NCBI RefSeq assembly: GCF_902859805.1
Contig: NZ_CADIKC010000001.1
Location: 1,426,001-1,490,000 of the forward strand
DNA: 64,000 nt
Origin: Paraburkholderia sediminicola
GTDB lineage: Bacteria; Pseudomonadota; Gammaproteobacteria; Burkholderiales; Burkholderiaceae
Reading direction: 5' to 3'
The position numbers were made by a program, and so were the translations under genes. Below are positions 1-64,000 of the stretch, one piece after another (position 1 is the stretch's first letter; the number at the start of each line of letters is the position of its first letter). Under the pieces are notes generated by a model, which saw only the letters and a program-made list of their open reading frames with translations, searched no databases and was not told the DNA's origin.

Positions 1-163
1 CATCGCAGAGGAAACCGATACCCCCACGGAAACGGTTTCGAAGATGTATGCAGACACACTGGCCGACTACCGGCACGAAGCGCGTGTATTCGATTACGTG
101 CCGCTGTTCGCCGCGAAGAAAGTGCGCGACAAGCTGCGCCATCCGTCGAAACACAAACACTGA
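1..163 (+). CDS. DUF3562 / three-helix-bundle domain protein, C-terminal part
   Basis: The reading frame enters from the left edge at base 2 and stops with TGA at 161-163, giving 53 visible residues. It contains the pattern TPTETVSKMYADTLADY followed by an FDYVP segment and AAKKVRDKLR, which resembles the small DUF3562 (three-helix-bundle dimerisation) proteins common in Burkholderia. Family members are short proteins of unknown role, and the visible part is helical and charged with a His/Lys-rich tail. The start lies outside the window, so full length and operon context cannot be judged. Confidence 0.7.
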   Translation, partial: IAEETDTPTETVSKMYADTLADYRHEARVFDYVPLFAAKKVRDKLRHPSKHKH

Positions 164-262
164 CACGGCGGCGCGCGGAGACCACCCCCTGCCTGGTAGC
201 ACGCTGGATCGCCCCCGCTGGCTCGCGCGGCGATTCTTCAGACTACATACTGAATTATTTTT

Positions 263-279
263 CGCGTTACCAGAACGCG
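263..279. promoter_or_regulatory. Inverted repeat upstream of the FAD oxidase
   Basis: CGCGTT and AACGCG flank a 5-base centre (263-268 and 274-279) about 65 bases before the oxidase start, in a stretch richer in A/T than its surroundings. A TAGACT hexamer at 303-308 could be the -10 box. A regulator, possibly the nearby MocR protein, could bind here. The assignment rests on symmetry and position only. Confidence 0.3.
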
Positions 280-342
280 TACCGGTTTATTTTTCCCACT
301 GCTAGACTCTGACCCGGATACATCGACTCGGGGGAAGATGGC

Positions 343-1446
343 ATGCGGGTGACAATCGTAGGCGCGGGCATTGCCGGCTTAAGCACAGCGTGGTCGCTTG
401 CAAAGCTGGGACACGACATCACTCTGATCGAGCAGGGCTCGATTCCGAACCCACTCGCCGCCTCGGGCGACCGGAGTCGCATGATCCGTCGCGCGTATGG
501 CGATGCTGACGGCTACGCACACACCATCGCCGAGGCATTCGATAGTTGGGATCTGCTGTGGAATGACCTGGGCGTGTCCCACTATGCGAACTGCGGCGTG
601 CTCGGCATTTCGCAACACGCGGGCGATGGCGCCGAGCAATTTCGCACCGGTCTCGACCGCATGAAATTCGAGTACGAACAGCTCGACCCGCGCGAAGCGG
701 CCGAGCGTTATCCGTTTCTCGACCCCGCCACGTTTCGCTACGCCTACCTCGATCAGGATGGCGGCGCGCTATTTAGTGAACGCATTGCACGCGACATGAA
801 AGCGTGGCTCAAGATGCGCGGCGCCGAGATTCGCACCCATGCCAAAGTGCTCGCAGTCGATGCGCATGCGGCCTCCGTGCGGATCGAAGACGACACGATC
901 ATTCGCGCCGACCGGCTCGTGGTCACCGCCGGCGCGTGGACGCTGCAACTGTTCCCCTCGCTCGCCGAAAACCTGATGACTTATCGCAACGTGGTCGCCT
1001 ATATGGAGCCACCGGCGGATCTGGCAGACGCATGGTCGAATGCGCCTGCTATCGTCGATATTGGCGGCGCCAGCAGCGGTTACGTGCTGCCGCCAATCGA
1101 TTGCGTCGGCCTGAAGTTTGGCGCCGGTGTGCACAAATCACGTGCGCCTGATCCTGATGCCAATCGCGTCGCGGCGCCCGGAGAAGGCGATAGTCTGCGC
1201 AGGTTGTTTTCACCGCCGTTCAGCCGCATCGACGAATATACGGTCACCGAAGTAAAAACCTGCGCTTATGCGTTCACTGCGGACCAACGCTTTTTTTCGA
1301 AGCGCATCGGCAACACGCTGGTGGTGTCGGCATGCTCGGGCCACGGCTATAAATTCGGCGCGGCAGTCGGGCGTCGGGTCGCACAAGCGCTAGACACCGA
1401 TGACGACGCGGGGCTCGCACGTTGGCTCAGGGCAGAAGCGGTCTAG
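343..1446 (+). CDS. FAD-dependent oxidoreductase (DAO / sarcosine-oxidase-like)
   Basis: A 367-residue flavoprotein of the D-amino-acid-oxidase/glycine-oxidase fold. The N terminus has the dinucleotide motif GAGIAGLS (from about residue 7) followed by a strand ending in LIEQ. The C terminus has the FAD-contacting SGHGYKF segment typical of monomeric sarcosine oxidase and N-methyl-amino-acid oxidases. The ATG at 343 follows a GGGGGAAG ribosome site. It probably oxidises an amine or N-methyl amino acid and yields hydrogen peroxide; the substrate is not evident. It converges with the MocR gene, only 37 bases away, which may make it a regulatory target. Confidence 0.8.
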   Translation: MRVTIVGAGIAGLSTAWSLAKLGHDITLIEQGSIPNPLAASGDRSRMIRRAYGDADGYAHTIAEAFDSWDLLWNDLGVSHYANCGVLGISQHAGDGAEQFRTGLDRMKFEYEQLDPREAAERYPFLDPATFRYAYLDQDGGALFSERIARDMKAWLKMRGAEIRTHAKVLAVDAHAASVRIEDDTIIRADRLVVTAGAWTLQLFPSLAENLMTYRNVVAYMEPPADLADAWSNAPAIVDIGGASSGYVLPPIDCVGLKFGAGVHKSRAPDPDANRVAAPGEGDSLRRLFSPPFSRIDEYTVTEVKTCAYAFTADQRFFSKRIGNTLVVSACSGHGYKFGAAVGRRVAQALDTDDDAGLARWLRAEAV

Positions 1447-1483
1447 TTCTCTTTCGTCTAACAATACGACGTTCGTTCGTGAT

Positions 1484-2983
1484 CTAACCTAGCCCACGCA
1501 CCACGGCGGCGAGTCGCGCCACCAAGGCGTCGGCTTCGTGCGGTTTGACACCCGCGTAGCCGAGCATGAAGCCGTTGTAGCGCGCGGCGTCTTTAGCAGG
1601 CGGCTGACAAAACGCACTGAGCGCCGCGATATGCAAACCGTGCTTGCGGGTTACTGCGCTCACGTCCTGGTCGCGAAGCGGCACATCGAGCCGCATCGTC
1701 AAATGCATGCCGCCGCCGTCGGACGAGACTGTCACCAGGTCGCCCATATGCCGCTCGATCGCATTCACCAATGCGGAGCGGCGCTGCTGATACAACCGCC
1801 GCATGCGCCGCAGATGCCGCGCATATTTCCCACTATCGATGAAATCCGCCAACGCGATCTGTTCAGCCACGCGCCCCTGCCGCGCGATCTCGCTGAGCGC
1901 CTCGTCGATGTCCGCAACGAGGTGCGCCGGCACGACCATGAAGCCCATCCGCAGCGCCGGAAACATTGTCTTACTGAAGGTGCCGAGGTAAATCACCGGC
2001 GTGTCGGCTGCGAGGCCCTGGATCGACGGCAACGGTGGACCGCTGTGGCGCAGTTCGCTGTCGTAGTCGTCCTCGATGATCCAGGCGCCGCGCGCCACTG
2101 CGTTCTCGATGATCGACCAGCGCCGTTCCAGGCTCAGCACACTGCCGAGCGGGTACTGGTGCGAGGGTGTGATGTACATCAGGCGTGGTGGCGTCTGTTC
2201 CCAATGATCGGGCGTCGGCGCCATTCCGGCGGCGTCGACGGGAATCGGCACCAGTTGCAAACCGGCGGCCTGGAACGCAGCCTTCGCGCCGTGATAGCCG
2301 GGATCCTCGACCCAAACGCTGTCGCCCGGGTCTGCCAGCATGCATGCGCATAGATCGAGACTCGCCTGCGTGCCTGAGGTGATGAACACCTGCTCGGCCG
2401 AACACCGCACACCACGCGACACGCGCACGTACTCTGCAATCGAACGGCGCAATGCGGGGTGCCCAGCGTTGTTGCCGTAACCGAGTTCCCGCGGTTCGAC
2501 CGTGCGCCATGCGCGCTCCATCGACGCACGCCATTGCGCAAGCGGAAATTCATCGAGTGCGGGCACGCCGGGACGAAACGGCGTGGGGTCGTCGGGATTC
2601 GTGCGCTCGCGCGGCAGATCGGCGACACGGCGTGACAAGTGGTTTTCAGGCGTCTGCACGCTGCCGCTTGCTGCGGAGATCGAAGCGCCTGAACCGCTTA
2701 CCATGCTGACGATGGAACCATGCCGGCTCGCCGTGATAAAGCCTTCATCAGTGAGCCGTTCATAGGCGTAGAGCACCGAATTGCGCGCAATGCCCAACTG
2801 TTCGGCAAGCGCACGCGTGGCAAGCAAACGGCTGCCGTGGCGGATATCGCCGTCGAGAATCGCGCGACGCAGACTCTCGTAGAGCAAGTCCTGCTGCGTG
2901 AGCTTGCGCCCACCCATTGCGCGCTCGACGTTCGACATCAACAGGCCGTAGTCCAATTCCGTGGCTCCAAATTCTGGTCGCAT
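1484..2983 (-). CDS. MocR/PdxR-family transcriptional regulator (GntR HTH + aminotransferase domain)
   Basis: A 499-residue fusion of an N-terminal GntR winged helix-turn-helix (about residues 27-95, including LATRALAEQLGIARNSV) with a fold-type I aminotransferase domain (about 130-495). The PLP-binding lysine is visible in the motif TFSKTMFP (K338), and the conserved EDDYDSE segment lies near residue 304-310. MocR proteins use PLP or an amino-compound adduct as effector and regulate amino-acid, vitamin B6 or GABA metabolism genes. The ATG at 2983 keeps the N-terminal ELDYGLL segment often seen in the family; an internal ATG 15 codons in is an alternative. Confidence 0.85.
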   Translation of the reverse strand: MRPEFGATELDYGLLMSNVERAMGGRKLTQQDLLYESLRRAILDGDIRHGSRLLATRALAEQLGIARNSVLYAYERLTDEGFITASRHGSIVSMVSGSGASISAASGSVQTPENHLSRRVADLPRERTNPDDPTPFRPGVPALDEFPLAQWRASMERAWRTVEPRELGYGNNAGHPALRRSIAEYVRVSRGVRCSAEQVFITSGTQASLDLCACMLADPGDSVWVEDPGYHGAKAAFQAAGLQLVPIPVDAAGMAPTPDHWEQTPPRLMYITPSHQYPLGSVLSLERRWSIIENAVARGAWIIEDDYDSELRHSGPPLPSIQGLAADTPVIYLGTFSKTMFPALRMGFMVVPAHLVADIDEALSEIARQGRVAEQIALADFIDSGKYARHLRRMRRLYQQRRSALVNAIERHMGDLVTVSSDGGGMHLTMRLDVPLRDQDVSAVTRKHGLHIAALSAFCQPPAKDAARYNGFMLGYAGVKPHEADALVARLAAVVRGLG

Positions 2984-3008
2984 TGTGGAGCTAACAATGG
3001 TGCCACAA
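2983..3008. promoter_or_regulatory. Inverted repeat at the start of the MocR gene
   Basis: TTGTGG (2983-2988) and CCACAA (3003-3008) form an interrupted inverted repeat that touches the first codon of the MocR gene and sits in the divergent gap with the next gene. Within it, ATTGTGGAGC and ACAATGGTGCC also look like an imperfect direct repeat, an arrangement known for MocR operators. This is a candidate autoregulatory site inferred from symmetry alone. Confidence 0.3.
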
Positions 3009-3062
3009 ATTTCTTATGCTGACGGTTCTGGAGTCGCTGAATACTGCGAGAGAGCCATTGCC

Positions 3063-3329
3063 ATGAATACACATGCACGTCACGCCGTCACCGCACGCCT
3101 GCGCTATGGCGCCGCGGTGAAGTGGTGCGTGGCGCTGGCGTGCGCGGCTTATGCCTACGGGCTGCTCGAGCCGGCGGCAACGGCGCGCGCAAGGTTGGAT
3201 GCCTGCGTGAATGAAAATCTGGAGCAAAGCGGTAGCGCAGCTTCAGCAACGTCCGCAACATCTACTACGGAAGAAGAGCGCAAGCAGGCATTCAGCGCAG
3301 CCGTCTATGCCTGTTCGACTCAGCCTTAG
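3063..3329 (+). CDS. Small single-membrane-segment hypothetical protein
   Basis: An 88-residue product of unknown function. A basic start (MNTHARHAVTARLRYGAAVK) leads into a hydrophobic stretch WCVALACAAYAYGLLEP that could be an uncleaved signal anchor. A serine/threonine/alanine-rich tail follows, with two cysteines (DACVNEN and YACSTQP) that might pair in the periplasm. The ATG at 3063 was preferred over an upstream in-frame start because it directly precedes the signal-like segment. It is divergent from the MocR gene and 50 bases upstream of the acetyltransferase. Confidence 0.55.
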   Translation: MNTHARHAVTARLRYGAAVKWCVALACAAYAYGLLEPAATARARLDACVNENLEQSGSAASATSATSTTEEERKQAFSAAVYACSTQP

Positions 3330-3379
3330 CAGCCGCGAGCGACTCGCCCTCAACCATCACCACACAAGGAGCCACACCC

Positions 3380-3841
3380 ATGTCCGACGCGATTCAAATC
3401 CGCCCCGTCACGCCCGCCGACTTCGACGCCTGGCTGCCGCTGTGGGACGCCTACAACGCGTTCTACGGCCGCTCGGGCGAAACGGCATTGCCACGCGAGA
3501 TCACGCAAGTCACGTGGGGCCGTTTCTTCGACGCCTACGAGCCGATGCACGCGATGGTCGCCGAACGCAATGGCCAGTTGCTTGGCCTCGTGCACTTCCT
3601 GTATCACCGTCACACGACCATGGTGGCGTCGACCTGCTATCTGCAAGATCTCTACACGCTGGAATCGGAACGCGGCAAAGGTGTCGGCCGTGCGTTGATC
3701 GAAGCGGTGTATGCACGCGCCAAGGCTGACGGCTTGCAACGGGTCTACTGGCAAACGCATGAGACGAATCACACCGCAATGAAGCTGTACGACAAGGTCG
3801 CGGACCACTCCGGTTTCGTGGTGTACCGCAAGGCATTGTGA
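3380..3841 (+). CDS. GNAT-family N-acetyltransferase
   Basis: A 153-residue, single-domain acetyltransferase. The acetyl-CoA pyrophosphate loop is visible as ESERGKGVGRALIEAV (RGKGVG at residues 98-103), preceded by the core strand DLYTLE. The tail carries the YWQTHETNHTAMKLYDKV segment typical of small GNATs, whose terminal Tyr often acts as general acid. The start at 3380 has an AAGGAG ribosome site. The substrate, an amine on a small molecule or protein, cannot be read from sequence. Confidence 0.85.
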   Translation: MSDAIQIRPVTPADFDAWLPLWDAYNAFYGRSGETALPREITQVTWGRFFDAYEPMHAMVAERNGQLLGLVHFLYHRHTTMVASTCYLQDLYTLESERGKGVGRALIEAVYARAKADGLQRVYWQTHETNHTAMKLYDKVADHSGFVVYRKAL

Positions 3842-3857
3842 CGTTGTGATACAGCGC

Positions 3858-3882
3858 AGCAGGCCCGCCTGGCGGGCTTTGC
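3858..3882 (+). terminator. Weak intrinsic terminator after the GNAT gene
   Basis: GCCCG (3863-3867) pairs with CGGGC (3873-3877), followed by TTTGCGT. The stem is short and the T run poor. The rest of the 306-base gap 3842-4147 shows no convincing gene; it is a C-rich leader before the Hsp70 gene. Confidence 0.45.
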
Positions 3883-4147
3883 GTCCCCACTTCACATCCC
3901 GTTCTCGCATCCCGTTCTCGCGTCGCCATTCTTGTGCGACCAGACATCGCATTCGCATGGCCGGCGGCCCATCCAGCCGCCATGCGTATCGCATCGCCGG
4001 CTTCGACTCTCACCGCATTCGTTCCCCTCGCCGCTCAAGTTTGCAGGCAGTCTGCCGTTATCGCCATTGGACGGAGCGCCATCTGGCTCCCACGCGACCT
4101 TGGGCGATCTCCTCACGAAGGGGCGCAAAACGAATCGGAAACTGTAC

Positions 4148-5857
4148 ATGCCTTCGATCATCGGCATCGATCTTGGAACCACGCATAGTCTTGCGGCCGT
4201 CTGGCGCAATAACGAGGCTGCCCTCATCCCGAACGCACTGGGCGATGTGCTGACGCCGTCATGCGTCTCGATCGACGACGACGGCTCGATCCTCGTCGGC
4301 CGCCCCGCTCATGACCGGTTGCATACGCATCCCGAACGCACTGCCGCCAACTTCAAACGCTACATGGGCACGAATCGCAACGTGTCGCTCGGCATGCAGA
4401 CACTGCGTCCTGAAGAACTGTCTTCGCTGGTGCTCAAATCGCTGAAAGCCGATGCTGAGGCCTTCCTCGGCGAAACGATAAGCGACGCCGTGATCGCCGT
4501 GCCCGCCTATTTCAGCGACGCGCAACGCAAAGCCACGCGCATCGCAGGCGAACTGGCCGGGCTCAATGTGCTGCGCCTCGTCAACGAACCGACCGCGGCC
4601 TCGCTCGCGTACGGCGTGCATCAGCGCGACAGCGAACGCAAGTTCCTGATCTTCGATCTGGGCGGCGGCACGTTCGACGTCTCCGTGCTCGACTTCTTCG
4701 AAGGCGTGATGGAAGTGCGCGCCAGCACGGGTGACAATTTTCTGGGTGGCGAGGATTTCACGGAAGCGCTCGTCGAGTTGTTCTGCCAGCGCAATCGCCT
4801 TCAGGTCAAATCGCTTACGCCGATTGCCGCACAACGTCTGCATCAGCAGGCCGAACGTGCGAAACGTCTGTTCACGCAGAGCAGCGCCGATACCGTCACG
4901 CTCAAGCTCACGGTTGGCGATAACGAACACAGCCTCGAACTCGATGCGGCGGCCGCGGAACGAACCTGTGAGCATCTGCTGCAACGTCTGCGCAAACCAG
5001 TCGAGCGAGCGTTGCGCGATTCGAAAATCGCCGTCGATGCGCTCGACGAAATCATCCTCGTCGGCGGCGCCTCGCGTATGCCGATGGTGCGCAAACTCGT
5101 CTCGAAGATGTTCGGCCGTTTGCCCGCCGCGAATCTGAACCCGGATGAAGTCGTCGCGCTCGGCGCCGCCGTGCAGGCAGGGCTCGTCACGCGGGACGCA
5201 GGCCTCGACGAAATGGTGCTGACCGATGTCGCGCCGTATAGCCTCGGCATCGATACTGCGATGCAGGTCGGCACCAATCAATATGTGCCCGGGCATTTTC
5301 TGCCGATCATCGAGCGCAACACGATCGTGCCGGTGAGTCGCATGCAGCGTATTTTCACTGTGAACGACCGTCAGCAGATGTTGAGCATCAAGGTATTCCA
5401 AGGCGAAGCGCGCTTGACCGTCGACAACGTGCCGCTCGGCGAATTCACGCTTGAAGTGCCGGTCAAGCCGGCCGGCCAGGCCGGTGCGGATGTGCGCTTC
5501 ACCTACGACGTCAACGGCGTGCTCGAAGTGGAAGCCACTGCGTTTCCTGGCGGCGTGAAGCGCGCGATGGTGATCGAAGAAAACCCGGGCGTGCTGACGC
5601 CGGAAGAAATCCGCGAACGACTCGCGGCATTGAGTGCGCTAAAGATTCATCCGCGCGATCAAATGGAGAATCGCACGCTGCTCACTCGCGCGGATCGTGT
5701 CTATGAGGAAACGCTGGGGGAGCATCGGCAATATCTGGCCGCGCATATCGCGCGTTTTCAGTCGCTGCTCGAGCGGCAGAACGCCGAGGAGATCGCCCGT
5801 GCGCGCAGCGAATTGAGCGCGCTGCTGAATCGCTTCGATGTGCACGTGACGTACTGA
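4148..5857 (+). CDS. hscC: Hsp70-family chaperone, HscC type
   Basis: A 569-residue DnaK paralogue. The actin-like ATPase begins with [10 protein letters not shown] and has [11 protein letters not shown] and [13 protein letters not shown] in the nucleotide-binding cleft and VGGASRMP in its last subdomain. A substrate-binding beta domain follows from about residue 380, but the C-terminal lid is shorter than in DnaK, as in HscC. The ATG at 4148 was chosen because the upstream extension lacks Hsp70 features and GGAAAC precedes this start. The adjacent J-domain gene, 6 bases downstream, makes a dedicated Hsp70-J pair likely, as in the E. coli hscC region. Confidence 0.85.
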
Positions 5858-5863
5858 CCGGCT

Positions 5864-7564
5864 ATGGATATGACTTCTGCCCACCACTGGCCGTGGGACG
5901 TGCTCGGCATTGCGGCAAACGCCGACGAGCGTACCGTGCGCCGCGCTTATGCGCGTCTTTTGAAACAGCGACGCCCGGATGAGGACGCTGAGGCGTTTCA
6001 GCGGCTTCGGTATGCGTATGAGTCGGCGCTGCAGATGGCGAACGAAGGCGCGGCCATCGTCGAACCCATGCCCAGCACGGAAACTGCGCCGGTTTCACGT
6101 CCGACACCCGTAGCGCAAAAGACGCCGCAATCATCCGGCTTCATGCAGGCGCCGCCTGAAGCGCCCGTTCGCGAGCACGACGCCTTTGAAAGCGCTGTGC
6201 AGCTGTGGCAGCACTTCGCTTCGCAACGGGAGCAGCTCGAGTCGCGTCGTTCGCTGCAGGATCTATTCGCGGCCGTCGTCAATATTCAGATGCGCGACGA
6301 ACTCGAGTGGCAAGCACTGGTTCATTGCCTGACCGACGATGCGCCGGCCACGCTGCGTATGAACCTGAGTGCGGTTCTGGGATGGCGGGATAACGCCGCG
6401 CATCTGCGGCGGCGCAACGCAGCGATCGCAACACTCGCGCTGGACCGTGTGTTCGCCGACGAGGACTACAACGCGTTACGCCTGCGCTTCACGAATGCAA
6501 TGGCGCTGCTCGAAGGGCCTCAACCTCCGTTGGCGGCCGGCGCACACGCACTGTTGCGTGCTGGCGTGCGAACTGAGATGGAACAGTTGTTGACCGCACT
6601 CGGCCGCTACCATCCGAATGTCGCGCGCCTGCGGCTCGACAGTGAGAAGGTCGAATTCTGGACCCGCTGCCTGTCGTTCCGGATTGGTGCGGGACGCCTG
6701 TTCGGTCCGACGCTCGCGCTGAGCGCCTGGTGCGGCTTGCTGTTCGCCAACGCGTCGATGAACCTGGATAGCAATCGGTGGTTTGATCAATGGACGCCCG
6801 TTCAACTGGCCGTGCTTCTGGCCACGCTGATGGTGACGCTGGTCGCCAGTGCCGCGACAACCGTGCTGCTGTCCGAACCGCAGCAACAGCGGCTGCGGAC
6901 GCTGCGCTCGATTGGCTGGCTACGTTACGGCTGGATTCCGGTGTGGCTTGGCGCCACTGCCGCCGCATTGTGCGACGGAGGCAGCGGGCGCTTGACGTCG
7001 ATCGCAATGGACACACTTGGGATCTGCACGGTGTGGGCAGCGCTGATCTACGGATGGCCGCACATCAAACAACTCGCGGTACTCGCCGCAGTCGGAGCTC
7101 TCGGATTCGGCTTCGCCGGCCATTGGCTCTCCACTGATCCTCGCGCGTGGCAAATGCCGTTCGCGCACGGCGTGCTGTTCGCTTTTTTCTTCTCTTTTGC
7201 GCAACAGGAGTGTCGCGGCTGGCTCGCACGTCGGCCGCGCCTTGCGTGGTTTGTAGCGATGATGTGGTTTGCGGGCTTCGCCGCGTTGGTCGTTTTGCTG
7301 CTGCAACGAGACGAGCGTTCGACGCAATTTGCGTGGGCACTTTTTACGGTGATGGCCGCAGCGGGCGGTGTGTTGGCGACGACGCGCTGGGCTGATCTGC
7401 GCCGGGCCGTGCCGCCCTTTTTCCGCGGCTACGTTCATCTCGTCTGGTTGGCGCTTGCAGTCTCCAAACCGGACATCATCGCTTGCGTGAGCGCGGGGTT
7501 GATGAGTGTCTGGATTATTGAGGAATTCAAGCAGCGGCGTTTGTCGGCGCGCACGCTGCGATAG
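5864..7564 (+). CDS. Membrane-anchored J-domain protein (DjlB/DjlC-like)
   Basis: A 566-residue protein with an N-terminal J-like domain (about residues 8-58, WDVLGIAANADERTVRRAYA). A soluble linker follows, and a C-terminal half with roughly eight hydrophobic segments from about residue 275 to the end. The loop that normally reads HPD is RPD here (residues 37-39), in the RRPDEDAEAFQRL context. J proteins stimulate Hsp70 ATPase through the HPD loop, so the change may alter or restrict the partnership. The gene lies 6 bases after the Hsp70 gene, so they are probably cotranscribed and act together at the inner membrane. Confidence 0.75.
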   Translation: MDMTSAHHWPWDVLGIAANADERTVRRAYARLLKQRRPDEDAEAFQRLRYAYESALQMANEGAAIVEPMPSTETAPVSRPTPVAQKTPQSSGFMQAPPEAPVREHDAFESAVQLWQHFASQREQLESRRSLQDLFAAVVNIQMRDELEWQALVHCLTDDAPATLRMNLSAVLGWRDNAAHLRRRNAAIATLALDRVFADEDYNALRLRFTNAMALLEGPQPPLAAGAHALLRAGVRTEMEQLLTALGRYHPNVARLRLDSEKVEFWTRCLSFRIGAGRLFGPTLALSAWCGLLFANASMNLDSNRWFDQWTPVQLAVLLATLMVTLVASAATTVLLSEPQQQRLRTLRSIGWLRYGWIPVWLGATAAALCDGGSGRLTSIAMDTLGICTVWAALIYGWPHIKQLAVLAAVGALGFGFAGHWLSTDPRAWQMPFAHGVLFAFFFSFAQQECRGWLARRPRLAWFVAMMWFAGFAALVVLLLQRDERSTQFAWALFTVMAAAGGVLATTRWADLRRAVPPFFRGYVHLVWLALAVSKPDIIACVSAGLMSVWIIEEFKQRRLSARTLR

Positions 7565-7657
7565 CGGCTCGCGTAGCGACCTGTGCATCGGATGGCCCTT
7601 CTTCCCGTGGACGAAGCTCCCGCGTCGCGGCCCACCCGTAATGGGCATGAGTTTGGA

Positions 7658-7816
7658 CTCACCAAACGGATCCGTGAACTGAACCGGATTGCCACCCACA
7701 TAAGCATACGCATTCGTCCGCCCACTTGCCCAGCCAACCGGATCTTCGCTGATGAACTTCGCGGTGTTCGGATCGTAATACGAGTGCCGAAAGTAATGCA
7801 GTCCCGTCCCGTCATT
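7658..7816 (-). pseudogene. Rhs-repeat core domain remnant
   Basis: A short minus-strand stretch reads GTGLHYFRHSYYDP, then FISEDPVGW, then YAYVGGNPVQFTDPFG. This is the conserved end of the Rhs/YD-repeat core just before the variable toxin tip. No start, no upstream YD repeats and no toxin or immunity gene can be found; the frame simply runs into the J-domain gene in antisense. It is therefore a decayed fragment of an Rhs element. The rest of the 430-base gap 7565-7994 holds only this relic and the terminator of the catabolic operon. Confidence 0.75.
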
Positions 7817-7894
7817 CTCCCGCTGAGGATGGGTGGGCGTCGCGAACCTACCGCGCGCTGGCCAACAAACTCTTCGATGCGTCCATACCCTCCC

Positions 7895-7932
7895 CCCAAA
7901 AAACAAAGGGCGCACCACCCAGTGCGCCCTTC
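7895..7932 (-). terminator. Intrinsic terminator of the catabolic operon
   Basis: On the minus strand, AAGGGCGCAC (from 7931) pairs with GTGCGCCCTT across a short loop, followed by a T-rich run TTTGTTTTTTGG. It lies 63 bases beyond the MFS stop codon and is the first strong terminator after the operon start at 21403. This supports a single long transcript. Confidence 0.8.
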
Positions 7933-7994
7933 GCCTTCCTGCCATTGCGGTACGACATCAACCGCCCACCAAACCCATCACACGCTAAGAGGCG

Positions 7995-9398
7995 TCAAGC
8001 CTCGAGCTGCTCCAGCACCTTCCCCTTGGTCTCAATCCCAAGAAAGTGCACCGCGATTGCCGCAATGAACGGCACAGCCGCGAGAATATAAAACGCCACT
8101 TCCAGATTGCCGCCGATCATCGTCTTCGACACGATGGCCGGCGCGAAGATCGCCGCTACCTTGAGCCACGCGCCGCCTACACCGCAGCCCATCGCACGGA
8201 TACTCGTCGGGTACAGTTCCGGCGTGTACACATAAGCCGTGATGAAACCGCAAGCAAGGAACCCAAGCGAGAAGGCGCAACACGTCGCGACCACATACAC
8301 CGACGAATTGTGGAACACACCCGCCAACAGCAACGACAACGCGCACGCCACGAACGAGAAATTGATGATCGGCTTACGCCCCACCTTGTCGACCAGCAAC
8401 GCACAGGTCAGCGAACCCACCACGCCCAGCACCGAAGCCGCCACCGCCAGATTCAACGCCAGTTGCAGCGGCGCGTGATATACCGTGCGATAGATCGTCG
8501 GCAGCCACGTCGACAGACCGTACTGAATGAAGCCGCACGTAATCCACAGCATCGCGACAGCCATCGTGCGTTTCAGATACGCCGGCCCAAACAGATCGCT
8601 CATGCGGCGCTTCGGATGGCGATTGGCCATCGCGTCGAACTCGGCCGCATTGGCAACCGGCGGAAGCGGACCTTTCACGGCGCGTTCGAAAGCATGCACT
8701 GCGGTATCGGCATCGGCCATCCGTTCGCGTTCGGCCAGCCAGCGCGGCGATTCCGGCACCAGTTTGCGCAGCACGAAGAACAGGATCAACGGCATGCCGC
8801 CGATGAAGTACATCGCCTGCCAGCCGAAACGCGGCACGATCCACGCGCCCAACGCGTTCGACGCAAGCAAGCCAACCGGAAAAACGATTTCATACAAGAG
8901 CACGAAACGTCCCCGGCCATGCGCACGGCTGATCTCGTTGATATAGGTCGCGGCCACTGGCAATTCGCCGCCGAGCCCCAAGCCTTGAATCACGCGCAAC
9001 ACGACAAACGCGGCGAAGGTCGGCGCGAAGCCGCACGCAATACTCGTAATGCCGATGATCCCCGAGCTCAACGCAATCGCCTTCACGCGGCCTTTGCGTT
9101 CCGCGTACCACGGGAACACGAACGCGCCGATCAACTGGCCGACCGAGCCGGAGCCGATCAGAAAGCCAATTTCCCACGGCGTCAGATGCCATTTCGCAAT
9201 CAGGATCGGCAGCGTGGCCGCGATTGCGATCACGTCGAAACCGTCGAAGAACGTCGCGAGACCGATTAGTATGCGCGCGCGCACCTGCATCGCATTCTTC
9301 GGCAAACGCTCGAGACGCGCGATGATCGAGCCCCGGGTCACAGGGCCTGAGACACCGGCGCTGCTGCGGTCCCCCATGGTGTTGTCGATGGTTCTCAT
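7995..9398 (-). CDS. MFS transporter, last gene of the catabolic operon
   Basis: A 467-residue major facilitator with 12 predicted membrane segments. The family loop between segments 2 and 3 reads WYAERKGRVKA, and a second copy in the other half reads DKVGRKP. RVIQGLGLGGELPVAATYINE is the sugar/organic-acid porter signature. ATG 9398 was chosen because GGACGG precedes it; an in-frame TTG 11 codons upstream is less likely. It starts 25 bases after the ferredoxin reductase gene, so it most likely imports the aromatic or organic-acid substrate of this pathway by proton symport. Confidence 0.85.
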   Translation of the reverse strand: MRTIDNTMGDRSSAGVSGPVTRGSIIARLERLPKNAMQVRARILIGLATFFDGFDVIAIAATLPILIAKWHLTPWEIGFLIGSGSVGQLIGAFVFPWYAERKGRVKAIALSSGIIGITSIACGFAPTFAAFVVLRVIQGLGLGGELPVAATYINEISRAHGRGRFVLLYEIVFPVGLLASNALGAWIVPRFGWQAMYFIGGMPLILFFVLRKLVPESPRWLAERERMADADTAVHAFERAVKGPLPPVANAAEFDAMANRHPKRRMSDLFGPAYLKRTMAVAMLWITCGFIQYGLSTWLPTIYRTVYHAPLQLALNLAVAASVLGVVGSLTCALLVDKVGRKPIINFSFVACALSLLLAGVFHNSSVYVVATCCAFSLGFLACGFITAYVYTPELYPTSIRAMGCGVGGAWLKVAAIFAPAIVSKTMIGGNLEVAFYILAAVPFIAAIAVHFLGIETKGKVLEQLEA

Positions 9399-9423
9399 GC
9401 CGTGGTGCCGTCCGTAGGTGTGG

Positions 9424-10689
9424 TTAGGCAAGCGCCGTTGAGGCGTCGGTCAGGGTGGCAAGGTCGATAGTGCGGCCCTGGTTCATCCATTTGCGCGACA
9501 GTTTCAGTTCGCGCGGCGTGTTGATGGCGATGACACCGCGAATCGCGCCGTCTTCCAGATGGAAAAGCGTGGCGCGTTTGCCCGGCAAATCGCCGCGTAC
9601 CGCGAGTTGCGCATCGCCCGGAATGTCGCCGAGGATTTGCAGATTGACGTCGTATTGATCGGACCAGAACCACGGAATGTCCGCGTACGGTTCGAAATTG
9701 CCGAGTAAGGCCTTTGCCGCCGAGATCGCCTGGTTCTGCGCGTTGGCCCACGATTCGAGCCGCACGCGGCGCTTCAACCAGGCACTCGGATGGTTCGCGA
9801 CGTCGCCGCAGGCGAAGATGCGCGGGTCATCGGTCGCGCCGAAATGATCGACGACAATGCCGTCTTCCACCTTGATACCCGCTGCTTCCGCCAGCGCCGT
9901 ATGCGGCGTCAGGCCGATGCCGGCGACCGCGAAATCGGCGTCCAAAGTGGAACCGTCAGCGAACGTTGCCCGAATACGGTTGGCATCGTTCGGATGATCC
10001 GCAATCGACACAAGTGATGCGTTCAAACGCACATCCACGCCATTCGCGCGATGCAGCTGCAACAGGAAATCCGACACCATCGGCGGCAACGAGCGGGCGC
10101 ACAGACGCGGCGTGCCCTCCACTACCGTCGCGTCCACACCGAGCTTGCGCGCCGTGGCTGCGACTTCGAGCCCGATCCACCCGCCCCCGACCACCAGCAC
10201 GCGCTTGCTTGCGCGCAGCCGTTCGCCGAGAACAACCGCTTCGTCGAGCGTACGCAGATAGGTGATGTGCGAGGTCCTCACCAGCGCGTCCGGCAAACGG
10301 CGCGCTGCGCCACCGGTTGCAATCACGAGGCGGTCGTATTGAACTTCGCGACCTGACTGCGTGCGCACGATGCGCTGTTCACGATCGATCGACGTCGCGC
10401 AATCGGGTTGCCATGCTTCCACGTTCAGCGCGTCGAAATCGTCAGGCTTCACGAGGCGCACGGTTTCAATATCGGCTTCACCTGAGAGCACGGCCTTCGA
10501 CAACGGCGGACGCTCGTACGGCAGATGAATCTCATCGGCGATCATCACGAGGCGGCCATCGAAGCCTTCCTTGCGCAACGTCTTCACAACCCAGCCCGCC
10601 GCCTGGCCGCCGCCGATCACGACGATCGTGCGCGGCGCTTCGAGTCCGGCGTGTGCAGCTTGTGCCTTTTCAGCAGCAGCGTCAGTCAT
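9424..10689 (-). CDS. Ferredoxin reductase of a Rieske oxygenase system
   Basis: A 421-residue FAD/NADH oxidoreductase of the BphA4/putidaredoxin-reductase class. It has VVIGGGQAAG for FAD near residue 24, LPYERPPLSK, VLVVGGGWIGLEVAA for NADH, and the second FAD motif IFACGDVA. The C-terminal reductase domain contains PWFWSDQYDVNLQILG, typical of dioxygenase reductases. It passes electrons from NADH to the Rieske ferredoxin encoded at the head of the operon. Its ATG overlaps the end of the extradiol dioxygenase gene by 8 bases (ATGACTGA). Confidence 0.88.
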   Translation of the reverse strand: MTDAAAEKAQAAHAGLEAPRTIVVIGGGQAAGWVVKTLRKEGFDGRLVMIADEIHLPYERPPLSKAVLSGEADIETVRLVKPDDFDALNVEAWQPDCATSIDREQRIVRTQSGREVQYDRLVIATGGAARRLPDALVRTSHITYLRTLDEAVVLGERLRASKRVLVVGGGWIGLEVAATARKLGVDATVVEGTPRLCARSLPPMVSDFLLQLHRANGVDVRLNASLVSIADHPNDANRIRATFADGSTLDADFAVAGIGLTPHTALAEAAGIKVEDGIVVDHFGATDDPRIFACGDVANHPSAWLKRRVRLESWANAQNQAISAAKALLGNFEPYADIPWFWSDQYDVNLQILGDIPGDAQLAVRGDLPGKRATLFHLEDGAIRGVIAINTPRELKLSRKWMNQGRTIDLATLTDASTALA

Positions 10690-11647
10690 TTTTCCGCTCC
10701 GTCATGAACTTGCCTTCCGGCGCCTTCGCGTTTTTCTGGCGACGCGTGTTGCCGTCGATACCGCCGTCGATCGCCCATTCGGCGAACACAGTCGGACCCG
10801 GTTCGAAATCGCGCGGCTGCCATTCGGGCGTGAGCTGGTCTTCGTCGGCGTAGTACTCGATCAGGCCGCCAGCCGGATTCTGGAAGTACCAGAAGTAGGC
10901 AGACGACACCGGATGACGCCCCGGGCCGAGCTGCGTATCCCAACCGCAACGGCTGATATGCATGCCGCCGCCGAACACTTCGTGGATATCGCGTACGGTG
11001 AACGCCACGTGATTCAGGCCGCGCTTACCGCCGGGCAACGCCAGCAGGAAAATGTCGTGGTGGCCGCCGTGCGGCGCGCAGCGCATGAACGCGCCGCGGC
11101 CTGGATAGCGGTCCGACATTTCGAAGCCAAGCAGTTCCTGGTAGAACTTTTCCTGTTCCGCGAGTTGATTCGTGAAAAACACGACGTGACCCACTTCAAC
11201 CGGTTCAGCGCGCTCATAAATTGGCGACGGTTGATCGACGCGCAACGTTTGGCCCCACACGTTCGAAGGCGACCCGTGAATATCCAAAGCACGCTTGCGA
11301 GTCACTTCAACGCGAATCGCCATGCCGTTCGGATCGATACAACCCACAGCGTCTTCCGTTTCGAAGTGGCCCGGCTGGCCGGCAAAGCGGCCGCGCAGTT
11401 CGTCGAGTTCGGCTTTCGTTGCCACGCCCCACGTCACTTCACGCAACGTCGGACCTTCTTCGAATGCGGGCGGCAGCGACGGGTCGTTTGCATCGGCCAG
11501 GAGAATCGTGCAGCCGTTCAGCGTTTCGAAACGTGCTTGAGTTTCGTCGTGCGCGACTTCCTTCAAGCCCCAGTCCGCGAAAAAGCGGCGACAGGTGGCG
11601 AGATCCGTCACGCCGTAAATAATCTGTTCAATGCCGAGAATCGTCAT
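10682..11647 (-). CDS. Extradiol ring-cleavage dioxygenase (VOC / catechol 2,3-dioxygenase type)
   Basis: A 321-residue protein with two vicinal-oxygen-chelate domains. The C-terminal domain shows the iron ligands in the usual order: His in VGHVVFF, His in LNHVAF and Glu in GLIEYYAD. This fits type I extradiol enzymes of the catechol/biphenyl-diol group, which open a dihydroxylated ring next to the diol. ATG 11647 has an AAGAGG site. A charged tail of about 50 residues after the second domain is longer than usual. In the pathway it would act on the diol made by the Rieske system; the exact diol is unknown. Confidence 0.85.
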   Translation of the reverse strand: MTILGIEQIIYGVTDLATCRRFFADWGLKEVAHDETQARFETLNGCTILLADANDPSLPPAFEEGPTLREVTWGVATKAELDELRGRFAGQPGHFETEDAVGCIDPNGMAIRVEVTRKRALDIHGSPSNVWGQTLRVDQPSPIYERAEPVEVGHVVFFTNQLAEQEKFYQELLGFEMSDRYPGRGAFMRCAPHGGHHDIFLLALPGGKRGLNHVAFTVRDIHEVFGGGMHISRCGWDTQLGPGRHPVSSAYFWYFQNPAGGLIEYYADEDQLTPEWQPRDFEPGPTVFAEWAIDGGIDGNTRRQKNAKAPEGKFMTERKND

Positions 11648-11673
11648 AACGTGCCTCTTGCGTATTTCGCGTA

Positions 11674-13164
11674 TTAGTTCGCCCACGCCAGCGGCGCGTC
11701 GTTCAAGCCCCAGTAGAGGCTCTTCTGCTGCATGTATTCGCGGATGCCCAGTCGGCCTTTCTCGCGTCCCATACCACTCTCTTTCCAGCCGCTAAACGGC
11801 GTCGAGATCGAGAACAGCTTGTAGGTGTTGATCCATACCGTGCCGGTTTCGAGCGCACGGGCGATCCGGTAAGCGCGTTTGTAATCGCGCGTCCAGATAC
11901 CGGCGGCAAGGCCGAACACACTGTTGTTGGCTTCTTTCAGGAGCGATGCTTCGTCGTCGAACGGCATTGCGACCAGCACCGGGCCGAAGATTTCTTCCCG
12001 GCAGATGCGGGCGTCGTTCGTGAGGCCTTCGAGAATGGTCGGCTGGAAATAGGTGCCTGCTTCGCGGCCATCGCCGACCGGACGTTCGCCGCCACACAGC
12101 AAGCGGCCGCCTTCTTCCAGGCCCAATGCAACGTAACGTTCGACGGTTTCACGATGCGCGGCAGTGATCAGCGGACCCATCTGCGTTTCCGCACGCGACG
12201 GATCGCCGACGCGCAGCTTGCGTGCGCCTTCCGCGAGACGCTTCATAAACGCGTCGTAGATCGAGCGCTGCACGAACAGGCGCGAGCCCGCGATGCACGC
12301 TTCGCCCGATGAACTGAAAATGCCGTAGAGCACGCCGTTCACTGCGTGATCGAGATCGGCGTCATCGAACACGATGGTCGGCGATTTGCCGCCCAGTTCG
12401 AGCGAGACCGGCATCAGCTTGTCCGCAGCGATGCGCGCGATGCCGCGGCCCACTTCGGTGCCGCCCGTGAACGACACTTTCTTCACCAGCGGATGGCGCA
12501 CCAGCACGTCGCCGATCACCGAGCCTTTGCCCGGCACCACGCTGAGGACACCCTTGGGCACGCCGGCTTCTTCACAGATGCGCGCCAGCGCCAAAGAGAC
12601 TAAAGGTGTCACTTCAGCGGGCTTCAGTACCACGGCGTTCCCGCCTGCTAACGCCGGAGCCAGCTTCTGCGCGTCCGAAGCAATCGGCGAATTCCACGGC
12701 GTAATCGCCGCTATCACACCGATCGGCTCGTAAATGCTCATCGTCAGATAGTCGCCACGCGAGGGCGTTACCTCTTCATCGAGCGTTTCGAGGCACGCCG
12801 CGAAATAGCGGAAGGTGTTCGCAGCACTCGCCACCAGCACGCGCGTTTCGCCGATCGGTTTGCCGTTGTCGCGGCGCTGCAATTGCGCGAGCGCTTCGTG
12901 ACGCGCCATGATCAGATCGGCAATGCGGTACAGAATCAGCGCGCGTTGATGCGGCTTCAAACCCGACCAATCCGCGCGCCGCCATGCGATATCAGCGGCT
13001 TCTACAGCTTCGCGGGCGTCGTCTGCATTGGCCGTTGAGATTTCCATGTTGACCGACTGATCCGCCGGATACAGGCTTTTGTACGGGTTGCCACGCCCTT
13101 GCCGCCATTCGCCGCCGATGAAAATATCGCCGGTGGGCACGAGGCTGGTATCGAAGTGAGTCAT
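11674..13164 (-). CDS. NAD(P)-dependent aldehyde dehydrogenase
   Basis: A 496-residue class 1/2-type aldehyde dehydrogenase. It has the NAD-binding core FTGGTEVGR, the catalytic glutamate motif LELGGKSP, and the nucleophilic cysteine in a GEACIAGSRL segment, in place of the more common GQxC. The C-terminal EIFGPV and the SGWKESGMGRE substrate/oligomer region are also present. In meta-cleavage operons such enzymes oxidise a ring-fission semialdehyde or a smaller aldehyde released later. It sits 26 bases before the extradiol dioxygenase, which fits the oxidative branch. Confidence 0.85.
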   Translation of the reverse strand: MTHFDTSLVPTGDIFIGGEWRQGRGNPYKSLYPADQSVNMEISTANADDAREAVEAADIAWRRADWSGLKPHQRALILYRIADLIMARHEALAQLQRRDNGKPIGETRVLVASAANTFRYFAACLETLDEEVTPSRGDYLTMSIYEPIGVIAAITPWNSPIASDAQKLAPALAGGNAVVLKPAEVTPLVSLALARICEEAGVPKGVLSVVPGKGSVIGDVLVRHPLVKKVSFTGGTEVGRGIARIAADKLMPVSLELGGKSPTIVFDDADLDHAVNGVLYGIFSSSGEACIAGSRLFVQRSIYDAFMKRLAEGARKLRVGDPSRAETQMGPLITAAHRETVERYVALGLEEGGRLLCGGERPVGDGREAGTYFQPTILEGLTNDARICREEIFGPVLVAMPFDDEASLLKEANNSVFGLAAGIWTRDYKRAYRIARALETGTVWINTYKLFSISTPFSGWKESGMGREKGRLGIREYMQQKSLYWGLNDAPLAWAN

Positions 13165-13204
13165 GTCGGTCGTTCCAGATTGCTTCAGCTAATCAGCGAA
13201 TGTC

Positions 13205-14035
13205 TTAAATCACGCAGCGAGCCGCGCGATTGCGTAGCGCACGGATCGCGCTATACGCGGTCAGTGCGGACGTCTTGGGGTTGTCCGGCAGCGGCTTGCC
13301 GCACATCTCCAGCGACATCTCGCCGAAGGCGCCGCGTGCCACGATGCGATGCACGTTGCGCGACACGTTCGGGTCGGCGATCAGGCGGACCATGGTGTGG
13401 TCCAGACCCAGACCGGCCAGCGCGATCGTCGCGGCGACGTTGGCGTTCTTCGGATAGAGGCGCGCGGCTTCGCGCGCGCTGCCTTCAAAAATCACGGTCT
13501 CTTCGCTCAGCGTATGCAAATTGCAGAGCTGTTCCGCGGGCGTGCCGAGCCAGCCCGAAGGCGGCTTGCGCCCCGTGTACAGCACTTCGTCGAGGCCGCC
13601 GAGCTTGGCGGCGGACAACGCATCCACGCCACCGATCGCGCCCGACAACAGCGTCAACGTCGCGTCGCCTTCGTCCGCCGCAGCGGAGAGCGCGTCCAGC
13701 AGCATCATGTCGGACAGCGCGCCGATCGACGCGACCGCGCAATCCGTACCGGCTTTCAGCAAGGGCACCACGTGATCGACCAGGGCGCTGTGCCCCGCGC
13801 ATTCCAGCGCGAAATGCGGCTGGCTGCTCAACGCGGACACGGAAGCCACCACATCGACCGACGCGCCCACCACTTCACGCACCGACGCCATATGGCGCTC
13901 CGGCACGATCACATGCGACACGCGCACGGTCGGATCCGACTCGACCGAGCGATACACCGCCTGGCCGATCGCGCCGAAGCCGATCATCGCGACGTCGACG
14001 GGTGCGTGATGCCCCGCGTAGCCGGTCTCACGCAT
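13205..14035 (-). CDS. Aspartate-dehydrogenase-like protein (DUF108 family)
   Basis: A 276-residue protein with the Rossmann start [12 protein letters not shown] and the family segments [27 protein letters not shown] and [16 protein letters not shown], all typical of L-aspartate dehydrogenase (NadX/AspDH). These enzymes interconvert L-aspartate with iminoaspartate/oxaloacetate and ammonia using NAD(P). ATG 14035 overlaps the ThDP-enzyme stop by 8 bases, indicating translational coupling. No NAD-biosynthesis genes are nearby, so it probably acts in the catabolic route, perhaps on an imino- or oxo-acid intermediate. Confidence 0.8.
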
Positions 14036-15686
14036 GTTCCGGCTCCTTTTCCTTGACCGGCGGCCCTGCGAACGCCGTGGCGAACGAGCCGACTGACAGC
14101 ATGTCCACTTCAACCAGTACCGGACCGGTCTTCGCCATGCCTTCGCGGATGATCTCTTCGGCCTGGTCGAGCGATTTGATGCGGTAGTGCGTGAGCTTCA
14201 GGCTCTCGCAGAATTGCGCGAAATCCGGCTGGTGCAGATCGACGTAGCAGCGGCGGCCGCCGTATTGCGCGTCCTGAATGTTGCGGATCACGCCGTAGCA
14301 CTGGTCGTTCATCAGCACGATCATCACGTTGGCGTTTTCCTGCACGGCCGTTGCGAGTTCGCCGACGTTGACCATCAAGCCGCCATCGCCAACCAGGCAT
14401 ACGGTCTTCGCTGCATTGCCCGCGAGTGCCGCGCCGATACCCATCTGCATGCCCTGGCCGATACCGCCGCCGAGTGCATGAACGCCTGCGCGCGGCGAGA
14501 AGATCTTCAGCATGCGGTTGCCCCACGTGCTGTTCGAGATCGTGACGTCGCGCACCCAGTTGTAGTCGCGGCCCACGGCCTGTTGCAGGGCGTCGACGAG
14601 GCGTTTGTACGGGCCGAGACCTTTGCCCACATCCGCAACGGCGCTTTCGCGCGCGGCAGCCAAGTCTGATGCGAACGTCGGATCGACTTTCAGACGGCCT
14701 TCGAGCAGCGTCGCGAGTTCTTCGAGAACCGCCGATGCATCGCCGTGAATGAACATGTCGTTGCGATAGCCACGGTTGTCGGCGAGCGCGTCGGCGTCGA
14801 CGCGATACAGCGGTTGCGGCAGCGCCAGCTTGTACTTCAGCGTTTCATTGCCACGCAGACGCGAACCGACCACCACCAGCGCATCGCATGTCTTGTAGAA
14901 GCTTTCGACAGCGGCATGCACGTTGAACGCGCCGAGCGTCGCCGGATGATCTTCGGGCAGCACACCACGGCCCTGCACGCTGGTCACCACACCGAAGCCC
15001 AAGGCCACGAGACGTTCAACCGCAGCACGTGCATGACGCGTACCGCCGCCGAGCCACAACAGCGGACGCTTCGCATTCGCCAGTTGATCCGCGAGTTGCA
15101 CAACACGCTGACTGCAATGCGTGAGCGTGGTGACGTGCGGCGCGGCCAGATCGGCGGGCCATTCGATTTCGGCGGCTTGAATGTCGATCGGAATTTCAAC
15201 GCTGACCGGACCGCTCGGCGCGGTTTGCGCGACACGCACGGCTTCGCGGATCGTCGGCAGTGCGGTTTCGACCGAGCGCACGCGGAACGCGGCCTTCGAG
15301 ATCGACGACAGCATCGACAATTGATCCGGTGCTTCGTGGATATACGCGAGGTCCTTGTCGAGGTATTCGGTTTCGATCTGGCCGGTGACGTGCAGCAACG
15401 CGGTGCCTGCGGTCAGCGCTTCGACCATCGCGCCGGCAGCATTACCTGCTGCAGTGCCCGTGCTGGTGAATGCAACACCGAGGCCGCCGGACACACGCGC
15501 CAGGCCATCAGCCATGTTCACCGCGCCCGCCTCGCCACGTGCGCCGACGTAGCGAATCTTGCCGCGGTTGTGGATCGCGTCGAGGATCGGCATGTTGTGG
15601 ATCGAGATCACGCCGAATGCGGTTTGAACGCCGCATTGCTCGAGAAAAGCGGCGATCAGTTCGCCAACGGTGGTTTTATTAGACAT
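14028..15686 (-). CDS. ThDP-dependent enzyme (acetolactate-synthase / benzoylformate-decarboxylase fold)
   Basis: A 552-residue three-domain thiamine-diphosphate enzyme. The N-terminal Pyr domain has the activating glutamate in [14 protein letters not shown] (E52), where the usual preceding His is Gly. A central domain follows from about residue 190, and the C-terminal PP domain has the ThDP/Mg motif [15 protein letters not shown] and then NDQCYG. Such enzymes decarboxylate or ligate 2-oxo acids. ATG 15686 has a GGAGG site and overlaps the upstream SDR stop by 8 bases. The substrate is unknown; a 2-oxo acid from ring fission is a reasonable guess. Confidence 0.82.
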
Positions 15687-16476
15687 GTCGTGCAACGCCT
15701 CCAGAAACATCGATATGACTGCCCGTCGTATAGGACGACAGCGTCGTAGCCAGATAAAAGAGCGCTTGAGCGGCTTCTTCGGGTTTGCCGAAGCGGCCCA
15801 GCGGAATGTTTTTCTTGCGCGCCAGTTCGGCGGTCCAGTCTTCCCAGCTCTGGCCCGGCTGCGCTTCTTTCGCGTAACGGCGGCGCCATTGACCCGATTC
15901 GACGATGCCGATCAGAATCGAATTCACGCGAATGCGTTGCGGCGCGAGTTCCACCGCGAGCGATTTGATGAGGCTCAGCACGCCGGCGCGTGCCGACGAA
16001 GTCGCCACCATGTGCGGTTCGGGTTGCAGGGCGAGCAGCGAGTTCACGCAGACCACAGCCGGGCTTGATGCGTCGCGCAGCATCGGCAGGAACGCGCGGG
16101 TCGGGCGGATCACGCTGAAGTACTTCAGGTCGAGTTCTTCGCGCCAGGCGTCGTCGGTGGTGTCGGTAAAAGTCGACACGCGCCCCTGGCCTGCGTTGTT
16201 CACCAGCATGTCAGTGCGGCCGAAACGCGCTTGCACCGCTTGCGCGAACGCTGCGACTTCGTCTGCGTCGAGCACGTCGCAGGTTTGCGCCAGCAATTGC
16301 GCTTGCGGAAACTGCGTCTTCAGCGAGGCTTCCGCTTGCGCGAGACGTTCGCTGTCGCGTCCGCAGATCGCAACCGAGGCGCCTGCTCGCAAAAACAGTT
16401 CGGCAGTCGCGAGGCCGATGCCGGACGAGCCGCCCGTCACCACCGCTACCTGTCCGGTCAAGTCGATTTGAATCAT
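15679..16476 (-). CDS. SDR-family protein lacking the YxxxK catalytic pair
   Basis: A 265-residue short-chain dehydrogenase/reductase fold with the cofactor motif TGGSSGIG, the structural NNAG motif and a C-terminal PLGRFGKPEE segment. Where classical members carry YxxxK, this protein reads HMVATSSARAG, so neither Tyr nor Lys is in place. The upstream Ser (VCVNSLLAL) is kept. It may still bind NAD(P) but use another chemistry or a non-redox role. Its ATG overlaps the IclR stop in an ATGA arrangement, so it is translationally coupled to the regulator. Confidence 0.8.
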   Translation of the reverse strand: MIQIDLTGQVAVVTGGSSGIGLATAELFLRAGASVAICGRDSERLAQAEASLKTQFPQAQLLAQTCDVLDADEVAAFAQAVQARFGRTDMLVNNAGQGRVSTFTDTTDDAWREELDLKYFSVIRPTRAFLPMLRDASSPAVVCVNSLLALQPEPHMVATSSARAGVLSLIKSLAVELAPQRIRVNSILIGIVESGQWRRRYAKEAQPGQSWEDWTAELARKKNIPLGRFGKPEEAAQALFYLATTLSSYTTGSHIDVSGGVARHV

Positions 16477-17375
16477 TTGAGCCCCAGTGCCTTAAAGTAT
16501 TTCGCGCCCGAGTTCGAGCTGCCCGTCGGCCGATAGTTGAGCCGCTGCGAGAGTTCGTCAGCCGCGCGGCGGACCTTGTCGATCAGGCCGCTATCGAGCA
16601 GCGATGCATCGATCTCGTGGCGCGGAATCGTCGTCGTAATCACGGCGACGATGCGGCCCGTGTCGTTGCGCACCGGCGCGCTCACCACCGAAATGCCGCG
16701 TTCGAACGACGACTCGCTGATCGCGAAGCCGCGCCTGGCGTCGTCGCGAATGCGTTCGTACAGATCGTCGATGGTGGCCGGCGTTTGTTTCGTGAAGCGC
16801 TCGAGTTCCGGCTCGGGATAGAGCTTTTTCAGGTCGTCGAGCGTCATGTCACCCATCAGCACCTGACCATGCGTTGTCGCGTGGGCCGGCAGGCGCGTAC
16901 CGACATTCACCTTCACCGAACTGAAAATCGGCGCATGGCTTTGTGCTTTGGCCACGAACACCACATCACGGCCGTCGCGAATCACGATGTGGCTGGTAAG
17001 GCCAGTGTCGTTACGCAGCGCTTCGATGATCGGCAAACCAAGGTCGGTCAATTCAAGCGAGCTCAGATATTCGAAACCGAGTCGCAGCACCGCGACGCCG
17101 AGGCGATAGTTGCGGTCTTTATCGGCACGCTCGAGAAAGCCGAGTGATTCGAGCGTTTGCAGCAGACGGAACACCGTCGTGCGGGGAATCTTCAGGCGCT
17201 TCGATAATTCCGGTGCGCCGAGAACCGGCTCGCGTGGCGAGAACTCCGTCAGAATCTTCAGACCGCGTTCCAGACCTGGCACGCGATAGCTGATATCGCT
17301 GCCTGTGTCTGCGTCGTTGCGGTCGTCGTCCGCGTCGCGCTCGGCGCTAACCATGTCATGCGTATCGGACGTCAT
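16473..17375 (-). CDS. IclR-family regulator inside the catabolic operon
   Basis: A 300-residue regulator with an N-terminal winged helix (LGAPELSKRLKIPRTTVFRLLQTL) and a C-terminal effector-binding domain whose family signature appears as ERGISVVSAPVRN. An acidic, Asp-rich N-terminal extension precedes the fold. IclR proteins bind short palindromes and respond to aromatic or small organic acids. It begins immediately before the stop region of the hydrolase gene and is closely similar to the second IclR at 22923-23894. It probably controls its own operon through the palindrome at 21427-21446. Confidence 0.88.
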   Translation of the reverse strand: MTSDTHDMVSAERDADDDRNDADTGSDISYRVPGLERGLKILTEFSPREPVLGAPELSKRLKIPRTTVFRLLQTLESLGFLERADKDRNYRLGVAVLRLGFEYLSSLELTDLGLPIIEALRNDTGLTSHIVIRDGRDVVFVAKAQSHAPIFSSVKVNVGTRLPAHATTHGQVLMGDMTLDDLKKLYPEPELERFTKQTPATIDDLYERIRDDARRGFAISESSFERGISVVSAPVRNDTGRIVAVITTTIPRHEIDASLLDSGLIDKVRRAADELSQRLNYRPTGSSNSGAKYFKALGLK

Positions 17376-18266
17376 TCATTGGCTCCGTTGTCCGTCGCTT
17401 ACGCGGCAGAACGTGTCGATGATCGCGGTATACGCGGCGGGTGCTTCGATATAACCGGCGTGCCCGGCGCGCGGCACGACCAGCAGTTTGGTGCCCGCGG
17501 CCAGTACGAGTCGCTCGCAGGCTTCGGGGGGCGTAATGGTGTCCTCGGCACCGACCGCGACGTTGACGCGGCCTGTGTAGCGCGCGAGATCGCTGGTGAG
17601 ATCGGCGTTGGCGAGCAGATGCGTCGCTTGCGCGTAGCCGTGCGGGATCACGCGCGACATGTTCCAGCGCACCCATGCGCGCGCTTCGTCGCTCGCGTGG
17701 GTGGACAACATATTGGTGCTGCGTTTTTCCGCGAGACCTTGCGGGCCGAGTTCGTTGATCATGGCGAGACGCTGATCGCGTTTTGTTTCGCGCACTTCAG
17801 CGGATGCCGCGCCATAACCACCAGCAGGCGACAACAACAGCAAACCAGCCACGCGCTGCGGATTCGTCACAGCAAACGCACCCGCGATGATCGCGCCGAG
17901 CGAGTGGCCCAGCAGCACGCAGCGTTCAATGCTGAGCGCGTCGAGCCATTCCTTCAATACAGTGGCGTAGTCGCTTGCAGCGGGCGAATCGGCTTCTACG
18001 GGTGTCGATGCGCCATACCCCGGCGCATCCCACGCCAGTACACGGCGCGTCTCGCCCAGCACTTCAAACTGCTGCACCCACGAAGCCGCGCCCGAACCGA
18101 TACCGTGAAGCAGCACCAAAGGCAGCGCTCCACTTTCGGCGCTATCCACATCGCGATAGCTGACCGCACGTTGCGATGCCAGCCAGATCTGCTGGGCCGG
18201 GAAACGCGCAAGGCGCGCTTCGAGCGTAGCGTTCTGATCGACGGTATCGGACGGGACTGCGGACAT
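17376..18266 (-). CDS. Alpha/beta hydrolase (meta-cleavage-product hydrolase-like)
   Basis: A 296-residue alpha/beta-hydrolase fold enzyme with oxyanion segment HGIGSG, nucleophile elbow LLGHSLGA, an acid residue in VAVGAEDTITPP and the terminal catalytic His in PRAGHAGYIEAP. In extradiol pathways, MhpC/BphD-type enzymes of this size hydrolyse the C-C bond of the ring-fission product. ATG 18266 follows GAAGGAAATC; a TTG further upstream is less likely. It lies 39 bases after the cupin gene and abuts the IclR gene with no gap. Confidence 0.83.
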   Translation of the reverse strand: MSAVPSDTVDQNATLEARLARFPAQQIWLASQRAVSYRDVDSAESGALPLVLLHGIGSGAASWVQQFEVLGETRRVLAWDAPGYGASTPVEADSPAASDYATVLKEWLDALSIERCVLLGHSLGAIIAGAFAVTNPQRVAGLLLLSPAGGYGAASAEVRETKRDQRLAMINELGPQGLAEKRSTNMLSTHASDEARAWVRWNMSRVIPHGYAQATHLLANADLTSDLARYTGRVNVAVGAEDTITPPEACERLVLAAGTKLLVVPRAGHAGYIEAPAAYTAIIDTFCRVSDGQRSQ

Positions 18267-18305
18267 GATTTCCTTCGTGGGTGTTTTCAAAGTGAACTTG
18301 AAGGC

Positions 18306-18833
18306 TTAGCGCTTCAGCTTGGCCAAAGGAGAATCCGGCGGATACGTCGGCGTAATCGGCTTGGCCGCACCGAGCATCACGCACATCAACGCGTCTTCTT
18401 CGCCGATATTCACTTCCGTGCGATACACACCCGGCGGCACCGAAATCAGATCGCGCTCGCCCAGCACGGCTTCCCACGTTTCGCCGTCTTTCTCGCAGAT
18501 CACCTTCATCTTGCCTCGCAGCACGAAGAAAATTTCTTCGACATCCATATGGATATGGCTCGGACCGATGTTGCCGGCCGGGATCACCATCGTCGAAAAC
18601 GTGAAGCCGCCTGCGGGCACCGTGTTCATGTCTTTCGCGACGCCCGTGCCGCCCGTGCCGACATAGCGCATTTGCGCGCGGCGATATTTGGGGTCGTAGT
18701 CGGCCTGGAACTTCAGCGCGTCCCAGTCATAGCGACGCGTTTCCAGGCGCGCGACGCGAGTGTCCAGCCATTGTGCAAAGCTCGCGTCCGCGGGTTGTTC
18801 CCACGATTTGCGTTCGAGTTCGGCGTCCGCCAT
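18306..18833 (-). CDS. Cupin-domain protein
   Basis: A 175-residue single cupin. The metal-site motif appears as GPSHIHMDVEEIFFVLRG, giving two His and a Glu in the first cupin box, and the second box is degenerate (PPGVYRTEVNIG). Small cupins of this type in aromatic operons include dioxygenases, decarboxylases and isomerases; sequence alone does not decide. ATG 18833 has an AAGGAG site. It lies 26 bases after the SDR and before the hydrolase, so it probably processes a pathway intermediate. Confidence 0.75.
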   Translation of the reverse strand: MADAELERKSWEQPADASFAQWLDTRVARLETRRYDWDALKFQADYDPKYRRAQMRYVGTGGTGVAKDMNTVPAGGFTFSTMVIPAGNIGPSHIHMDVEEIFFVLRGKMKVICEKDGETWEAVLGERDLISVPPGVYRTEVNIGEEDALMCVMLGAAKPITPTYPPDSPLAKLKR

Positions 18834-18859
18834 CTCTTTCTCCTTTCGATTCGACAAGA

Positions 18860-19636
18860 TCAATTCATCACGAAGCCGCCGTTGACCGGCAGCAATTGGC
18901 CAGTCACGAAGCGCGCGGCATCGGACAACAGGAACAGCACGGGCCCGGTAACGTCGTCGGGCACTTGTGCGCGCGTGAGCGCGCGGCCTTGCAGGTAATA
19001 CTGATGACGCTCGGCGGGCACGTAAGCGGTGGCCTCGACTTCGGTGAGACCTGGCGCGATGGCGTTGACCGTCACTTGATGTGCACCGAACTCACGCGCC
19101 AGCGAGCGGGTCATCGAAATCACCGCGCCCTTGCTGGCCACATACGCGAGCAGCTTCGGCGCGCCCCACATCGCGGTATCCGACGCGATGTTGACGATGC
19201 TGCCGCGGCCCGAGTCGCGCAGATACGGCAGCGCGGCGGTGCTCATCAGCCACGTGCCGCGCACGTTGACGTTCATCACGGCGTCCCACGTCTCGACCGA
19301 CAACTCGTCGGCGAACTTGCCGCCTGAGTTTGTGATCGCCGCGTTGTTGATCAACGCGTCGAGGCCACCGAGTTGCGTTACGGCCTGATCGGCGAATTGC
19401 TTGATGCTGACGGGGTCGGCGAGATCGAGCGGCAGATACGTCACTGCGTGGCCTTGCTCTACAAGGGACGCCGCGAGCGCCCGGCCTTCGTCATGCAGCA
19501 CATCACCGAACACGACTTGCGCACCGGCTTGCACCAGCGAGCGGACGAACGCCGCGCCGAGGCCGCGCGCGCCGCCCGTCACGAGGACGCGCCTGCCCTG
19601 GAGTGCAGCCAATGCCGGAGACGCTTCGTTATGCAT
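18860..19636 (-). CDS. Short-chain dehydrogenase/reductase (probable diol dehydrogenase)
   Basis: A 258-residue classical SDR with the cofactor motif TGGARGLG, the NNAA structural motif, the catalytic Ser in NIASDTAMWG and the YVASK active-site pair. The C terminus ends in the common VNGGFVMN. Its ATG overlaps the Rieske alpha-subunit stop by 8 bases (ATGCATAA), so it is translationally coupled to the oxygenase. That suggests it rearomatises the cis-diol or dehydrogenates the first hydroxylated product. Confidence 0.85.
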   Translation of the reverse strand: MHNEASPALAALQGRRVLVTGGARGLGAAFVRSLVQAGAQVVFGDVLHDEGRALAASLVEQGHAVTYLPLDLADPVSIKQFADQAVTQLGGLDALINNAAITNSGGKFADELSVETWDAVMNVNVRGTWLMSTAALPYLRDSGRGSIVNIASDTAMWGAPKLLAYVASKGAVISMTRSLAREFGAHQVTVNAIAPGLTEVEATAYVPAERHQYYLQGRALTRAQVPDDVTGPVLFLLSDAARFVTGQLLPVNGGFVMN

Positions 19637-20726
19637 GGCTGTGGCCTGCCGCTTCGGTTTGCGCAGTGCCGGCCTGAGCGGCTTGAGCGTGATAGGCATC
19701 CAGCTCAGCAAAATGCTGCTGCGCGCGCTGACGGAACATGCGGCGCACACGCGTCATGCCGACGTCGTGCTGATAGAGGAACTCGTGCTCGCGTGCATTC
19801 GGCGCCATGCTTTCGAGAACATAGCGGTCCTGTTCCAGCACGGCCCAGTGCAGACCTTCCAGACGGTTGCGATACATGAAGCGCCATGCGTCGCGCTGCC
19901 AGCCCGACACCTTGCGCGTACGCCAGAAGTAAACCTGGCAATTGTTTTCGTCGACCGGCGTAGCAAAGCCGATGATCCCGAAGTTGCCGCCCGGGCCGAA
20001 CTTCTTCTTGTACGGAATCGCGAGACGCATCCACAGCGCACCGGTTTCGCCCAGTTCGACCCAGTCGAAATTCACGTCGCGCTGGCCGACCTTTTCGAAC
20101 ATCAGGCCGGTTTCGGTCTTGCGCACGCGCATGTCGGCCTGCTTGTCGCCTTCGGCCATCGAGTGCGAGGTCGCATGCAGATACGCGCCGTGCATCGGGT
20201 CCATCACGTTGTCGATCGCGTACTGGTAATTGCACTTCCAGTTCGACATGCACAGGAAGTTCGCGTACTCGTCGCCCACCAGCTCTTCCGGCAGCACGAG
20301 CGGCGTGGGTTCTTTATGAGCGTCGTCGCCGAACCACAGGAAGATCGCGCCGGCATGCTCTTCAACCGGATACGACTTCACGCACTTCTGGCCTTCCAGC
20401 GGGCAGGCCGACACCGCCGGCACCTTGACGACCGTGCCGCCGCCGTCGATTTCAATGCCGTGATACCAGCACGCGACGCTGCCGCCGAGGTTCCAGCCGA
20501 GCGACAGACGCGCGCCACGGTGCGGGCAGCGGTCTTCGAGCGCGCGGACCTGGCCTTCCTTGTCGCGCCACAGCACGATCTGATCGCCGAGGCGCGTCAC
20601 GCCGACCGGCGCGTCGCCAACTTGCCAGCTCGGTGCAACGGGATACCAGTAATTGCGCAGACCTTTGTTCAGATACGACTGAATCGGATCGGCCGCGCTT
20701 TGAGTCGTTGTATTGGGGGACGTCAT
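19629..20726 (-). CDS. Rieske non-haem iron oxygenase, alpha subunit
   Basis: A 365-residue terminal oxygenase. The Rieske [2Fe-2S] ligands are in CPHRGARLS and, about 17 residues later, CWYHG. The mononuclear iron site reads NVMDPMHGAYLH, giving the Asp and two His of the facial triad. No beta-subunit gene is present, which fits the alpha-only class of carbazole, oxoquinoline and phenoxybenzoate oxygenases. ATG 20726 follows a GGAG site. It takes electrons from the adjacent ferredoxin and the reductase at 9424-10689. The substrate cannot be read from sequence. Confidence 0.88.
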   Translation of the reverse strand: MTSPNTTTQSAADPIQSYLNKGLRNYWYPVAPSWQVGDAPVGVTRLGDQIVLWRDKEGQVRALEDRCPHRGARLSLGWNLGGSVACWYHGIEIDGGGTVVKVPAVSACPLEGQKCVKSYPVEEHAGAIFLWFGDDAHKEPTPLVLPEELVGDEYANFLCMSNWKCNYQYAIDNVMDPMHGAYLHATSHSMAEGDKQADMRVRKTETGLMFEKVGQRDVNFDWVELGETGALWMRLAIPYKKKFGPGGNFGIIGFATPVDENNCQVYFWRTRKVSGWQRDAWRFMYRNRLEGLHWAVLEQDRYVLESMAPNAREHEFLYQHDVGMTRVRRMFRQRAQQHFAELDAYHAQAAQAGTAQTEAAGHSHA

Positions 20727-20775
20727 GAAGAGACTCCGGATGCGAAAGCGAAGAGACGTGTGCGGAAGAGCGCGC

Positions 20776-21087
20776 TTATTCAGCGAGCAGGCGGAATTCG
20801 GCGGCAAGGCGATCGGCATCCCACGTGTTGCCTTCCGGGGTGCGGAAACCCACGCGGTTCAAACCGTCGACGACTTCCTGCAACTCATTCGCGCCGGCTT
20901 CGAAAACTTTCTCGAGCGCATCGCCGAAGTCGTTTTCGTACTGGGTCGGCTCAGCCTTGCGCGTTTGCCAGATGAAGTTTTCGGTCTCACCCGGCTTTTC
21001 GATCACGCCCTTGCCGGCAACGTTGGTCGGCTGCGGCGCGAGCCACGGCTTCAGGAAGGGATTGAAGTTCACGATGTGTTCTGACAT
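20776..21087 (-). CDS. Small conserved protein between Rieske ferredoxin and oxygenase
   Basis: A 103-residue protein of unknown function. It begins with a proline-rich FNPFLKPWLAP segment, then a charged helical part (QYENDFGDALEKVFEAGANELQ) and a C-terminal VGFRTPEGNTWDADRLAAEFRLLAE stretch. That end resembles the recombinase-like helix-turn-helix annotation sometimes given to such proteins. It starts 1 base after the ferredoxin stop and ends 49 bases before the oxygenase, so it is made with both. It could aid assembly, electron transfer or regulation of the oxygenase. Confidence 0.7.
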   Translation of the reverse strand: MSEHIVNFNPFLKPWLAPQPTNVAGKGVIEKPGETENFIWQTRKAEPTQYENDFGDALEKVFEAGANELQEVVDGLNRVGFRTPEGNTWDADRLAAEFRLLAE

Positions 21088-21088
21088 G

Positions 21089-21403
21089 TCATTCCACCTT
21101 GATCTGGATTTCTTCGCCGGCGAGACGTACCGAGTACATCTTCAGGTCGCGGCCACCCGGCTCTTTCAGGCATTTGCCGGTCGGGATGTGGAACACGGCT
21201 TCGTGCAGCGGGCATTCGACGGTGTCGCCGTCGACAAAGCCCTGCGTCAGCAGCGCGTACGCATGGGGGCAGACGTTTTCCAGCGCGTACAGCGCATCGC
21301 CCACCTTGTAGATGCCGATTTCGGTGCCGTCGAGTTTGAACTCGAGCGGCGCGTCTTCGGACAGGTCGCCGGCATGGCCGGCGCAGCGCCATTGTTCAGT
21401 CAT
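21089..21403 (-). CDS. Rieske-type [2Fe-2S] ferredoxin
   Basis: A 104-residue soluble ferredoxin with the Rieske ligands in CPHAY and, about 20 residues later, CPLHEAVF. A glycine-rich ending matches dioxygenase ferredoxins such as BphA3. It is the first gene of the operon and carries a strong AGGAG ribosome site. It would shuttle electrons one at a time from the FAD reductase to the alpha subunit. The first ligand motif (CPHAYALLTQG) lacks the common CTHG wording but has the right Cys/His pair. Confidence 0.88.
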   Translation of the reverse strand: MTEQWRCAGHAGDLSEDAPLEFKLDGTEIGIYKVGDALYALENVCPHAYALLTQGFVDGDTVECPLHEAVFHIPTGKCLKEPGGRDLKMYSVRLAGEEIQIKVE

Positions 21404-21426
21404 TTCTCGCCTTCTCCTGAAGCTCT

Positions 21427-21446
21427 ATGTTCCATATAAGGAACAT
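21427..21446. promoter_or_regulatory. Perfect palindrome, candidate IclR operator
   Basis: ATGTTCC and GGAACAT are perfect 7-base arms around a 6-base A/T centre. The site lies 24 bases upstream of the ferredoxin start and just downstream of the predicted -10 box, a position suited to blocking transcription. A lone GGAACAT half-site recurs at 21726-21732 before the porin gene. With two IclR genes in the cluster, one or both are the likely ligands. Confidence 0.6.
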
Positions 21447-21463
21447 CAGTTCGTGTATGGATA

Positions 21464-21469
21464 ATTATA
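21464..21469 (-). promoter_or_regulatory. Consensus -10 box of the catabolic operon
   Basis: The minus strand reads TATAAT here, a perfect sigma-70 -10 box. It places the start of transcription near 21457 and the palindrome at about +11 to +30. At 17 bases upstream the -35 region is only TTTTCT, so the promoter may need help from an activator or be naturally weak. Confidence 0.5.
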
Positions 21470-21843
21470 GGAGTGGCTTTGGCTCGAGAAAATAAAAATC
21501 TGGGCTGGTAGGGGAAAACACCGACTGTGGCGTTGGCAAGACAGCTTTGCGTGAACTGGCGTGAGCGGCGGCTTCCGCTTGAAAGCCTTTCTGGGCTTGG
21601 GTTTCCCCATAATTTTCAGACAAATGCCGAAGCCCTCATGCGGGTTTGTACGGGGTCCGAAAATTTATTTTGACCACTTCCAGACTCACTATACTTTTCC
21701 ATAGGCGATACAGACGCCCATAGGTGGAACATAAAGCGGAGCAGTTTTGGCGCATAAACCCGAAGCTGCATTCAACCCAAAGCAAGGATCAGGGACGACG
21801 AAATCGGCGCGAGCTATCCGTCGTGTGATCAGGAGAACCAACG

Positions 21844-22920
21844 GTGAAGCACATCATTGCGGCGGCCGGCTTGACGGCAATCTGCGCAACGACCGGCGCC
21901 TGGGCGCAAAGCAGCGTGACGCTATACGGCAGCCTGGATGCCGGTATTGCGTACATCAGCAATGCGGGTGGCCATTCGAAGTGGATCGAAGAGCAGGGCA
22001 ACATGCAGCCGGACCGCTGGGGCCTGAAGGGCGTCGAGGATCTGGGCGGTGGCCTTAAGACGGTTTTCCAGCTGGAAAACGGCTTCTATACGAACACGGG
22101 GGCATTCGCCAAAGCCGGCACGCTGTTCAATCGCCAGGCTTTTGTCGGTTTGAGTTCGGACCAGTTCGGCACGGTGACGCTCGGCCATCAGACGCCGTTC
22201 AGCTTCGACGTGCTGGACCCGTTTAGCACGGCCTATCTGGCCGCGAGCTGGTATGCGTTCCACCCGGGTAACATCGACGAACTCGCCGACACAGGCGTGG
22301 TGCCGTTCGACAACTCAGTAAAGTTCCGCTCGGCGAGTTACGCCGGCTTCTCGGTCGGCGCGATGATGGGCCTCGGCAATACGACCAACTTCTCCACCGG
22401 CAAGACGCTGAGCTTTGCGCTTAGCTATGCGAACGGTCCATTCAAGGCCGGCGCGACCTATGCGAACGAGCACGACCGTACGCCGTCAATCGTGACGACG
22501 GGCATCACCAGCTTCCAGGGTGTCGCGGCGGCGAACTACACCGCAGCCAAGGTCGAGAACATGGGTGCAGGCGCGTCATATCAATTCGGCAAGCTGCTGG
22601 TGCACGGTTTGTACACGCGTGTGAAGCTGGAATCGTCCGGCCATTCGGACACGTATCAAAGCTACGACGCGGGCGCGAATTATCAGTTCACGCCGTTCAA
22701 CAGCGTTGCAGGCGGCGCCGCGACCACGACGATGGCCGGCCATCGCTGGACGCAGTTCGAGATCGGCGACATCTACGCGCTTTCAAAATCGACGCAGTTG
22801 TATGTGAATGCGCTATATGAGCGCGCGGGCTCGAATACGGATGCCGCGTTCTTTACCGCGGGGGTGTCGAGTGGCCGGAGTCAGACGATTCTCCTGACAG
22901 GTATCCACCACTCCTTCTGA
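21844..22920 (+). CDS. OmpC/Gram-negative porin
   Basis: A 358-residue outer-membrane porin of the betaproteobacterial 16-strand type. A signal peptide ending in TTGAWAQ is followed by the mature start SSVTLYGSLDAGI, typical of Burkholderia porins, and the protein ends in HHSF with the terminal Phe needed for BAM recognition. The start codon is GTG, with an AGGAG site 8 bases before it. It is divergent from the catabolic operon and convergent with the second IclR gene. It probably admits the pathway substrate. Confidence 0.88.
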   Translation: MKHIIAAAGLTAICATTGAWAQSSVTLYGSLDAGIAYISNAGGHSKWIEEQGNMQPDRWGLKGVEDLGGGLKTVFQLENGFYTNTGAFAKAGTLFNRQAFVGLSSDQFGTVTLGHQTPFSFDVLDPFSTAYLAASWYAFHPGNIDELADTGVVPFDNSVKFRSASYAGFSVGAMMGLGNTTNFSTGKTLSFALSYANGPFKAGATYANEHDRTPSIVTTGITSFQGVAAANYTAAKVENMGAGASYQFGKLLVHGLYTRVKLESSGHSDTYQSYDAGANYQFTPFNSVAGGAATTTMAGHRWTQFEIGDIYALSKSTQLYVNALYERAGSNTDAAFFTAGVSSGRSQTILLTGIHHSF

Positions 22921-22922
22921 GA

Positions 22923-23894
22923 TCAGTTCGCCGCAACCGGTCTGCGACGCGCTTGAGCCGCGGTCGGATCATCCGGCCGCGGACGATAGCTAAGCCGCTC
23001 GGACAATTCGAGCGCCGCCTGGCAAACCGCGATGATGAGCGGCTCGCGCTCTTCCGCTTCGCCGATATCGGAACGGGGAATGGTGACCGTCAACGCGGCC
23101 GTGATCTTGCCGCTTTGGTCGCGCACCGGCGCGCTCACCACTGAAATGCCACGTTCAAAAGACGCTTCGCTTAACGCGTAGCCGAGCGCCGCGCTTTCGC
23201 GCACTCGTCCGTACAGTTCTTCGACGGTCGCCGGCGTGCGCTCGGTGAAACGTTCGAGTTGCGGCTCGGGATACAGCTGACGCAATTCTTCGAAACTCAA
23301 ATCGCCCATCAGCACCTGACCATGCACCGTGGCATGCGCGGGCAAGCGCGTGCCGACATGCACCTTCACCGAACTGAACATTGGTTCATGGGTTTGCGCT
23401 TTGGCGACGAACACCACATCACGCTGGTCGCGGATCAGCAGATGCGTGCTGAGGCCGGTTGCGTCGCGCAAACGTTCGAGAATCGGCGTGCCGACGTCGG
23501 TTAGTTCGAGCGAGCTCAGATATTCGAAACCGAGCCGCAGCACCGCGACGCTCAAACGGAAATAGCGGTCGCCGTTCACACGCTCGAGAAAGCCTAAAGC
23601 TTCGAGCGTTTGCAGCAGACGAAACGTGGTGGTGCGCGGAATGCCGATGCGCTTCGACAATTCGGGCGCGCCCAGTATCGGCTCGCGCGCGCTGAATTCC
23701 GCGAGGATGCGCAGGCCGCGCTCCAACCCCGGCACGAGATAAGTCGATCCGCCGGTGCTCTCTTCATCGGTGGAATCGGGGGAATCGGCGCCGTCCGCCT
23801 GGGACAAGACCGCCTCGTCTCGCGGAGTTGAAACCGTCGCGCCGCGTGGCCTCGCGTGCTTGCGTCCCGCTCCTGTCTGCTCTTCTTTTGCCAT
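22923..23894 (-). CDS. Second IclR-family regulator
   Basis: A 323-residue regulator with a basic and acidic N-terminal extension, a winged helix (LGAPELSKRIGIPRTTTFRLLQTL) and an IclR effector domain containing ERGISVVSAPVRD. It matches the operon-encoded IclR residue for residue over long stretches, such as VAVLRLGFEYLSSLELTD, so the two are paralogues. It lies 2 bases from the porin stop, convergent with it. It may control the porin and operon or antagonise the other regulator at the shared operator. Confidence 0.88.
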   Translation of the reverse strand: MAKEEQTGAGRKHARPRGATVSTPRDEAVLSQADGADSPDSTDEESTGGSTYLVPGLERGLRILAEFSAREPILGAPELSKRIGIPRTTTFRLLQTLEALGFLERVNGDRYFRLSVAVLRLGFEYLSSLELTDVGTPILERLRDATGLSTHLLIRDQRDVVFVAKAQTHEPMFSSVKVHVGTRLPAHATVHGQVLMGDLSFEELRQLYPEPQLERFTERTPATVEELYGRVRESAALGYALSEASFERGISVVSAPVRDQSGKITAALTVTIPRSDIGEAEEREPLIIAVCQAALELSERLSYRPRPDDPTAAQARRRPVAAN

Positions 23895-24069
23895 CTTGGC
23901 TGCCGTCTTTGCCGTTGTCTCTGCTGTTCATCGGATACAGATCAACATGATAGCGCGAAGCATAAGGCGGTCATTTCCGTTTCGCGCGGTGCTATGCTTT
24001 GATGCGGTCCATCGCGCGAGGTCTCACTGCCGCGCTTTGGCTCGCGCCAGGCGTCCGGAGGCCACGCTC

Positions 24070-24357
24070 ATGTCCGATTCCGTACAGATCCAGGTTGCCG
24101 ACTCACATCTTTATCCGGGCTGCGCAGTGCAGATCGCGCACCTGCCCGAACCGGCCCGCGCGGCGACTGCGATAGTCGAATTCGCGGACGGTTCCGGCGC
24201 GCACGCCACCTGCCATCGGCGAACATTCGACGAACTCGAATTGACCGTTGACCGCTACGCTACTCAGCGGCGTCATCCCGTGGACGCCCGGCATTGGCTT
24301 CTGTTCGCCGTCGACTCCACGCACAACAGTTGGCGCGTGAAGCGACGATTGCCGTAA
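24070..24357 (+). CDS. Hypothetical 95-residue protein
   Basis: A small acidic-to-basic protein of unknown function, with no signal peptide or membrane segment. It contains GCAVQIAHL, ATCHRRTFDELELTV and a C-terminal WLLFAVDSTHNSWRVKRRLP. The ATG at 24070 follows a GGAGG site, which supports real translation. It converges with the DUF4410 gene across 3 bases and is unrelated in sequence to its neighbours. Confidence 0.6.
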   Translation: MSDSVQIQVADSHLYPGCAVQIAHLPEPARAATAIVEFADGSGAHATCHRRTFDELELTVDRYATQRRHPVDARHWLLFAVDSTHNSWRVKRRLP

Positions 24358-24360
24358 CCG

Positions 24361-25035
24361 TCACTGCGCCACCCCGTGAAGCTTGGCAATCACCGCATCT
24401 GAGATCTGCTGCGCGGTCTTCTCGATGGTCTTCTTCTCGTCACCGCTCGCCATCACGAACTTGGCCGCGATCACGTACGGATTGAGTTTGATCGCCGCGC
24501 CTGGCTTTCCCTTGCTGTCGGCTTCTTCGACGGCTTCATAGAGCGGCGGCAAATCAGCCGTCGCCAGGCTGTCGCACGATACGGCCACTTGAATATTGTT
24601 CTGACCTGCACCAAAACCGACCATTGCGCGTCTTAGACGATTGCCGTCGTCGACGTTCAGAAACACGCCGCGCACCTGCCAGCCCGTTGCGGGTAATGGC
24701 TGACCGGGAGCAATACGGCGCGCGTCGACACCGCCTTTTTTCAGGTCCGCAGTCAGCGCATCCCCCATCTCGTTCACGATGTCCCTGGCGTGGTCCTGAG
24801 GATTCTTGTCCTTGCCCATTGGCCCCGGACCGCTCGGCAGCAGACCGCGCAGGCGGCGCACACGTTGTCCCGGACCGCTGTCAGGCGTCACGTTGGCCAC
24901 GTCGAGGTCGAAATCGGACACGTAAACGATCGGCACGGGCGCGGCGAACGGCGTACTGTCCGCGGCTGCGCTGAGCGTCGATATCGCGCCGAGGCATCCC
25001 GCCACCACCGTGAGTTGCAGCAATCGACGCAGCAT
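24361..25035 (-). CDS. DUF4410-family secreted protein
   Basis: A 224-residue protein with an N-terminal hydrophobic signal segment (LLQLTVVAGCLGAISTLSAAA), where GCLGA could be either a cleavage region or a lipid-attachment site. The mature part has VYVSDFDLD, the GWQVRGVFLNVDDGNRLRRAMVGFGAG motif typical of DUF4410, and a C-terminal helix. Members are periplasmic or outer-membrane-associated and uncharacterised. ATG 25035 is preferred over a TTG five codons upstream. Confidence 0.75.
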   Translation of the reverse strand: MLRRLLQLTVVAGCLGAISTLSAAADSTPFAAPVPIVYVSDFDLDVANVTPDSGPGQRVRRLRGLLPSGPGPMGKDKNPQDHARDIVNEMGDALTADLKKGGVDARRIAPGQPLPATGWQVRGVFLNVDDGNRLRRAMVGFGAGQNNIQVAVSCDSLATADLPPLYEAVEEADSKGKPGAAIKLNPYVIAAKFVMASGDEKKTIEKTAQQISDAVIAKLHGVAQ

Positions 25036-25197
25036 GGCTTGCCCCCACAAAACGTGTTTCAGACGCGGCTATCGTACAGCCGTGCGCGCTCGGCATAAGT
25101 TTTTTTCGTGCCCGATCGTCGTACCTTTTCGCCTTGCATAACACGCGTTGCGACATAGACTGATAAAGCATTACTTCGCAATTTGTACGGAACTGCC

Positions 25198-25557
25198 ATG
25201 CGCCTGACCATCCTCATCAACGGTTCCGATCCCACCGTCAGCCACGACTACGCTGTGTTATGGCTCGACACCGACGAACATCGGTGGTCGAGGGAAGCGC
25301 ATCAAGGGATCGATCTGCCCCCGTGGGGCGAGTTACACGACGACAATGGCGTGACCACCCTCTGTGCGCCGAGCACGGATGCGCCGCTGTGCACGCTGCG
25401 CGGGTTGCACGTGGATCGCAAACAACGCGTGAGTGCTGCACAAGGTGCCGCTGCGTGGACAGCGTTGCCGACACGCTCGCCGGCCAGCGGTTTCTGGCGC
25501 TTGCAAGCTGTCGATCGGCAGAACGTGCACGCCGAACACAGTGTTTTCGGCAATTAG
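25198..25557 (+). CDS. Hypothetical 119-residue protein
   Basis: A soluble protein of unknown function that begins MRLTILINGSDPT and has a YAVLWLDTDEHRW segment, two cysteines (TTLCAPSTDAPLCTL) and a C-terminal WRLQAVDRQNVHAEHS region. No family is recognised. The ATG at 25198 lies within an A/T-rich leader containing likely promoter sequence. The neighbours are a divergent DUF4410 gene and, 378 bases away, the nuclease. Confidence 0.55.
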   Translation: MRLTILINGSDPTVSHDYAVLWLDTDEHRWSREAHQGIDLPPWGELHDDNGVTTLCAPSTDAPLCTLRGLHVDRKQRVSAAQGAAAWTALPTRSPASGFWRLQAVDRQNVHAEHSVFGN

Positions 25558-25734
25558 GTTTCGGCGCTTTTTTTCGTCGGTCGAATTTTCCACCTATCCA
25601 GACCGCGCCACCTGCGCGCGGATGGATGGGTGCATTCGTGTACGCGCCTGACCATCGGCCCATTTCCGAACTCCGCAAGCCGCGCTTAAGTCCGTCTTAA
25701 GTTTGCGTGCGTAGAGTCAGAATTCCACGCATTA

Positions 25735-25763
25735 GGGTCGCTGCAAAGCGGCCCGTTTTTTTT
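25735..25763 (+). terminator. Intrinsic terminator
   Basis: GGGTCGCT pairs with AGCGGCCC around a GCAA loop (25735-25754, with one G-T pair), then a G and eight Ts. It is the only clear element in the 378-base gap 25558-25935. The rest of that gap is pyrimidine-rich leader sequence before the nuclease gene. Confidence 0.8.
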
Positions 25764-25935
25764 GGTGCAGCGGTTTTTGCCGTGCCCGTTCCGCTTCTTC
25801 CGCGTGCTGCGATTTTCGTCGTCGCGGGCACTGCGCAAAACCACTTCTCTCCCTCGCTTTCTTCCGCATTCCCCGTCGCTCGACACTGGTTCGCGACGCT
25901 ATACTTGCGCCCCCGATCCTTCAACTGACCCACAC

Positions 25936-26685
25936 ATGAAGAAGTGGTATGCCTGTCTGCTGTTCGCCGTTGCCGCTCACGCGAGTGCGGCGCCTTCCTG
26001 CACCCAGTTCACCCCGAATGCGCAGTGGCCTGTTCTGACTAATCAGAAGATGACGCCGAAAACGCGCATGCTGTGCTATAGCGATTTCGCGGTGCTGCAT
26101 TCGGGTATCACGCATGGTCCGCTATGGTCTGCAGAGCATCTGACGCGCGACCATATCGAAGCGGCTAAAGACATGGTGCGCACCAACAAGTTCTTCGAAG
26201 ACGCGCGTTTGCCGGACGGTGAAGGCGCGACGCTCGCGGACTACAAACGCAGCGGTTTCGATCGCGGTCATATGAGCCCGGCAGGCAATCGCTGGAATCA
26301 GGAAGCGATGGCACAATCGTTTTCGCTGGCGAACGTCGTGCCGCAAAATCGCGAGAACAATCAGCGCCTGTGGGCGCGTATCGAAACGTCGGTGCGTAAA
26401 ATCGCAATGTCGTACAACGATACGTATGTCATCACCGGCCCGATTTTCAGCGGCCAGCAATTGCAGACCATCGGACCGACGCGGGTCTTCGTGCCAACAC
26501 AATTGTTCAAGGTGGTCTACGTGCCGTCCCGGCAGATGGCATTCGCGGTAGTCGTGGACAACGTCTCGACCAACCGCTACGACATCAGGACGATTCACGA
26601 ACTCGAGACAGCATCGGGCATCCGTTTTCCGGGCATTCCGGAGAACCTCAAAGATCAGCGACCGGGAGGACTAAAAGGTGTTTAA
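25936..26685 (+). CDS. Secreted DNA/RNA non-specific endonuclease (beta-beta-alpha-Me type)
   Basis: A 249-residue nuclease. A signal peptide (KKWYACLLFAVAAHASA) is followed by the mature domain with the active-site DRGHMSPAG motif, where His is the general base. Downstream NVVPQNRENNQRLWARIE contains the Mg-ligand Asn, as in the NucA/EndA family. It should act in the periplasm or outside the cell on DNA and RNA. ATG 25936 was chosen because it starts the signal peptide. The next small gene overlaps it by 8 bases, so the two are coupled. Confidence 0.88.
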   Translation: MKKWYACLLFAVAAHASAAPSCTQFTPNAQWPVLTNQKMTPKTRMLCYSDFAVLHSGITHGPLWSAEHLTRDHIEAAKDMVRTNKFFEDARLPDGEGATLADYKRSGFDRGHMSPAGNRWNQEAMAQSFSLANVVPQNRENNQRLWARIETSVRKIAMSYNDTYVITGPIFSGQQLQTIGPTRVFVPTQLFKVVYVPSRQMAFAVVVDNVSTNRYDIRTIHELETASGIRFPGIPENLKDQRPGGLKGV

Positions 26686-26938
26686 ACCCTATTCGAACGA
26701 TGACGACGTGCTCAACATCCAGGGCGATTCACTCACCGTCAGCAACGGCACCACGCGCGTAGTGCTGAACGGAACGCTGGAGTTGACACAAGATCAGCGC
26801 GGACTGAAGGCGGCGCTAGCGCTGAAGGAAGCGATCGATGCGGTAGTTGCCGCGCTGCAGGCGCAGCGCAATCTGCCGGCGCAGGTGAAGGACGAACCAG
26901 ATACGAAGCCGGGTGTCGCGCAGAATCCATTTCAATAG
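26678..26938 (+). CDS. Small protein translationally coupled to the nuclease
   Basis: An 86-residue protein of unknown function with a GTG start that overlaps the nuclease stop (GTGTTTAA) and a GGAGGA site 8 bases before it. It has no signal peptide. The sequence contains IQGDSLTVSNGTTRVVLNGTLELTQDQRG, then a helical ALKEAIDAVVAALQAQ part and a polar tail. Because it is made together with a nuclease it could be an inhibitor or modulator, but being cytoplasmic it would meet only unexported enzyme. Confidence 0.65.
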   Translation: MFKPYSNDDDVLNIQGDSLTVSNGTTRVVLNGTLELTQDQRGLKAALALKEAIDAVVAALQAQRNLPAQVKDEPDTKPGVAQNPFQ

Positions 26939-27002
26939 CGCATTCACGCATTCACGCAATCGCTCACGCGCGAAGGTATGGGACCTCCCCGCTGCCTTTG
27001 CG

Positions 27003-27036
27003 CCTGAGAAGTGAAACCGCTTCGGGCTGATTCAGG
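27003..27036 (+). other. Structured leader hairpin
   Basis: CCTGA and TCAGG enclose an inner stem GAAGTG/CGCTTC with an AAAC loop, about 140 bases before the Ala/Lys-rich secreted protein. The outer pairing is short and I could not match it to a known riboswitch. It may be an RNA element or chance pairing. No gene is seen between 26939 and 27173. Confidence 0.25.
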
Positions 27037-27173
27037 ACCCCGATATGTATCCGCCGTTACGTTTTGTCACCAGAGCACCGTCAACTGCTGTCTTCCGGCC
27101 AACGTTAAACCGGCAGCGCTGAAACATTTCAGCCGCGACACAAAGAACAACCGGTTCAACCAGGAGTTACATC

Positions 27174-27545
27174 ATGAAGACGCTTTTCGCTGCTCTCGCT
27201 TCCGCCCTCGTCGTGTCGACCGCATTCGCACAAACCGCAGCACCGGCGGCCGCGCAACCTGCGCAAACGCAACCTGCCGGTCAAGCGAATCTGAAGGCGA
27301 GCACCGCCGTGCAAACCAACGCCACGGACGAAGGCGCCGCCACGACCAAAGCGCCGACGAAGGCCGCAACAAAGGCGCATGTGAAAAAGGCTTCCGCCAG
27401 CCACACAGCAAAGGCCCATAAGGCCACCAAGAAGACTGCAGTAGATACAAGCGCAAGCAAGACAAAGACGGAGAGCGCGAAAGAGGCCAGCAATGCCCCG
27501 GCAAAAGCCGACGGCGCAAAGACCGACACGACGAAAACGCAATAA
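27174..27545 (+). CDS. Secreted low-complexity Ala/Lys/Thr-rich protein
   Basis: A 123-residue protein with a clear signal peptide (LFAALASALVVSTAFAQ) followed by a repetitive Ala/Pro/Gln then Ala/Lys/Thr-rich mature part without cysteines or aromatics. Such histone-like, disordered, very basic secreted proteins are frequent in Burkholderia and of unknown role. An AGGAG site precedes ATG 27174. The strong terminator at 27619 makes it a one-gene transcript. Confidence 0.75.
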   Translation: MKTLFAALASALVVSTAFAQTAAPAAAQPAQTQPAGQANLKASTAVQTNATDEGAATTKAPTKAATKAHVKKASASHTAKAHKATKKTAVDTSASKTKTESAKEASNAPAKADGAKTDTTKTQ

Positions 27546-27618
27546 CACGTGATCGGTTTTCGGCACGCACCGGCCAGGCATCTGTAGTTAATCGAAGCCG
27601 AACTCTGCCGTTCAGGGA

Positions 27619-27647
27619 GGGCGAGTCTCACGACTCGCCTTTTTTTA
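27619..27647 (+). terminator. Strong intrinsic terminator
   Basis: GGCGAGTC pairs with GACTCGCC around TCAC, followed by seven Ts. It ends the transcript of the Ala/Lys-rich protein. The rest of the 303-base gap 27546-27848 is unremarkable promoter-like sequence. Confidence 0.92.
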
Positions 27648-27848
27648 TGGGCGCGTCATACGGACCTGGTTGCAGCTCACGCAAAGTCAACTTGCCAGCA
27701 CGGCCCTTGATTCAATTTCAATTCGAGCAACTCGTCTAGTCCTCGTGATTTTTTCAGCGGACACCCCAATTTTTGCACTGCGTTTACCTGGAGACGTCTA
27801 ATCTCGAACTGTCTTGATCAACCATGGCGTCAACGAACGCCGCATCAA

Positions 27849-28190
27849 ATGGCACTCACGCAATCAATCGACAACTTCGAAACGCAGCCGCTTAGCGCGC
27901 CGCCCGTCCAGCGCAACAACGTCATCCCCTTCCCCGCGGCGCGCGCCCGCTTGCAGATCACTCTGCCTCATCCCCCGCATGATCTTCCTGGCACCCAGCT
28001 CCGCACACTGCTTCATTCGCCGCTCGGCGTGTACGTAGTGAGCACGGAGGCCGTGCGTGAAGAAGTGCGCGTGCAACTCGACATTGCGCTCGACGATCTC
28101 GACTTCACTTTGCATACGCTGATCTCGACACTCCCTGCAGCACTCATCGGACCATTGAAGCGCCGCCATGCCGTCGCAAAGGCGCGCTAA
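27849..28190 (+). CDS. Hypothetical 113-residue protein upstream of the dapA-like gene
   Basis: A soluble protein without a recognised family. The N terminus is polar (NVIPFPAARARLQITLPHPP). A central LRTLLHSPLGVYVVSTEAVREEVRVQLDIALDDLDFTLHTL segment looks like a small alpha/beta unit and ends in a basic tail. It precedes the dapA-like gene by 2 bases and is probably cotranscribed with it. Confidence 0.6.
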   Translation: MALTQSIDNFETQPLSAPPVQRNNVIPFPAARARLQITLPHPPHDLPGTQLRTLLHSPLGVYVVSTEAVREEVRVQLDIALDDLDFTLHTLISTLPAALIGPLKRRHAVAKAR

Positions 28191-28192
28191 TC

Positions 28193-29077
28193 ATGTTCTC
28201 AGGAATCTGGCTGCCCATCGTCACTCCGTTTCGCAATGGTGAAGTCGACGTCGACGCGTTACAGCGCCTCGCGGACTATTACCTGCGCACGGAGATCAGC
28301 GGATTTGTCGCCTTGAGCACGACGGGCGAAGCCGCTTTGTTACAGGAATCCGAACGCCTCACCGTCTTGCAGGCGCTGACCGATGTGATCGGCTCCCGTC
28401 TGCCGATGCTGATCGGCGTTGGCGGCGCCAATACGCGCGACGTCCTGCACGATATTCAGCGCTATGAGCGCTGGGATTGCGCGGGCTATCTGGTGTCTCC
28501 ACCGTCGTACGTTTGTCCGGATCAGGCCGGCGTGCAATGGCATTTCGAACAGGCCGCGCTCGCAACCGAACGCCCTATCGTTTTGTACGACGTGCCGCAT
28601 CGCACCGGTGTGGCGATCGCGCCTGAGACGGTTGCGCGTTTGGTCGAATTCAGCAACATCGTCGCGATCAAGGAATGCGTGAAGGAACACTTCAGCAAGC
28701 TGCGCGGCCTGCCGATCAACGTGCTGTGCGGCACCGATGAAGCATTGGACGACTGTCTGCACAGCGGCGGCACCGGTGGCATTCTGGCAAGCGCACATGT
28801 TTGCGCAGACCTGTTGGTAGCCGTACAGGAATTGATCCGCGCCGATCGCGATCCGGACGAGCGCAATCTGTTCGCCAGTTTGCTGCCGGTATTGCGTCTG
28901 CTGTTCGCCGCACCCAATCCGTCCGCGATCAAGGCGATGCTGGCATTCGATCATTCAATGACCGACGAAACGCGTATGCCGATCACGCGCGCGTCGGCAC
29001 AACTCGTCGAGCGACTGGGCACCGCGCGCGACAGGTTGCAGGATCTGCGCGCCGAGTTTGCCGGAGCGATGAGCTAA
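28193..29077 (+). CDS. dapA: Dihydrodipicolinate synthase-family aldolase
   Basis: A 294-residue (beta/alpha)8 class I aldolase. It has the pyruvate-binding STTGEA motif (T43/T44), the catalytic Tyr in LYDVPHRTG (Y132) and the Schiff-base Lys in VAIKE (K160). Together these fit 4-hydroxytetrahydrodipicolinate synthase, which joins pyruvate to aspartate semialdehyde for lysine and peptidoglycan synthesis. Paralogues acting on other aldehydes are common in Burkholderia. No other lysine gene is adjacent, so a housekeeping role is not certain. Confidence 0.82.
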   Translation: MFSGIWLPIVTPFRNGEVDVDALQRLADYYLRTEISGFVALSTTGEAALLQESERLTVLQALTDVIGSRLPMLIGVGGANTRDVLHDIQRYERWDCAGYLVSPPSYVCPDQAGVQWHFEQAALATERPIVLYDVPHRTGVAIAPETVARLVEFSNIVAIKECVKEHFSKLRGLPINVLCGTDEALDDCLHSGGTGGILASAHVCADLLVAVQELIRADRDPDERNLFASLLPVLRLLFAAPNPSAIKAMLAFDHSMTDETRMPITRASAQLVERLGTARDRLQDLRAEFAGAMS

Positions 29078-29132
29078 AGCGCTGGAGCAACAACAAGAGG
29101 GTTCAAGGAGGAATGCGCCGCGAATGAGTACA

Positions 29133-29744
29133 TCATTCGTGGCGCAAACTTGCGTCCAGCCGCTGCATCCGCAGCACGACGCGCTGCGCGTAACCGCGGC
29201 CGCCGCCGCTGTAGCGAACGAGCGCGGCGTCGAGATCGCCGCCGCTCGCATCAAGGTAGCCGCGCAAAATGGTCGAGCCGATCCGCACGTTGATTGCGGG
29301 ATCGGATAAATCGGTTGTGCCCGCAATCAATTGCGGATGCGCAGCCGGCAAGACCTGCATCAGCCCTCGCGCGCCCGCGATGCTGACGGCGTGGCGATCG
29401 AAACTCGACTCGACCGACATCACGGCAAGCAGCAATACCGGCGAGATAGCTTGACGCTCGGCTTCGATCAACACCGCGCGCGCGATCTTCATGGATTCCA
29501 ATGGCGCCACGCGAAACTGCGCGCGCAGCATGGCGGTGATGTCGCTGAGCGCCGGCAAGCCGGCATCAGGTGATGCGTCGCTCGCGACAGTTGGAGCGGC
29601 CAACGGCAACACCGACTGCGCGTCGGCAGCGTGCGTCGCCGCGGCGAACGAGAAGGCGATCGCCGCGAATATCACCTTCAGGCCAGCTTTGCGGCGAGGA
29701 TTTCGTTGTACCTGGACACCATCCAGAGCGCTATTTCCATGCAT
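29133..29744 (-). CDS. Lytic transglycosylase (SLT domain)
   Basis: A 203-residue exported protein. A signal segment (KVIFAAIAFSFAAATHAADA) precedes a linker and a C-terminal SLT domain with the catalytic Glu in VMSVESSFD, followed by GARGLMQVLPAA and the AALVRYSGGG segment. It cleaves the MurNAc-GlcNAc bond of peptidoglycan with anhydro-ring formation. ATG 29744 has an AGGAAG site and was preferred to an earlier start. It is the next gene downstream of the Crp/Fnr regulator on the same strand. Confidence 0.83.
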   Translation of the reverse strand: MHGNSALDGVQVQRNPRRKAGLKVIFAAIAFSFAAATHAADAQSVLPLAAPTVASDASPDAGLPALSDITAMLRAQFRVAPLESMKIARAVLIEAERQAISPVLLLAVMSVESSFDRHAVSIAGARGLMQVLPAAHPQLIAGTTDLSDPAINVRIGSTILRGYLDASGGDLDAALVRYSGGGRGYAQRVVLRMQRLDASLRHE

Positions 29745-29904
29745 AGGTTCGCTTCCTGACCGGGGTACATCGACCTTACCGGGCTTGGTGTAGCGAATCG
29801 CCAAAGAAATAGGGGTGCGCCGTAAAATGCTTATAAAGATGCAGCGGCGCGCGAGTGGACGTATAGGGGCGGCAGCGGCGCGCTTTGCGCGTAGATCGCA
29901 ACGA

Positions 29905-30618
29905 TCAGTCCGCGGCCGGATTCAGATCGGCTAGCGTCCTGAGTTTTTGCACATCGGTGATTTCGATTTCCGCATAGCCCAGTTTCAACGCCCCCTGCGT
30001 TTCGAACTGCTTGAGCACCTGATTGATCGTCTGCCGCGACAACGCCAGCATCATCGCCAGGTCCTCCTGCGGTACTTTGAGTACACGCCTTAATGCGCCG
30101 GGTTCGCCGTAGCCGCCGGCCATCAACAACAAACGGCGCGCCACGCGTGGTGCGGCAGGCAGCAAGGCGGCTTCTTCAATGGCGTCGAAGGCGAGACGCA
30201 GCTTTTGCGTCAACAGCAAACCGAAGACATGCCAATACTCGGGCTTGCGTTCGAGCAATGCGGCAAGCGCGGCGCGCGACACATGAAACAACTCGGAATC
30301 ACGTTCGGCATACGCGTCGTGGGTTCGCGGACGGTGATCGAACAGCGAGATCTCGCCGAACCAGTTGACCGGTTCGATGACCGCGAGCAACGCCTCTTTG
30401 CCATCCGAGCTGGCCGCGCCGATTCTCACGAGACCGTCGAGCACGCAATAGAGGCCGTCGTCGGAATCGCCGCGCGTGAACAGCCGTTGACCGGCGGCGA
30501 GGCGCTCGACACGCCCCGCTTCGATCAACTGCGCCTGCATGGCAGCGGGCGCCGAGCGAAACCACGCGCTGCGTTCAAGGCGCGCGGCAAGCTCATTGGA
30601 TGAAAAACTCGCAGTCAT
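29905..30618 (-). CDS. Crp/Fnr-family transcriptional regulator
   Basis: A 237-residue regulator with an N-terminal cyclic-nucleotide-like domain (about 20-140; TRGDSDDGLYCVLDGLVRIG and NWFGEISLFD) and a C-terminal winged helix whose recognition helix reads LALSRQTINQVLKQFE. It lacks the Fnr cysteine cluster, so it is more likely a Crp-type or effector-responsive protein than an oxygen sensor. It is divergent from the Mpo1-like gene, leaving a 91-base shared promoter region. Confidence 0.83.
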   Translation of the reverse strand: MTASFSSNELAARLERSAWFRSAPAAMQAQLIEAGRVERLAAGQRLFTRGDSDDGLYCVLDGLVRIGAASSDGKEALLAVIEPVNWFGEISLFDHRPRTHDAYAERDSELFHVSRAALAALLERKPEYWHVFGLLLTQKLRLAFDAIEEAALLPAAPRVARRLLLMAGGYGEPGALRRVLKVPQEDLAMMLALSRQTINQVLKQFETQGALKLGYAEIEITDVQKLRTLADLNPAAD

Positions 30619-30709
30619 AGAACGGTATCCGTGCCCGATTGTCGGCTACCCGATGGTTTCAAATTCCGCTGCCCGCGATTATGCTGGCTTTGATTGAGGA
30701 GCGGCATCC

Positions 30710-31243
30710 ATGAGAACGCTGACGCAACAGCTTACGCAATACGCGGCCTACCATCGTGACCGGCGCAATATCGCCACGCATTTCATCGGCATTCCGATGA
30801 TCGTGCTCGCGCTGGCGGTGTTGTTGAGCCGGCCTGCTTTCAGCATCGGCGCGCTGCCATTTGCCTTATCGCCCGCGTGGGTATTGTTCGCCGCAGCGAC
30901 CGTCTATTACCTCGTGCTCGATGTGCCGCTTGGCGTAATGATGGCGGTCGTATCGTTACTGTGCGTTGCGTGCGGCGAGTGGCTCGCCGCGCAAACTACC
31001 CTCGCCTGGCTCGCCTCCGGCATCGGACTCTTCGTGGTCGGCTGGGTGTTTCAGTTCATCGGCCACGTCGCCTACGAACATCGCAAGCCGGCATTTGTGG
31101 ACGATGTGATCGGTCTGCTGATCGGGCCGCTATTCGTCCTCGCTGAAGCGTTGTTCGGTTTTGGCTGGCGACCGGCGCTGCGCGAAGCGATCGAGGCACA
31201 GGTTGGCGCAACGCGTATCAATGCGGATCGTGCAGCGTATTAA
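30710..31243 (+). CDS. Mpo1-like / DUF962 membrane protein
   Basis: A 177-residue integral membrane protein with about four hydrophobic segments and the family's His-bearing motifs YHRDRRNIATHFIGIP and GHVAYEHRKPA. Yeast Mpo1 is an iron-dependent dioxygenase in alpha-oxidation of 2-hydroxy fatty acids, and the His residues are its putative metal ligands. The bacterial role is inferred only. A GAGGAG site precedes the ATG. Its stop overlaps the convergent EamA gene's stop at the TTAA of 31240-31243. Confidence 0.8.
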   Translation: MRTLTQQLTQYAAYHRDRRNIATHFIGIPMIVLALAVLLSRPAFSIGALPFALSPAWVLFAAATVYYLVLDVPLGVMMAVVSLLCVACGEWLAAQTTLAWLASGIGLFVVGWVFQFIGHVAYEHRKPAFVDDVIGLLIGPLFVLAEALFGFGWRPALREAIEAQVGATRINADRAAY

Positions 31244-32136
31244 CGCGGTGCAAACCGAATGAGCCGCACGCTATGCAAGGCCGTCAGCGCAACCGCCATC
31301 CAGATCGGAATATATGTGGCTAACTGCGCGGCGCTGAGCGTCTCGCCAAGCAGCGTGATCGAGACAAACACAAGCAACACCGGTTCGACATAGCCAAGAA
31401 TGCCGAACAAGGCGACCGGCAATAAACGGCTCGCTTTCAGATACGAAGCCAGCGCAATGGTGCTGAGGGCGCCGAGTCCCGGCAACAACAAGCACCACAT
31501 GTCGATCCGGCCGCCGATCATCGCCAGCGAACCACCGATGGCAATGAACACAGCCGCCGCAGGCAACAGCAACGCCATTTCGACCGTGAACATGGCGAGC
31601 GAATCCTGGTTGATTTTGCGGCGCAGCACGAAATACGGCGGATAGCCGAGCGCAACGAGCAACGTGGGCCACGAAAAGGCGCCCGTCATCCACAGTTCAT
31701 GCACGACGCCCAACGCGGCGCAGATAACGGCGAGCCACTGCAAGCCGTCGAGGCTCTCGCGATAGTAGAAGCGCCCCACCAGCACCATCACCAGCGGCAG
31801 CAGAAAATAACCGAGCGAGACTTCGAGCATGCGCCCATGCAGCGGCGCCCATAGAAACACCCACAGCTGCGCGCCTAGCAACGCCGCGCTGACAACCATC
31901 GCGGCGCCGAGCGTCGGCTCCGTCACCATGCGGTAAAGAAGTTGCCGGAGAATCGGCAGGCGTTTGCGCAATATGATTAGCACCAACGCCCCGGGGACAG
32001 TCCACACAACACGCCACGCGAAAATGTCGAGACCGCTCAACGGCGCAAGCAGCTTGGCGTAAGCCGACAGTAAAGCAAACATCGCCGACGCGCCGACCGA
32101 CAACGCGATACCGCGCTTTGGGTCATACTGGTTCAT
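31240..32136 (-). CDS. EamA/RarD-family drug-metabolite transporter
   Basis: A 298-residue protein with about ten membrane segments, two EamA repeats, the RarD-type RGIALSVGASAMFALLSAY start and the FAWRVVWTVPGAL segment. RarD-like exporters are associated with drug or metabolite efflux; no substrate is evident. ATG 32136 was preferred to an upstream start in low-quality coding sequence. A -10-like TAGAAT lies about 200 bases upstream in the minus strand. Confidence 0.8.
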   Translation of the reverse strand: MNQYDPKRGIALSVGASAMFALLSAYAKLLAPLSGLDIFAWRVVWTVPGALVLIILRKRLPILRQLLYRMVTEPTLGAAMVVSAALLGAQLWVFLWAPLHGRMLEVSLGYFLLPLVMVLVGRFYYRESLDGLQWLAVICAALGVVHELWMTGAFSWPTLLVALGYPPYFVLRRKINQDSLAMFTVEMALLLPAAAVFIAIGGSLAMIGGRIDMWCLLLPGLGALSTIALASYLKASRLLPVALFGILGYVEPVLLVFVSITLLGETLSAAQLATYIPIWMAVALTALHSVRLIRFAPR

Positions 32137-32741
32137 TGCGCGGCCCGTGGCGCAATCGCTTTGACATGGGGTGCAGGTGTGTGCGGCGCAGCATAGGGCT
32201 GCACGCCTCGAGTTATTGTCATTGGAAGTAAAGTCTCTCAAGCAGGCAGTACGGCGGGTAGTGCATATCAAGCGCGAATCAAGTACGTGTCAAGCGCTGC
32301 GTTTTTATCTTCGATATGCGATGCAAGCCGGCATTCTAGACGGGTTCCCGAACAGCGTGCCCGTTCGTTCCTTGCAGTCAATAGCAATTTTTCCCGTGCG
32401 CATCGCGCGCCGATGCACTAGAACATAACTTCACGCGCGACAGGCGAATCAGCAGTTGCAACGCCGGCAACTTTCCGCGCAGTTGCGCAAGCGCGAATCT
32501 TGCTACGAAGTCTAGCGGCATGGTTTGCAACGTCATCCGAGACATCCTGGATATCCGTCGCAACCGTCATTTTCAACTGTCATCACAGCATCAATGAGCC
32601 GGGCCGGCAAAGGCAGTCCACACGGACCGAGCCCGCCCTTCTTTCCCGCGGCATACAGCAACTGTGAGCAGCAGCGCTCCGTTGCACCTGCCGCCGCCCG
32701 GCCAGCAATCCCGCTCATCGAATGTGACTACTGGAGCCAGC
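32137..32741. other. 605-base gap between EamA gene and egtD
   Basis: No convincing gene is seen. The short open frames lack ribosome sites and family motifs, and no EgtB-like sequence is recognisable. The gap holds one copy (32324-32342) of a 19-base sequence repeated at 34155-34173, which on the minus strand contains a TAGAAT -10-like box. The base composition is less GC-rich than the flanking genes around 32220-32340. Confidence 0.6.
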
Positions 32742-33725
32742 ATGACCCAGCCAGCCCTATCGCACGACGCATCGCCCGACCTGCTCCGCGCCACCTTCGC
32801 CGCCGAAGTACGCGCCGGACTCACGCACACGCCGCAAAAAGAGTTGCCGTCGAAGTATCTGTATGACGAAGTGGGTTCTGCGCTGTTTGAAGTGATCACC
32901 GTACTGCCCGAGTACGGCGTGACACGCGCCGAGGAGCGCCTGCTCGCGAAGCACGCAGCGGACATCGTCGCGCATCTGCCGCACGACGTGACCGTTGCTG
33001 AGCTGGGCAGCGGCAGCGGTCGCAAAACGCGGCGCATTCTGGAGGCGCTGTGTAAAAAGCGCCCCACTTCTTACTTCCCGATTGAAATTTCGCGCAGCGC
33101 GTTGCAGTTATGCAGGCGCGAACTTGGCGACATCGAGCGGATTTCGATCGTCGGTTACGAGCGCGATTACCTGGCCGGGCTCGCTGAGGTGAGCCAGGAC
33201 CGCGCGTCGGACGAGCGCTTACTCGTGCTGTTTCTTGGCAGCACGATCGGCAATTTCGGCCGGCTCGCGGCGACGCGTTTTCTGCGCGATATCCGCAACA
33301 TGCTCGCACCCGGCGACGCATTGCTGCTCGGCACGGATCTGATCAAGCCGATACCGGTGCTGGTGGCCGCCTACGACGATTCGGTCGGCGTGACCGCATC
33401 GTTCAATCTGAATCTGCTGGCGCGTATCAATCGGGAGCTCGACGGCGATTTTCCGCTCGATGCGTTCGAACACGTTGCGCGCTTCAATCCGGACGCGCGC
33501 AGCATCGAGATGCATTTGCGTGCGAAGCGCGATGTCACCGCGCATGTGGGCGCTGCGCAATTGACGGTCTCGATCAAGACAGGCGAAACGATCTGGACCG
33601 AGAGCAGCCACAAATATCGCGCGGACGAGGTGCCCGCGATCGCCGACGACGCGGGCTTCGTATGCAGCCATCAATGGATCGAAGACGGATGGGGGTTCGC
33701 TGAGAGTTTGCTGGTGGCGCGCTAG
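32742..33725 (+). CDS. egtD: L-histidine N-alpha-methyltransferase
   Basis: A 327-residue SAM-dependent methyltransferase of the EgtD family. It has the substrate-loop start PSKYLYDEVGSALFE, the SAM-binding VAELGSGSGRKT motif, and LFLGSTIGNFGRL plus HKYRADEV near the C terminus, all characteristic. It trimethylates histidine to hercynine, the first step of ergothioneine synthesis. ATG 32742 follows CTGGAG. The usual partner, the sulfoxide synthase EgtB, is not adjacent here, so completion of the route depends on a gene elsewhere. Confidence 0.9.
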   Translation: MTQPALSHDASPDLLRATFAAEVRAGLTHTPQKELPSKYLYDEVGSALFEVITVLPEYGVTRAEERLLAKHAADIVAHLPHDVTVAELGSGSGRKTRRILEALCKKRPTSYFPIEISRSALQLCRRELGDIERISIVGYERDYLAGLAEVSQDRASDERLLVLFLGSTIGNFGRLAATRFLRDIRNMLAPGDALLLGTDLIKPIPVLVAAYDDSVGVTASFNLNLLARINRELDGDFPLDAFEHVARFNPDARSIEMHLRAKRDVTAHVGAAQLTVSIKTGETIWTESSHKYRADEVPAIADDAGFVCSHQWIEDGWGFAESLLVAR

Positions 33726-33776
33726 GCACAAAGCGTTATCGGCAGGCAAATCGGGCAAACAGGATGCGCAAACGGC

Positions 33777-33820
33777 AAGGCGGCGCGCCATCGAAGTGAT
33801 GGCGCGCCGCCTTTGTTTTG
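33777..33820. terminator. Bidirectional terminator between egtD and acyP
   Basis: A 16-base arm AAGGCGGCGCGCCATC and its exact complement flank a 5-base loop (33793-33797), with TTTGTTTT on the plus side and an A-rich left flank. It can end both convergent genes. Confidence 0.92.
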
Positions 33821-33836
33821 CGTGAAGCTCGCGTAC

Positions 33837-34130
33837 TCAGTGCTGCTCGAAACGCTCGAAACGCTTTTCAGTCGCGCGCTCTTCGCCGGTCACTTCGGTG
33901 ACGCGCGCCGCCGGCGGCCCGTGACGCAGCCACGACAGCATCCGGTCGACCTGATTGGCCGAACCCTGCAACATGGCTTCGACGGAACCGTCGTCGAGAT
34001 TCGCCACCCATCCCTTGATACCGAGCGCGTGGGCCTGCCGCACAGTGGCGTGGCGAAAACCCACGCCCTGCACGGTGCCGCGCACTCGCACGTAATACGT
34101 TTCGATCCGCTGATCCAGATCCGGGGTCAT
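33837..34130 (-). CDS. acyP: Acylphosphatase
   Basis: A 97-residue protein with the full acylphosphatase signature: VRVRGTVQGVGFRHATVRQA, carrying the phosphate-binding Arg, and the WVANLDDGSVEAMLQG segment with the catalytic Asn. It hydrolyses acyl phosphates such as carbamoyl or acetyl phosphate. ATG 34130 follows GGAGAGGACGGC; an upstream in-frame TTG would add nine residues and is less likely. It is a small cytosolic housekeeping enzyme. Confidence 0.9.
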   Translation of the reverse strand: MTPDLDQRIETYYVRVRGTVQGVGFRHATVRQAHALGIKGWVANLDDGSVEAMLQGSANQVDRMLSWLRHGPPAARVTEVTGEERATEKRFERFEQH

Positions 34131-34154
34131 GCCGTCCTCTCCAAACATCCTTTT

Positions 34155-34173
34155 CAAGCCGGCATTCTAGACG
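34155..34173 (-). promoter_or_regulatory. Promoter-like -10 element before acyP, repeated at 32324-32342
   Basis: On the minus strand this reads TAGAAT followed by GCCGGCTTG, placing a start of transcription shortly before the acyP ribosome site. The same 19 bases occur at 32324-32342. No convincing -35 box is visible at the normal distance. The repetition suggests a recurring promoter module rather than chance. Confidence 0.4.
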
Positions 34174-34293
34174 CGTCGCGACGAGAATGCTCGGCGGCAT
34201 CTCAGTTCCCCTGCGCGCCTGGGCCCCCCGGCGCGACACGCGGCCCGCGCGACACGTACAATCCGTCGACTGTCACGCAGGGAATCAAACAGA

Positions 34294-35304
34294 ATGACCG
34301 AACAGAATCGCGATCTCGTGCTCGTGACCGGCGCATCCGGCTTCGTCGGCTCGTCGGTGGCGCGCATCGCGCAACAGAAGGGTTTCAAGGTGCGCGTGCT
34401 CGTGCGCGCCACCAGTCCGCGCAAAAACGTCGAAGCGCTGGACGCGGAAATCGTCGTGGGCGATATGCGCGACGAAGCGTCGATGCGCAACGCGCTGCGC
34501 GGCGTGCGCTATCTGCTGCACGTGGCGGCAGACTACCGTTTGTGGGCGCCGGACCCGAGCGAAATCGAGCGCTCGAATCTCGAAGGCACCGAGGCGACCA
34601 TGCGCGCGGCGCTGAAGGAAGGCGTGGAACGCATCGTCTACACGAGCAGCGTGGCGACGCTGAAAGTCACCAGTTCCGGCCAGTCCGCCGATGAAACCTC
34701 GCCGCTCAAAGCCGACCAGGCGATCGGCGTGTACAAGCGCAGCAAGGTGCTGGCCGAACGCGCGGTGGAGCGCATGATCGCCGAAGACGGCCTGCCGGCC
34801 GTGATCGTCAATCCGTCCACGCCGATCGGTCCGCGCGACGTCAAGCCGACGCCGACGGGGCGCATCATCGTCGAAGCGGCGCTCGGCAAGATTCCCGCAT
34901 TCGTCGACACGGGACTGAACCTCGTGCACGTGGACGACGTGGCCGCCGGCCATTTTCTCGCGCTCGAACGCGGCAAGATCGGCGAGCGCTACATTCTCGG
35001 CGGCGAAAATCTGCCGCTGCAACAGATGCTCGCGGATATCGCCGCGCTAACCGACCGCAAGGCGCCGACGCTGAGTTTGCCGCGCTGGCCGCTTTATCCG
35101 CTCGCGGCGGGCGCGGAAGCCGTCGCCAAGATCACGAAGCGTGAACCGTTCCTCACCGTCGACGGTCTGAAGATGTCGAAGAACAAGATGTACTTCACCT
35201 CGGCGAAAGCGGAACGCGAACTCGGCTACCGCGCGCGGCCCTATCGCGAGGGCTTGAGCGATGCGATCGAATGGTTCAGGCAAGCCGGGTATTTGAAGCC
35301 TTGA
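34294..35304 (+). CDS. hpnA: Hopanoid-associated sugar epimerase HpnA
   Basis: A 336-residue extended-SDR (NAD-dependent epimerase/dehydratase) enzyme with VTGASGFVGSS for NAD binding, the catalytic YKRSKVLAE motif and the HpnA-typical PSTPIGPRDVKPTPTGRIIV stretch. HpnA is present in most hopanoid clusters and is thought to act on the sugar or the side chain of composite hopanoids. It starts the run of hopanoid genes in this window, 264 bases from the acyP start on the opposite strand. Confidence 0.9.
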   Translation: MTEQNRDLVLVTGASGFVGSSVARIAQQKGFKVRVLVRATSPRKNVEALDAEIVVGDMRDEASMRNALRGVRYLLHVAADYRLWAPDPSEIERSNLEGTEATMRAALKEGVERIVYTSSVATLKVTSSGQSADETSPLKADQAIGVYKRSKVLAERAVERMIAEDGLPAVIVNPSTPIGPRDVKPTPTGRIIVEAALGKIPAFVDTGLNLVHVDDVAAGHFLALERGKIGERYILGGENLPLQQMLADIAALTDRKAPTLSLPRWPLYPLAAGAEAVAKITKREPFLTVDGLKMSKNKMYFTSAKAERELGYRARPYREGLSDAIEWFRQAGYLKP

Positions 35305-35436
35305 TATAAGCGCTGACGCAGGTCACGCCGATCCGGCGCGGCCTGCACGCACTTTGTTACAACGTCACTGTGTTTGCGGCAGGTAAAAGCCTACGCGCAG
35401 CAGTTAAAATCGTGGGTCTTACCAGAGAAAGCTCGC

Positions 35437-36018
35437 ATGAATCTTCACGAACAGCTCGGCGCGCTGGAAATGGGCGTCGATCAGCTCATCCAGGCTGTCG
35501 TGGCCCCGCAGGCCAAAAACATCCCCGAGACACCCGCACACGCTGCAAACACCGCACAGGTAGCAGCACAGGAAACGCCGGCGGCGAATCACGCCCCATC
35601 GGAATCAAAAACGCAAACTGTTGCGTCTGAGGCAACGACGGCGGAAATAGCGGTTGAAGCCGAGGAATCCGGCGAAGATCCGGCCGCCCAGGTGCAGCCC
35701 ACGCTCGAAATCAACCGCCCCGCGCAGAACGAAATCACCATGACGATCGGCGGCCAGATGGTCGCGCTGCGTGCCGAGCAGATCGGGCAGCTGATCGAGG
35801 AATTGTCGAACGCGCGCGCCTCGATGACGCCGGAACCGCCGCCGGGCATTCCGCCGGGCTGGCGCTTCGTCTCGACGAAGAATCCCGTCATGGCCGTGCA
35901 GAAACAGTCGAATGGCGACCGCCTGCTGGTCATGCGTCACACCGGCCACGGCTGGGTGCCGTTCACGTTCTCGCCCGATATGGTGATCCAGATGTACATG
36001 ATGCTCACCAAGGGCTGA
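35437..36018 (+). CDS. Hypothetical protein between hpnA and hpnB
   Basis: A 193-residue acidic protein of unknown function. It opens with NLHEQLGALEMGVDQLIQAV, has a long Ala/Glu/Thr-rich disordered middle, and ends in a compact domain: IGGQMVALRAEQIGQLIEEL, then PPGIPPGWRFVSTKNPV and GHGWVPFTFSPDMVIQMY. ATG 35437 is taken as start because the upstream in-frame start lies in non-coding-like sequence. No hopanoid function is known for it; the location may be incidental. Confidence 0.6.
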   Translation: MNLHEQLGALEMGVDQLIQAVVAPQAKNIPETPAHAANTAQVAAQETPAANHAPSESKTQTVASEATTAEIAVEAEESGEDPAAQVQPTLEINRPAQNEITMTIGGQMVALRAEQIGQLIEELSNARASMTPEPPPGIPPGWRFVSTKNPVMAVQKQSNGDRLLVMRHTGHGWVPFTFSPDMVIQMYMMLTKG

Positions 36019-36033
36019 AGCAAAGGTCGATAT

Positions 36034-36065
36034 AAAAAAACGGCGCCCAAGGGCGCCGTTTTTTC
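36034..36065. terminator. Bidirectional terminator
   Basis: ACGGCGCCC pairs with GGGCGCCGT around AA, flanked by seven As on the left and six Ts on the right. It serves both the 193-residue gene and the convergent hpnB. Confidence 0.92.
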
Positions 36066-36093
36066 GTCTGATCAATCGCTGAGCACGCGCGTC

Positions 36094-37266
36094 TCAGCGC
36101 TCCTGCACCGGCGCCTGCACCCGCGCTTTCCATTGGCCGCCCTTGCCGCGCCAGTAACGCACCGCAGACGCGAACGTCGCGCCGACATAGAACAGCGCCA
36201 CCAGCGGCAGAAACGGGGCCCACAGCGGCGAGCGACGGTAGTAGCTGAGCATCGGCGCGTACGCGCAGCACATGAGCGCCCAGGCAAGCCACGCGGGCGC
36301 GCCCTGAGGACCGAGCACCAGCGCGGCCACTGGCGGCATCAGGTAGATGATCGTCATGCCCAACAGCGTGCCGGCCAGCAGCAGCGGTGAGTAACGCAAC
36401 TGGGTAAAGGCCGTGCGCGCGATCATGTTCCAGATCTCACGCCAGCTATCGTAAGGACGCAGTGACACGCTGCGCGCCGCCACATCGAGACGGATCGGAT
36501 GACGCCCCGTGCCGCGATGCTTGATACGCGCGGCGAGGCTGCAATCGTCGATCAGTTCGGCGCGAATCGACTCGATGCCGCCCGCTTCCTCGAGCGCGCT
36601 GCGGCGCACCAGCATGCAGCCGCCCGCTGCCGCAGCCGTGCGGTTGCGCGGGTTGTTGACCCACGAAAACGGATACAGTTTGGCGAAGAAGAACACGAAG
36701 GCCGGAATCAGCGCCTTCTCCCAGAACGAATCGCAGCGCAGACGGACCATCAGCGAGACGAGGTCGCGCTTTTCCGCATCCGCACGGGCGACGAGTTGCG
36801 CGACGGCGTCGGCGGGATGGCCGATGTCGGCGTCGGTGAGCAGCAGGAAATCGGCAGGCAGGCCAAGCGTGCGCACTGCCTCGATACCTTGCGACTGCGC
36901 CCACACCTTGCCGGACCAGCCCGGCGGCAGCGGCTTTGCGCTCAGCACCGTCAGGCGATCAGGGCATTGCAGTTGCAACGCGGCCGCGCGAGCGGCGTCG
37001 GCGGTGCCGTCAGTGCTGTGGTCGTCGACCACGATCACGTGAAATTCGCCCGGATAGTCCTGTTCGAGCAGGGTGGTGACCGCTTGCGCGATCACGTCGA
37101 CTTCATTGCGTGCCGGCACCACGGCGGCGACCGCCGGCCATGTTTCGCGCGGTTCAAGCGTGAGCGGCGCGGCGGGCCGCGCCCGCCAGAAACCGCCGCG
37201 CGCAAACAGCAACACACACCAGATCAGCAGGGAAAGACACGAAAGAAGAAACAGAACCACCGCCAT
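36094..37266 (-). CDS. hpnB: Hopanoid-associated glycosyltransferase HpnB
   Basis: A 390-residue membrane-bound family 2 glycosyltransferase. It has an N-terminal hydrophobic anchor, a GT-A domain with AVVPARNEVDVI, VVDDHSTDGTAD and TDADIGHPAD (metal-binding Asp pair), then several C-terminal membrane segments. HpnB is the hopene-associated glycosyltransferase of these clusters; its exact acceptor is not settled. Its ATG overlaps the hpnC stop by one base (TAATG), so the two are coupled. Confidence 0.9.
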   Translation of the reverse strand: MAVVLFLLSCLSLLIWCVLLFARGGFWRARPAAPLTLEPRETWPAVAAVVPARNEVDVIAQAVTTLLEQDYPGEFHVIVVDDHSTDGTADAARAAALQLQCPDRLTVLSAKPLPPGWSGKVWAQSQGIEAVRTLGLPADFLLLTDADIGHPADAVAQLVARADAEKRDLVSLMVRLRCDSFWEKALIPAFVFFFAKLYPFSWVNNPRNRTAAAAGGCMLVRRSALEEAGGIESIRAELIDDCSLAARIKHRGTGRHPIRLDVAARSVSLRPYDSWREIWNMIARTAFTQLRYSPLLLAGTLLGMTIIYLMPPVAALVLGPQGAPAWLAWALMCCAYAPMLSYYRRSPLWAPFLPLVALFYVGATFASAVRYWRGKGGQWKARVQAPVQER

Positions 37267-38132
37267 TAAGCATTGCCCTCAAGTGAACCGGCTGCTACGC
37301 CGACGCGCCGCGACAGGCGCATCACCACAGTGCGTACCGCGACGACGCACCAGTCAAATGTGTTGAGTACCGGCCGCTCGCGAAACACGTCGTAGCCGGC
37401 CTTTTCGATCCGTTCGAGGATCCGCAAACCGCCGTGGATGGCGCCGCACAGCTCGATCCCCAGACGCCCAGGTATCCGCAAAGCGAGCGGCGCGCCACGT
37501 ATCAGCGTGGTCCGCACGAACGAAATTTCGTAGGCCATCAGCTTCGTCCAGGCATCGTCGACGACACCTCGCGCAATCTGCGCCTCGGTCACGTTGAAGC
37601 GCCGCATATCCGCGAGCGGCAGATACACGCGGTCTTTTTCCCAGTCGGCGGCGACGTCCTGCCAGAAACTGATCAGTTGCGAAGCCGTGCAGATCGCATC
37701 GGCGTCGGCGAGATTCTCCGGCGTGGCGGCGCCCACCAGATGCAGCATCAACTGCCCGATCGGGCTTGCCGAGTGGCGGCAATAGTCCAGCAAGGCGGAG
37801 CGGTCCGCGTAACGACGGGTGTCGATGTCCTGACCGCAGGCGTGGAGCAGATCGTAGAACGGCGCGAGCGGCAGTTTATACTGCGCGATCACGCCGGCAA
37901 GCTTGCCGAACAGGAGCGGGTGCACGGGCGCCGCGCGCCGCTCCGCTACCGCGTCGAGGCCGGCGCGGAAGTCGGCGAGGCGGGCATGCCGCTCGGCCGG
38001 GCTCCAGTCGCCCTCATCGGCGATGTCGCCGGCGGTGCGGACAACCTGATAGATAATGCCGATAGGCGCGCGCAGCGCCTTTGGCAGCAACACGCTCGCG
38101 ACCGGAAAATTTTCGTATTGATCGACGTCCAT
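37266..38132 (-). CDS. hpnC: Squalene/hydroxysqualene synthase HpnC
   Basis: A 288-residue trans-prenyltransferase-like enzyme that in the HpnCDE route converts presqualene diphosphate to hydroxysqualene. The N terminus DQYENFPVASVLLP is typical. The second Asp motif is intact (FWQDVAADWEKDRVYLP), but the first reads RTAGDIADEGD, so the leading Asp of DxxxD is Gly. ATG 38132 fits the family N terminus; starts further upstream would add an unrelated extension. It is cotranscribed with hpnB. Confidence 0.87.
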   Translation of the reverse strand: MDVDQYENFPVASVLLPKALRAPIGIIYQVVRTAGDIADEGDWSPAERHARLADFRAGLDAVAERRAAPVHPLLFGKLAGVIAQYKLPLAPFYDLLHACGQDIDTRRYADRSALLDYCRHSASPIGQLMLHLVGAATPENLADADAICTASQLISFWQDVAADWEKDRVYLPLADMRRFNVTEAQIARGVVDDAWTKLMAYEISFVRTTLIRGAPLALRIPGRLGIELCGAIHGGLRILERIEKAGYDVFRERPVLNTFDWCVVAVRTVVMRLSRRVGVAAGSLEGNA

Positions 38133-38465
38133 CCAGCGAGCCTCGAAACCTTTTTGTAATGCGGCAGCCGATACGTACCGCAGGACCACGTAGTTTAAGG
38201 GTTCCGCCAAACCAGTGCAGCGTGTAATCATTGCCACCTGCGCCACGCGGGCGGCGCCGGCCAGCGGCCGGCAGTGCGGCGCGGTCCCAACACCCTGGCG
38301 GGCGCGCCAAAGCAAAGCCGGCCTGATAGCGTTAGAATGCGCGTTTGGTTTTGCTGTACCGGCTGGTCGCCGGGGCTCAAGACGTCAACTAAATAGATGA
38401 TCGCGGCGATAAAGTCATAGTTACCGACTTCTTCGAAACCCGCGTCAGTCGGAGTTCGCCAATTT

Positions 38466-39410
38466 ATGCGAGTCATCCTTGCTCAGCCCCGCGGCTTTTG
38501 TGCGGGTGTTGTACGTGCAATCGAGATCGTCGATCGCGCGTTACAGCAACACGGCGCGCCCGTGTATGTTCGCCACGAGATTGTTCACAATCGCCACGTG
38601 GTGGATAACCTGCGCCAGAAAGGCGCGCGCTTTGTCGAAGAACTCGATGAGGTGCCGCACGGCGCCGTGGCGATTTTCAGCGCACACGGTGTCGCGCAAA
38701 CTGTCGAGCGCGACGCGGAACAGCGCGGCCTCGACGTGCTCGACGCGACCTGCCCGCTCGTGACCAAAGTCCACGTGCAAGGGCGCCAATATGTGGCGGC
38801 GGGTCGTACGCTGATCCTGATCGGCCATGCGGGCCATCCGGAAGTGGAAGGCACGATCGGCCAGATTCCCGGCAAGGTGCTGCTGGTGCAAAGCGAGGCT
38901 GAAGTCGCGCATCTGGACCTGCCGCTCGATACGCCGCTTGCGTACGTCACGCAGACCACGCTGTCGGTCGACGACACACGTGGCATCATCGATGCCCTGC
39001 TGCGCCGTTTCAGCGACATCGTCGGTCCCGACACGCGCGACATCTGCTACGCCACGCAAAACCGTCAGGCGGCGGTGCGCGAACTGAGCAAAGAGGTCGA
39101 AGTGCTGCTGGTGGTAGGCGCAACCAACAGTTCGAACTCGAACCGGCTGCGTGAGATCGGCAGTGAAACCGGCGTGGCGAGTTATCTCGTCGCCGACGGT
39201 TCGGAAGTGAAGCCGGAGTGGTTTGCGAACGTGCAGACCGTCGGCATCACGGCTGGTGCTTCAGCACCGGAAGAGATGGTAATGAATGTAATCGATGCGC
39301 TGCGCGCATTGGGGCCTGTCGATGTCACGACGATGGCAGGCCGTGAAGAGAAAGTCGAATTCAAGTTGCCATCGAAACTGATGCAACCACTCGCTGCACG
39401 CGAAGTTTAA
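38466..39410 (+). CDS. ispH: 4-hydroxy-3-methylbut-2-enyl diphosphate reductase
   Basis: A 314-residue iron-sulfur enzyme with the three cluster cysteines C12 (PRGFCAGVV), C96 (DATCPLVTK) and C194 ([10 protein letters not shown]) and the EIVHN and SAHGV active-site motifs. It makes IPP and DMAPP in the last step of the MEP pathway. Placed 10 bases before hpnH, it is likely a second, hopanoid-dedicated copy that raises isoprenoid supply; the housekeeping copy would lie elsewhere. Confidence 0.92.
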
Positions 39411-39420
39411 GGAGGACATC

Positions 39421-40581
39421 TTGTCTATTCCGCTGCTACAGAAAGTCCGGGTTGGCGCATACATCATGCGTCAGCATCTCTCTGGCAACAAACGCTACCC
39501 GCTCGCCTTGATGCTGGAGCCGCTGTTCCGCTGCAATCTTGCCTGCAATGGCTGCGGCAAGATCGACTATCCGGATCCCATCCTGAATCAGCGTCTGTCG
39601 CTCGAAGAATGCCTTGGCGCAGTCGACGAATGCGGCGCACCGGTCGTTTCGATTGCAGGCGGCGAGCCGCTCCTGCACAAGGAAATGCCGCAGATCGTGA
39701 AGGGCATCATCGCGCGCAAGAAGTTCGTGTATCTGTGCACGAATGCGTTGCTGATGGAAAAGAAGATGGACGACTACGAGCCGAATCCGTACTTCGTCTG
39801 GTCGGTTCACCTGGACGGCGATCAGCAGGCGCACGATCACTCGGTGTCGCAGGAAGGCGTGTACGACAAGGCTGTCGCCGCCATCAAGGAAGCAAAGCGC
39901 CGCGGTTTCCGCGTGAACATCAACTGCACGTTGTTCAACGACGCCGTGCCGGAACGCGTCGCCGCGTTCTTCGATACGCTGGGCCCGATGGGCGTGGACG
40001 GCATCACCGTCTCGCCGGGTTACGCGTATGAACGCGCGCCGGATCAGCAACACTTCCTGAACCGCGACAAGACCAAGCAACTGTTCCGCGAAATTTTCAA
40101 GCGCGGCAACAACGGCAAGAACTGGTCGTTCAGCCAGTCGGGCATGTTCCTCGACTTCCTGGCCGGCAATCAGACGTACGAGTGCACGCCCTGGGGCAAC
40201 CCGGCGCGTACCGTGTTCGGCTGGCAGAAGCCGTGCTACCTGGTCGGCGAAGGCTACGTGAAGACCTTCAAGGAATTGATGGAAACCACGGAGTGGGAAA
40301 AGTACGGTACGGGCAACTACGAGAAGTGCGCGGACTGCATGGTGCACTGCGGCTTTGAAGCGACCGCCGTGATGGATACGGTGGCGCACCCGTTGAAGGC
40401 ACTGAAGGTCAGCCTGCGCGGCCCGAAGACTTCGGGTGCCTTCACCAAGGATATTGCTTTGGATAAGCAGCGTCCGGCTGAGTACGTGTTCTCGCGACAC
40501 GTCGAGATCAAGCTCGAGGAAATCGGGCGTGCTGGAAAGGGCAAGAAGGTGCAGACGGCGGCTTCCGCTTCCGCACACTAA
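39421..40581 (+). CDS. hpnH: Adenosylhopane synthase HpnH (radical SAM)
   Basis: A 386-residue radical SAM enzyme that attaches the adenosyl group of SAM to hopene, the first step toward extended hopanoids. The cluster motif is CNLACNGC (CxxxCxxC), followed by the SAM-contact SIAGGEPLLH. The start is a TTG at 39421 with a strong GGAGGACATC site; the next residues SIPLLQKVRVGAYIM match the family N terminus. It follows ispH by 10 bases and ends at a strong terminator, so ispH-hpnH form one unit. Confidence 0.92.
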   Translation: MSIPLLQKVRVGAYIMRQHLSGNKRYPLALMLEPLFRCNLACNGCGKIDYPDPILNQRLSLEECLGAVDECGAPVVSIAGGEPLLHKEMPQIVKGIIARKKFVYLCTNALLMEKKMDDYEPNPYFVWSVHLDGDQQAHDHSVSQEGVYDKAVAAIKEAKRRGFRVNINCTLFNDAVPERVAAFFDTLGPMGVDGITVSPGYAYERAPDQQHFLNRDKTKQLFREIFKRGNNGKNWSFSQSGMFLDFLAGNQTYECTPWGNPARTVFGWQKPCYLVGEGYVKTFKELMETTEWEKYGTGNYEKCADCMVHCGFEATAVMDTVAHPLKALKVSLRGPKTSGAFTKDIALDKQRPAEYVFSRHVEIKLEEIGRAGKGKKVQTAASASAH

Positions 40582-40632
40582 GCGCTGTGCCTGGGGCGGT
40601 TTTATCCGCTCCGTGAAGTACATATCCGGTAG

Positions 40633-40673
40633 AAAAAAAGCGCGGTGGCCTGATTGCCACCGCGCTTTTTTTT
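40633..40673. terminator. Bidirectional terminator between hpnH and hpnM
   Basis: GCGCGGTGGC pairs with GCCACCGCGC around a 6-base loop, with seven As on the left and eight Ts on the right. It closes both convergent transcripts. Confidence 0.93.
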
Positions 40674-40697
40674 GCGCTGTTATATGTCAGCCTGCGG

Positions 40698-41303
40698 TCA
40701 GCCCGCGCTTCGTGCGTTATGCGCAGTCAGAAACTTGATCAGCCCGTCCACGCCGCCCTTGGAAATCTGATCGGCGAACTGCGTCTGATACACCTGGATC
40801 AACCAGGCGCCCATCATGTTGATGTCGTAAATCTTCCAGCCGTTCGCGCCCTTGGTCATCCGGTAATCGATGGCGTCATCGCCGCCATTACTGAGCACAT
40901 GCGACTGCACCACCAGGTCCTTGGAGCCGGCCGCCACATTGACCGGCAAGAACTTGAACTTCACGTCCTGATCCCGCAACTGCGACAGCGAGGCGGCGTA
41001 CGTGCGCACCAGCAGCAACGTAAACTGGTCATATAGCTGCTTCTGCTGCTCGGGAGTGGCCGTGCTCCATGCCTTTCCTACCGCGATCCGCGTGGTTCGC
41101 TGAAAGTCGGTAGCCGGCACGAAGCGCGTTTGAACCAGCTCGGTGATCTTCGCCATATCGCCACCGCGCGCCTGCGGATCGGCCTTCATCGCGGCCACCG
41201 TGCCTTCAACGGCACTCTTCACCACCGCATCAGGCGCGCTTTGCGCATAGGCCGCAGTAGACACCACGGCCGCAGCCAGAAAAGCAGACAGATAACGTTT
41301 CAT
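40698..41303 (-). CDS. hpnM: Hopanoid-associated MlaC-like periplasmic protein HpnM
   Basis: A 201-residue exported protein of the MlaC/Ttg2D family. The signal peptide ends at AAYAQ. The mature part has VQTRFVPATDFQRTTRIAVG, QLYDQFTLLLVRTYAASL and NGWKIYDINMMGAWLIQVY, all MlaC features that form a lipid-binding pocket. HpnM is thought to carry hopanoids or phospholipids across the periplasm. It is divergent from hpnN, and a minus-strand TATACT box at 41373-41378 may be its promoter. Confidence 0.85.
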   Translation of the reverse strand: MKRYLSAFLAAAVVSTAAYAQSAPDAVVKSAVEGTVAAMKADPQARGGDMAKITELVQTRFVPATDFQRTTRIAVGKAWSTATPEQQKQLYDQFTLLLVRTYAASLSQLRDQDVKFKFLPVNVAAGSKDLVVQSHVLSNGGDDAIDYRMTKGANGWKIYDINMMGAWLIQVYQTQFADQISKGGVDGLIKFLTAHNARSAG

Positions 41304-41516
41304 ACGCTCGCCAAAACCCCAGGAAGTAAGCGCCGGCAGGCTCGCAAGCCCGCAGCTAAAGCAAGATAGACCAGTATACCGATATTGCGTTCCCGCCCCC
41401 AGCCGCGCCGCCCGGGCGTCGTACTTGCTACCGAAGTGGAGCCGAGTCGCTCCGGCTCTGTATACTTGTGCACTTTCGTCAAAAACACCACTCGTGATAA
41501 GGCCACCTCCGCCTAC

Positions 41517-44132
41517 ATGCTGAAGTCATCTATCGTCCGTCTCGTCGCCTATTCGGTGCGCCATCCGTTACGGATCATCGCTCTGTCGCTCGTGCTCGCC
41601 GTTTTGAGCGGCTTCTACGTTGCCCATAATTTCAAAATCAACACCGATATCAGCAAGCTGGTCGAGACCGACAAGCAATGGTCCGCGCTCGAAAATGCGA
41701 TGGACGCGGCCTTCCCGGATCGCGGTCAAACCGTGCTGGTGGTCGTCGAAGCGCGTGCCCCGGAGTTTGCCGACGCCGCCGCCAGTGCCCTGACCGCCGC
41801 GCTCAAAGCCGATCCGAAGGAATTCGTCGCCGTCTCGCAGCCCGCCGGCGGCCCGTTCTTCGAACACAACGGCCTGTTGTTCCCGTCAACCGATGAGGTG
41901 ATGTCGACCACCTCGCAACTCGTCCAGTCCCGCCCGCTCGTCAATGCCCTCGCGCACGATCCGAGCCTGACCGGCCTTGCCGGCACGCTCACCACGAGCC
42001 TGTTGCTGCCGCTGCAACTGGGTCAGGTGAAGCTGGCCGACATGAGCCATTTGCTGTCACAGAGCGCAACCACGCTCGATCGCGTGCTGGCCGGCCAGCC
42101 GGCGGCGTTCTCGTGGCGCGCGCTGGTCGATAAGAGCGCTGCTACGGAACCGGCGCGCGCCTTCGTCACGGTGCAGCCGGTTGTGAACTACGACGCGCTG
42201 GAGCCGGGCGCGACCGCGTCGAAAGCGATCCGCGACACCGCCGCCTCGCTGCATCTCGATGCGCGCTATGGCGCCACGGTCCGCCTGACCGGCGAACAGC
42301 CTCTCGCGGACGAAGAATTCGCGTCGGTGCAGGACGGCGCCGTGCTCAACGGCATCGGCACCTTCATCGTCGTGCTGGTCATTCTGTGGCTGGCGCTGCG
42401 TTCGGGCCGCATGATCCTCGCCGTGTTCATCACGCTGTTCGTCGGGCTTGCGATCACCGCAGCGCTCGGCCTGCTGATGGTCGGCGCGCTCAACATGATT
42501 TCGGTCGCCTTCATGGTGCTGTTCGTCGGGCTCGGGGTCGATTTCGGCGTGCAGTTCGGCGTCAAATACCGTGAGGAACGTAATCGCGACGATCGCCTTT
42601 CCGCCGCGCTGATGCATACCGCACACAGCATCGGCGTGCCGCTGACGCTCGCTGCCGCGGCGGTTGCACTGAGCTTTTTCTCGTTCCTGCCGACGGCCTA
42701 TCGCGGCGTGTCTGAATTGGGCGAGATCGCCGGCGTCGGCATGTTCGTCGCGTACTTCACCAATATGACGCTGCTGCCGGCGCTGCTGAAACTCTTCAAC
42801 CCGCCGGGTGAGCCTGCCTCGCCAGGCTTCAAGCAACTCGCGCCTGTCGACGATTTCCTCGATCGTCACCGCAAACCGGTGCTGATCGGCACGCTCATCG
42901 TCGTGATCGGCGCGGCGCCTTTGCTGACGCATTTGCGCTTCGACTTCAACCCGCTGCATCTGAAGGACCCGCATACGGAATCCATGGCCACGCTGCTGTC
43001 GCTGAAGGATTCGCCGGAAGCGGCGGTCAACAACGTGCATGTGCTGGCGCCCACGCTTGCCAATGCGGATCAGAAGGCCACGCGTCTGCGCGCGCTGCCG
43101 GAAGTGGGCCGCGTGACCACGCTGAGCACCTTCATCCCGACCGAGCAACAGCAAAAACTGATGCTGGTGGCAAGCGCCGCGCAGCAACTGCTGCCCGCAC
43201 TGCAGCAACAGCCGGCGCCTCAAGCCACGGACGCGGTGCGCGTTGCCGCGTTAAAGCGCGCGTCGAACCAGCTCTCGCTCGCCGCCGACGATCACCCGGG
43301 TCCGGGCGCCGCCGAAGCCAAGCACCTGTCCACGACGCTGCAAAAGCTGGCCGCCGCCGATGCTGCCACGCGCGACCGCGCCGAAACCGCGATGTCCGAG
43401 CCGCTGCGCATCGCGCTGAAACAACTGGCGGATCTGCTGCAGCCGACCGAGATTACGCGCGACAACCTGCCCAAGGAGATTTCCACGAGCTGGGTTTCGA
43501 AGGACGGCCGCGCGCTGGTCGACATCGCGCCGAAGGTCAAACCCGGCACCGATCCCAACGATGACGCGATGCTCGCCCGCTTCGTCCACGCGGTGAAGAA
43601 AGCGGAGCCGAACACGATCGGCGGCCCGATTTCGATCCTGAATTCCGCGGACACGATCATCAAGGCGTTCCTGCAGGCCGCCGGCTGGGCTTTGCTGTCG
43701 ATTGCAATCCTGCTGTGGATTGCGCTGCGGCGCCTCAGCGATATGCTGCGCACCCTGGTTCCGCTGCTGGTGTCGGCACTGGTAACGTTGGAGTTGTGCG
43801 TGGTGTTCGGCATGCCGCTGAATTTCGCGAACATCATTGCGTTGCCCCTGATGCTGGGCGTCGGCGTAGCATTCAAGATTTACTTCGTCATGGCATGGCG
43901 CCATGGCCAGACCAGCCTTTTACAGTCAAGCCTCACGCATGCCGTGCTGTTCAGCGCGGCAACTACGGCGACGGCGTTCGGCAGCCTCTGGCTGTCGCAC
44001 CATCCAGGGACGTCGAGTATGGGACGCTTGCTGGCACTTTCGTTGTTTTGCACGCTGATCGGCGCAGTGGTGTTCCAACCGGTACTGATGGGCAAGCCGC
44101 GCCAACGTCGCGCGAAGCAGAAAGGAATATAA
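41517..44132 (+). CDS. hpnN: Hopanoid transporter HpnN (RND/MMPL superfamily)
   Basis: An 871-residue inner-membrane transporter with one N-terminal membrane helix, a large periplasmic domain, and two blocks of membrane segments (about residues 275-460 and 725-865). The RND signature [20 protein letters not shown] is in the first block. HpnN moves hopanoids toward the outer membrane. ATG 41517 is chosen as it opens the first helix; the longer in-frame extension covers promoter-like sequence. The gene is 2 bases before mlaA. Confidence 0.9.
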
Positions 44133-44134
44133 GT

Positions 44135-45055
44135 ATGAAGAAGCTGCGAACCACTGTGCTGGCGCTGGCCGCCACCGGTCTCATCTCTGGCTGCGCGACC
44201 GGCCCCGACCGCAAACCTGGCGACCCGTTCGAACCGGCGAACCGCGTGATTTTCAATTTCAACGACGGTGTGGACCGCTTCATCGCCGTCCCGGTCGCCA
44301 AGGGTTACCAGAAGGTGACGCCGCAGCCGTTGCGCACGGCAGTGAGCAACTTCTTCTCGAATCTGGGCGACCTGACCAACGCCGCCAACAACCTGTTGCA
44401 ACTGAAGATCACGGACGCGACCGAAGATTTCGTGCGCTTCGCGTTCAACTCGACCTTCGGGCTCGGCGGCCTGCTCGACTGGGCGACGCCGGCCGGCCTA
44501 CCGAAACACCACCAGGACTTCGGACTGACGCTGGGCCACTGGGGCATTCCGTCGGGCCCGTACCTTGTCCTGCCGCTCTTTGGTCCGAGCACGGTACGCG
44601 ACAGCATGGGGTTGATCGTGGACGTGAAGTTCAACCCGTTGAACTACATCGAGCCGGCGGAGCGCAATCCGCTGTACGTGCTGCAGTTCGTGAGCGTACG
44701 TTCAGATCTGCTGGGCGCATCCAGCCTGCTGAATCAGGCCGCGCTGGACAAGTATTCGTTCGTTCGCGATGCCTACACGCAGCAGCGTAAGGCACGCCTG
44801 CGCGGCACCAGCGACAACGCCGCACCGCTCCCAACCTACGACGACCAGGACGACTCCGGCGCCGCCGCCCCCGCCAAGGGCGCATCAGGAGCCGCGGCAG
44901 GCGCCCCAGCGGGCGTCCCGAACTACACCGACCCAGGCGACACACCGAGCGCTCCAGCGGCGGCGCCTACTGCGGCGTCAGGCGCAATGACGCCGGCACC
45001 ACAAACCGCACCAACGGACAAGAAACCGCAGGAAGCAGCACCAGCAGTCCAATAA
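44135..45055 (+). CDS. mlaA: MlaA/VacJ lipoprotein
   Basis: A 306-residue outer-membrane lipoprotein. The signal ends in the lipobox LISGC (Cys20). The MlaA core contains DPFEPANRVIFNFND, NFFSNLGDLTNAANNLLQ, FGLTLGHWGIPSGPYLVLPLFGPS and RDSMG. The last 80 residues form an Ala/Pro-rich extension absent from the E. coli protein. MlaA removes mislocalised phospholipids from the outer leaflet. Coupling to hpnN suggests it works with hopanoid trafficking. Confidence 0.9.
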   Translation: MKKLRTTVLALAATGLISGCATGPDRKPGDPFEPANRVIFNFNDGVDRFIAVPVAKGYQKVTPQPLRTAVSNFFSNLGDLTNAANNLLQLKITDATEDFVRFAFNSTFGLGGLLDWATPAGLPKHHQDFGLTLGHWGIPSGPYLVLPLFGPSTVRDSMGLIVDVKFNPLNYIEPAERNPLYVLQFVSVRSDLLGASSLLNQAALDKYSFVRDAYTQQRKARLRGTSDNAAPLPTYDDQDDSGAAAPAKGASGAAAGAPAGVPNYTDPGDTPSAPAAAPTAASGAMTPAPQTAPTDKKPQEAAPAVQ

Positions 45056-45069
45056 GGGATGTGAGTCAG

Positions 45070-45100
45070 GCGTCCGGCGCGCTTTGCGCGCGCCGGACGC
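45070..45100. terminator. Long hairpin after mlaA without T run
   Basis: A 13-base perfect stem (45070-45082 with 45088-45100, starting GCGTCCGG) around TTTGC lies 14 bases after the mlaA stop. No T tract follows, so it may stabilise the mRNA end or act as a weak terminator. Confidence 0.5.
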
Positions 45101-45284
45101 ACCCCTGAAGAGCAGGCGGACGATATGCCTGACCAAACCAGACGGTTTTATGAAATACGTTTCGGCGCGCGCAGCGCCGCCGGAAGTATGACGCCCTTGT
45201 CACTGGCGCATGCAGGTGCACGAACCCAGATTCCAGATGCACCACTACCTGTAGCAGACCACGGGCCCCACTTAGCATTAGCGG

Positions 45285-45400
45285 TTTGAGCCGCTTTCTT
45301 TGCTTATCTTTCTTTGCGGCGGCAAAGAAAGTAAGTGCCGCCCCGCACAGGGGCAACGCTAATAGACCACTAACAAGACAAGGAAAGGCACCAAACCCAG
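45285..45400. repeat. Paraburkholderia-type intergenic repeat element
   Basis: This stretch holds CTTTCTTTGC and GCAAAGAAAG as perfect 10-base arms around GGCG (45308-45331). A GCCCC/GGGGC hairpin follows (45340-45354), and then an AACGCTAATAGACCACTAACAAGACAAGGAAAGGC tail in two parts. I recognise this wording from intergenic repeats scattered through Paraburkholderia genomes. It sits in the 346-base gap between convergent mlaA and hpnG, which otherwise holds only the long hairpin and a GC-rich stretch. Confidence 0.6.
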
Positions 45401-45401
45401 A

Positions 45402-46127
45402 TCAAGGAAAAGCCAAAACCCCCGCCTCCCCCACAGCATGCCGCGCCTGCACCAGCGAGGTCCGCGCCGCCCGCGCATCAACAGCCACCTGAATCAGCGC
45501 CGCAAGCTGCGAAGGCTGCCGCAACAACTCTCGCAAAATCGGCCCTAACGCCGTGGTGCCATCATCCCGCAAGCCAGCTGTAGCAGCGGATGGCAACGTC
45601 CGCCATGCCGGATCAACAACCGCCCGACAAACCGCAAACGGCACCCCATGCGCCGCAGCCGTCGCACCGGCAATATGCGACTCCATATCAACGGCCAAAG
45701 CACCCGTCGAGCGATGCAGCAAACGCTTGTCATCAGCGGTGACCAAAGGCGCGGTGACAGCGGCCATCACCCCACGCCGCAGGCGCGCCGCCAGCGGCCC
45801 TGTCGCCAGAGCGGCGGCAAACCTGTCAGCCCATGAGCGATCGGTCTCGAGCCGCCCAAACGGCCCATCGACAGCCTCACCGACGATCAGCGCTCCCGGC
45901 TCCAGATCAGGCGCCAACCCGCCCGCCGTCCCGAAACTAACGATCCCCGAGCAGCCCCGCGCAACCGCCGCGCTCAACGCCCGCTCCAGCAGATCGGCGC
46001 GAGCCGCGTAGACCACCTCGACGCCCTTGCCGCGCGCGATGCGCGCTTCGAACGCCATACCCGTCACCACGATCACCGGCGAGGTGTTGCGGCCGGCGTC
46101 GGCTGACAGCGTTGTCGAAAACGCCAT
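45402..46127 (-). CDS. hpnG: Adenosylhopane nucleosidase/phosphorylase HpnG
   Basis: A 241-residue nucleoside-phosphorylase-fold enzyme with GIVSFGTAGGLAP near the phosphate site, GALIVGE, and the base/ribose motif LAVDMESHIAG. HpnG removes adenine from adenosylhopane to give ribosylhopane on the way to bacteriohopanetetrol. It follows hpnF by 3 bases and is the last gene of the hpnDEFG operon. The C-terminal part is Ala/Arg-rich and variable. Confidence 0.88.
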   Translation of the reverse strand: MAFSTTLSADAGRNTSPVIVVTGMAFEARIARGKGVEVVYAARADLLERALSAAVARGCSGIVSFGTAGGLAPDLEPGALIVGEAVDGPFGRLETDRSWADRFAAALATGPLAARLRRGVMAAVTAPLVTADDKRLLHRSTGALAVDMESHIAGATAAAHGVPFAVCRAVVDPAWRTLPSAATAGLRDDGTTALGPILRELLRQPSQLAALIQVAVDARAARTSLVQARHAVGEAGVLAFP

Positions 46128-46130
46128 CCG

Positions 46131-48179
46131 TTACATCCCGACCGCGACGCGCGTCAGCCCGTTGCGTTTCAGATGACGGAAACGCGCCAGCGCCCACAAC
46201 GGGAAGAACTTGCGATAGCCGTGGTAGCGCAGATAGAACACGCGCGGGAAGCCGGTCGCCGTGAAGCGCGTTTCGTCCCACAGGCCGTGCTCGCGTTGTT
46301 CGCGCTGCAAATACTCGACGCCGCGCGCCACCGCCTCGTGATTCACCTCGCCGGCCGCCATCAGGCCCATCAGCGCCCACGCGGTTTGCGAAGCCGTGCT
46401 CGGCGCGCGCTCGTAGCCGTGATAGTCGAGCTTGTAGCTCTCGCCGCCCTCGCCCCAACCGCCGTCTTCGTTCTGGATCGACAGGAGCCACAGCGCAGCG
46501 CGCTTCATGCGCGGATCGTCGTGCGGCAGGCCAGCGGCGTTCAGCGAACACAGTGCGGTCCACGTGCCGTAGATGTAGTTCAGGCCCCAGCGGCCGTACC
46601 AGCTGCCGTCCGATTCCTGTTCCTTCAGCATGTAGTCGAACGCGCGCTGCGCCGGTTCGCTGCCCTGCGGAAATTCGCCGAGTTGCGCAAGCATCGACAG
46701 GCAGCGGCCGGACACGTCCGCGGTCGGCGGATCGAGCAAGGCGCCGTGGTCGGAGAACGGAATGTTGTTCAGGTAGTACTGCGTGTTTTCCGGTTCGAAC
46801 GCGCCCCAGCCGCCGTCGCTGCTTTGCATGCCGACCACCCATTCGCGCGCCCGTGCAATGGCTTCGCGGTCTACGTCCGATTGCGTCAGTGCCGCCGAGC
46901 GTTGCATCGCCATCGCCACCACCGCCGTATCGTCGACGTCCGGATAGTGCGCGTTGTTGTACTGGAACGCCCAGCCGCCAGGACGCACATTCGGACGGCG
47001 CGAGATCCAGTCGCCGCGCACGTCGAGAATCTGCAGCGGACGCAACCAGGCGAGCCCGCGTTCAGCCGCCTGTTCGGCACGCGCTTCGCCGGTCTCGAGC
47101 AACGCATGCGCCACAAGCGAGGTGTCCCACACCGGCGACAGGCATGGCTGGCAATATGCTTCGTCATCCTTGATGACAAGCAGCTTTTCGATCGACTGAC
47201 GGGCGATGGCGCGGTTCGGATGATCAGCCGGATAGCCGAGCACGTCGTACATCATCACCGAGTTGGCCATCGCCGGGAAAATCGCGCCGAGGCCGTCTTC
47301 GCCGTTCAGCCGTTCGTCGACGAAGCGCACCGCCTCGCGCACCGAACGCTCGCGCGTCGCCTTCGGGAACAAGCCGTCGACCATGCGCAGCATCACGTCC
47401 ACGCCGCGGAAGAAACGGAACCAGCCGAGGTGCTGATGCGGCGCCCGGTCGCGCATGCCGGTATTCACCGGCGCGCCGCGGAACAGCTCGTCGATCCGCA
47501 CACGGCGCGGATTGCGCGCCACCGGCCGCTTCGCGTTCAGCACCAGCAACGGCACGATCACGGTACGCGCCCAGTACGACACCTTCGACAGATGAAACGG
47601 GAACCACTGCGGCAACAGCATGATTTCCACGGGCATCATCGGCACGGCACGCCACGACACCACGCCGAACAGCGCGAGCAGAATCCGCGTGAACACGTTC
47701 ACCGTCTCCGCGCCGCCGTTCGCCAGAATCGCTTCGCGCGCACGCACCATGTGGTCGGCGTCCGGCGAGTCGCCGATCATCTTCAGTGCGAAGTACGCCT
47801 TGACGCTCGCGCTGATGTCGAGCGCGCCGTCGGTGAAGAGCGGCCAGCCACCGTCCGCCAACTGGATGCGGCGCAGATAGCGGCCGATCTTCTGCTCCAG
47901 TTCCACGTTCGGCGTTTCGCCGAGATAGTGGACCAGCAGCACGTATTCGGCGGGAATCGTCGCGTCGGCTTCGAGTTCATAGACCCAGTGACCGTCCGCT
48001 TTCTGCGCGCCGAGGATGGCGTCGGTGGCGCGCGTGATCGCGGCGTCGAGCGACGTTGTGGACGCTTGCGGCGCTGCATCGGGTGCAGCGCTCGACTCCG
48101 CGTTTGGCACATTCAGCGCCGCTTCGGCGATTTCGGGCAGGACGGCGTCCAGCGGCTGGGCTTGAGATAAGTCGTTCAT
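46131..48179 (-). CDS. shc: Squalene-hopene cyclase (HpnF)
   Basis: A 682-residue monotopic membrane cyclase that folds squalene into hopene and diplopterol. The catalytic acid motif DVDDTA lies at residues 414-419. Several QW repeats are present, for example QSSDGGWGAF and QNEDGGWGEG. A 40-residue Ala-rich N-terminal extension precedes the first barrel. The length matches bacterial cyclases. Its ATG overlaps the hpnE stop (ATGA), and it is followed directly by hpnG. Confidence 0.95.
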   Translation of the reverse strand: MNDLSQAQPLDAVLPEIAEAALNVPNAESSAAPDAAPQASTTSLDAAITRATDAILGAQKADGHWVYELEADATIPAEYVLLVHYLGETPNVELEQKIGRYLRRIQLADGGWPLFTDGALDISASVKAYFALKMIGDSPDADHMVRAREAILANGGAETVNVFTRILLALFGVVSWRAVPMMPVEIMLLPQWFPFHLSKVSYWARTVIVPLLVLNAKRPVARNPRRVRIDELFRGAPVNTGMRDRAPHQHLGWFRFFRGVDVMLRMVDGLFPKATRERSVREAVRFVDERLNGEDGLGAIFPAMANSVMMYDVLGYPADHPNRAIARQSIEKLLVIKDDEAYCQPCLSPVWDTSLVAHALLETGEARAEQAAERGLAWLRPLQILDVRGDWISRRPNVRPGGWAFQYNNAHYPDVDDTAVVAMAMQRSAALTQSDVDREAIARAREWVVGMQSSDGGWGAFEPENTQYYLNNIPFSDHGALLDPPTADVSGRCLSMLAQLGEFPQGSEPAQRAFDYMLKEQESDGSWYGRWGLNYIYGTWTALCSLNAAGLPHDDPRMKRAALWLLSIQNEDGGWGEGGESYKLDYHGYERAPSTASQTAWALMGLMAAGEVNHEAVARGVEYLQREQREHGLWDETRFTATGFPRVFYLRYHGYRKFFPLWALARFRHLKRNGLTRVAVGM

Positions 48180-49453
48180 CGGCGTTCCATCGGTTGATTC
48201 AGCAGCGTGTCCGCGGCCTTCTGGCCGGAGCGGATCGCCCCTTCAATCGTCGCGGGCAGGCCGGTGGCCGTCCAGTCGCCCGCGAGCATCAAATTGTTCC
48301 AGCGAGTGCGCGTGCCAGGGCGCAGCATTTCCTGATCCGGCACGGCAGCAAACGTCGCGCGTTTTTCCACCACGACCTGCCAGGCGGGCATCGGCTCGGC
48401 CGGCACGTTGGCAGCCTGAGCCACTTCGGCCCAGATGGTTTTCGCCAGCGCTTCATGCGGCGTGTCGAGCAAGCGCTCAGCGGCGTTGACCGTGACCGAC
48501 ATGCGGCCCTCGAAGGCAAAAAGCCAATCGGCCGTCGCATTCAGCAGCCCCGTGATCGGCGCCATGCCGAACGGCGGCTCGACCGCGAAATGCACGTTGA
48601 GGGTCGCGGTGAAGCGATTCGGCGAGCGCAAGCGAGGTACGAGCGTCTGTGCGATGTCTGGCGGCACTGCGAGCACCACGGCCTGATTGACCTCGATCGC
48701 GATGCTTTCGTCCGCGAAATTCAGTGCTGAGACGCGGCCGGGGCCGGCGCCGGTGCCGGCAAACACGATGTCCGTCAGGCGCGACCCGAGCCGGATTGCC
48801 GCGCCGCCATGCTGCAACAGACGCAGCGCCGGGTCGACAAAGGCGCTGCCCAGACCGTTCTTTGCCACCAGCGGCCGGCACGCGAGGCCACCGGCGACCA
48901 ACGTCTCCCTGAGCATCGCGGCCGTGAGCTCCGCCGACGCTTCACGCGGCTCGACATTGAGCATCGCGAGAAACAGCGGCCGCAGCAGACGGTCCCACAG
49001 CGGGCCATTGCAGCGCATGGTTTGCGCCACACTGCGCCCGGGTTTGGCGAACAGCAGCGGCACGACCGCCAGATAGTCACTCGGCCCGGTGTTCGGCACA
49101 CGCGCGTTCGGGTCGAATATCCACCAGGGCAGGCGGCCCGGCGACATGCGCACGGTCCAGCGCGCCCGCGTCGCCATATCCATGAATGGATACTCAGGCT
49201 GAGCCGGGCCCACCAGTTCGTCGGCGGCGCCGATCGCGCGTACGTAGTTGAGCGTGGCGTAATTGCCCGACAACATCATGTGATTGCCGCTGTCGATGGT
49301 GGCGCCCAGCTTGGAGTCGTAATACGACCGGCAACGGCCACCCGCCTGCGACGCCGCTTCATGCAACACGACTTGTGCGCCGCGGCGCTGCAATTGCACC
49401 GCCGCGGCCAGGCCGGCGAGGCCGGCGCCGATCACATGGATGAGCTTTGGCAT
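48176..49453 (-). CDS. hpnE: Hydroxysqualene dehydroxylase HpnE
   Basis: A 425-residue FAD amine-oxidase-like enzyme with HVIGAGLAGLAAA for FAD at the N terminus and the GGRCRSYYD segment. The C terminus reads MLAGDWTATGLPATIEGAIRSG, typical of phytoene-desaturase relatives. HpnE reduces hydroxysqualene to squalene. It sits 4 bases after hpnD and overlaps hpnF by 4 bases, placing the whole squalene branch in one transcript with the cyclase. Confidence 0.92.
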   Translation of the reverse strand: MPKLIHVIGAGLAGLAAAVQLQRRGAQVVLHEAASQAGGRCRSYYDSKLGATIDSGNHMMLSGNYATLNYVRAIGAADELVGPAQPEYPFMDMATRARWTVRMSPGRLPWWIFDPNARVPNTGPSDYLAVVPLLFAKPGRSVAQTMRCNGPLWDRLLRPLFLAMLNVEPREASAELTAAMLRETLVAGGLACRPLVAKNGLGSAFVDPALRLLQHGGAAIRLGSRLTDIVFAGTGAGPGRVSALNFADESIAIEVNQAVVLAVPPDIAQTLVPRLRSPNRFTATLNVHFAVEPPFGMAPITGLLNATADWLFAFEGRMSVTVNAAERLLDTPHEALAKTIWAEVAQAANVPAEPMPAWQVVVEKRATFAAVPDQEMLRPGTRTRWNNLMLAGDWTATGLPATIEGAIRSGQKAADTLLNQPMERR

Positions 49454-49457
49454 CAGC

Positions 49458-50306
49458 TCAGAAGAGCGCGTAACGCGCGACGATCCACAGCATGCGCAGT
49501 TTCGGCTTGCTGACCTTCGTACGCGGAATGTCGAAGCCGCGTTCGAGCGTGCGTTCGAGCAGCACGCGATAAACGCCCGACATGATGCGCGGTGCGCGTA
49601 CGTGGCTGCGCGGCTCGCGGTCCATGATCGCGTCGGAGGCGGCGAAATGCTCCTTGGCGCGCTCGGCGAGCGTCGCGCAGACGCGCGGCAACGACGGATC
49701 GTCGGCGATCTGGGTCGGGCTCGTCACGGCAATACCTTCGCGCGCCAGCAATTCGTGCGGGAGGTAGCAGCGGTTGATGCCGGCGTCTTCGTCGATATCG
49801 CGCAGGATGTTGGTCAGTTGCAGTGCGCGCCCCAGATGGTGCGCCAGCAAACGGCCCGGCTCATCCTGCATCCCGAATATCCTCACCGATAGACGGCCCG
49901 CGGCACTCGCGACGCGGTCGCAGTACAGGTCGAGCGTGGCTTCGTCGGGCGCGCAGATGTCGGCGGCGGCATCCATCGCCATGCCGTCGATCATCGCGTA
50001 AAAATCTTCGCGTTGCAGATGAAACGTATGAATGTGCCGCGTCAGCGCGCGCAAGGACGCGCGCGGTGCGCCGGCGTAGCACGCGTCGATATCGGCACGC
50101 CAGCGCTCGAGCGCGGCGGCGCGTTCGGCGCGTGGCATGTCGCTGTCGGCGATATCGTCGACAGCGCGGCAGAAAGCGTAGACCTGATACATCGCGTCGC
50201 GCTGCGCGGCCGGCAGGATGCGCATTGCGAGATAGAACGAGCTGCCGGACGTAGCGGCAGCGGCGTCGATTTCTGTATCGTCCACGACAAGATTGGAAAC
50301 AGCCAA
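49458..50306 (-). CDS. hpnD: Presqualene diphosphate synthase HpnD
   Basis: A 282-residue squalene/phytoene-synthase-fold enzyme that condenses two farnesyl diphosphates to presqualene diphosphate. Both Asp motifs are intact: CRAVDDIADSD and NILRDIDEDAG, the latter followed by NRCYLPHELL. No ATG is available before the conserved SGSSFYLAM segment. TTG 50306 with a GCGGAGATCG site is the best start; another TTG at 50345 would add 13 residues. It is the first gene of hpnDEFG. Confidence 0.87.
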   Translation of the reverse strand: MAVSNLVVDDTEIDAAAATSGSSFYLAMRILPAAQRDAMYQVYAFCRAVDDIADSDMPRAERAAALERWRADIDACYAGAPRASLRALTRHIHTFHLQREDFYAMIDGMAMDAAADICAPDEATLDLYCDRVASAAGRLSVRIFGMQDEPGRLLAHHLGRALQLTNILRDIDEDAGINRCYLPHELLAREGIAVTSPTQIADDPSLPRVCATLAERAKEHFAASDAIMDREPRSHVRAPRIMSGVYRVLLERTLERGFDIPRTKVSKPKLRMLWIVARYALF

Positions 50307-50513
50307 GACGATCTCCGCTGGAGGCGCCCGCTGAAAGGCGTTCAAGAAATTTGGTGTTTACTGCAGGGCAAACGGTCCGCGCGCGCGGACACGCGCGAAA
50401 CACCCGGCTGGGATGCCGGAAACGGCGAAAAGTATAACAACCTTTGTGAGATGCCGCAGTTTAGGGGTGAATAAGGGGCCGGATTGAGGGGAGTAGCGCT
50501 TCGCGAGAAACGC

Positions 50514-51452
50514 TCAGGTAAACGCCACCGAGCGGTTGCGCCCCTGCCGCTTGGCGCTATACAGCGCCGCGTCGGCCTCATTGATGAGCACGTCATACGC
50601 CGGCACGCCCAGCCGCGCCGCCGCGCCGCCGACGCTGGCCGTCACCGGCACGCTCGTGCCCTGCACGTCGACCGGCGTGTCGGCGATCGTGCAGCGAATT
50701 TTCTCCGCGACCCGCATGGCGTCTTCGAGCGGCGTACACGGCAACAGCAAGGCAAATTCCTCGCCACCGAAACGCCCGAAGGTATCCTGCGCCCGCACCA
50801 CCTCGGCGACCCGCTGCGCCATCACGCGCAACACCGTATCGCCCACGCCATGGCCGAACTGGTCGTTGATTTTCTTGAAGTGATCGAGATCGAACAGCAG
50901 CACGGACATCTCGCCGCCGTAGCGCTGCCAGCGCGTGAATTCGTCGCGCAGGCGGGCTTCGAAGTAACGCCGGTTGGCGATGCCCGTCAGGCCGTCGCGG
51001 TCCGCGTATTCCTGCAGCTTGGCGACCGCCTCTTCACGCTCGCGCTGCACGATGCTGACATGCGTGACGTCCGAGATAGTGACGCACACGGCCACCACTT
51101 CGCGATCCCGCGTGAGCGGCATGAAGGTGCAGTCCTGCTGCATGAAATCGACGCCGCCGGTAATCGGCCGGTCGTGATCGAACTTGAAGAGGTACGGGCG
51201 CTGTTCCCACGAACTGAACGCGAAACTGCCGAGCTGAAACACGCTTTCGATCTTGCGCGACAGCCACACGCGCGGCAATTCCGGAAAGTGCGTGAAGAGC
51301 GATTTGCCGACCACCTGCTCCGGCGTCAAGCCGCTGTGGTCCTGCATGAAGCGATTCCACATCAATACGGTCATGTTGCGATCGAGCACGAAAATGCCGA
51401 AACCGACACGTTCGACCACCAGATCGCTCAACGACTCCGCGGACACATTCAT
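50514..51452 (-). CDS. PAS-GGDEF diguanylate cyclase
   Basis: A 312-residue cytoplasmic protein with an N-terminal PAS domain (about 10-125; GFGIFVLDRNMTVLMWNRF) and a C-terminal GGDEF domain (about 150-310). The active site is GGEEF, and an RAQD inhibitory site sits five residues before it, so product inhibition by c-di-GMP is expected. DRDGLTGIANRRYF marks the domain start. It overlaps the CheC-like gene by ATGA, so c-di-GMP output is tied to that module. Confidence 0.9.
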   Translation of the reverse strand: MNVSAESLSDLVVERVGFGIFVLDRNMTVLMWNRFMQDHSGLTPEQVVGKSLFTHFPELPRVWLSRKIESVFQLGSFAFSSWEQRPYLFKFDHDRPITGGVDFMQQDCTFMPLTRDREVVAVCVTISDVTHVSIVQREREEAVAKLQEYADRDGLTGIANRRYFEARLRDEFTRWQRYGGEMSVLLFDLDHFKKINDQFGHGVGDTVLRVMAQRVAEVVRAQDTFGRFGGEEFALLLPCTPLEDAMRVAEKIRCTIADTPVDVQGTSVPVTASVGGAAARLGVPAYDVLINEADAALYSAKRQGRNRSVAFT

Positions 51453-52072
51453 AAGCTGGACAACAGCTCGTCGAGCGCCTCATTCATATGGCGGATCGAC
51501 TCTTCGGCCATCAGCATCACGAGGTGCGCGCGGAAACTCTGGTCTTCGAGCGCGAAATTGACTTCCACCAGCAGCGCGACTTCCCATTGCAGCACGCCGG
51601 GCTGGAACACTTCGTCGAGCGTCATCGCCTCACCGAGCAGGCCCGGCGCGGAAAAGACCGGCGTGCGGCCGAGCTGGTCGAGAATGCACGAGACACACGC
51701 ACCCGTCAGCACGTTCGCGACGTCGAACACGAATTCCTGCTGGCTTACCGCCTCATAGCTCGAGCGCGAATACGGGTCGCTCACCAGCGAACACAACTGG
51801 TCGATGCTGTCGCTGCGGCAGATCACCAGCGCTTCGCCCTTGATGTCGGAGCGAAAGCCCTGGCGCACCGCGCTCACCGTGTCCTCGATCCCGGTCATCT
51901 CGCGCAGCGCCTCAGCCGCCTCGCTCACCGCCACCACCTTCACGCGCGGCACCGACAATTCGATGAACGCATCGAGCAGGCTCGCGAGACGCGTCGCGGC
52001 CTGGCCCATCGCCAGATTGGCGACCTCTTGCAGCGCGTCGCGCCGGTCTTCGGTGAGGACTGGCTCAGACAT
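51449..52072 (-). CDS. CheC-like phosphatase
   Basis: A 207-residue protein with two CheC-type phosphatase segments: LQEVANLAMGQAATRLASLL near the N terminus and FVFDVANVLTGACVSCI in the middle, each bearing the Glu/Asp and Asn positions of the family. CheC proteins dephosphorylate CheY-like receivers. The upstream REC gene overlaps it by 8 bases and is the obvious substrate. There are no other chemotaxis genes nearby, so this looks like a dedicated signal-off switch. Confidence 0.85.
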   Translation of the reverse strand: MSEPVLTEDRRDALQEVANLAMGQAATRLASLLDAFIELSVPRVKVVAVSEAAEALREMTGIEDTVSAVRQGFRSDIKGEALVICRSDSIDQLCSLVSDPYSRSSYEAVSQQEFVFDVANVLTGACVSCILDQLGRTPVFSAPGLLGEAMTLDEVFQPGVLQWEVALLVEVNFALEDQSFRAHLVMLMAEESIRHMNEALDELLSSL

Positions 52073-52433
52073 ACAACCCGTACTCCTTGAGGATGGGTAG
52101 TACCGCCTCGGGCGTCACGGGCTTGGCGATGAATGCGGCGGCGCCGAGCGCGCGCACGCGCGACTGGGCCATCGGCTGGACATCGGCGGAGACGACAATG
52201 ACGAAGGTATTCAGATCCTCATGCTGCAATGCTTCCAGCACCTGATAGCCGGTCATGTCCGGCATTGTCAGGTCGAGGAACATCACCGACGCCTTGCCTT
52301 CCCGATACAGGCCGAGCGCTTCGCGCCCGTTCGTCGCGTAGGAGACGTCGACATCCCAGTCCGGCGGCAATGCCTTGGTGAGCACCTTGCGGGCAAGCAA
52401 TGAATCGTCGGCGATCACAATGGGCAAAGGCAT
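52065..52433 (-). CDS. Single-domain response regulator (CheY-like)
   Basis: A 122-residue receiver domain. It has the acidic pocket ADDS near residue 9, the phospho-acceptor Asp54 in FLDLTMPDM, the conserved Ser in VIVVSAD and the Lys in FIAKPVTPE. There is no output domain. It should relay phosphate from a kinase, probably the hybrid histidine kinase encoded divergently at 53111-55399, to the CheC and GGDEF partners. ATG 52433 opens the domain directly; longer forms lack homology. Confidence 0.88.
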   Translation of the reverse strand: MPLPIVIADDSLLARKVLTKALPPDWDVDVSYATNGREALGLYREGKASVMFLDLTMPDMTGYQVLEALQHEDLNTFVIVVSADVQPMAQSRVRALGAAAFIAKPVTPEAVLPILKEYGLYV

Positions 52434-53110
52434 GGGCGGGTCGGTAAGCGGAATTAGCTCTTGCGCGTTAACGGCGGGTAGAGGTGATTTCTTTAGCGTG
52501 CGGTCTGTCGACCGGCGCTCAAACGGGCTGAAGCTTGCGAGAATGAAGCTTGCAAACGAGCGGGGTGCGCGCACAGCGAGGCGCTTGTGACGGAAGCCGT
52601 GGGCGCGCATGGATGCGCGCGGGCACGGTGGACGACGGCTATGACCGGCATGTTCGAGCCTACCCCGTAGATGAATCCGCGCGGCTCAACGGATCGGGCT
52701 GGTCCCTTGCCGCGCGGCTGTTTCCGCGAGCGCCTTCGGTCACGCGTTGTGCGCGTTGCCTGGCGGTCCTCGCGGCAGATGCATCCGAACATGGCGGACG
52801 CATTATTTGTGATGGCATCGATTCTCGAAGCAAATTGACGGAAAGGCAACTCGCCAATTTCGCTTTGATTAAAGAGATTTTCCCATTAAGTACTATTTTT
52901 GAAAATATTTCGGTAGATTTGGAAGGCTTTATTTTACATTTATACTTTTGTGTACGTTTGCGCTGCTCGATTTGTCACTGATTCAAACGGCCGACAAATC
53001 GGCGGCCGACCATTTGTCACAGTAACCAGTACGGCTGCTACATGTCTATGCTTTTCGTATGACGCCGACTCCCGGCCTTTTCGTCCAGAACGACCTTAGC
53101 GTTACCGACC
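52434..53110. other. 677-base divergent region with an A/T-rich core
   Basis: No supportable gene. Roughly 52840-52975 is strikingly A/T-rich for this genome, with runs such as TATTTTTGAAAATATTT, and lies 140-270 bases before the histidine kinase start. Open frames across it lack ribosome sites and known domains. It likely carries the promoters for the two divergent signalling units and may be a target of nucleoid proteins. Confidence 0.5.
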
Positions 53111-55399
53111 ATGACATCAGAACGGTTCGACCCGCCTGAAGCGAGCCGCCCACCCGCTAGCCACCAGGACGAGGCGCGGTTTCCGGCCGTACCGGAACAG
53201 AATTTCCACGTCCGGCGCATCACGCTGATCGCGCTTCTGGTCGCCGCCATCGTGCTGCCGTGCGTGTACGTCGCCGCGATGGCGTTCAGCGATCTGCGCG
53301 CGCGCATGGCCGACGCGACCAACGTGACGCTGCGCACCGTGCGCGTGGCGGAAGAACACGCGCTCAAAGTGTTCGACATGAACGAGACGCTCGACTCGCG
53401 CATTGTCGATCTGACGCAAGGTCTGGACGACACCGGCATCCGCGCTCAGGAAGGCGAGATTCACGAGAAGCTGCGCACCATGGGCGGCGGCTATCCCCAG
53501 GTGGCGGCCGTCTCGATCTTCGGCCGTGAAGGGGATCTGCTCGCCACCAGCCGTTTCTATCCTGCGCCGGAGTTGTCGATTGCCGACCGCGACGATTTCA
53601 CCGGCATTCGCGACGGCAAGGGTCTCGAGCATGTCTCGAAGGTCATGACGGGACATGTTGTGGGCGAACAGGTATTCAACACGGGCGTGGAGCGGCTCGC
53701 CGCCGACGGCTCGTTTGCGGGAGTGGTCTCGGTCGCCCTGCGGCCCAGCTATTTCGATGCGTTCTACCGCGAATTGCTCGGCGGCAGCGACACCACGCCG
53801 ATGATCATGAGCCTCGTGCGCACCGACGGCGCTATCCTCGCGCACTATCCGCGCCGCCCGCGCGAGCCGCAGGCCATGGCGCCGCATTCGCCACTGGCCG
53901 AAGCACTGGCGCAAGGGCGGCGAGCCGGCGTCGTACGCATGCATTCCGACATTGACGACGACAACGAGATCCTCGCGTTCCGGCGCATCGGCGCCTATCC
54001 GGTCTACGCGTTGTGCGGCTATCGCACCTCGGCGATCTGGGCCGCGTGGTATCGGCACCTGAGCGTACTGATTCTGTCGATGTTCACGCCATCCATCGTG
54101 CTGTGGTGCGTGATCTGGCTGTCGCTGCGGCGCCTCAGCGCCGAAGAGGAGGCGTGGGAGCGCTGGCAGGCGGAGGCCTCGATGCGCCGCTCGATCGAAT
54201 CCGCGTATCGTCAATCGCGCAAGATGGAGGCGCTCGGCAATCTGGTCGGCAGCGTGGCGCACGATTTCAACAACCTGCTGATGATCGTCTCGGCCAATGT
54301 GCAGATCGCCCGGCGGCGCGGCGCGCCGGGGCTCGACCGCGAATTGTCGGCGATGGAGCGGGCGCTCAAGGGCGGCCAGTCGCTCACCCGGCAATTGCTC
54401 GGCGTCGCGCGCAAGCAGCCGTTGCGCAACGAGACGCTGGCGCTCGAGCGTTGGCTTCCGGCGTGCCGCGAACTGCTACGCGCATCGCTCGGCGCGAAGA
54501 TTTCGCTGGTGATGGATATCGGCGTCGATATCTGGCCCATGCGGGTCGACGTCGCCGAGCTCGAACTGGCGCTGATCAACATCGCGGTGAACGCGCGCGA
54601 CGCCATGCCCAACGGCGGCCGCTTCACGGTTCGAGCCGCCAATATCAACTTCCGCCGCCAGGACGGCTTTCCGCTGACCGGCGATTTCGTGCAACTGTCG
54701 CTTGAAGACACCGGTGGCGGCATGCCGCCTGAAGTGCTTGCGCGCGCCTTCGAACCGCTTTTCACCACGAAGCCGAAAGGCATGGGCACCGGTCTCGGCC
54801 TGCCGCAGGTTTTCGCCTTCTGCGAGCGCTCCGGCGGGCTTGCCGCGATTGACAGCGCAATCGGCGCAGGCACCTCGGTGCGCCTCTATCTGCCGCGCGC
54901 CACAGCCGCCCCCGAGGCCGAACCGCCGGTTGAAACGGGCGTCGAGGAAAGCGGCGCGCCGCAGGGCTTGCGCATCCTGCTGGTGGAGGACAACGACGAA
55001 GTCGCCGCCGGCACTGAGGCCCTGTTGCAGATGATGGGCCACCAGGTCACGTGTGTATTCAACGCCGATATCGCGCTTTGCCTGTTCGACGACGCCCACG
55101 CGAGGCAGGCGCGCACCGGCGAGCCGCTGCCGTTCGACCTGGTGCTGTCGGACATCCACATGCCCGGCACGATGAACGGCATCGACCTGGCCGAAGCCGT
55201 GCAGGCTTTCGACACCCGGCTGCCGGTCATTCTGGTCACCGGTTATGCGGAAGAACTCGACCGTGCACGGCATGTGAACGTACGGGTGCTGTCCAAACCC
55301 TTCGATATCGCGTTGCTGGAAGAGCTCCTGCAAGCAATTCAGCGCGAACTGGCGCAAACGGGCGCTGATCCGGCTGCGGCGGCCCATCCGGCCGACTAA
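53111..55399 (+). CDS. Hybrid sensor histidine kinase with C-terminal receiver
   Basis: A 762-residue membrane kinase. TM1 is about residues 36-60 and TM2 about 315-340, with a periplasmic dCache-like sensor between them. The phospho-acceptor motif is SVAHDFNNLL (His384), followed by a HATPase_c domain with NIAVNARDAMPNGG and GTGLGLPQV. A receiver domain comes last (VLSDIHMPG near residue 685 and VLSKPFD). The periplasmic sensor suggests a small extracellular ligand. It is the probable phosphate source for the divergent REC gene. Confidence 0.9.
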   Translation: MTSERFDPPEASRPPASHQDEARFPAVPEQNFHVRRITLIALLVAAIVLPCVYVAAMAFSDLRARMADATNVTLRTVRVAEEHALKVFDMNETLDSRIVDLTQGLDDTGIRAQEGEIHEKLRTMGGGYPQVAAVSIFGREGDLLATSRFYPAPELSIADRDDFTGIRDGKGLEHVSKVMTGHVVGEQVFNTGVERLAADGSFAGVVSVALRPSYFDAFYRELLGGSDTTPMIMSLVRTDGAILAHYPRRPREPQAMAPHSPLAEALAQGRRAGVVRMHSDIDDDNEILAFRRIGAYPVYALCGYRTSAIWAAWYRHLSVLILSMFTPSIVLWCVIWLSLRRLSAEEEAWERWQAEASMRRSIESAYRQSRKMEALGNLVGSVAHDFNNLLMIVSANVQIARRRGAPGLDRELSAMERALKGGQSLTRQLLGVARKQPLRNETLALERWLPACRELLRASLGAKISLVMDIGVDIWPMRVDVAELELALINIAVNARDAMPNGGRFTVRAANINFRRQDGFPLTGDFVQLSLEDTGGGMPPEVLARAFEPLFTTKPKGMGTGLGLPQVFAFCERSGGLAAIDSAIGAGTSVRLYLPRATAAPEAEPPVETGVEESGAPQGLRILLVEDNDEVAAGTEALLQMMGHQVTCVFNADIALCLFDDAHARQARTGEPLPFDLVLSDIHMPGTMNGIDLAEAVQAFDTRLPVILVTGYAEELDRARHVNVRVLSKPFDIALLEELLQAIQRELAQTGADPAAAAHPAD

Positions 55400-55444
55400 C
55401 GCCGGCCTTTTCGGCGTCGCCGCCAATTACCGGCGGTTGTAAAA

Positions 55445-55470
55445 GCGCGGCAGCGAAATGCCGCGTTTCT
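55445..55470 (+). terminator. Probable terminator after the histidine kinase
   Basis: CGCGGCA and TGCCGCG pair around GCGAAA (55446-55465), followed by TTTCT. The short T run makes it a moderate candidate. Another GC stem, ACGCCG/CGGCGT, lies just before it. Confidence 0.45.
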
Positions 55471-55615
55471 ACGTGATCACATTGGCGCAAGCGGCCAGCA
55501 GCGGGCGCGCGGACACGCGGCGCCGCCCCGGCATGATCGTTGCGATCTTTTTTGGGGAAGGAGGCCGACGCGTTCTTGCGCCGTTCGATCCACCTGAAAC
55601 CGTCGGGAGACAGCC

Positions 55616-56635
55616 ATGCAACATACCGTGATTGGTTTATTCGACACCTATTCTCAAGCCGAAGCCGCGCGCGACACGCTTGTACAGACCGGTTTTGCAC
55701 GCGAAACGATCGAGCTGCAGGCGAATCCGGAACCCTCCGTCGACTCCGCAACCGGCGAGGTCGCCGGTTCGGGCGTGCTCGCCAACATCGAGCGTTTTCT
55801 TTCGAGCCTTTTTGCGAGCGGCCCTCGCGCGCCGGAAACGGCTCGCTACGCGGAAGCGGTGCGCCGCGGGGCCGTGCTGGTCTGCGTGAACGCAGCCAGC
55901 GAATCGCATGCAGAACTCGCTCGCAATACCTTGATGAGGCTGGGCGCGACCGACATCGGCGAGCGCTCGCCCGATTGGGACACGCCGGCGGAATCGAGCC
56001 GCGATCATTCGATACTTGATGAACTCGGTATTGGCGCGGTGACGCCTGGCACGCCGCATACGTCGAGCGCGACGACGCCAGGCGTAGCGACACCGGCTTC
56101 GACGGCACAACCCGCGTCCCCGGCCGATCCTCTCTATCCGCCGCCGCTCATGGGCACCGACGCCGAGCCGTTCGTGCCGCCACCGCTGGCTGAGCGGCCG
56201 ATGCGCGACCCCGTCAGCGAACCGGTCATCGACCCGCTGGTTGGCGATGCGGGGCGTACCGCGATTGCGGCCGGTTCGATGCCGGGTTCGGGCGCGATCC
56301 TGCAGCCGTCGGAAGTCGTCTCCGAAGCGGGGCAGCCAACCGCGGGCTTAGGCAGCCAGATGCCTAACGAGTATCTGGAATACGAAGAGGATTTCCGCAC
56401 GCACTACGACGAGCAATACGCGGCCGAAAACGCGCGCTATGAAGATTACGTGCCCGCCTATCGCTACGGCGCGGAAATCGGTCAGGACGCGCGTTTTCGC
56501 GACCGGGCATGGGACGACGTCGAGCCGGAAGCCCGCCGCCATTGGGAAACCACCTCGCCCGACAGCACGTGGGAGCGCTTCAAGCTCGCCGTGCGCCATG
56601 GTTGGGAACGGGTGACGGGGCACCATCACGTCTAA
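55616..56635 (+). CDS. General-stress-type protein with YflT-like N terminus
   Basis: A 339-residue soluble acidic protein. The first 120 residues have the alternating VIGLFDTYSQAEAARDTLVQTGF pattern of the YflT/heat-induced stress domain, which binds no known ligand. A long Pro/Ala/Ser-rich linker follows. The C terminus ends with YLEYEEDFRTHYDEQYA, then GHHHV after a Trp-rich WERFKLAVRHGWERV segment. ATG 55616 follows GGGAGA. Function unknown; possibly envelope or stress related. Confidence 0.7.
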   Translation: MQHTVIGLFDTYSQAEAARDTLVQTGFARETIELQANPEPSVDSATGEVAGSGVLANIERFLSSLFASGPRAPETARYAEAVRRGAVLVCVNAASESHAELARNTLMRLGATDIGERSPDWDTPAESSRDHSILDELGIGAVTPGTPHTSSATTPGVATPASTAQPASPADPLYPPPLMGTDAEPFVPPPLAERPMRDPVSEPVIDPLVGDAGRTAIAAGSMPGSGAILQPSEVVSEAGQPTAGLGSQMPNEYLEYEEDFRTHYDEQYAAENARYEDYVPAYRYGAEIGQDARFRDRAWDDVEPEARRHWETTSPDSTWERFKLAVRHGWERVTGHHHV

Positions 56636-56649
56636 ACGGGGGGCGGTGG

Positions 56650-56690
56650 CGCCGGCGTGCCGTGAAGTTGCGGCGACGCCGGCGTTTTTC
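56650..56690 (+). terminator. Intrinsic terminator after the stress-type gene
   Basis: CGCCGGCG (from 56650) pairs with CGCCGGCG (56677-56684), supported by an inner GCCG/CGGC pairing, and is followed by five Ts. It ends the stress-type gene. Confidence 0.75.
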
Positions 56691-56749
56691 GGTCTTTTTC
56701 GGTCTGGATGGATGCGGGCAAAATCGCCTGGTTTGGCCCGAATCGGCCG

Positions 56750-57304
56750 TCAGGCAGCGGTCTGACGTTTGACCCACGCGACGTAGCGGTCGACGAAGCT
56801 CTGCAAGAACTTGCGGGTGCCGTCGTTCACGATCTCGCCTTTCTCGTTGATGGCCGCCGGGTCGTGCTTGATGAATACCTCAGGCTGGCCAAGCGTGGCG
56901 ACATCGAGGTACGCCAGCACGTTGCGCAGATGCTGTTGCGCCAGCGCCGTACCGGTCGCGCCGAGCGAGGTGCCGAGCACCGCGCCGGGCTTGTTACCCC
57001 ACGAATTGGTACCCCACGGCCGCGAACCCCAGTCGAGTGCGTTCTTCAGAACGCCCGGCATGGAGCGGTTGTACTCGGGCGTGACGAACAGCAGGCCGTC
57101 GGCAGCTTCGACTCGCTGCTTCAGGTGTTTGGCGACTTCGGGATAATCGGCGTCGTAGTCCTGGCTGTAGAGCGGCAGGGAGCCGATATCGATGAACTCG
57201 AAGGTGAAGTCCGCGGGCGCGAGTGAAATCACAGCTTGCGCCAATTGGCGGTTGAACGACTCGCGGCGCAGGCTGCCGACGACCACTGCGATGTGATGGG
57301 CCAT
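56750..57304 (-). CDS. NADPH-dependent FMN reductase / quinone reductase
   Basis: A 184-residue flavodoxin-like reductase of the ChrR/YieF group. FMN phosphate is bound by GSLRRESFNRQLA, and the isoalloxazine loop is PEYNRSMPGVLKNALDW. These dimeric enzymes reduce quinones, flavins, azo dyes or chromate and protect from redox stress. The gene is transcribed away from the DnaA-box cluster at 57449-57509, which lies about 150-200 bases upstream. Confidence 0.88.
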   Translation of the reverse strand: MAHHIAVVVGSLRRESFNRQLAQAVISLAPADFTFEFIDIGSLPLYSQDYDADYPEVAKHLKQRVEAADGLLFVTPEYNRSMPGVLKNALDWGSRPWGTNSWGNKPGAVLGTSLGATGTALAQQHLRNVLAYLDVATLGQPEVFIKHDPAAINEKGEIVNDGTRKFLQSFVDRYVAWVKRQTAA

Positions 57305-57448
57305 AGTTCGCTTCCTCGAGGTTAGGCGCTTGACGCGCTAAAGGGTACGAACTGTCCATCATAGGTAATAAGCCGGGCGGTGCGGCGGCCGCGCGCTCAA
57401 AAAGCGCCGACTTCTGGCTACGCGTTCAAAACCTCGAAAGTTGCTACC

Positions 57449-57509
57449 GGTGGATAACCCTGTGGCAGCAAAAGTTATCCACAGATTCTCTGAATAACCT
57501 TGTGGATAA
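57449..57509. promoter_or_regulatory. Cluster of DnaA-box sequences
   Basis: Two exact DnaA boxes are present: TTATCCACA at 57475-57483 and its complement TGTGGATAA at 57501-57509. A one-mismatch box GGTGGATAA lies at 57449-57457. The 279-base gap 57305-57583 holds no gene. There are no replication or partition genes nearby, so this is not clearly an origin. It could titrate DnaA or couple expression of the FMN reductase to replication. Confidence 0.6.
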
Positions 57510-57583
57510 CTGGTACTTTTGCCTTGTCAATCAAGCATGCTTTCGGCCTAGGACGATTTGAGGCAACTCAACGTTCTTCGCTG

Positions 57584-57865
57584 TCATTCCGGGACAGCAA
57601 TGTCGCCATCCACGAGCTGCCAGCCGTACGTCTCGGCAAACACCTGAGCCGCATCCGCATTGTCAAAAAACGGCATGTCCGCGTGGCCCTGGAAGGGATA
57701 GATCACACGCTCGTCGCTCAGCCGGGTCACTTTTAGCGTCGGCACCGTCCCGCTTGAGGTTCGACGCGATGACACGGCGACCTGATAGTTCGCGCGGCCC
57801 GTCAACGGCGTGGAATTCGCGCCCTGCGAGCGCCTGGAAATATGGCTTGCCATCGGTGCGCGCAT
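57584..57865 (-). CDS. Small DUF6723-like protein
   Basis: A 93-residue protein with SSRRTSSGTVPTLKVTRLSDERVIYPFQG and a C-terminal LVDGDIAVPE, a pattern I associate with the DUF6723 family of Burkholderia. Function is unknown. Its ATG overlaps the upstream gene's stop by one base (TGATG), so both are translated together. No signal peptide is evident. Confidence 0.65.
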   Translation of the reverse strand: MRAPMASHISRRSQGANSTPLTGRANYQVAVSSRRTSSGTVPTLKVTRLSDERVIYPFQGHADMPFFDNADAAQVFAETYGWQLVDGDIAVPE

Positions 57866-58149
57866 CAGAGTCCGGCGATCGACTCGCCGGCAACCATGCC
57901 GTCGATCACCCGCTCCGCGTAACTCGCTGATGCAATACGTGCGTCGCCGGCCGCGCCGAACGGAGAACGGCTCGGCACGCGAAATACACGGCTGCTGGTC
58001 AAGGAATCGTCAGTGCCGCGCCGGCAGATTCGCACTGCGGCGTCGAAGCCCGAATCGTAGTGGCGGACGCCATCGGCGGAACGCGGCTGGTGCGGATAAA
58101 CCAGTGGATAAATCTCAAGGCCTCGGTAGCTTCTGATCGTATTGTTCAT
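57865..58149 (-). CDS. Small conserved hypothetical protein
   Basis: A 94-residue soluble protein starting MNNTIRSYRGLEIYPLVYPH, with a YDSGFDAAVRICRRG core and a Ser/Ala-rich C-terminal half ending in ASYAERVIDGMVAG. It resembles other short Burkholderia proteins that begin with the same SYRGLEIYPLV-like strand, but no function is known. It is the first gene of a two-gene unit with the DUF6723-like gene. Confidence 0.6.
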   Translation of the reverse strand: MNNTIRSYRGLEIYPLVYPHQPRSADGVRHYDSGFDAAVRICRRGTDDSLTSSRVFRVPSRSPFGAAGDARIASASYAERVIDGMVAGESIAGL

Positions 58150-58682
58150 GGTAGTCGTCTCCGGTAAAGGATCTCGCTTGAAACGTGTGCGCTGTGTGTT
58201 GGGCCTGACGCCGGGCGAGTCGCGGCGTTTCAGCGAACAAGGTGTTGGTCGGCGACGATGCGCGTCAGGAGCGGTGCTTGTGAGGCCACGCCGACAACAC
58301 CGTCAAGCGAAGTAGAAGGAAAGGACCCCGTTCGATTCAGGGCGCTGTGATGAGAGGCTGATGCCTGAGGGACTGCGCAGGAGAACTGCAAGCTGTTGGC
58401 TCACTGTAACACGTTAGAAGAGTGAGCATTAGGCGCATTTGCGCGCCGGGCGCGGGTGTTGCTTCGGAGTGCCGGGTATTGCGTACCGCTTTCTGTTTCT
58501 CGACGCTCGTACACGAGTGAAATGGATTCGCAGCCCTGTTCTGCGGATGCTTCGCACGTGCGTCAAACGTGCGGGATTAAATGCAAAAAGGGCGCCTTTA
58601 TCGGCGCCCTTTCTTGATTTCGAAAACCTGTCTCGTCAACAAACTTGTGCCGGACCGATGTCCGACCGTGTCCGCCAGACGA
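58150..58682. other. 533-base gap without a gene
   Basis: Apart from the terminator at 58584-58613, nothing convincing is seen. The part next to 58150 should carry the promoter of the two-gene unit. The rest is G/C-rich with only short unsupported frames. Confidence 0.5.
58584..58613 (-). terminator. Intrinsic terminator of the small secreted peptide gene
   Basis: AAAGGGCGCC and GGCGCCCTTT pair around TTTATC, and on the minus strand the stem runs into TTTTTGC. It lies about 70 bases beyond the peptide's stop. Confidence 0.82.
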
Positions 58683-58814
58683 TTAGTTGCCGAAGAACAC
58701 GTTGCAGTACGATGCCGGGCCGCTGCATTGGCTCGGTGCAGCAGCTTGAGCTGCGCCCGACGCGGCAGCAAACAGGGCGACGGAAGCGATCAGGGCGGTA
58801 AGAATGCGTTTCAT
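58683..58814 (-). CDS. 43-residue secreted cysteine-pair peptide
   Basis: A very short product: a signal peptide (KRILTALIASVALFAAASGAAQA) followed by only about 20 mature residues, APSQCSGPASYCNVFFGN, containing two cysteines that could form a loop. A strong GAGGAG site precedes ATG 58814, and a good terminator follows, which argues for a real gene. Function unknown; similar tiny exported peptides are frequent in Burkholderia. Confidence 0.65.
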   Translation of the reverse strand: MKRILTALIASVALFAAASGAAQAAAPSQCSGPASYCNVFFGN

Positions 58815-58919
58815 GGTGCTACTCCTCTTCGGCGATTGGTTCGCGATCTGTGGCGATCGATGGAGTGGAGAATAGCGATTCAGTGTCCGCCTACAAATAC
58901 CGAAGACAAGAAGATGTTT

Positions 58920-58934
58920 TTTCAAATATTGAAA
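58920..58934. promoter_or_regulatory. A/T-rich palindrome in a divergent promoter region
   Basis: TTTCAA and TTGAAA flank ATA, about 105 bases upstream of the secreted peptide gene and in the gap shared with the sigma factor gene. It is a possible operator, supported only by symmetry and location. Confidence 0.3.
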
Positions 58935-59202
58935 TAATCCGGCGGCGTGTTTGCTGCGGGCTTGAGACGCGCGCCACTGCAGGCCTCGCCCATGCGCTTG
59001 AAGTTACGGTTGCACTGCCGCAGCCTTGATTTCATTTTTCGCAATAATGTTTTTTACTGTCATAAAGCCCGTTGCGGCACGACTAAGGGCATCAGGTCAT
59101 CGCTTGCAGGCGGGCATATGTTCAATACCAATTCGCTTGCGCTGGAACGTGCGGGAGAATGGCGCACCCGTCCGGGAACTGCGCAAGGAGACCCACCCGC
59201 CT

Positions 59203-59277
59203 ATGAACCACAACGATCCAGAAGAAAACATGCGGCAACCTCGAGCGCGGCGATGGAGCCTGCCATGGCGCAAGTAA
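59203..59277 (+). CDS. Possible 24-codon leader ORF before the sigma factor
   Basis: ATG 59203 follows an AAGGAG site (59185-59190, 12-base spacing). The frame encodes MNHNDPEENMRQPRARRWSL and four more residues before TAA at 59275-59277, overlapping the sigma start. It could couple or attenuate sigma translation, or be chance. The product itself has no known family. Confidence 0.25.
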   Translation: MNHNDPEENMRQPRARRWSLPWRK

Positions 59278-59873
59278 GCGGGCCGGCGCTCGATGATCCC
59301 GTTTATCTAACGCAACTGCGGCGCGACCTGTTGCGCTTCGCCCGTTTGCAACTGCGCGATGCCGCTGCCGCCGAAGACGCCGTCCAGGAGGCCCTTGCCG
59401 CCGCCTGGACACAAGCCGACCGGTTTGCCGCGCAATCGGAGCACAAGACGTGGGTGTTCGGCATCCTGCGGCACAAGCTTGTCGACACCTTGCGCGCCCG
59501 GCAGCGCACGGTGAATCTGTCGGCGCTCGAATCCGAAATTGACGGCGAGGCGCTGCTCGATCGCGAGCTCTTCAAGGACAACGGCCACTGGTCACGCGAG
59601 AGCAAACCGCAACCATGGCCGACACCGGAAAGCGCGCTGCGCCAGCAGCAATTCTGGACCTTGTTCGAGATGTGTCTGGAACACCTGCCTGAGCACATCG
59701 GCCGCGTGTTCATGATGCGCGAATTCCTTGATCTCGAAACCGAAGCAATCTGCGCTGAACTGCAGATGACCGCCAATCACTGCAGCGTGCTGATCTACCG
59801 CGCGCGGCTGCGCTTGCGCACTTGCCTGAGCGAAAAGGGCCTATCCAGAGAGGATGCGAATGGGGAAGTGTAA
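59265..59873 (+). CDS. ECF-type RNA polymerase sigma factor
   Basis: A 202-residue sigma-70 family protein. Region 2 contains LLRFARLQLRDAAAAEDAVQEALAAAW and KTWVFGILRHKLVDTLR. Region 4 has LEHLPEHIGRVFMMREFLDLETEAICAEL and a helix-turn-helix TANHCSVLIYRARLRLR. A longer-than-usual linker joins them. ATG 59265 was chosen because of GGAG seven bases before it; ATG 59253 is an alternative. The next gene, overlapping by 14 bases, encodes a zinc-finger protein that is probably its anti-sigma. Confidence 0.87.
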   Translation: MAQVSGPALDDPVYLTQLRRDLLRFARLQLRDAAAAEDAVQEALAAAWTQADRFAAQSEHKTWVFGILRHKLVDTLRARQRTVNLSALESEIDGEALLDRELFKDNGHWSRESKPQPWPTPESALRQQQFWTLFEMCLEHLPEHIGRVFMMREFLDLETEAICAELQMTANHCSVLIYRARLRLRTCLSEKGLSREDANGEV

Positions 59874-60063
59874 GCACATCACGCGGCTGTTGTCGGACGC
59901 GCTCGACCGCCGTTTAACGACCGGCGAATGGGTCGCCATCCGGCTGCATCTGCCGACTTGCAGCGGCTGCCGCAATTACCGCAAACAGATCCGTCTGCTG
60001 CGCGTGGCGGCGCGCACGGCGAGCGGGATTGCGACGCCGGGCACGGGCGGTAGTGAGGATTGA
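59860..60063 (+). CDS. Zinc-finger (zf-HC2-like) putative anti-sigma factor
   Basis: A 67-residue soluble protein with the HxxxCxxC motif (HLPTCSGCRNYRKQ) of ZAS anti-sigma domains and no membrane segment. In this family the bound zinc and a short helix hold the sigma factor inactive, often with redox sensitivity. ATG 59860 with AGAGG is preferred over ATG 59854. The overlap with the sigma gene implies stoichiometric production. Confidence 0.8.
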   Translation: MGKCKHITRLLSDALDRRLTTGEWVAIRLHLPTCSGCRNYRKQIRLLRVAARTASGIATPGTGGSED

Positions 60064-60074
60064 GGTGGCGCTGG

Positions 60075-60365
60075 TTAGCGCTCGCCGGGCGGCGTGTTCC
60101 GGTAACGCTCGAAGAAGCTTACGTGTGACGCTTCGTCGATGGATACGGGGTGCGCTTCGGCACCGGCCGGATGTTTGGCCAGCTGCGCGCGTGTGCGGAT
60201 CGGCCGATGCTGGAAATTGCCGCCACAGTTCGGACACACGTTACGCAGCGTACTGAGCGCACACACTTCGCAGAAGGTGCATTCGTACGTGCAGATCATC
60301 GCGTCGGGCGCGTTCGGCGGCAGTGATTTGCAGCATCCTTCGCAGGACGGTCTCAGTTCAAGCAT
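60075..60365 (-). CDS. DUF1272 cysteine-rich small protein
   Basis: A 96-residue protein with the DUF1272 pattern: MLELRPSCEGCCKSLPPNA, then CTYECTFCEVCA and VCPNCGGN, i.e. about nine cysteines suited to binding zinc or another metal. The C-terminal third is longer than the usual family member and ends in FFERYRNTPPGER. Role unknown. It is convergent with the anti-sigma gene and downstream of the GntP gene on the same strand. Confidence 0.85.
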   Translation of the reverse strand: MLELRPSCEGCCKSLPPNAPDAMICTYECTFCEVCALSTLRNVCPNCGGNFQHRPIRTRAQLAKHPAGAEAHPVSIDEASHVSFFERYRNTPPGER

Positions 60366-60502
60366 GGAGGCTCCGGGTCGGCAGGGAAACGACGCGCGAG
60401 ACTGCGCGTCGTTTGTGTCGAAGCAGTGTAAGCGGACCGGGCCATACGGAATTGACAGCCAGGCGTCAATTCCTGCCACCGTTTGCGATCCCCAGGCCAG
60501 GC

Positions 60503-61879
60503 TCAGGTCAACACGGTCCACAACGCGAACGTCAAAACGAGGCCGACGACGGATACGATCGTCTGCAGCACAGACCAGACCATCACCGTCTGCTTCAATT
60601 GCAGCGCGAAGTACTCGCGCACCATCCAGAAGCCCGCATCGTTCACATGGCAGAAGAACACGGAACCAGCGCCGATCGCGAGCGCCATCAGCGAATTGTG
60701 CGTGGCGCTGAGGCCCGCGACGACCGGCGCGACGATACCGGCGGTCGTGGTGGTCGCAACCGTCGCGGAGCCGGTGGCCTGCCGCAGCGCGACGGCGATC
60801 AGCCACGCCAGCAGAATCAGCGGCATGTGCGCGCCGACCGCGATCTTGCCGATCGTCGTGCTGATGCCGGCCACCACGAGCGCCTGCTTGAGTCCGCCGC
60901 CTGCGCCGATGGTCAGCAGCAACGCGGCGATCGGCGGCAAGCTCTTGCGCAGAATGCCGCCGACCCGGTCGCGTGCCATACCGCGCGACCAGCCCAGCGC
61001 CACCACCGCGAATAGCACGGTGAGGCCGAGCGCGACCAACGGCTCACCGAGAAAATTGAGCGCGTCGAACAGGAAAGTCTCGGGTTGGAGCAGAAGCCTG
61101 GCAACCGTGCGACCGAGCATCAGCACGACCGGCAACAGGATCGTGATGAGCGAGATCGCGAAACTCGGCGGCTCGCCGGTGCTCTGTTCCGCGGTGAAGA
61201 GCTTGCCCATTTCTTCCGGCTCGACCACGTGCATCCGCTTCGACAACCAGATACCGTAGACCGGCCCCGCCAGAATGACCGCCGGAATCGCAACGATCAG
61301 ACCGAGACCGAGCGTCAGGCCGAGATCGGCATGCAGCGCGCTCACGGCAATCAGCGGACCCGGATGCGGTGGCAACAGCGCGTGCAGCGTGGTCATACCG
61401 GCGAGCGCGGGAATCGCAATCCGCAGAATCGGCTGCTGCGAACGGCGCGCCATCACGAAGATGATCGGCACCATCATCACCAGGCCCACTTCAAAGAAGA
61501 GCGGCAGGCCGACGATGATTGCCACCAGCGCCATCATCCACGGCAGCGTGCGCGGCGTGGAATGTTTGAGGATGGTTGAGACGAGCCGGTCGGCGGCGCC
61601 CGATTCGGCCATTAGCGCACCGAGCATGGCCCCGAGCGCGATGATGATGCCGACATCGCCGAGCAACGCACCCGCGCCTTTGCTGAATGCGCTGGCTACG
61701 GCCTCCAGCGGTAGACCGGCCGAAAAGCCCGCCGCGAACGTGCCGACCAGAATCGACAGAAACGGCGCGAGCTTCAGCACGCTGATGAAAACGATGATCA
61801 GTGCGAGCCCGAGCACGCACGACAAAATCAGTTGAGTGTCGTGGGATGACCACGGCGCGAGTGTTGTCGTCAGATGCAC
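60503..61879 (-). CDS. GntP-family gluconate/organic-acid permease
   Basis: A 458-residue permease with about 12 membrane segments. It has the GntP features ILVGTFAAGFSAGLPLEAV, LLPPHPGPLIAVSALHADLG and ATGSATVATTTTAGI. Members import gluconate, idonate or fructuronate with protons. The best start is GTG 61879 after AAGGGACATC. No gluconate kinase is in the window, so the substrate is open. Confidence 0.87.
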   Translation of the reverse strand: MHLTTTLAPWSSHDTQLILSCVLGLALIIVFISVLKLAPFLSILVGTFAAGFSAGLPLEAVASAFSKGAGALLGDVGIIIALGAMLGALMAESGAADRLVSTILKHSTPRTLPWMMALVAIIVGLPLFFEVGLVMMVPIIFVMARRSQQPILRIAIPALAGMTTLHALLPPHPGPLIAVSALHADLGLTLGLGLIVAIPAVILAGPVYGIWLSKRMHVVEPEEMGKLFTAEQSTGEPPSFAISLITILLPVVLMLGRTVARLLLQPETFLFDALNFLGEPLVALGLTVLFAVVALGWSRGMARDRVGGILRKSLPPIAALLLTIGAGGGLKQALVVAGISTTIGKIAVGAHMPLILLAWLIAVALRQATGSATVATTTTAGIVAPVVAGLSATHNSLMALAIGAGSVFFCHVNDAGFWMVREYFALQLKQTVMVWSVLQTIVSVVGLVLTFALWTVLT

Positions 61880-62107
61880 GATGTCCCTTTTTCCGATTGA
61901 CGCAGCCGCGACCGCGCGCGGATGACGGATTGTAGCGGGGCAAGGTGACTTGACGCAGTCAGACACGCAGAGCGGAATCTCCAGGGTGTCCCGCCCCCGC
62001 CGACGTGATTTGCTTATGCGAATTTATCGGTTCGTCCAGGCTTGCAGACGAATTATCGTCGAAGCTAATCGGTCCGTTTCGCGTCCGTTTTTTTAACGAG
62101 CACTTTT

Positions 62108-63091
62108 ATGTCCCGTCATCCTTTGCTCACGCGCCGTGCGTTTATCGCCGGCGTGGGCGCCTCGCTGGCCGCCGCGGCCTTGCCCGTTGTCTCCACGTCA
62201 GTCTTCGCCGCAGATTCACATGCGAAAGAATTTCGCATCGGTTATCAGAAAGCGGCCAATACGCTCGTGTTGCTGAAGGCGCACGGCACGCTCGAAAAGC
62301 AGCTCGCCCCGCTTGGCATCACGGTCAAATGGACTGAGTTTCCCGCCGGCCCGCAGCTGCTCGAAGGATTGAATGTCGGCGCGATCGACTTCGGTTACGT
62401 TGGCGAGGCGCCGCCGGTGTTCGCGCAGGCGGCCGGCGCGAACTTCGTCTATACGGCATATGAAATTCCGACGCCGCATGCCGAAGGGATTCTCGTCCAT
62501 CAGGACGCACCGATCAAAACGGTCGCCGATCTGAAGGGCAAAAAGATCGCTTTCAATAAAGGTTCGGACGTTCACTGGTTTCTGGTCGCCGCATTGCAGA
62601 AGAGCGGCGTGAAGTACAGCGACATTCAACCCGTTTTTCTGGCGCCCGCCGATGCGCGCGCGGCCTTCGAACGCGGTGCGATCGACGCATGGGCGATCTG
62701 GGACCCGTTCCTCGAGGCAGCAAAACGCCAGTCGAATGCCCGCTTGCTCGCCGACGCCGAAGGTATCGTGAGTCACCATCAGTTCTTCCTGAGCGCGCGG
62801 CCGTTTGCGGAGAAAAACGGCGAAGTGATCGCGATCGTGATGGATGCAGTGAGTAAAGAGGGCGAGTGGATACGCGGGCACTACAGCGAAGCAGCCGCTC
62901 AGCTCGCGCCGATTCAGGGCCTTGACGCCGGCGTGATCGAAGCAGGTTTGCGGCACTACGCGCACGTCTACAAACCGATCGACGCGACCGTGCTTGCAGA
63001 GCAGCAACGTATTGCCGACACATTCAGCGATCTGCGCATCATCCCGACAAAGATCGTGACGAAGGACGCGGCATTGCCTGCCAAGGCTTAG
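62108..63091 (+). CDS. ssuA: Aliphatic sulfonate ABC transporter substrate-binding protein
   Basis: A 327-residue periplasmic binding protein of the SsuA/NitT/TauT family. The N terminus has a twin-arginine-like LTRRAFIAGVGASLAAAALP signal, then IGYQKAANTLVLLKAHGTLE, FPAGPQLLEGLNVGAIDFGYVGEAPPVFAQAAG and AFNKGSDVHWFL, all SsuA-like. It should bind alkanesulfonates for desulfonation under sulfur limitation. No permease, ATPase or SsuD gene follows in the window, so it is either a lone component or its partners are elsewhere. Confidence 0.87.
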   Translation: MSRHPLLTRRAFIAGVGASLAAAALPVVSTSVFAADSHAKEFRIGYQKAANTLVLLKAHGTLEKQLAPLGITVKWTEFPAGPQLLEGLNVGAIDFGYVGEAPPVFAQAAGANFVYTAYEIPTPHAEGILVHQDAPIKTVADLKGKKIAFNKGSDVHWFLVAALQKSGVKYSDIQPVFLAPADARAAFERGAIDAWAIWDPFLEAAKRQSNARLLADAEGIVSHHQFFLSARPFAEKNGEVIAIVMDAVSKEGEWIRGHYSEAAAQLAPIQGLDAGVIEAGLRHYAHVYKPIDATVLAEQQRIADTFSDLRIIPTKIVTKDAALPAKA

Positions 63092-63127
63092 GTCACCTGC
63101 GCTCAGGTCACATAGACCGCGATGCTT

Positions 63128-63493
63128 CTACACCTGGGCGAATAGCGCTTCGACATTTTCCGGCGGGCGGCCAATCATGGCTCGCCCGTTTCGCACGACG
63201 ATCGGTCGTTGCAGAAGGATGGGGTGCTTTGCCAATGCTTCGTATAACTGAGCGTCGCTCAGTGTGGTGTCGGAGAGATTGAGTGCTTTGTATTCGGCCT
63301 CGGTGTCGCGGATCATCTCGCGGACGGTGCAGCCTAGCTGTGTGTTGATTTGCTTCAACTGCGTGATCGTGAGCGGCTGCTTCAGGTATTCGATGATTTC
63401 CGTTGGTTCGTTGCCGCTGTTGTAGGTGGTGGCGATCAGGTCGCAGGTAGCTCGCGATTTTGAACAGCGAGGGTTGTGGTAGATGGTGATCAT
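63128..63493 (-). CDS. arsC: ArsC-family arsenate reductase
   Basis: A 121-residue thioredoxin-fold reductase with the catalytic Cys10 in YHNPRCSKSR, and the RPIVVRNGRAMIGRPPENV segment near the C terminus carrying the substrate-contact Arg. It is of the glutaredoxin-coupled ArsC/YfgD group. Lacking other ars genes, it may be a housekeeping YfgD-type protein rather than an arsenic-resistance enzyme. Confidence 0.85.
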   Translation of the reverse strand: MITIYHNPRCSKSRATCDLIATTYNSGNEPTEIIEYLKQPLTITQLKQINTQLGCTVREMIRDTEAEYKALNLSDTTLSDAQLYEALAKHPILLQRPIVVRNGRAMIGRPPENVEALFAQV

Positions 63494-63804
63494 GGTTGAT
63501 TGGGTGAGCGTTGCTTGTGGTGGGGTGCAGGGAGTTTTTCGTGGGGATTTTAGCGGGTGCGGGGAGTTGGGTGGATATCAGTGCAGGCGGATGGGGGCGG
63601 TCGAGTTTCGTTGGGGTGGGAAGGGGCGCTGCCTGTTGGTGATGGTGTCGTTCGGTTTATGCGCATAAAGCGGCTGCCGGAAGTTGTCGAGTTTTCGTCA
63701 CGTGCTGTGGGATGGCTTGGGCCGTTCGCCTGAAGGCTTCAACTCATGCTGGTTGATCTCCTCCTTTCTATACATGGGCGCGAAGCTTCAAACGGCCACC
63801 ACGC

Positions 63805-63891
63805 CAGTCCCAGTCCCAGTCCCAGTCCCAGTCCCAGTCCCAGTCCCAGTCCCAGTCCCAGTCCCAGTCCCAGTCCCAGTCCCAGTCCCAG
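63805..63891. repeat. Hexamer tandem repeat, 14 x CAGTCC
   Basis: Fourteen perfect copies of CAGTCC run from 63805 to 63888, followed by a partial CAG. Only five bases separate it from the pentamer array. The unit is a multiple of three, so changes in copy number would not shift a reading frame. Confidence 0.97.
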
Positions 63892-63895
63892 CTCC

Positions 63896-64000
63896 GTGCC
63901 GTGCCGTGCCGTGCCGTGCCGTGCCGTGCCGTGCCGTGCCGTGCCGTGCCGTGCCGTGCCGTGCCGTGCCGTGCCGTGCCGTGCCGTGCCGTGCCGTGCC
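63896..64000. repeat. Pentamer tandem repeat, at least 21 x GTGCC
   Basis: Twenty-one perfect copies of GTGCC run up to the window edge and probably continue. With a five-base unit, copy-number change would shift any reading frame across it. The 280 bases before the arrays (63494-63773) are T/G-rich and hold no gene I can support. Confidence 0.97.

What the first reader, a model, noticed from the sequence alone, without database searches (positions are those of the whole stretch)
7995..21403. Apparently undescribed aromatic ring-hydroxylation and meta-cleavage operon with a ThDP plus aspartate-dehydrogenase module
Fourteen minus-strand genes with gaps of 49 bases or less supply every step from import to C-C bond processing: MFS, Rieske ferredoxin, oxygenase and reductase, SDRs, cupin, extradiol dioxygenase, hydrolase, aldehyde dehydrogenase and IclR. 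The adjoining ThDP enzyme and AspDH-like protein are not part of the standard catechol, biphenyl or phenylpropionate pathways I know. They suggest a nitrogen-containing or 2-oxo-acid intermediate. I cannot assign a substrate.
Basis: partly seen in the sequence, partly recalled or inferred. Interest (0 to 1): 0.72.

Follow-up and report, generated by a model that had tools for sequence, protein, structure and literature searches.

The report
Kynurenic acid degradation operon, likely
A 14-gene operon in a soil bacterium, found in the same or nearly the same order in many related bacteria, likely lets the cell break down kynurenic acid, a waste product of tryptophan, and would supply genes for a breakdown route that, as far as we could find, is known from its chemistry but has no genes assigned.

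Summary
In detail: 14 minus-strand genes, gaps of at most 49 bases, all matching the named families. The cluster is no one-off. All 14 genes are collinear in 56 of 80 named genome loci, and its core recurs, reshuffled, in Klebsiella, Acinetobacter, alphaproteobacterial and Streptomyces records. I found no characterised operon with this content in the held papers. Best reading (pathway chemistry recalled, substrate untested): the classical kynurenic acid 'quinoline pathway'. The Rieske system and SDR1 would make the catechol, the VOC dioxygenase cleave it, SDR2 reduce the side chain, the ThDP enzyme decarboxylate, ALDH oxidise, the hydrolase and perhaps the cupin open the ring, and AspDH take the iminosuccinate. 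The formula balance closes exactly to iminosuccinate, glutarate and CO2. SDR2 has lost the YxxxK motif in 122 of 122 loci, which would fit a double-bond reductase; SDR1 keeps it in 115 of 115 and accompanies the oxygenase in 113 of 114. A small HTH_62 protein lies directly upstream of the oxygenase in 95 of 95 loci where both were detected. Against: no neighbouring gene identifies kynurenate, and in a Reyranella version AspDH and ALDH were not detected.

The parts
7995..9398 (-). MFS transporter; predicted importer of an aromatic acid
   Evidence: Pfam MFS_1 and Sugar_tr; best NCBIfam TIGR00895 aromatic acid/H+ symport, 225 bits, below its cut-off of 419
9424..10689 (-). Ferredoxin reductase (FdR) for the Rieske system
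   Evidence: Pyr_redox_2 and Reductase_C; HcaD 372.5 bits, below cut-off 450
10682..11647 (-). VOC extradiol dioxygenase; predicted 7,8-dihydroxykynurenate 8,8a-dioxygenase
   Evidence: Glyoxalase domain; His/His/Glu and GHHD motifs present (their meaning recalled); nearest solved chains 3b59 and homoprotocatechuate 2,3-dioxygenase
11674..13164 (-). Aldehyde dehydrogenase (ALDH); predicted to oxidise the 2-formylethyl side chain
   Evidence: Aldedh 573 bits; Glu and Cys motifs
13205..14032 (-). Aspartate dehydrogenase (AspDH); predicted iminosuccinate/aspartate/oxaloacetate step
   Evidence: NF009826 535 bits, above cut-off 479; 2dc1 L-aspartate dehydrogenase 115 bits
14028..15686 (-). ThDP enzyme; predicted decarboxylase of the 2-oxo-acid side chain
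   Evidence: NF005470 964 bits, cut-off 495; RGE and GDG..N motifs
15679..16476 (-). SDR2, short-chain dehydrogenase without YxxxK; predicted C=C (ene) reductase
   Evidence: NF005468 482 bits, cut-off 266; TxxxR or SxxxR in 122 of 122 loci; 3lf1 367 bits
16473..17375 (-). IclR-type regulator inside the operon
   Evidence: IclR_C and HTH_IclR; pcaR_pcaU 168 bits, below cut-off 285
17376..18266 (-). Alpha/beta hydrolase (ABH); predicted to hydrolyse the lactam or a C-C bond
   Evidence: Abhydrolase_1 and _6; GHSLG motif; PcaD-like 106 bits, below cut-off 256
18306..18833 (-). Cupin of unknown activity, predicted metal-binding
   Evidence: Cupin_2; HxH...EE invariant in 8 of 8 aligned sequences; model of mean pLDDT 69.7 with mixed cupin matches
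18860..19636 (-). SDR1, canonical SDR; predicted dihydrodiol dehydrogenase
   Evidence: YxxxK in 115 of 115 loci; present in 113 of 114 loci with the oxygenase
19629..20726 (-). Rieske oxygenase (RHO), VanA_C type; predicted kynurenate 7,8-hydroxylase
   Evidence: Rieske and VanA_C; Rieske and mononuclear iron motifs; nearest solved chains dicamba O-demethylase (91 bits), then phthalate-4,5-dioxygenase-like and carbazole oxygenases
20776..21087 (-). HTH_62 (recombinase-like HTH) protein, associated with the oxygenase gene
   Evidence: PF20552 87 bits; one match in the genome; directly upstream of RHO in 95 of 95 loci with both; residues 1-43 at pLDDT below 50
21089..21403 (-). Rieske ferredoxin
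   Evidence: Rieske domain; AndAb-like 83 bits, below cut-off 150; Rieske motif
21429..21444 (.). Palindrome GTTCCATATAAGGAAC, predicted operator
   Evidence: 1 match in the window, 0.05 expected; both arms conserved in at least 90% of 67 distinct intergenic regions
21844..22920 (+). Divergent porin, predicted outer-membrane entry
   Evidence: Porin_4; porin and ferredoxin genes divergent within 900 bases in 68 of the 123 loci scanned
22923..23894 (-). Second IclR-type regulator
   Evidence: IclR_C and HTH_IclR; seen next to the porin in many of the loci

Best explanation
The 14 genes form a catabolic cluster beside a divergent porin, whose core is conserved across Proteobacteria and found reshuffled in one Streptomyces, and which likely imports kynurenic acid (4-hydroxyquinoline-2-carboxylate) and is predicted to degrade it to aspartate, glutarate and CO2. 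Predicted steps, each inferred from family and order: (1) MFS and porin import; (2) RHO with ferredoxin and reductase, and perhaps HTH_62, make the 7,8-dihydrodiol; (3) SDR1 re-aromatises it to 7,8-dihydroxykynurenate; (4) VOC cleaves C8-C8a, giving 5-(3-carboxy-3-oxopropenyl)-4,6-dihydroxypicolinate; (5) SDR2, which lacks the carbonyl-reductase motif, reduces the side-chain double bond; (6) the ThDP enzyme decarboxylates the 2-oxo acid; (7) ALDH oxidises the aldehyde to the carboxyethyl compound; (8) two hydrolytic steps, by the alpha/beta hydrolase and possibly the cupin, open the lactam and split the beta-keto bond into glutarate and iminosuccinate; (9) AspDH interconverts iminosuccinate with aspartate (or oxaloacetate and ammonia). 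IclR proteins are predicted to act at the conserved palindrome. Shown here: gene content, conservation, motifs and formula balance. Not shown: any substrate, any reaction, or that the 14 genes share one transcript.
For: Gene content and synteny. The formula balance closes: kynurenate plus the listed steps plus two waters gives iminosuccinate, glutarate and CO2 with nothing left over. SDR2 lacks YxxxK in 122 of 122 loci and SDR1 keeps it in 115 of 115, as a double-bond reductase and a dihydrodiol dehydrogenase would. SDR1 is present in 113 of 114 loci with RHO; the 4 loci that lack RHO without being cut by a contig end (L152, L153, L154, L159) also lack SDR1 and encode a FAD_binding_3 monooxygenase, as would be expected if a hydroxylated analogue such as xanthurenate enters at the same catechol. 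The core stays together when reshuffled in Acinetobacter, Klebsiella, Paracoccus, Pseudosulfitobacter, Nitratireductor, Novosphingobium and Streptomyces records. In A. baumannii, genes named hydrolase, AspDH, ALDH and acetolactate synthase and numbered in this order rise together with mucin (PMC5757984, passages; mapping inferred).
Against: No direct evidence of the substrate. Of 30 cluster genomes searched, 25 have tryptophan 2,3-dioxygenase and in only 1 of them (G405) is it near: 13 kb from the ThDP gene, with unrelated genes between, and paired with kynureninase, the anthranilate route; it occurs in 145 of 200 family genomes, so co-occurrence says nothing. AspDH and ALDH were not detected in the Reyranella cluster (L131), and AspDH is absent from the partial cluster L139. 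Nitratireductor has RHO, SDR1 and a FAD_binding_3 monooxygenase together, so the exchange is not clean. The Mo-hydroxylase next to the partial cluster on pNK84 is closest to 4-hydroxybenzoyl-CoA reductase (438 bits), quinoline 2-oxidoreductase being fourth (268 bits). The own genome has no CsiD glutarate hydroxylase and no CoA-transferase over the succinate-glutarate cut-off (best 525 of 750 bits). RHO is nearer to dicamba O-demethylase than to 2-oxoquinoline 8-monooxygenase (91 against 54 bits). The ThDP enzyme is nearest to an acetolactate synthase. Loss of YxxxK does not by itself prove ene reduction. No enzyme is firmly assigned to ring opening. A GH3 glycoside hydrolase adjoins the Novosphingobium version, which kynurenate does not explain.
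Confidence: 0.5

Rival explanations
1. The operon degrades a different N-heteroaromatic or bicyclic aromatic, for example another quinoline carboxylate or a plant glucoside aglycone, by the same chemical logic: oxygenation, meta-cleavage, reduction, ThDP decarboxylation, AspDH.
For: A ThDP heterocycle decarboxylase, a xanthine-oxidase-type enzyme, a Rieske oxygenase and an extradiol enzyme act together in lumichrome catabolism (PMC12746152, abstract, outline and passages); a Mo-hydroxylase adjoins the partial cluster of pNK84 and a GH3 enzyme the Novosphingobium cluster.
Against: AspDH asks for a ring that yields iminosuccinate or oxaloacetate; that of kynurenate does so with exact balance. 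The lum operon has an alpha/beta Rieske pair, a two-subunit ThDP enzyme and no aspartate enzyme named in the main text.
Confidence: 0.27
2. The substrate has no nitrogen; AspDH only supplies aspartate or oxaloacetate for NAD or central metabolism and the ThDP enzyme works as a ligase or hydrolase on a ring-fission product.
For: NadX-type aspartate dehydrogenases serve NAD biosynthesis elsewhere (recalled); AspDH was not detected in L131 and L139; the ThDP enzyme's nearest solved relative is an acetolactate synthase.
Against: AspDH stays with the catabolic genes through reshuffling in several genera, which a housekeeping role would not require.
Confidence: 0.15
3. The substrate is an aromatic amino acid relative: the AspDH-like enzyme deaminates it, the ThDP enzyme decarboxylates the aryl-pyruvate, ALDH gives the aryl-acetate, and the VOC enzyme cleaves the catechol.
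For: VOC matches the HpaD model best of NCBIfam and ALDH the HpaE model third.
Against: AspDH exceeds the cut-off of an aspartate dehydrogenase equivalog (535 against 479 bits) and aligns with L-aspartate dehydrogenase structures; HpaD (73 of 321) and HpaE (476 of 638) scores are below their cut-offs.
Confidence: 0.06

Closest known systems
Bacterial kynurenic acid (quinoline) pathway of the 1960s: EC 1.14.99.2, 1.3.1.18, 1.13.11.10 (recalled, no call)
   Same: Each step up to the carboxyethyl compound can be given one gene of the cluster by family; carbon and nitrogen balance closes
   Different: Known from enzymology; I found no gene assignment in the held library. The split into glutarate and iminosuccinate is my inference
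Lumichrome (lum) catabolic operon of Nocardioides simplex, PMC12746152
   Same: Combines ThDP decarboxylation, Rieske oxygenation and extradiol cleavage in catabolism of an N-heteroaromatic
   Different: Alpha/beta Rieske oxygenase, two-subunit ThDP enzyme, xanthine-oxidase-type enzyme; the words aspartate and dehydrogenase do not occur in the main text
Homoprotocatechuate (hpa) meta-cleavage pathway
   Same: Extradiol dioxygenase and aldehyde dehydrogenase of related families
   Different: Both below the HpaD and HpaE cut-offs; no isomerase, decarboxylase or aldolase of that pathway among the 14 proteins
Short-chain oxidoreductase Q9HYA2 (PDB 3lf1/3lf2), recalled as Pseudomonas aeruginosa PA3507 with an atypical catalytic centre
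   Same: Closest solved relative of SDR2, 367 bits over residues 4-264 of 265, with T and R at the YxxxK positions
   Different: Function not assigned, as far as I recall; the paper was not held
Aspartate dehydrogenase NF009826; PDB 2dc1
   Same: Member: 535 bits against cut-off 479
   Different: Sits in a catabolic operon rather than with NAD biosynthesis genes

Membership tests
NF009826 aspartate dehydrogenase | Score over curated cut-off, full length | tested here: met
   535.1 bits, cut-off 479, profile 1-273 of 273
NF005470 ThDP-binding protein and NF005468 SDR | Score over curated cut-off | tested here: met
   964 against 495 and 482 against 266 bits
Kynurenic acid (quinoline) pathway | A gene of fitting family for ring dihydroxylation, dihydrodiol dehydrogenase, extradiol cleavage, side-chain reduction, 2-oxo-acid decarboxylation and aldehyde oxidation | tested here: met
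   One candidate per step, by family only; the two SDR roles lean on the motif and co-occurrence
Kynurenic acid (quinoline) pathway | Acts on kynurenate and 7,8-dihydroxykynurenate | not testable with these tools
   No assay; no substrate-specific neighbour gene found
Kynurenic acid (quinoline) pathway | Products fit the enzymes present | tested here: inconclusive
   Formula balance exact, but glutarate use in the own genome not shown: no CsiD, best CoA-transferase below cut-off
Standard meta-cleavage pathways (bph, mhp, dmp) | Hydratase, aldolase and acetaldehyde dehydrogenase tail | tested here: not met
   None of the 14 proteins is assigned to the hydratase or aldolase families
Homoprotocatechuate pathway | HpaD and HpaE equivalogs | tested here: not met
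   73 of 321 bits and 476 of 638 bits
Classical SDR (for SDR2) | Catalytic YxxxK | tested here: not met
   TxxxR in 121 and SxxxR in 1 of 122 loci

The most novel reading that the evidence does not exclude
This operon is the complete gene set of the bacterial kynurenic acid pathway, whose enzymes have long lacked genes; it contains a new kind of tyrosine-less short-chain ene-reductase (SDR2), an accessory HTH_62 subunit that belongs to a whole class of Rieske oxygenases, and a dedicated aspartate dehydrogenase that recovers ring nitrogen as aspartate, and it is widespread in soil, plant-associated and human-associated bacteria that would thus remove a signalling metabolite of tryptophan.
Probability: 0.35. 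Interest if true: 0.8.

Novelty: new variant of a known kind. Interest (0 to 1): 0.6.

Why it matters
If the assignment is right, three or more enzyme activities known only from classical biochemistry (recalled) get genes at once, in a cluster carried by many Burkholderiales and present in Klebsiella and Acinetobacter records. Kynurenic acid is a host signalling metabolite (recalled), so bacteria that remove it would be of interest to microbiome and plant-microbe work. Even if the substrate differs, a conserved SDR without its catalytic tyrosine and an unexplained small protein tied to a Rieske oxygenase gene are concrete targets.

Tried and rejected
Rejected: standard catechol, biphenyl, phenylpropionate and homoprotocatechuate pathways (scores below cut-offs; no tail enzymes). 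Rejected as evidence: the tryptophan dioxygenase 13 kb from the ThDP gene of G405 (with kynureninase, and unrelated genes in between), and co-occurrence with tryptophan dioxygenase (145 of 200 family genomes have it). Rejected as specific support: the pNK84 Mo-hydroxylase; the CoA-transferase and acyl-CoA dehydrogenase near the Pseudosulfitobacter cluster, since neither passes a glutarate cut-off. Led nowhere: paper searches for PAO1 locus tags that I recalled as this cluster (one search listed one paper holding two of six tags, not opened), aspartate dehydrogenase with aromatic terms, kynurenate degradation genes; PADLOC for HTH_62; the cupin fold search; names of RHO homologues, generic where a name was given (120 of 2962 proteins listed). 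In the held library 'dihydroxykynuren' and 'bacteri' occur together in 5 papers, 4 of them listed, none with a title about degradation genes (listings only).
Full report
WHAT IS THERE. Searches list the ORFs; assign families. Fourteen minus-strand genes run from 21403 down to 7995 with gaps of at most 49 bases when the obvious methionine starts are taken: ferredoxin, HTH_62 protein, Rieske oxygenase (RHO), SDR1, cupin, alpha/beta hydrolase (ABH), IclR, SDR2, ThDP enzyme, AspDH, ALDH, VOC extradiol dioxygenase, ferredoxin reductase, MFS. AspDH, ThDP enzyme and SDR2 exceed the cut-offs of NCBIfam equivalogs (NF009826, NF005470, NF005468), so these proteins are catalogued, without a pathway. A divergent porin and a second IclR gene adjoin. 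The nearest named relative by the ThDP protein is Paraburkholderia aspalathi (100% over 552 residues).

CONSERVATION. A scan of genome contigs with a ThDP alignment gave at least 411 confirmed matches, of which the best 80 were kept. All 14 genes are collinear in 56 of 80, the eight genes SDR1 to ALDH in 73 of 80; some of the rest are cut by contig ends. In the GTDB family, 102 of 200 genomes have an AspDH match at E 0.001 or better and 45 of 200 exceed the cut-off. In the phylum sample 15 of 398 genomes exceed the ThDP cut-off; of 10 further regions fetched from these, 9 have AspDH in the stretch and the tenth contig ends before it. In plasmid records 29 match the ThDP protein; I looked at 12. 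Besides two from Caballeronia sp. NK8 (one full, one partial), versions were seen in Acinetobacter, Klebsiella, Paracoccus, Novosphingobium, Pseudosulfitobacter, Nitratireductor, Vibrio and Streptomyces; the Variovorax record has only the ThDP relative. That the genes persist together through reshuffling is the strongest sign that they, AspDH included, work together. An exception: AspDH and ALDH were not detected in the Reyranella locus L131.

TWO SHORT-CHAIN DEHYDROGENASES, TWO ROLES. Of 123 loci examined (11 loci numbered 37 or higher that were small, overlapping or unrelated, L162 and L055 among them, were left out beforehand, and L001-L036 were not used), SDR2 was found in 122; the positions of the catalytic tyrosine and lysine are T and R in 121, S and R in 1. 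SDR1 keeps YxxxK in 115 of 115. At least two genomes are in the set twice (L048/L074 and L051/L090 share contig lengths), and the loci are related, so these counts are not independent events. An alignment confirms the register, and the closest solved structure, 3lf1, shares the substitution; I recall it as a P. aeruginosa protein described as having an atypical catalytic centre, but the paper was not held. RHO is present in 114 loci, SDR1 in 113 of them; the exception is the partial cluster L139. Of 9 loci without RHO, 5 are cut by contig ends (L038, L072, L105, L127, L155). The other four (L152, L153, L154, L159) also lack SDR1 and carry a FAD_binding_3 monooxygenase (three of the four were compared with NCBIfam, where the nearest models are 3-hydroxybenzoate 6-hydroxylase and, for a second enzyme of L153, phenol 2-monooxygenase). 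Against a clean exchange, Nitratireductor (L161) has RHO, SDR1 and such a monooxygenase together. I conclude that SDR1 belongs with dihydroxylation and SDR2 with the steps after ring cleavage.

CHEMISTRY. The classical bacterial kynurenate pathway (recalled from KEGG and from work of the 1960s by Hayaishi, Taniuchi, Horibata, Behrman and Dagley; none of it read here) runs: kynurenate, 7,8-dihydrodiol, 7,8-dihydroxykynurenate, then 5-(3-carboxy-3-oxopropenyl)-, 5-(3-carboxy-3-oxopropyl)-, 5-(2-formylethyl)- and 5-(2-carboxyethyl)-4,6-dihydroxypicolinate. That needs a Rieske system, a dihydrodiol dehydrogenase, an extradiol enzyme, a double-bond reductase, a 2-oxo-acid decarboxylase and an aldehyde dehydrogenase, and the cluster has one candidate for each. 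I add an inference: two hydrolyses of the last compound give glutarate and iminosuccinate, the latter a substrate of AspDH. The formula balance closes with no remainder. A balance is a consistency check, not proof. The flavin monooxygenase versions would fit entry of xanthurenate (8-hydroxykynurenate) at the same catechol.

REGULATION AND COHERENCE. The palindrome GTTCCATATAAGGAAC at 21429-21444 occurs once in the window against 0.05 expected, and its arms are conserved in at least 90% of 67 distinct porin-ferredoxin intergenic regions (69 collected, the window's included). In A. baumannii, genes named alpha/beta hydrolase (A1S_0954), L-aspartate dehydrogenase (0956), betaine-aldehyde dehydrogenase (0957) and acetolactate synthase (0958) rise 2.2 to 3.7 fold with mucin (PMC5757984, passages). 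Their order matches L137; I did not verify the mapping by sequence. Mucin does not point to kynurenate. Co-transcription of the 14 genes was not tested.

HTH_62. The small protein is the only HTH_62 match in the genome. Of 115 loci with an RHO match, 95 have an HTH_62 match at E 1e-8; in 95 of 95 it lies directly upstream on the same strand, 17 to 319 bases between the matched stretches. In Paracoccus, Pseudosulfitobacter and Nitratireductor the annotated HTH_62 gene is separated from RHO by ABC transporter genes. The model gives a confident three-helix C-terminal part and a stretch of 43 residues of very low confidence at the N-terminus, although that stretch carries conserved positions in the longer homologues. 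It may be an oxygenase-binding accessory protein or a regulator; undecided.

AGAINST. No neighbour gene identifies kynurenate. Tryptophan dioxygenase is near the cluster in 1 of the 25 genomes that have it (30 searched), and weakly so; it is found in 145 of 200 genomes of the family. The pNK84 Mo-hydroxylase is not specific. CsiD is absent from the own genome and no CoA-transferase passes the succinate-glutarate cut-off. RHO's nearest solved relative is a demethylase. The GH3 gene beside the Novosphingobium version and the Reyranella cluster without detected AspDH and ALDH are unexplained. I put 0.5 on kynurenate or a very close analogue.

LITERATURE. Ten searches of the held open-licence library were used (one search was not run). 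No paper with this gene order or with genes for kynurenate degradation appeared in their listings; subscription journals are mostly not held, so a description elsewhere is possible. The nearest analogue is the lumichrome pathway (PMC12746152, abstract, outline and passages). PMC10729968 was seen in one passage and does not assign kynurenate-degrading genes there.

Noticed in passing
window 3932-7564 (+): An Hsp70-family protein (HSP70 465 bits) followed 6 bases later by a 566-aa protein with an N-terminal DnaJ match below the gathering score (24.2 of 27.8 bits): a possible chaperone pair outside the operon.
   Followed up: no
window 6920-7945 (-): A 341-aa ORF with no Pfam match; a part near its N-terminus reads like the end of an Rhs core (resemblance recalled). 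It overlaps the gene on the other strand and is probably a remnant plus spurious frame.
   Followed up: no
G000:C8:284158-284940 (L055): The genome holds a second aspartate dehydrogenase (225 bits to NF009826, 46% identical) near aldehyde dehydrogenase matches, without the rest of the cluster.
   Followed up: partly
L139 (Caballeronia sp. NK8 pNK84): A paralogous partial cluster: ferredoxin, HTH_62, RHO, ThDP, VOC followed by a three-subunit xanthine-dehydrogenase-family enzyme, while pNK83 of the same strain carries the full cluster.
   Followed up: partly
L153 (G405): An unnamed-phylum-mate version without RHO or SDR1 has both a phenol 2-monooxygenase-type enzyme (969 bits) and a second FAD_binding_3 monooxygenase, with TRAP transporter genes.
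   Followed up: partly
L141 and L164 (Novosphingobium resinovorum): A TonB receptor and a GH3 glycoside hydrolase directly precede the ThDP-AspDH-ALDH genes, hinting at a glycosylated substrate there.
   Followed up: no
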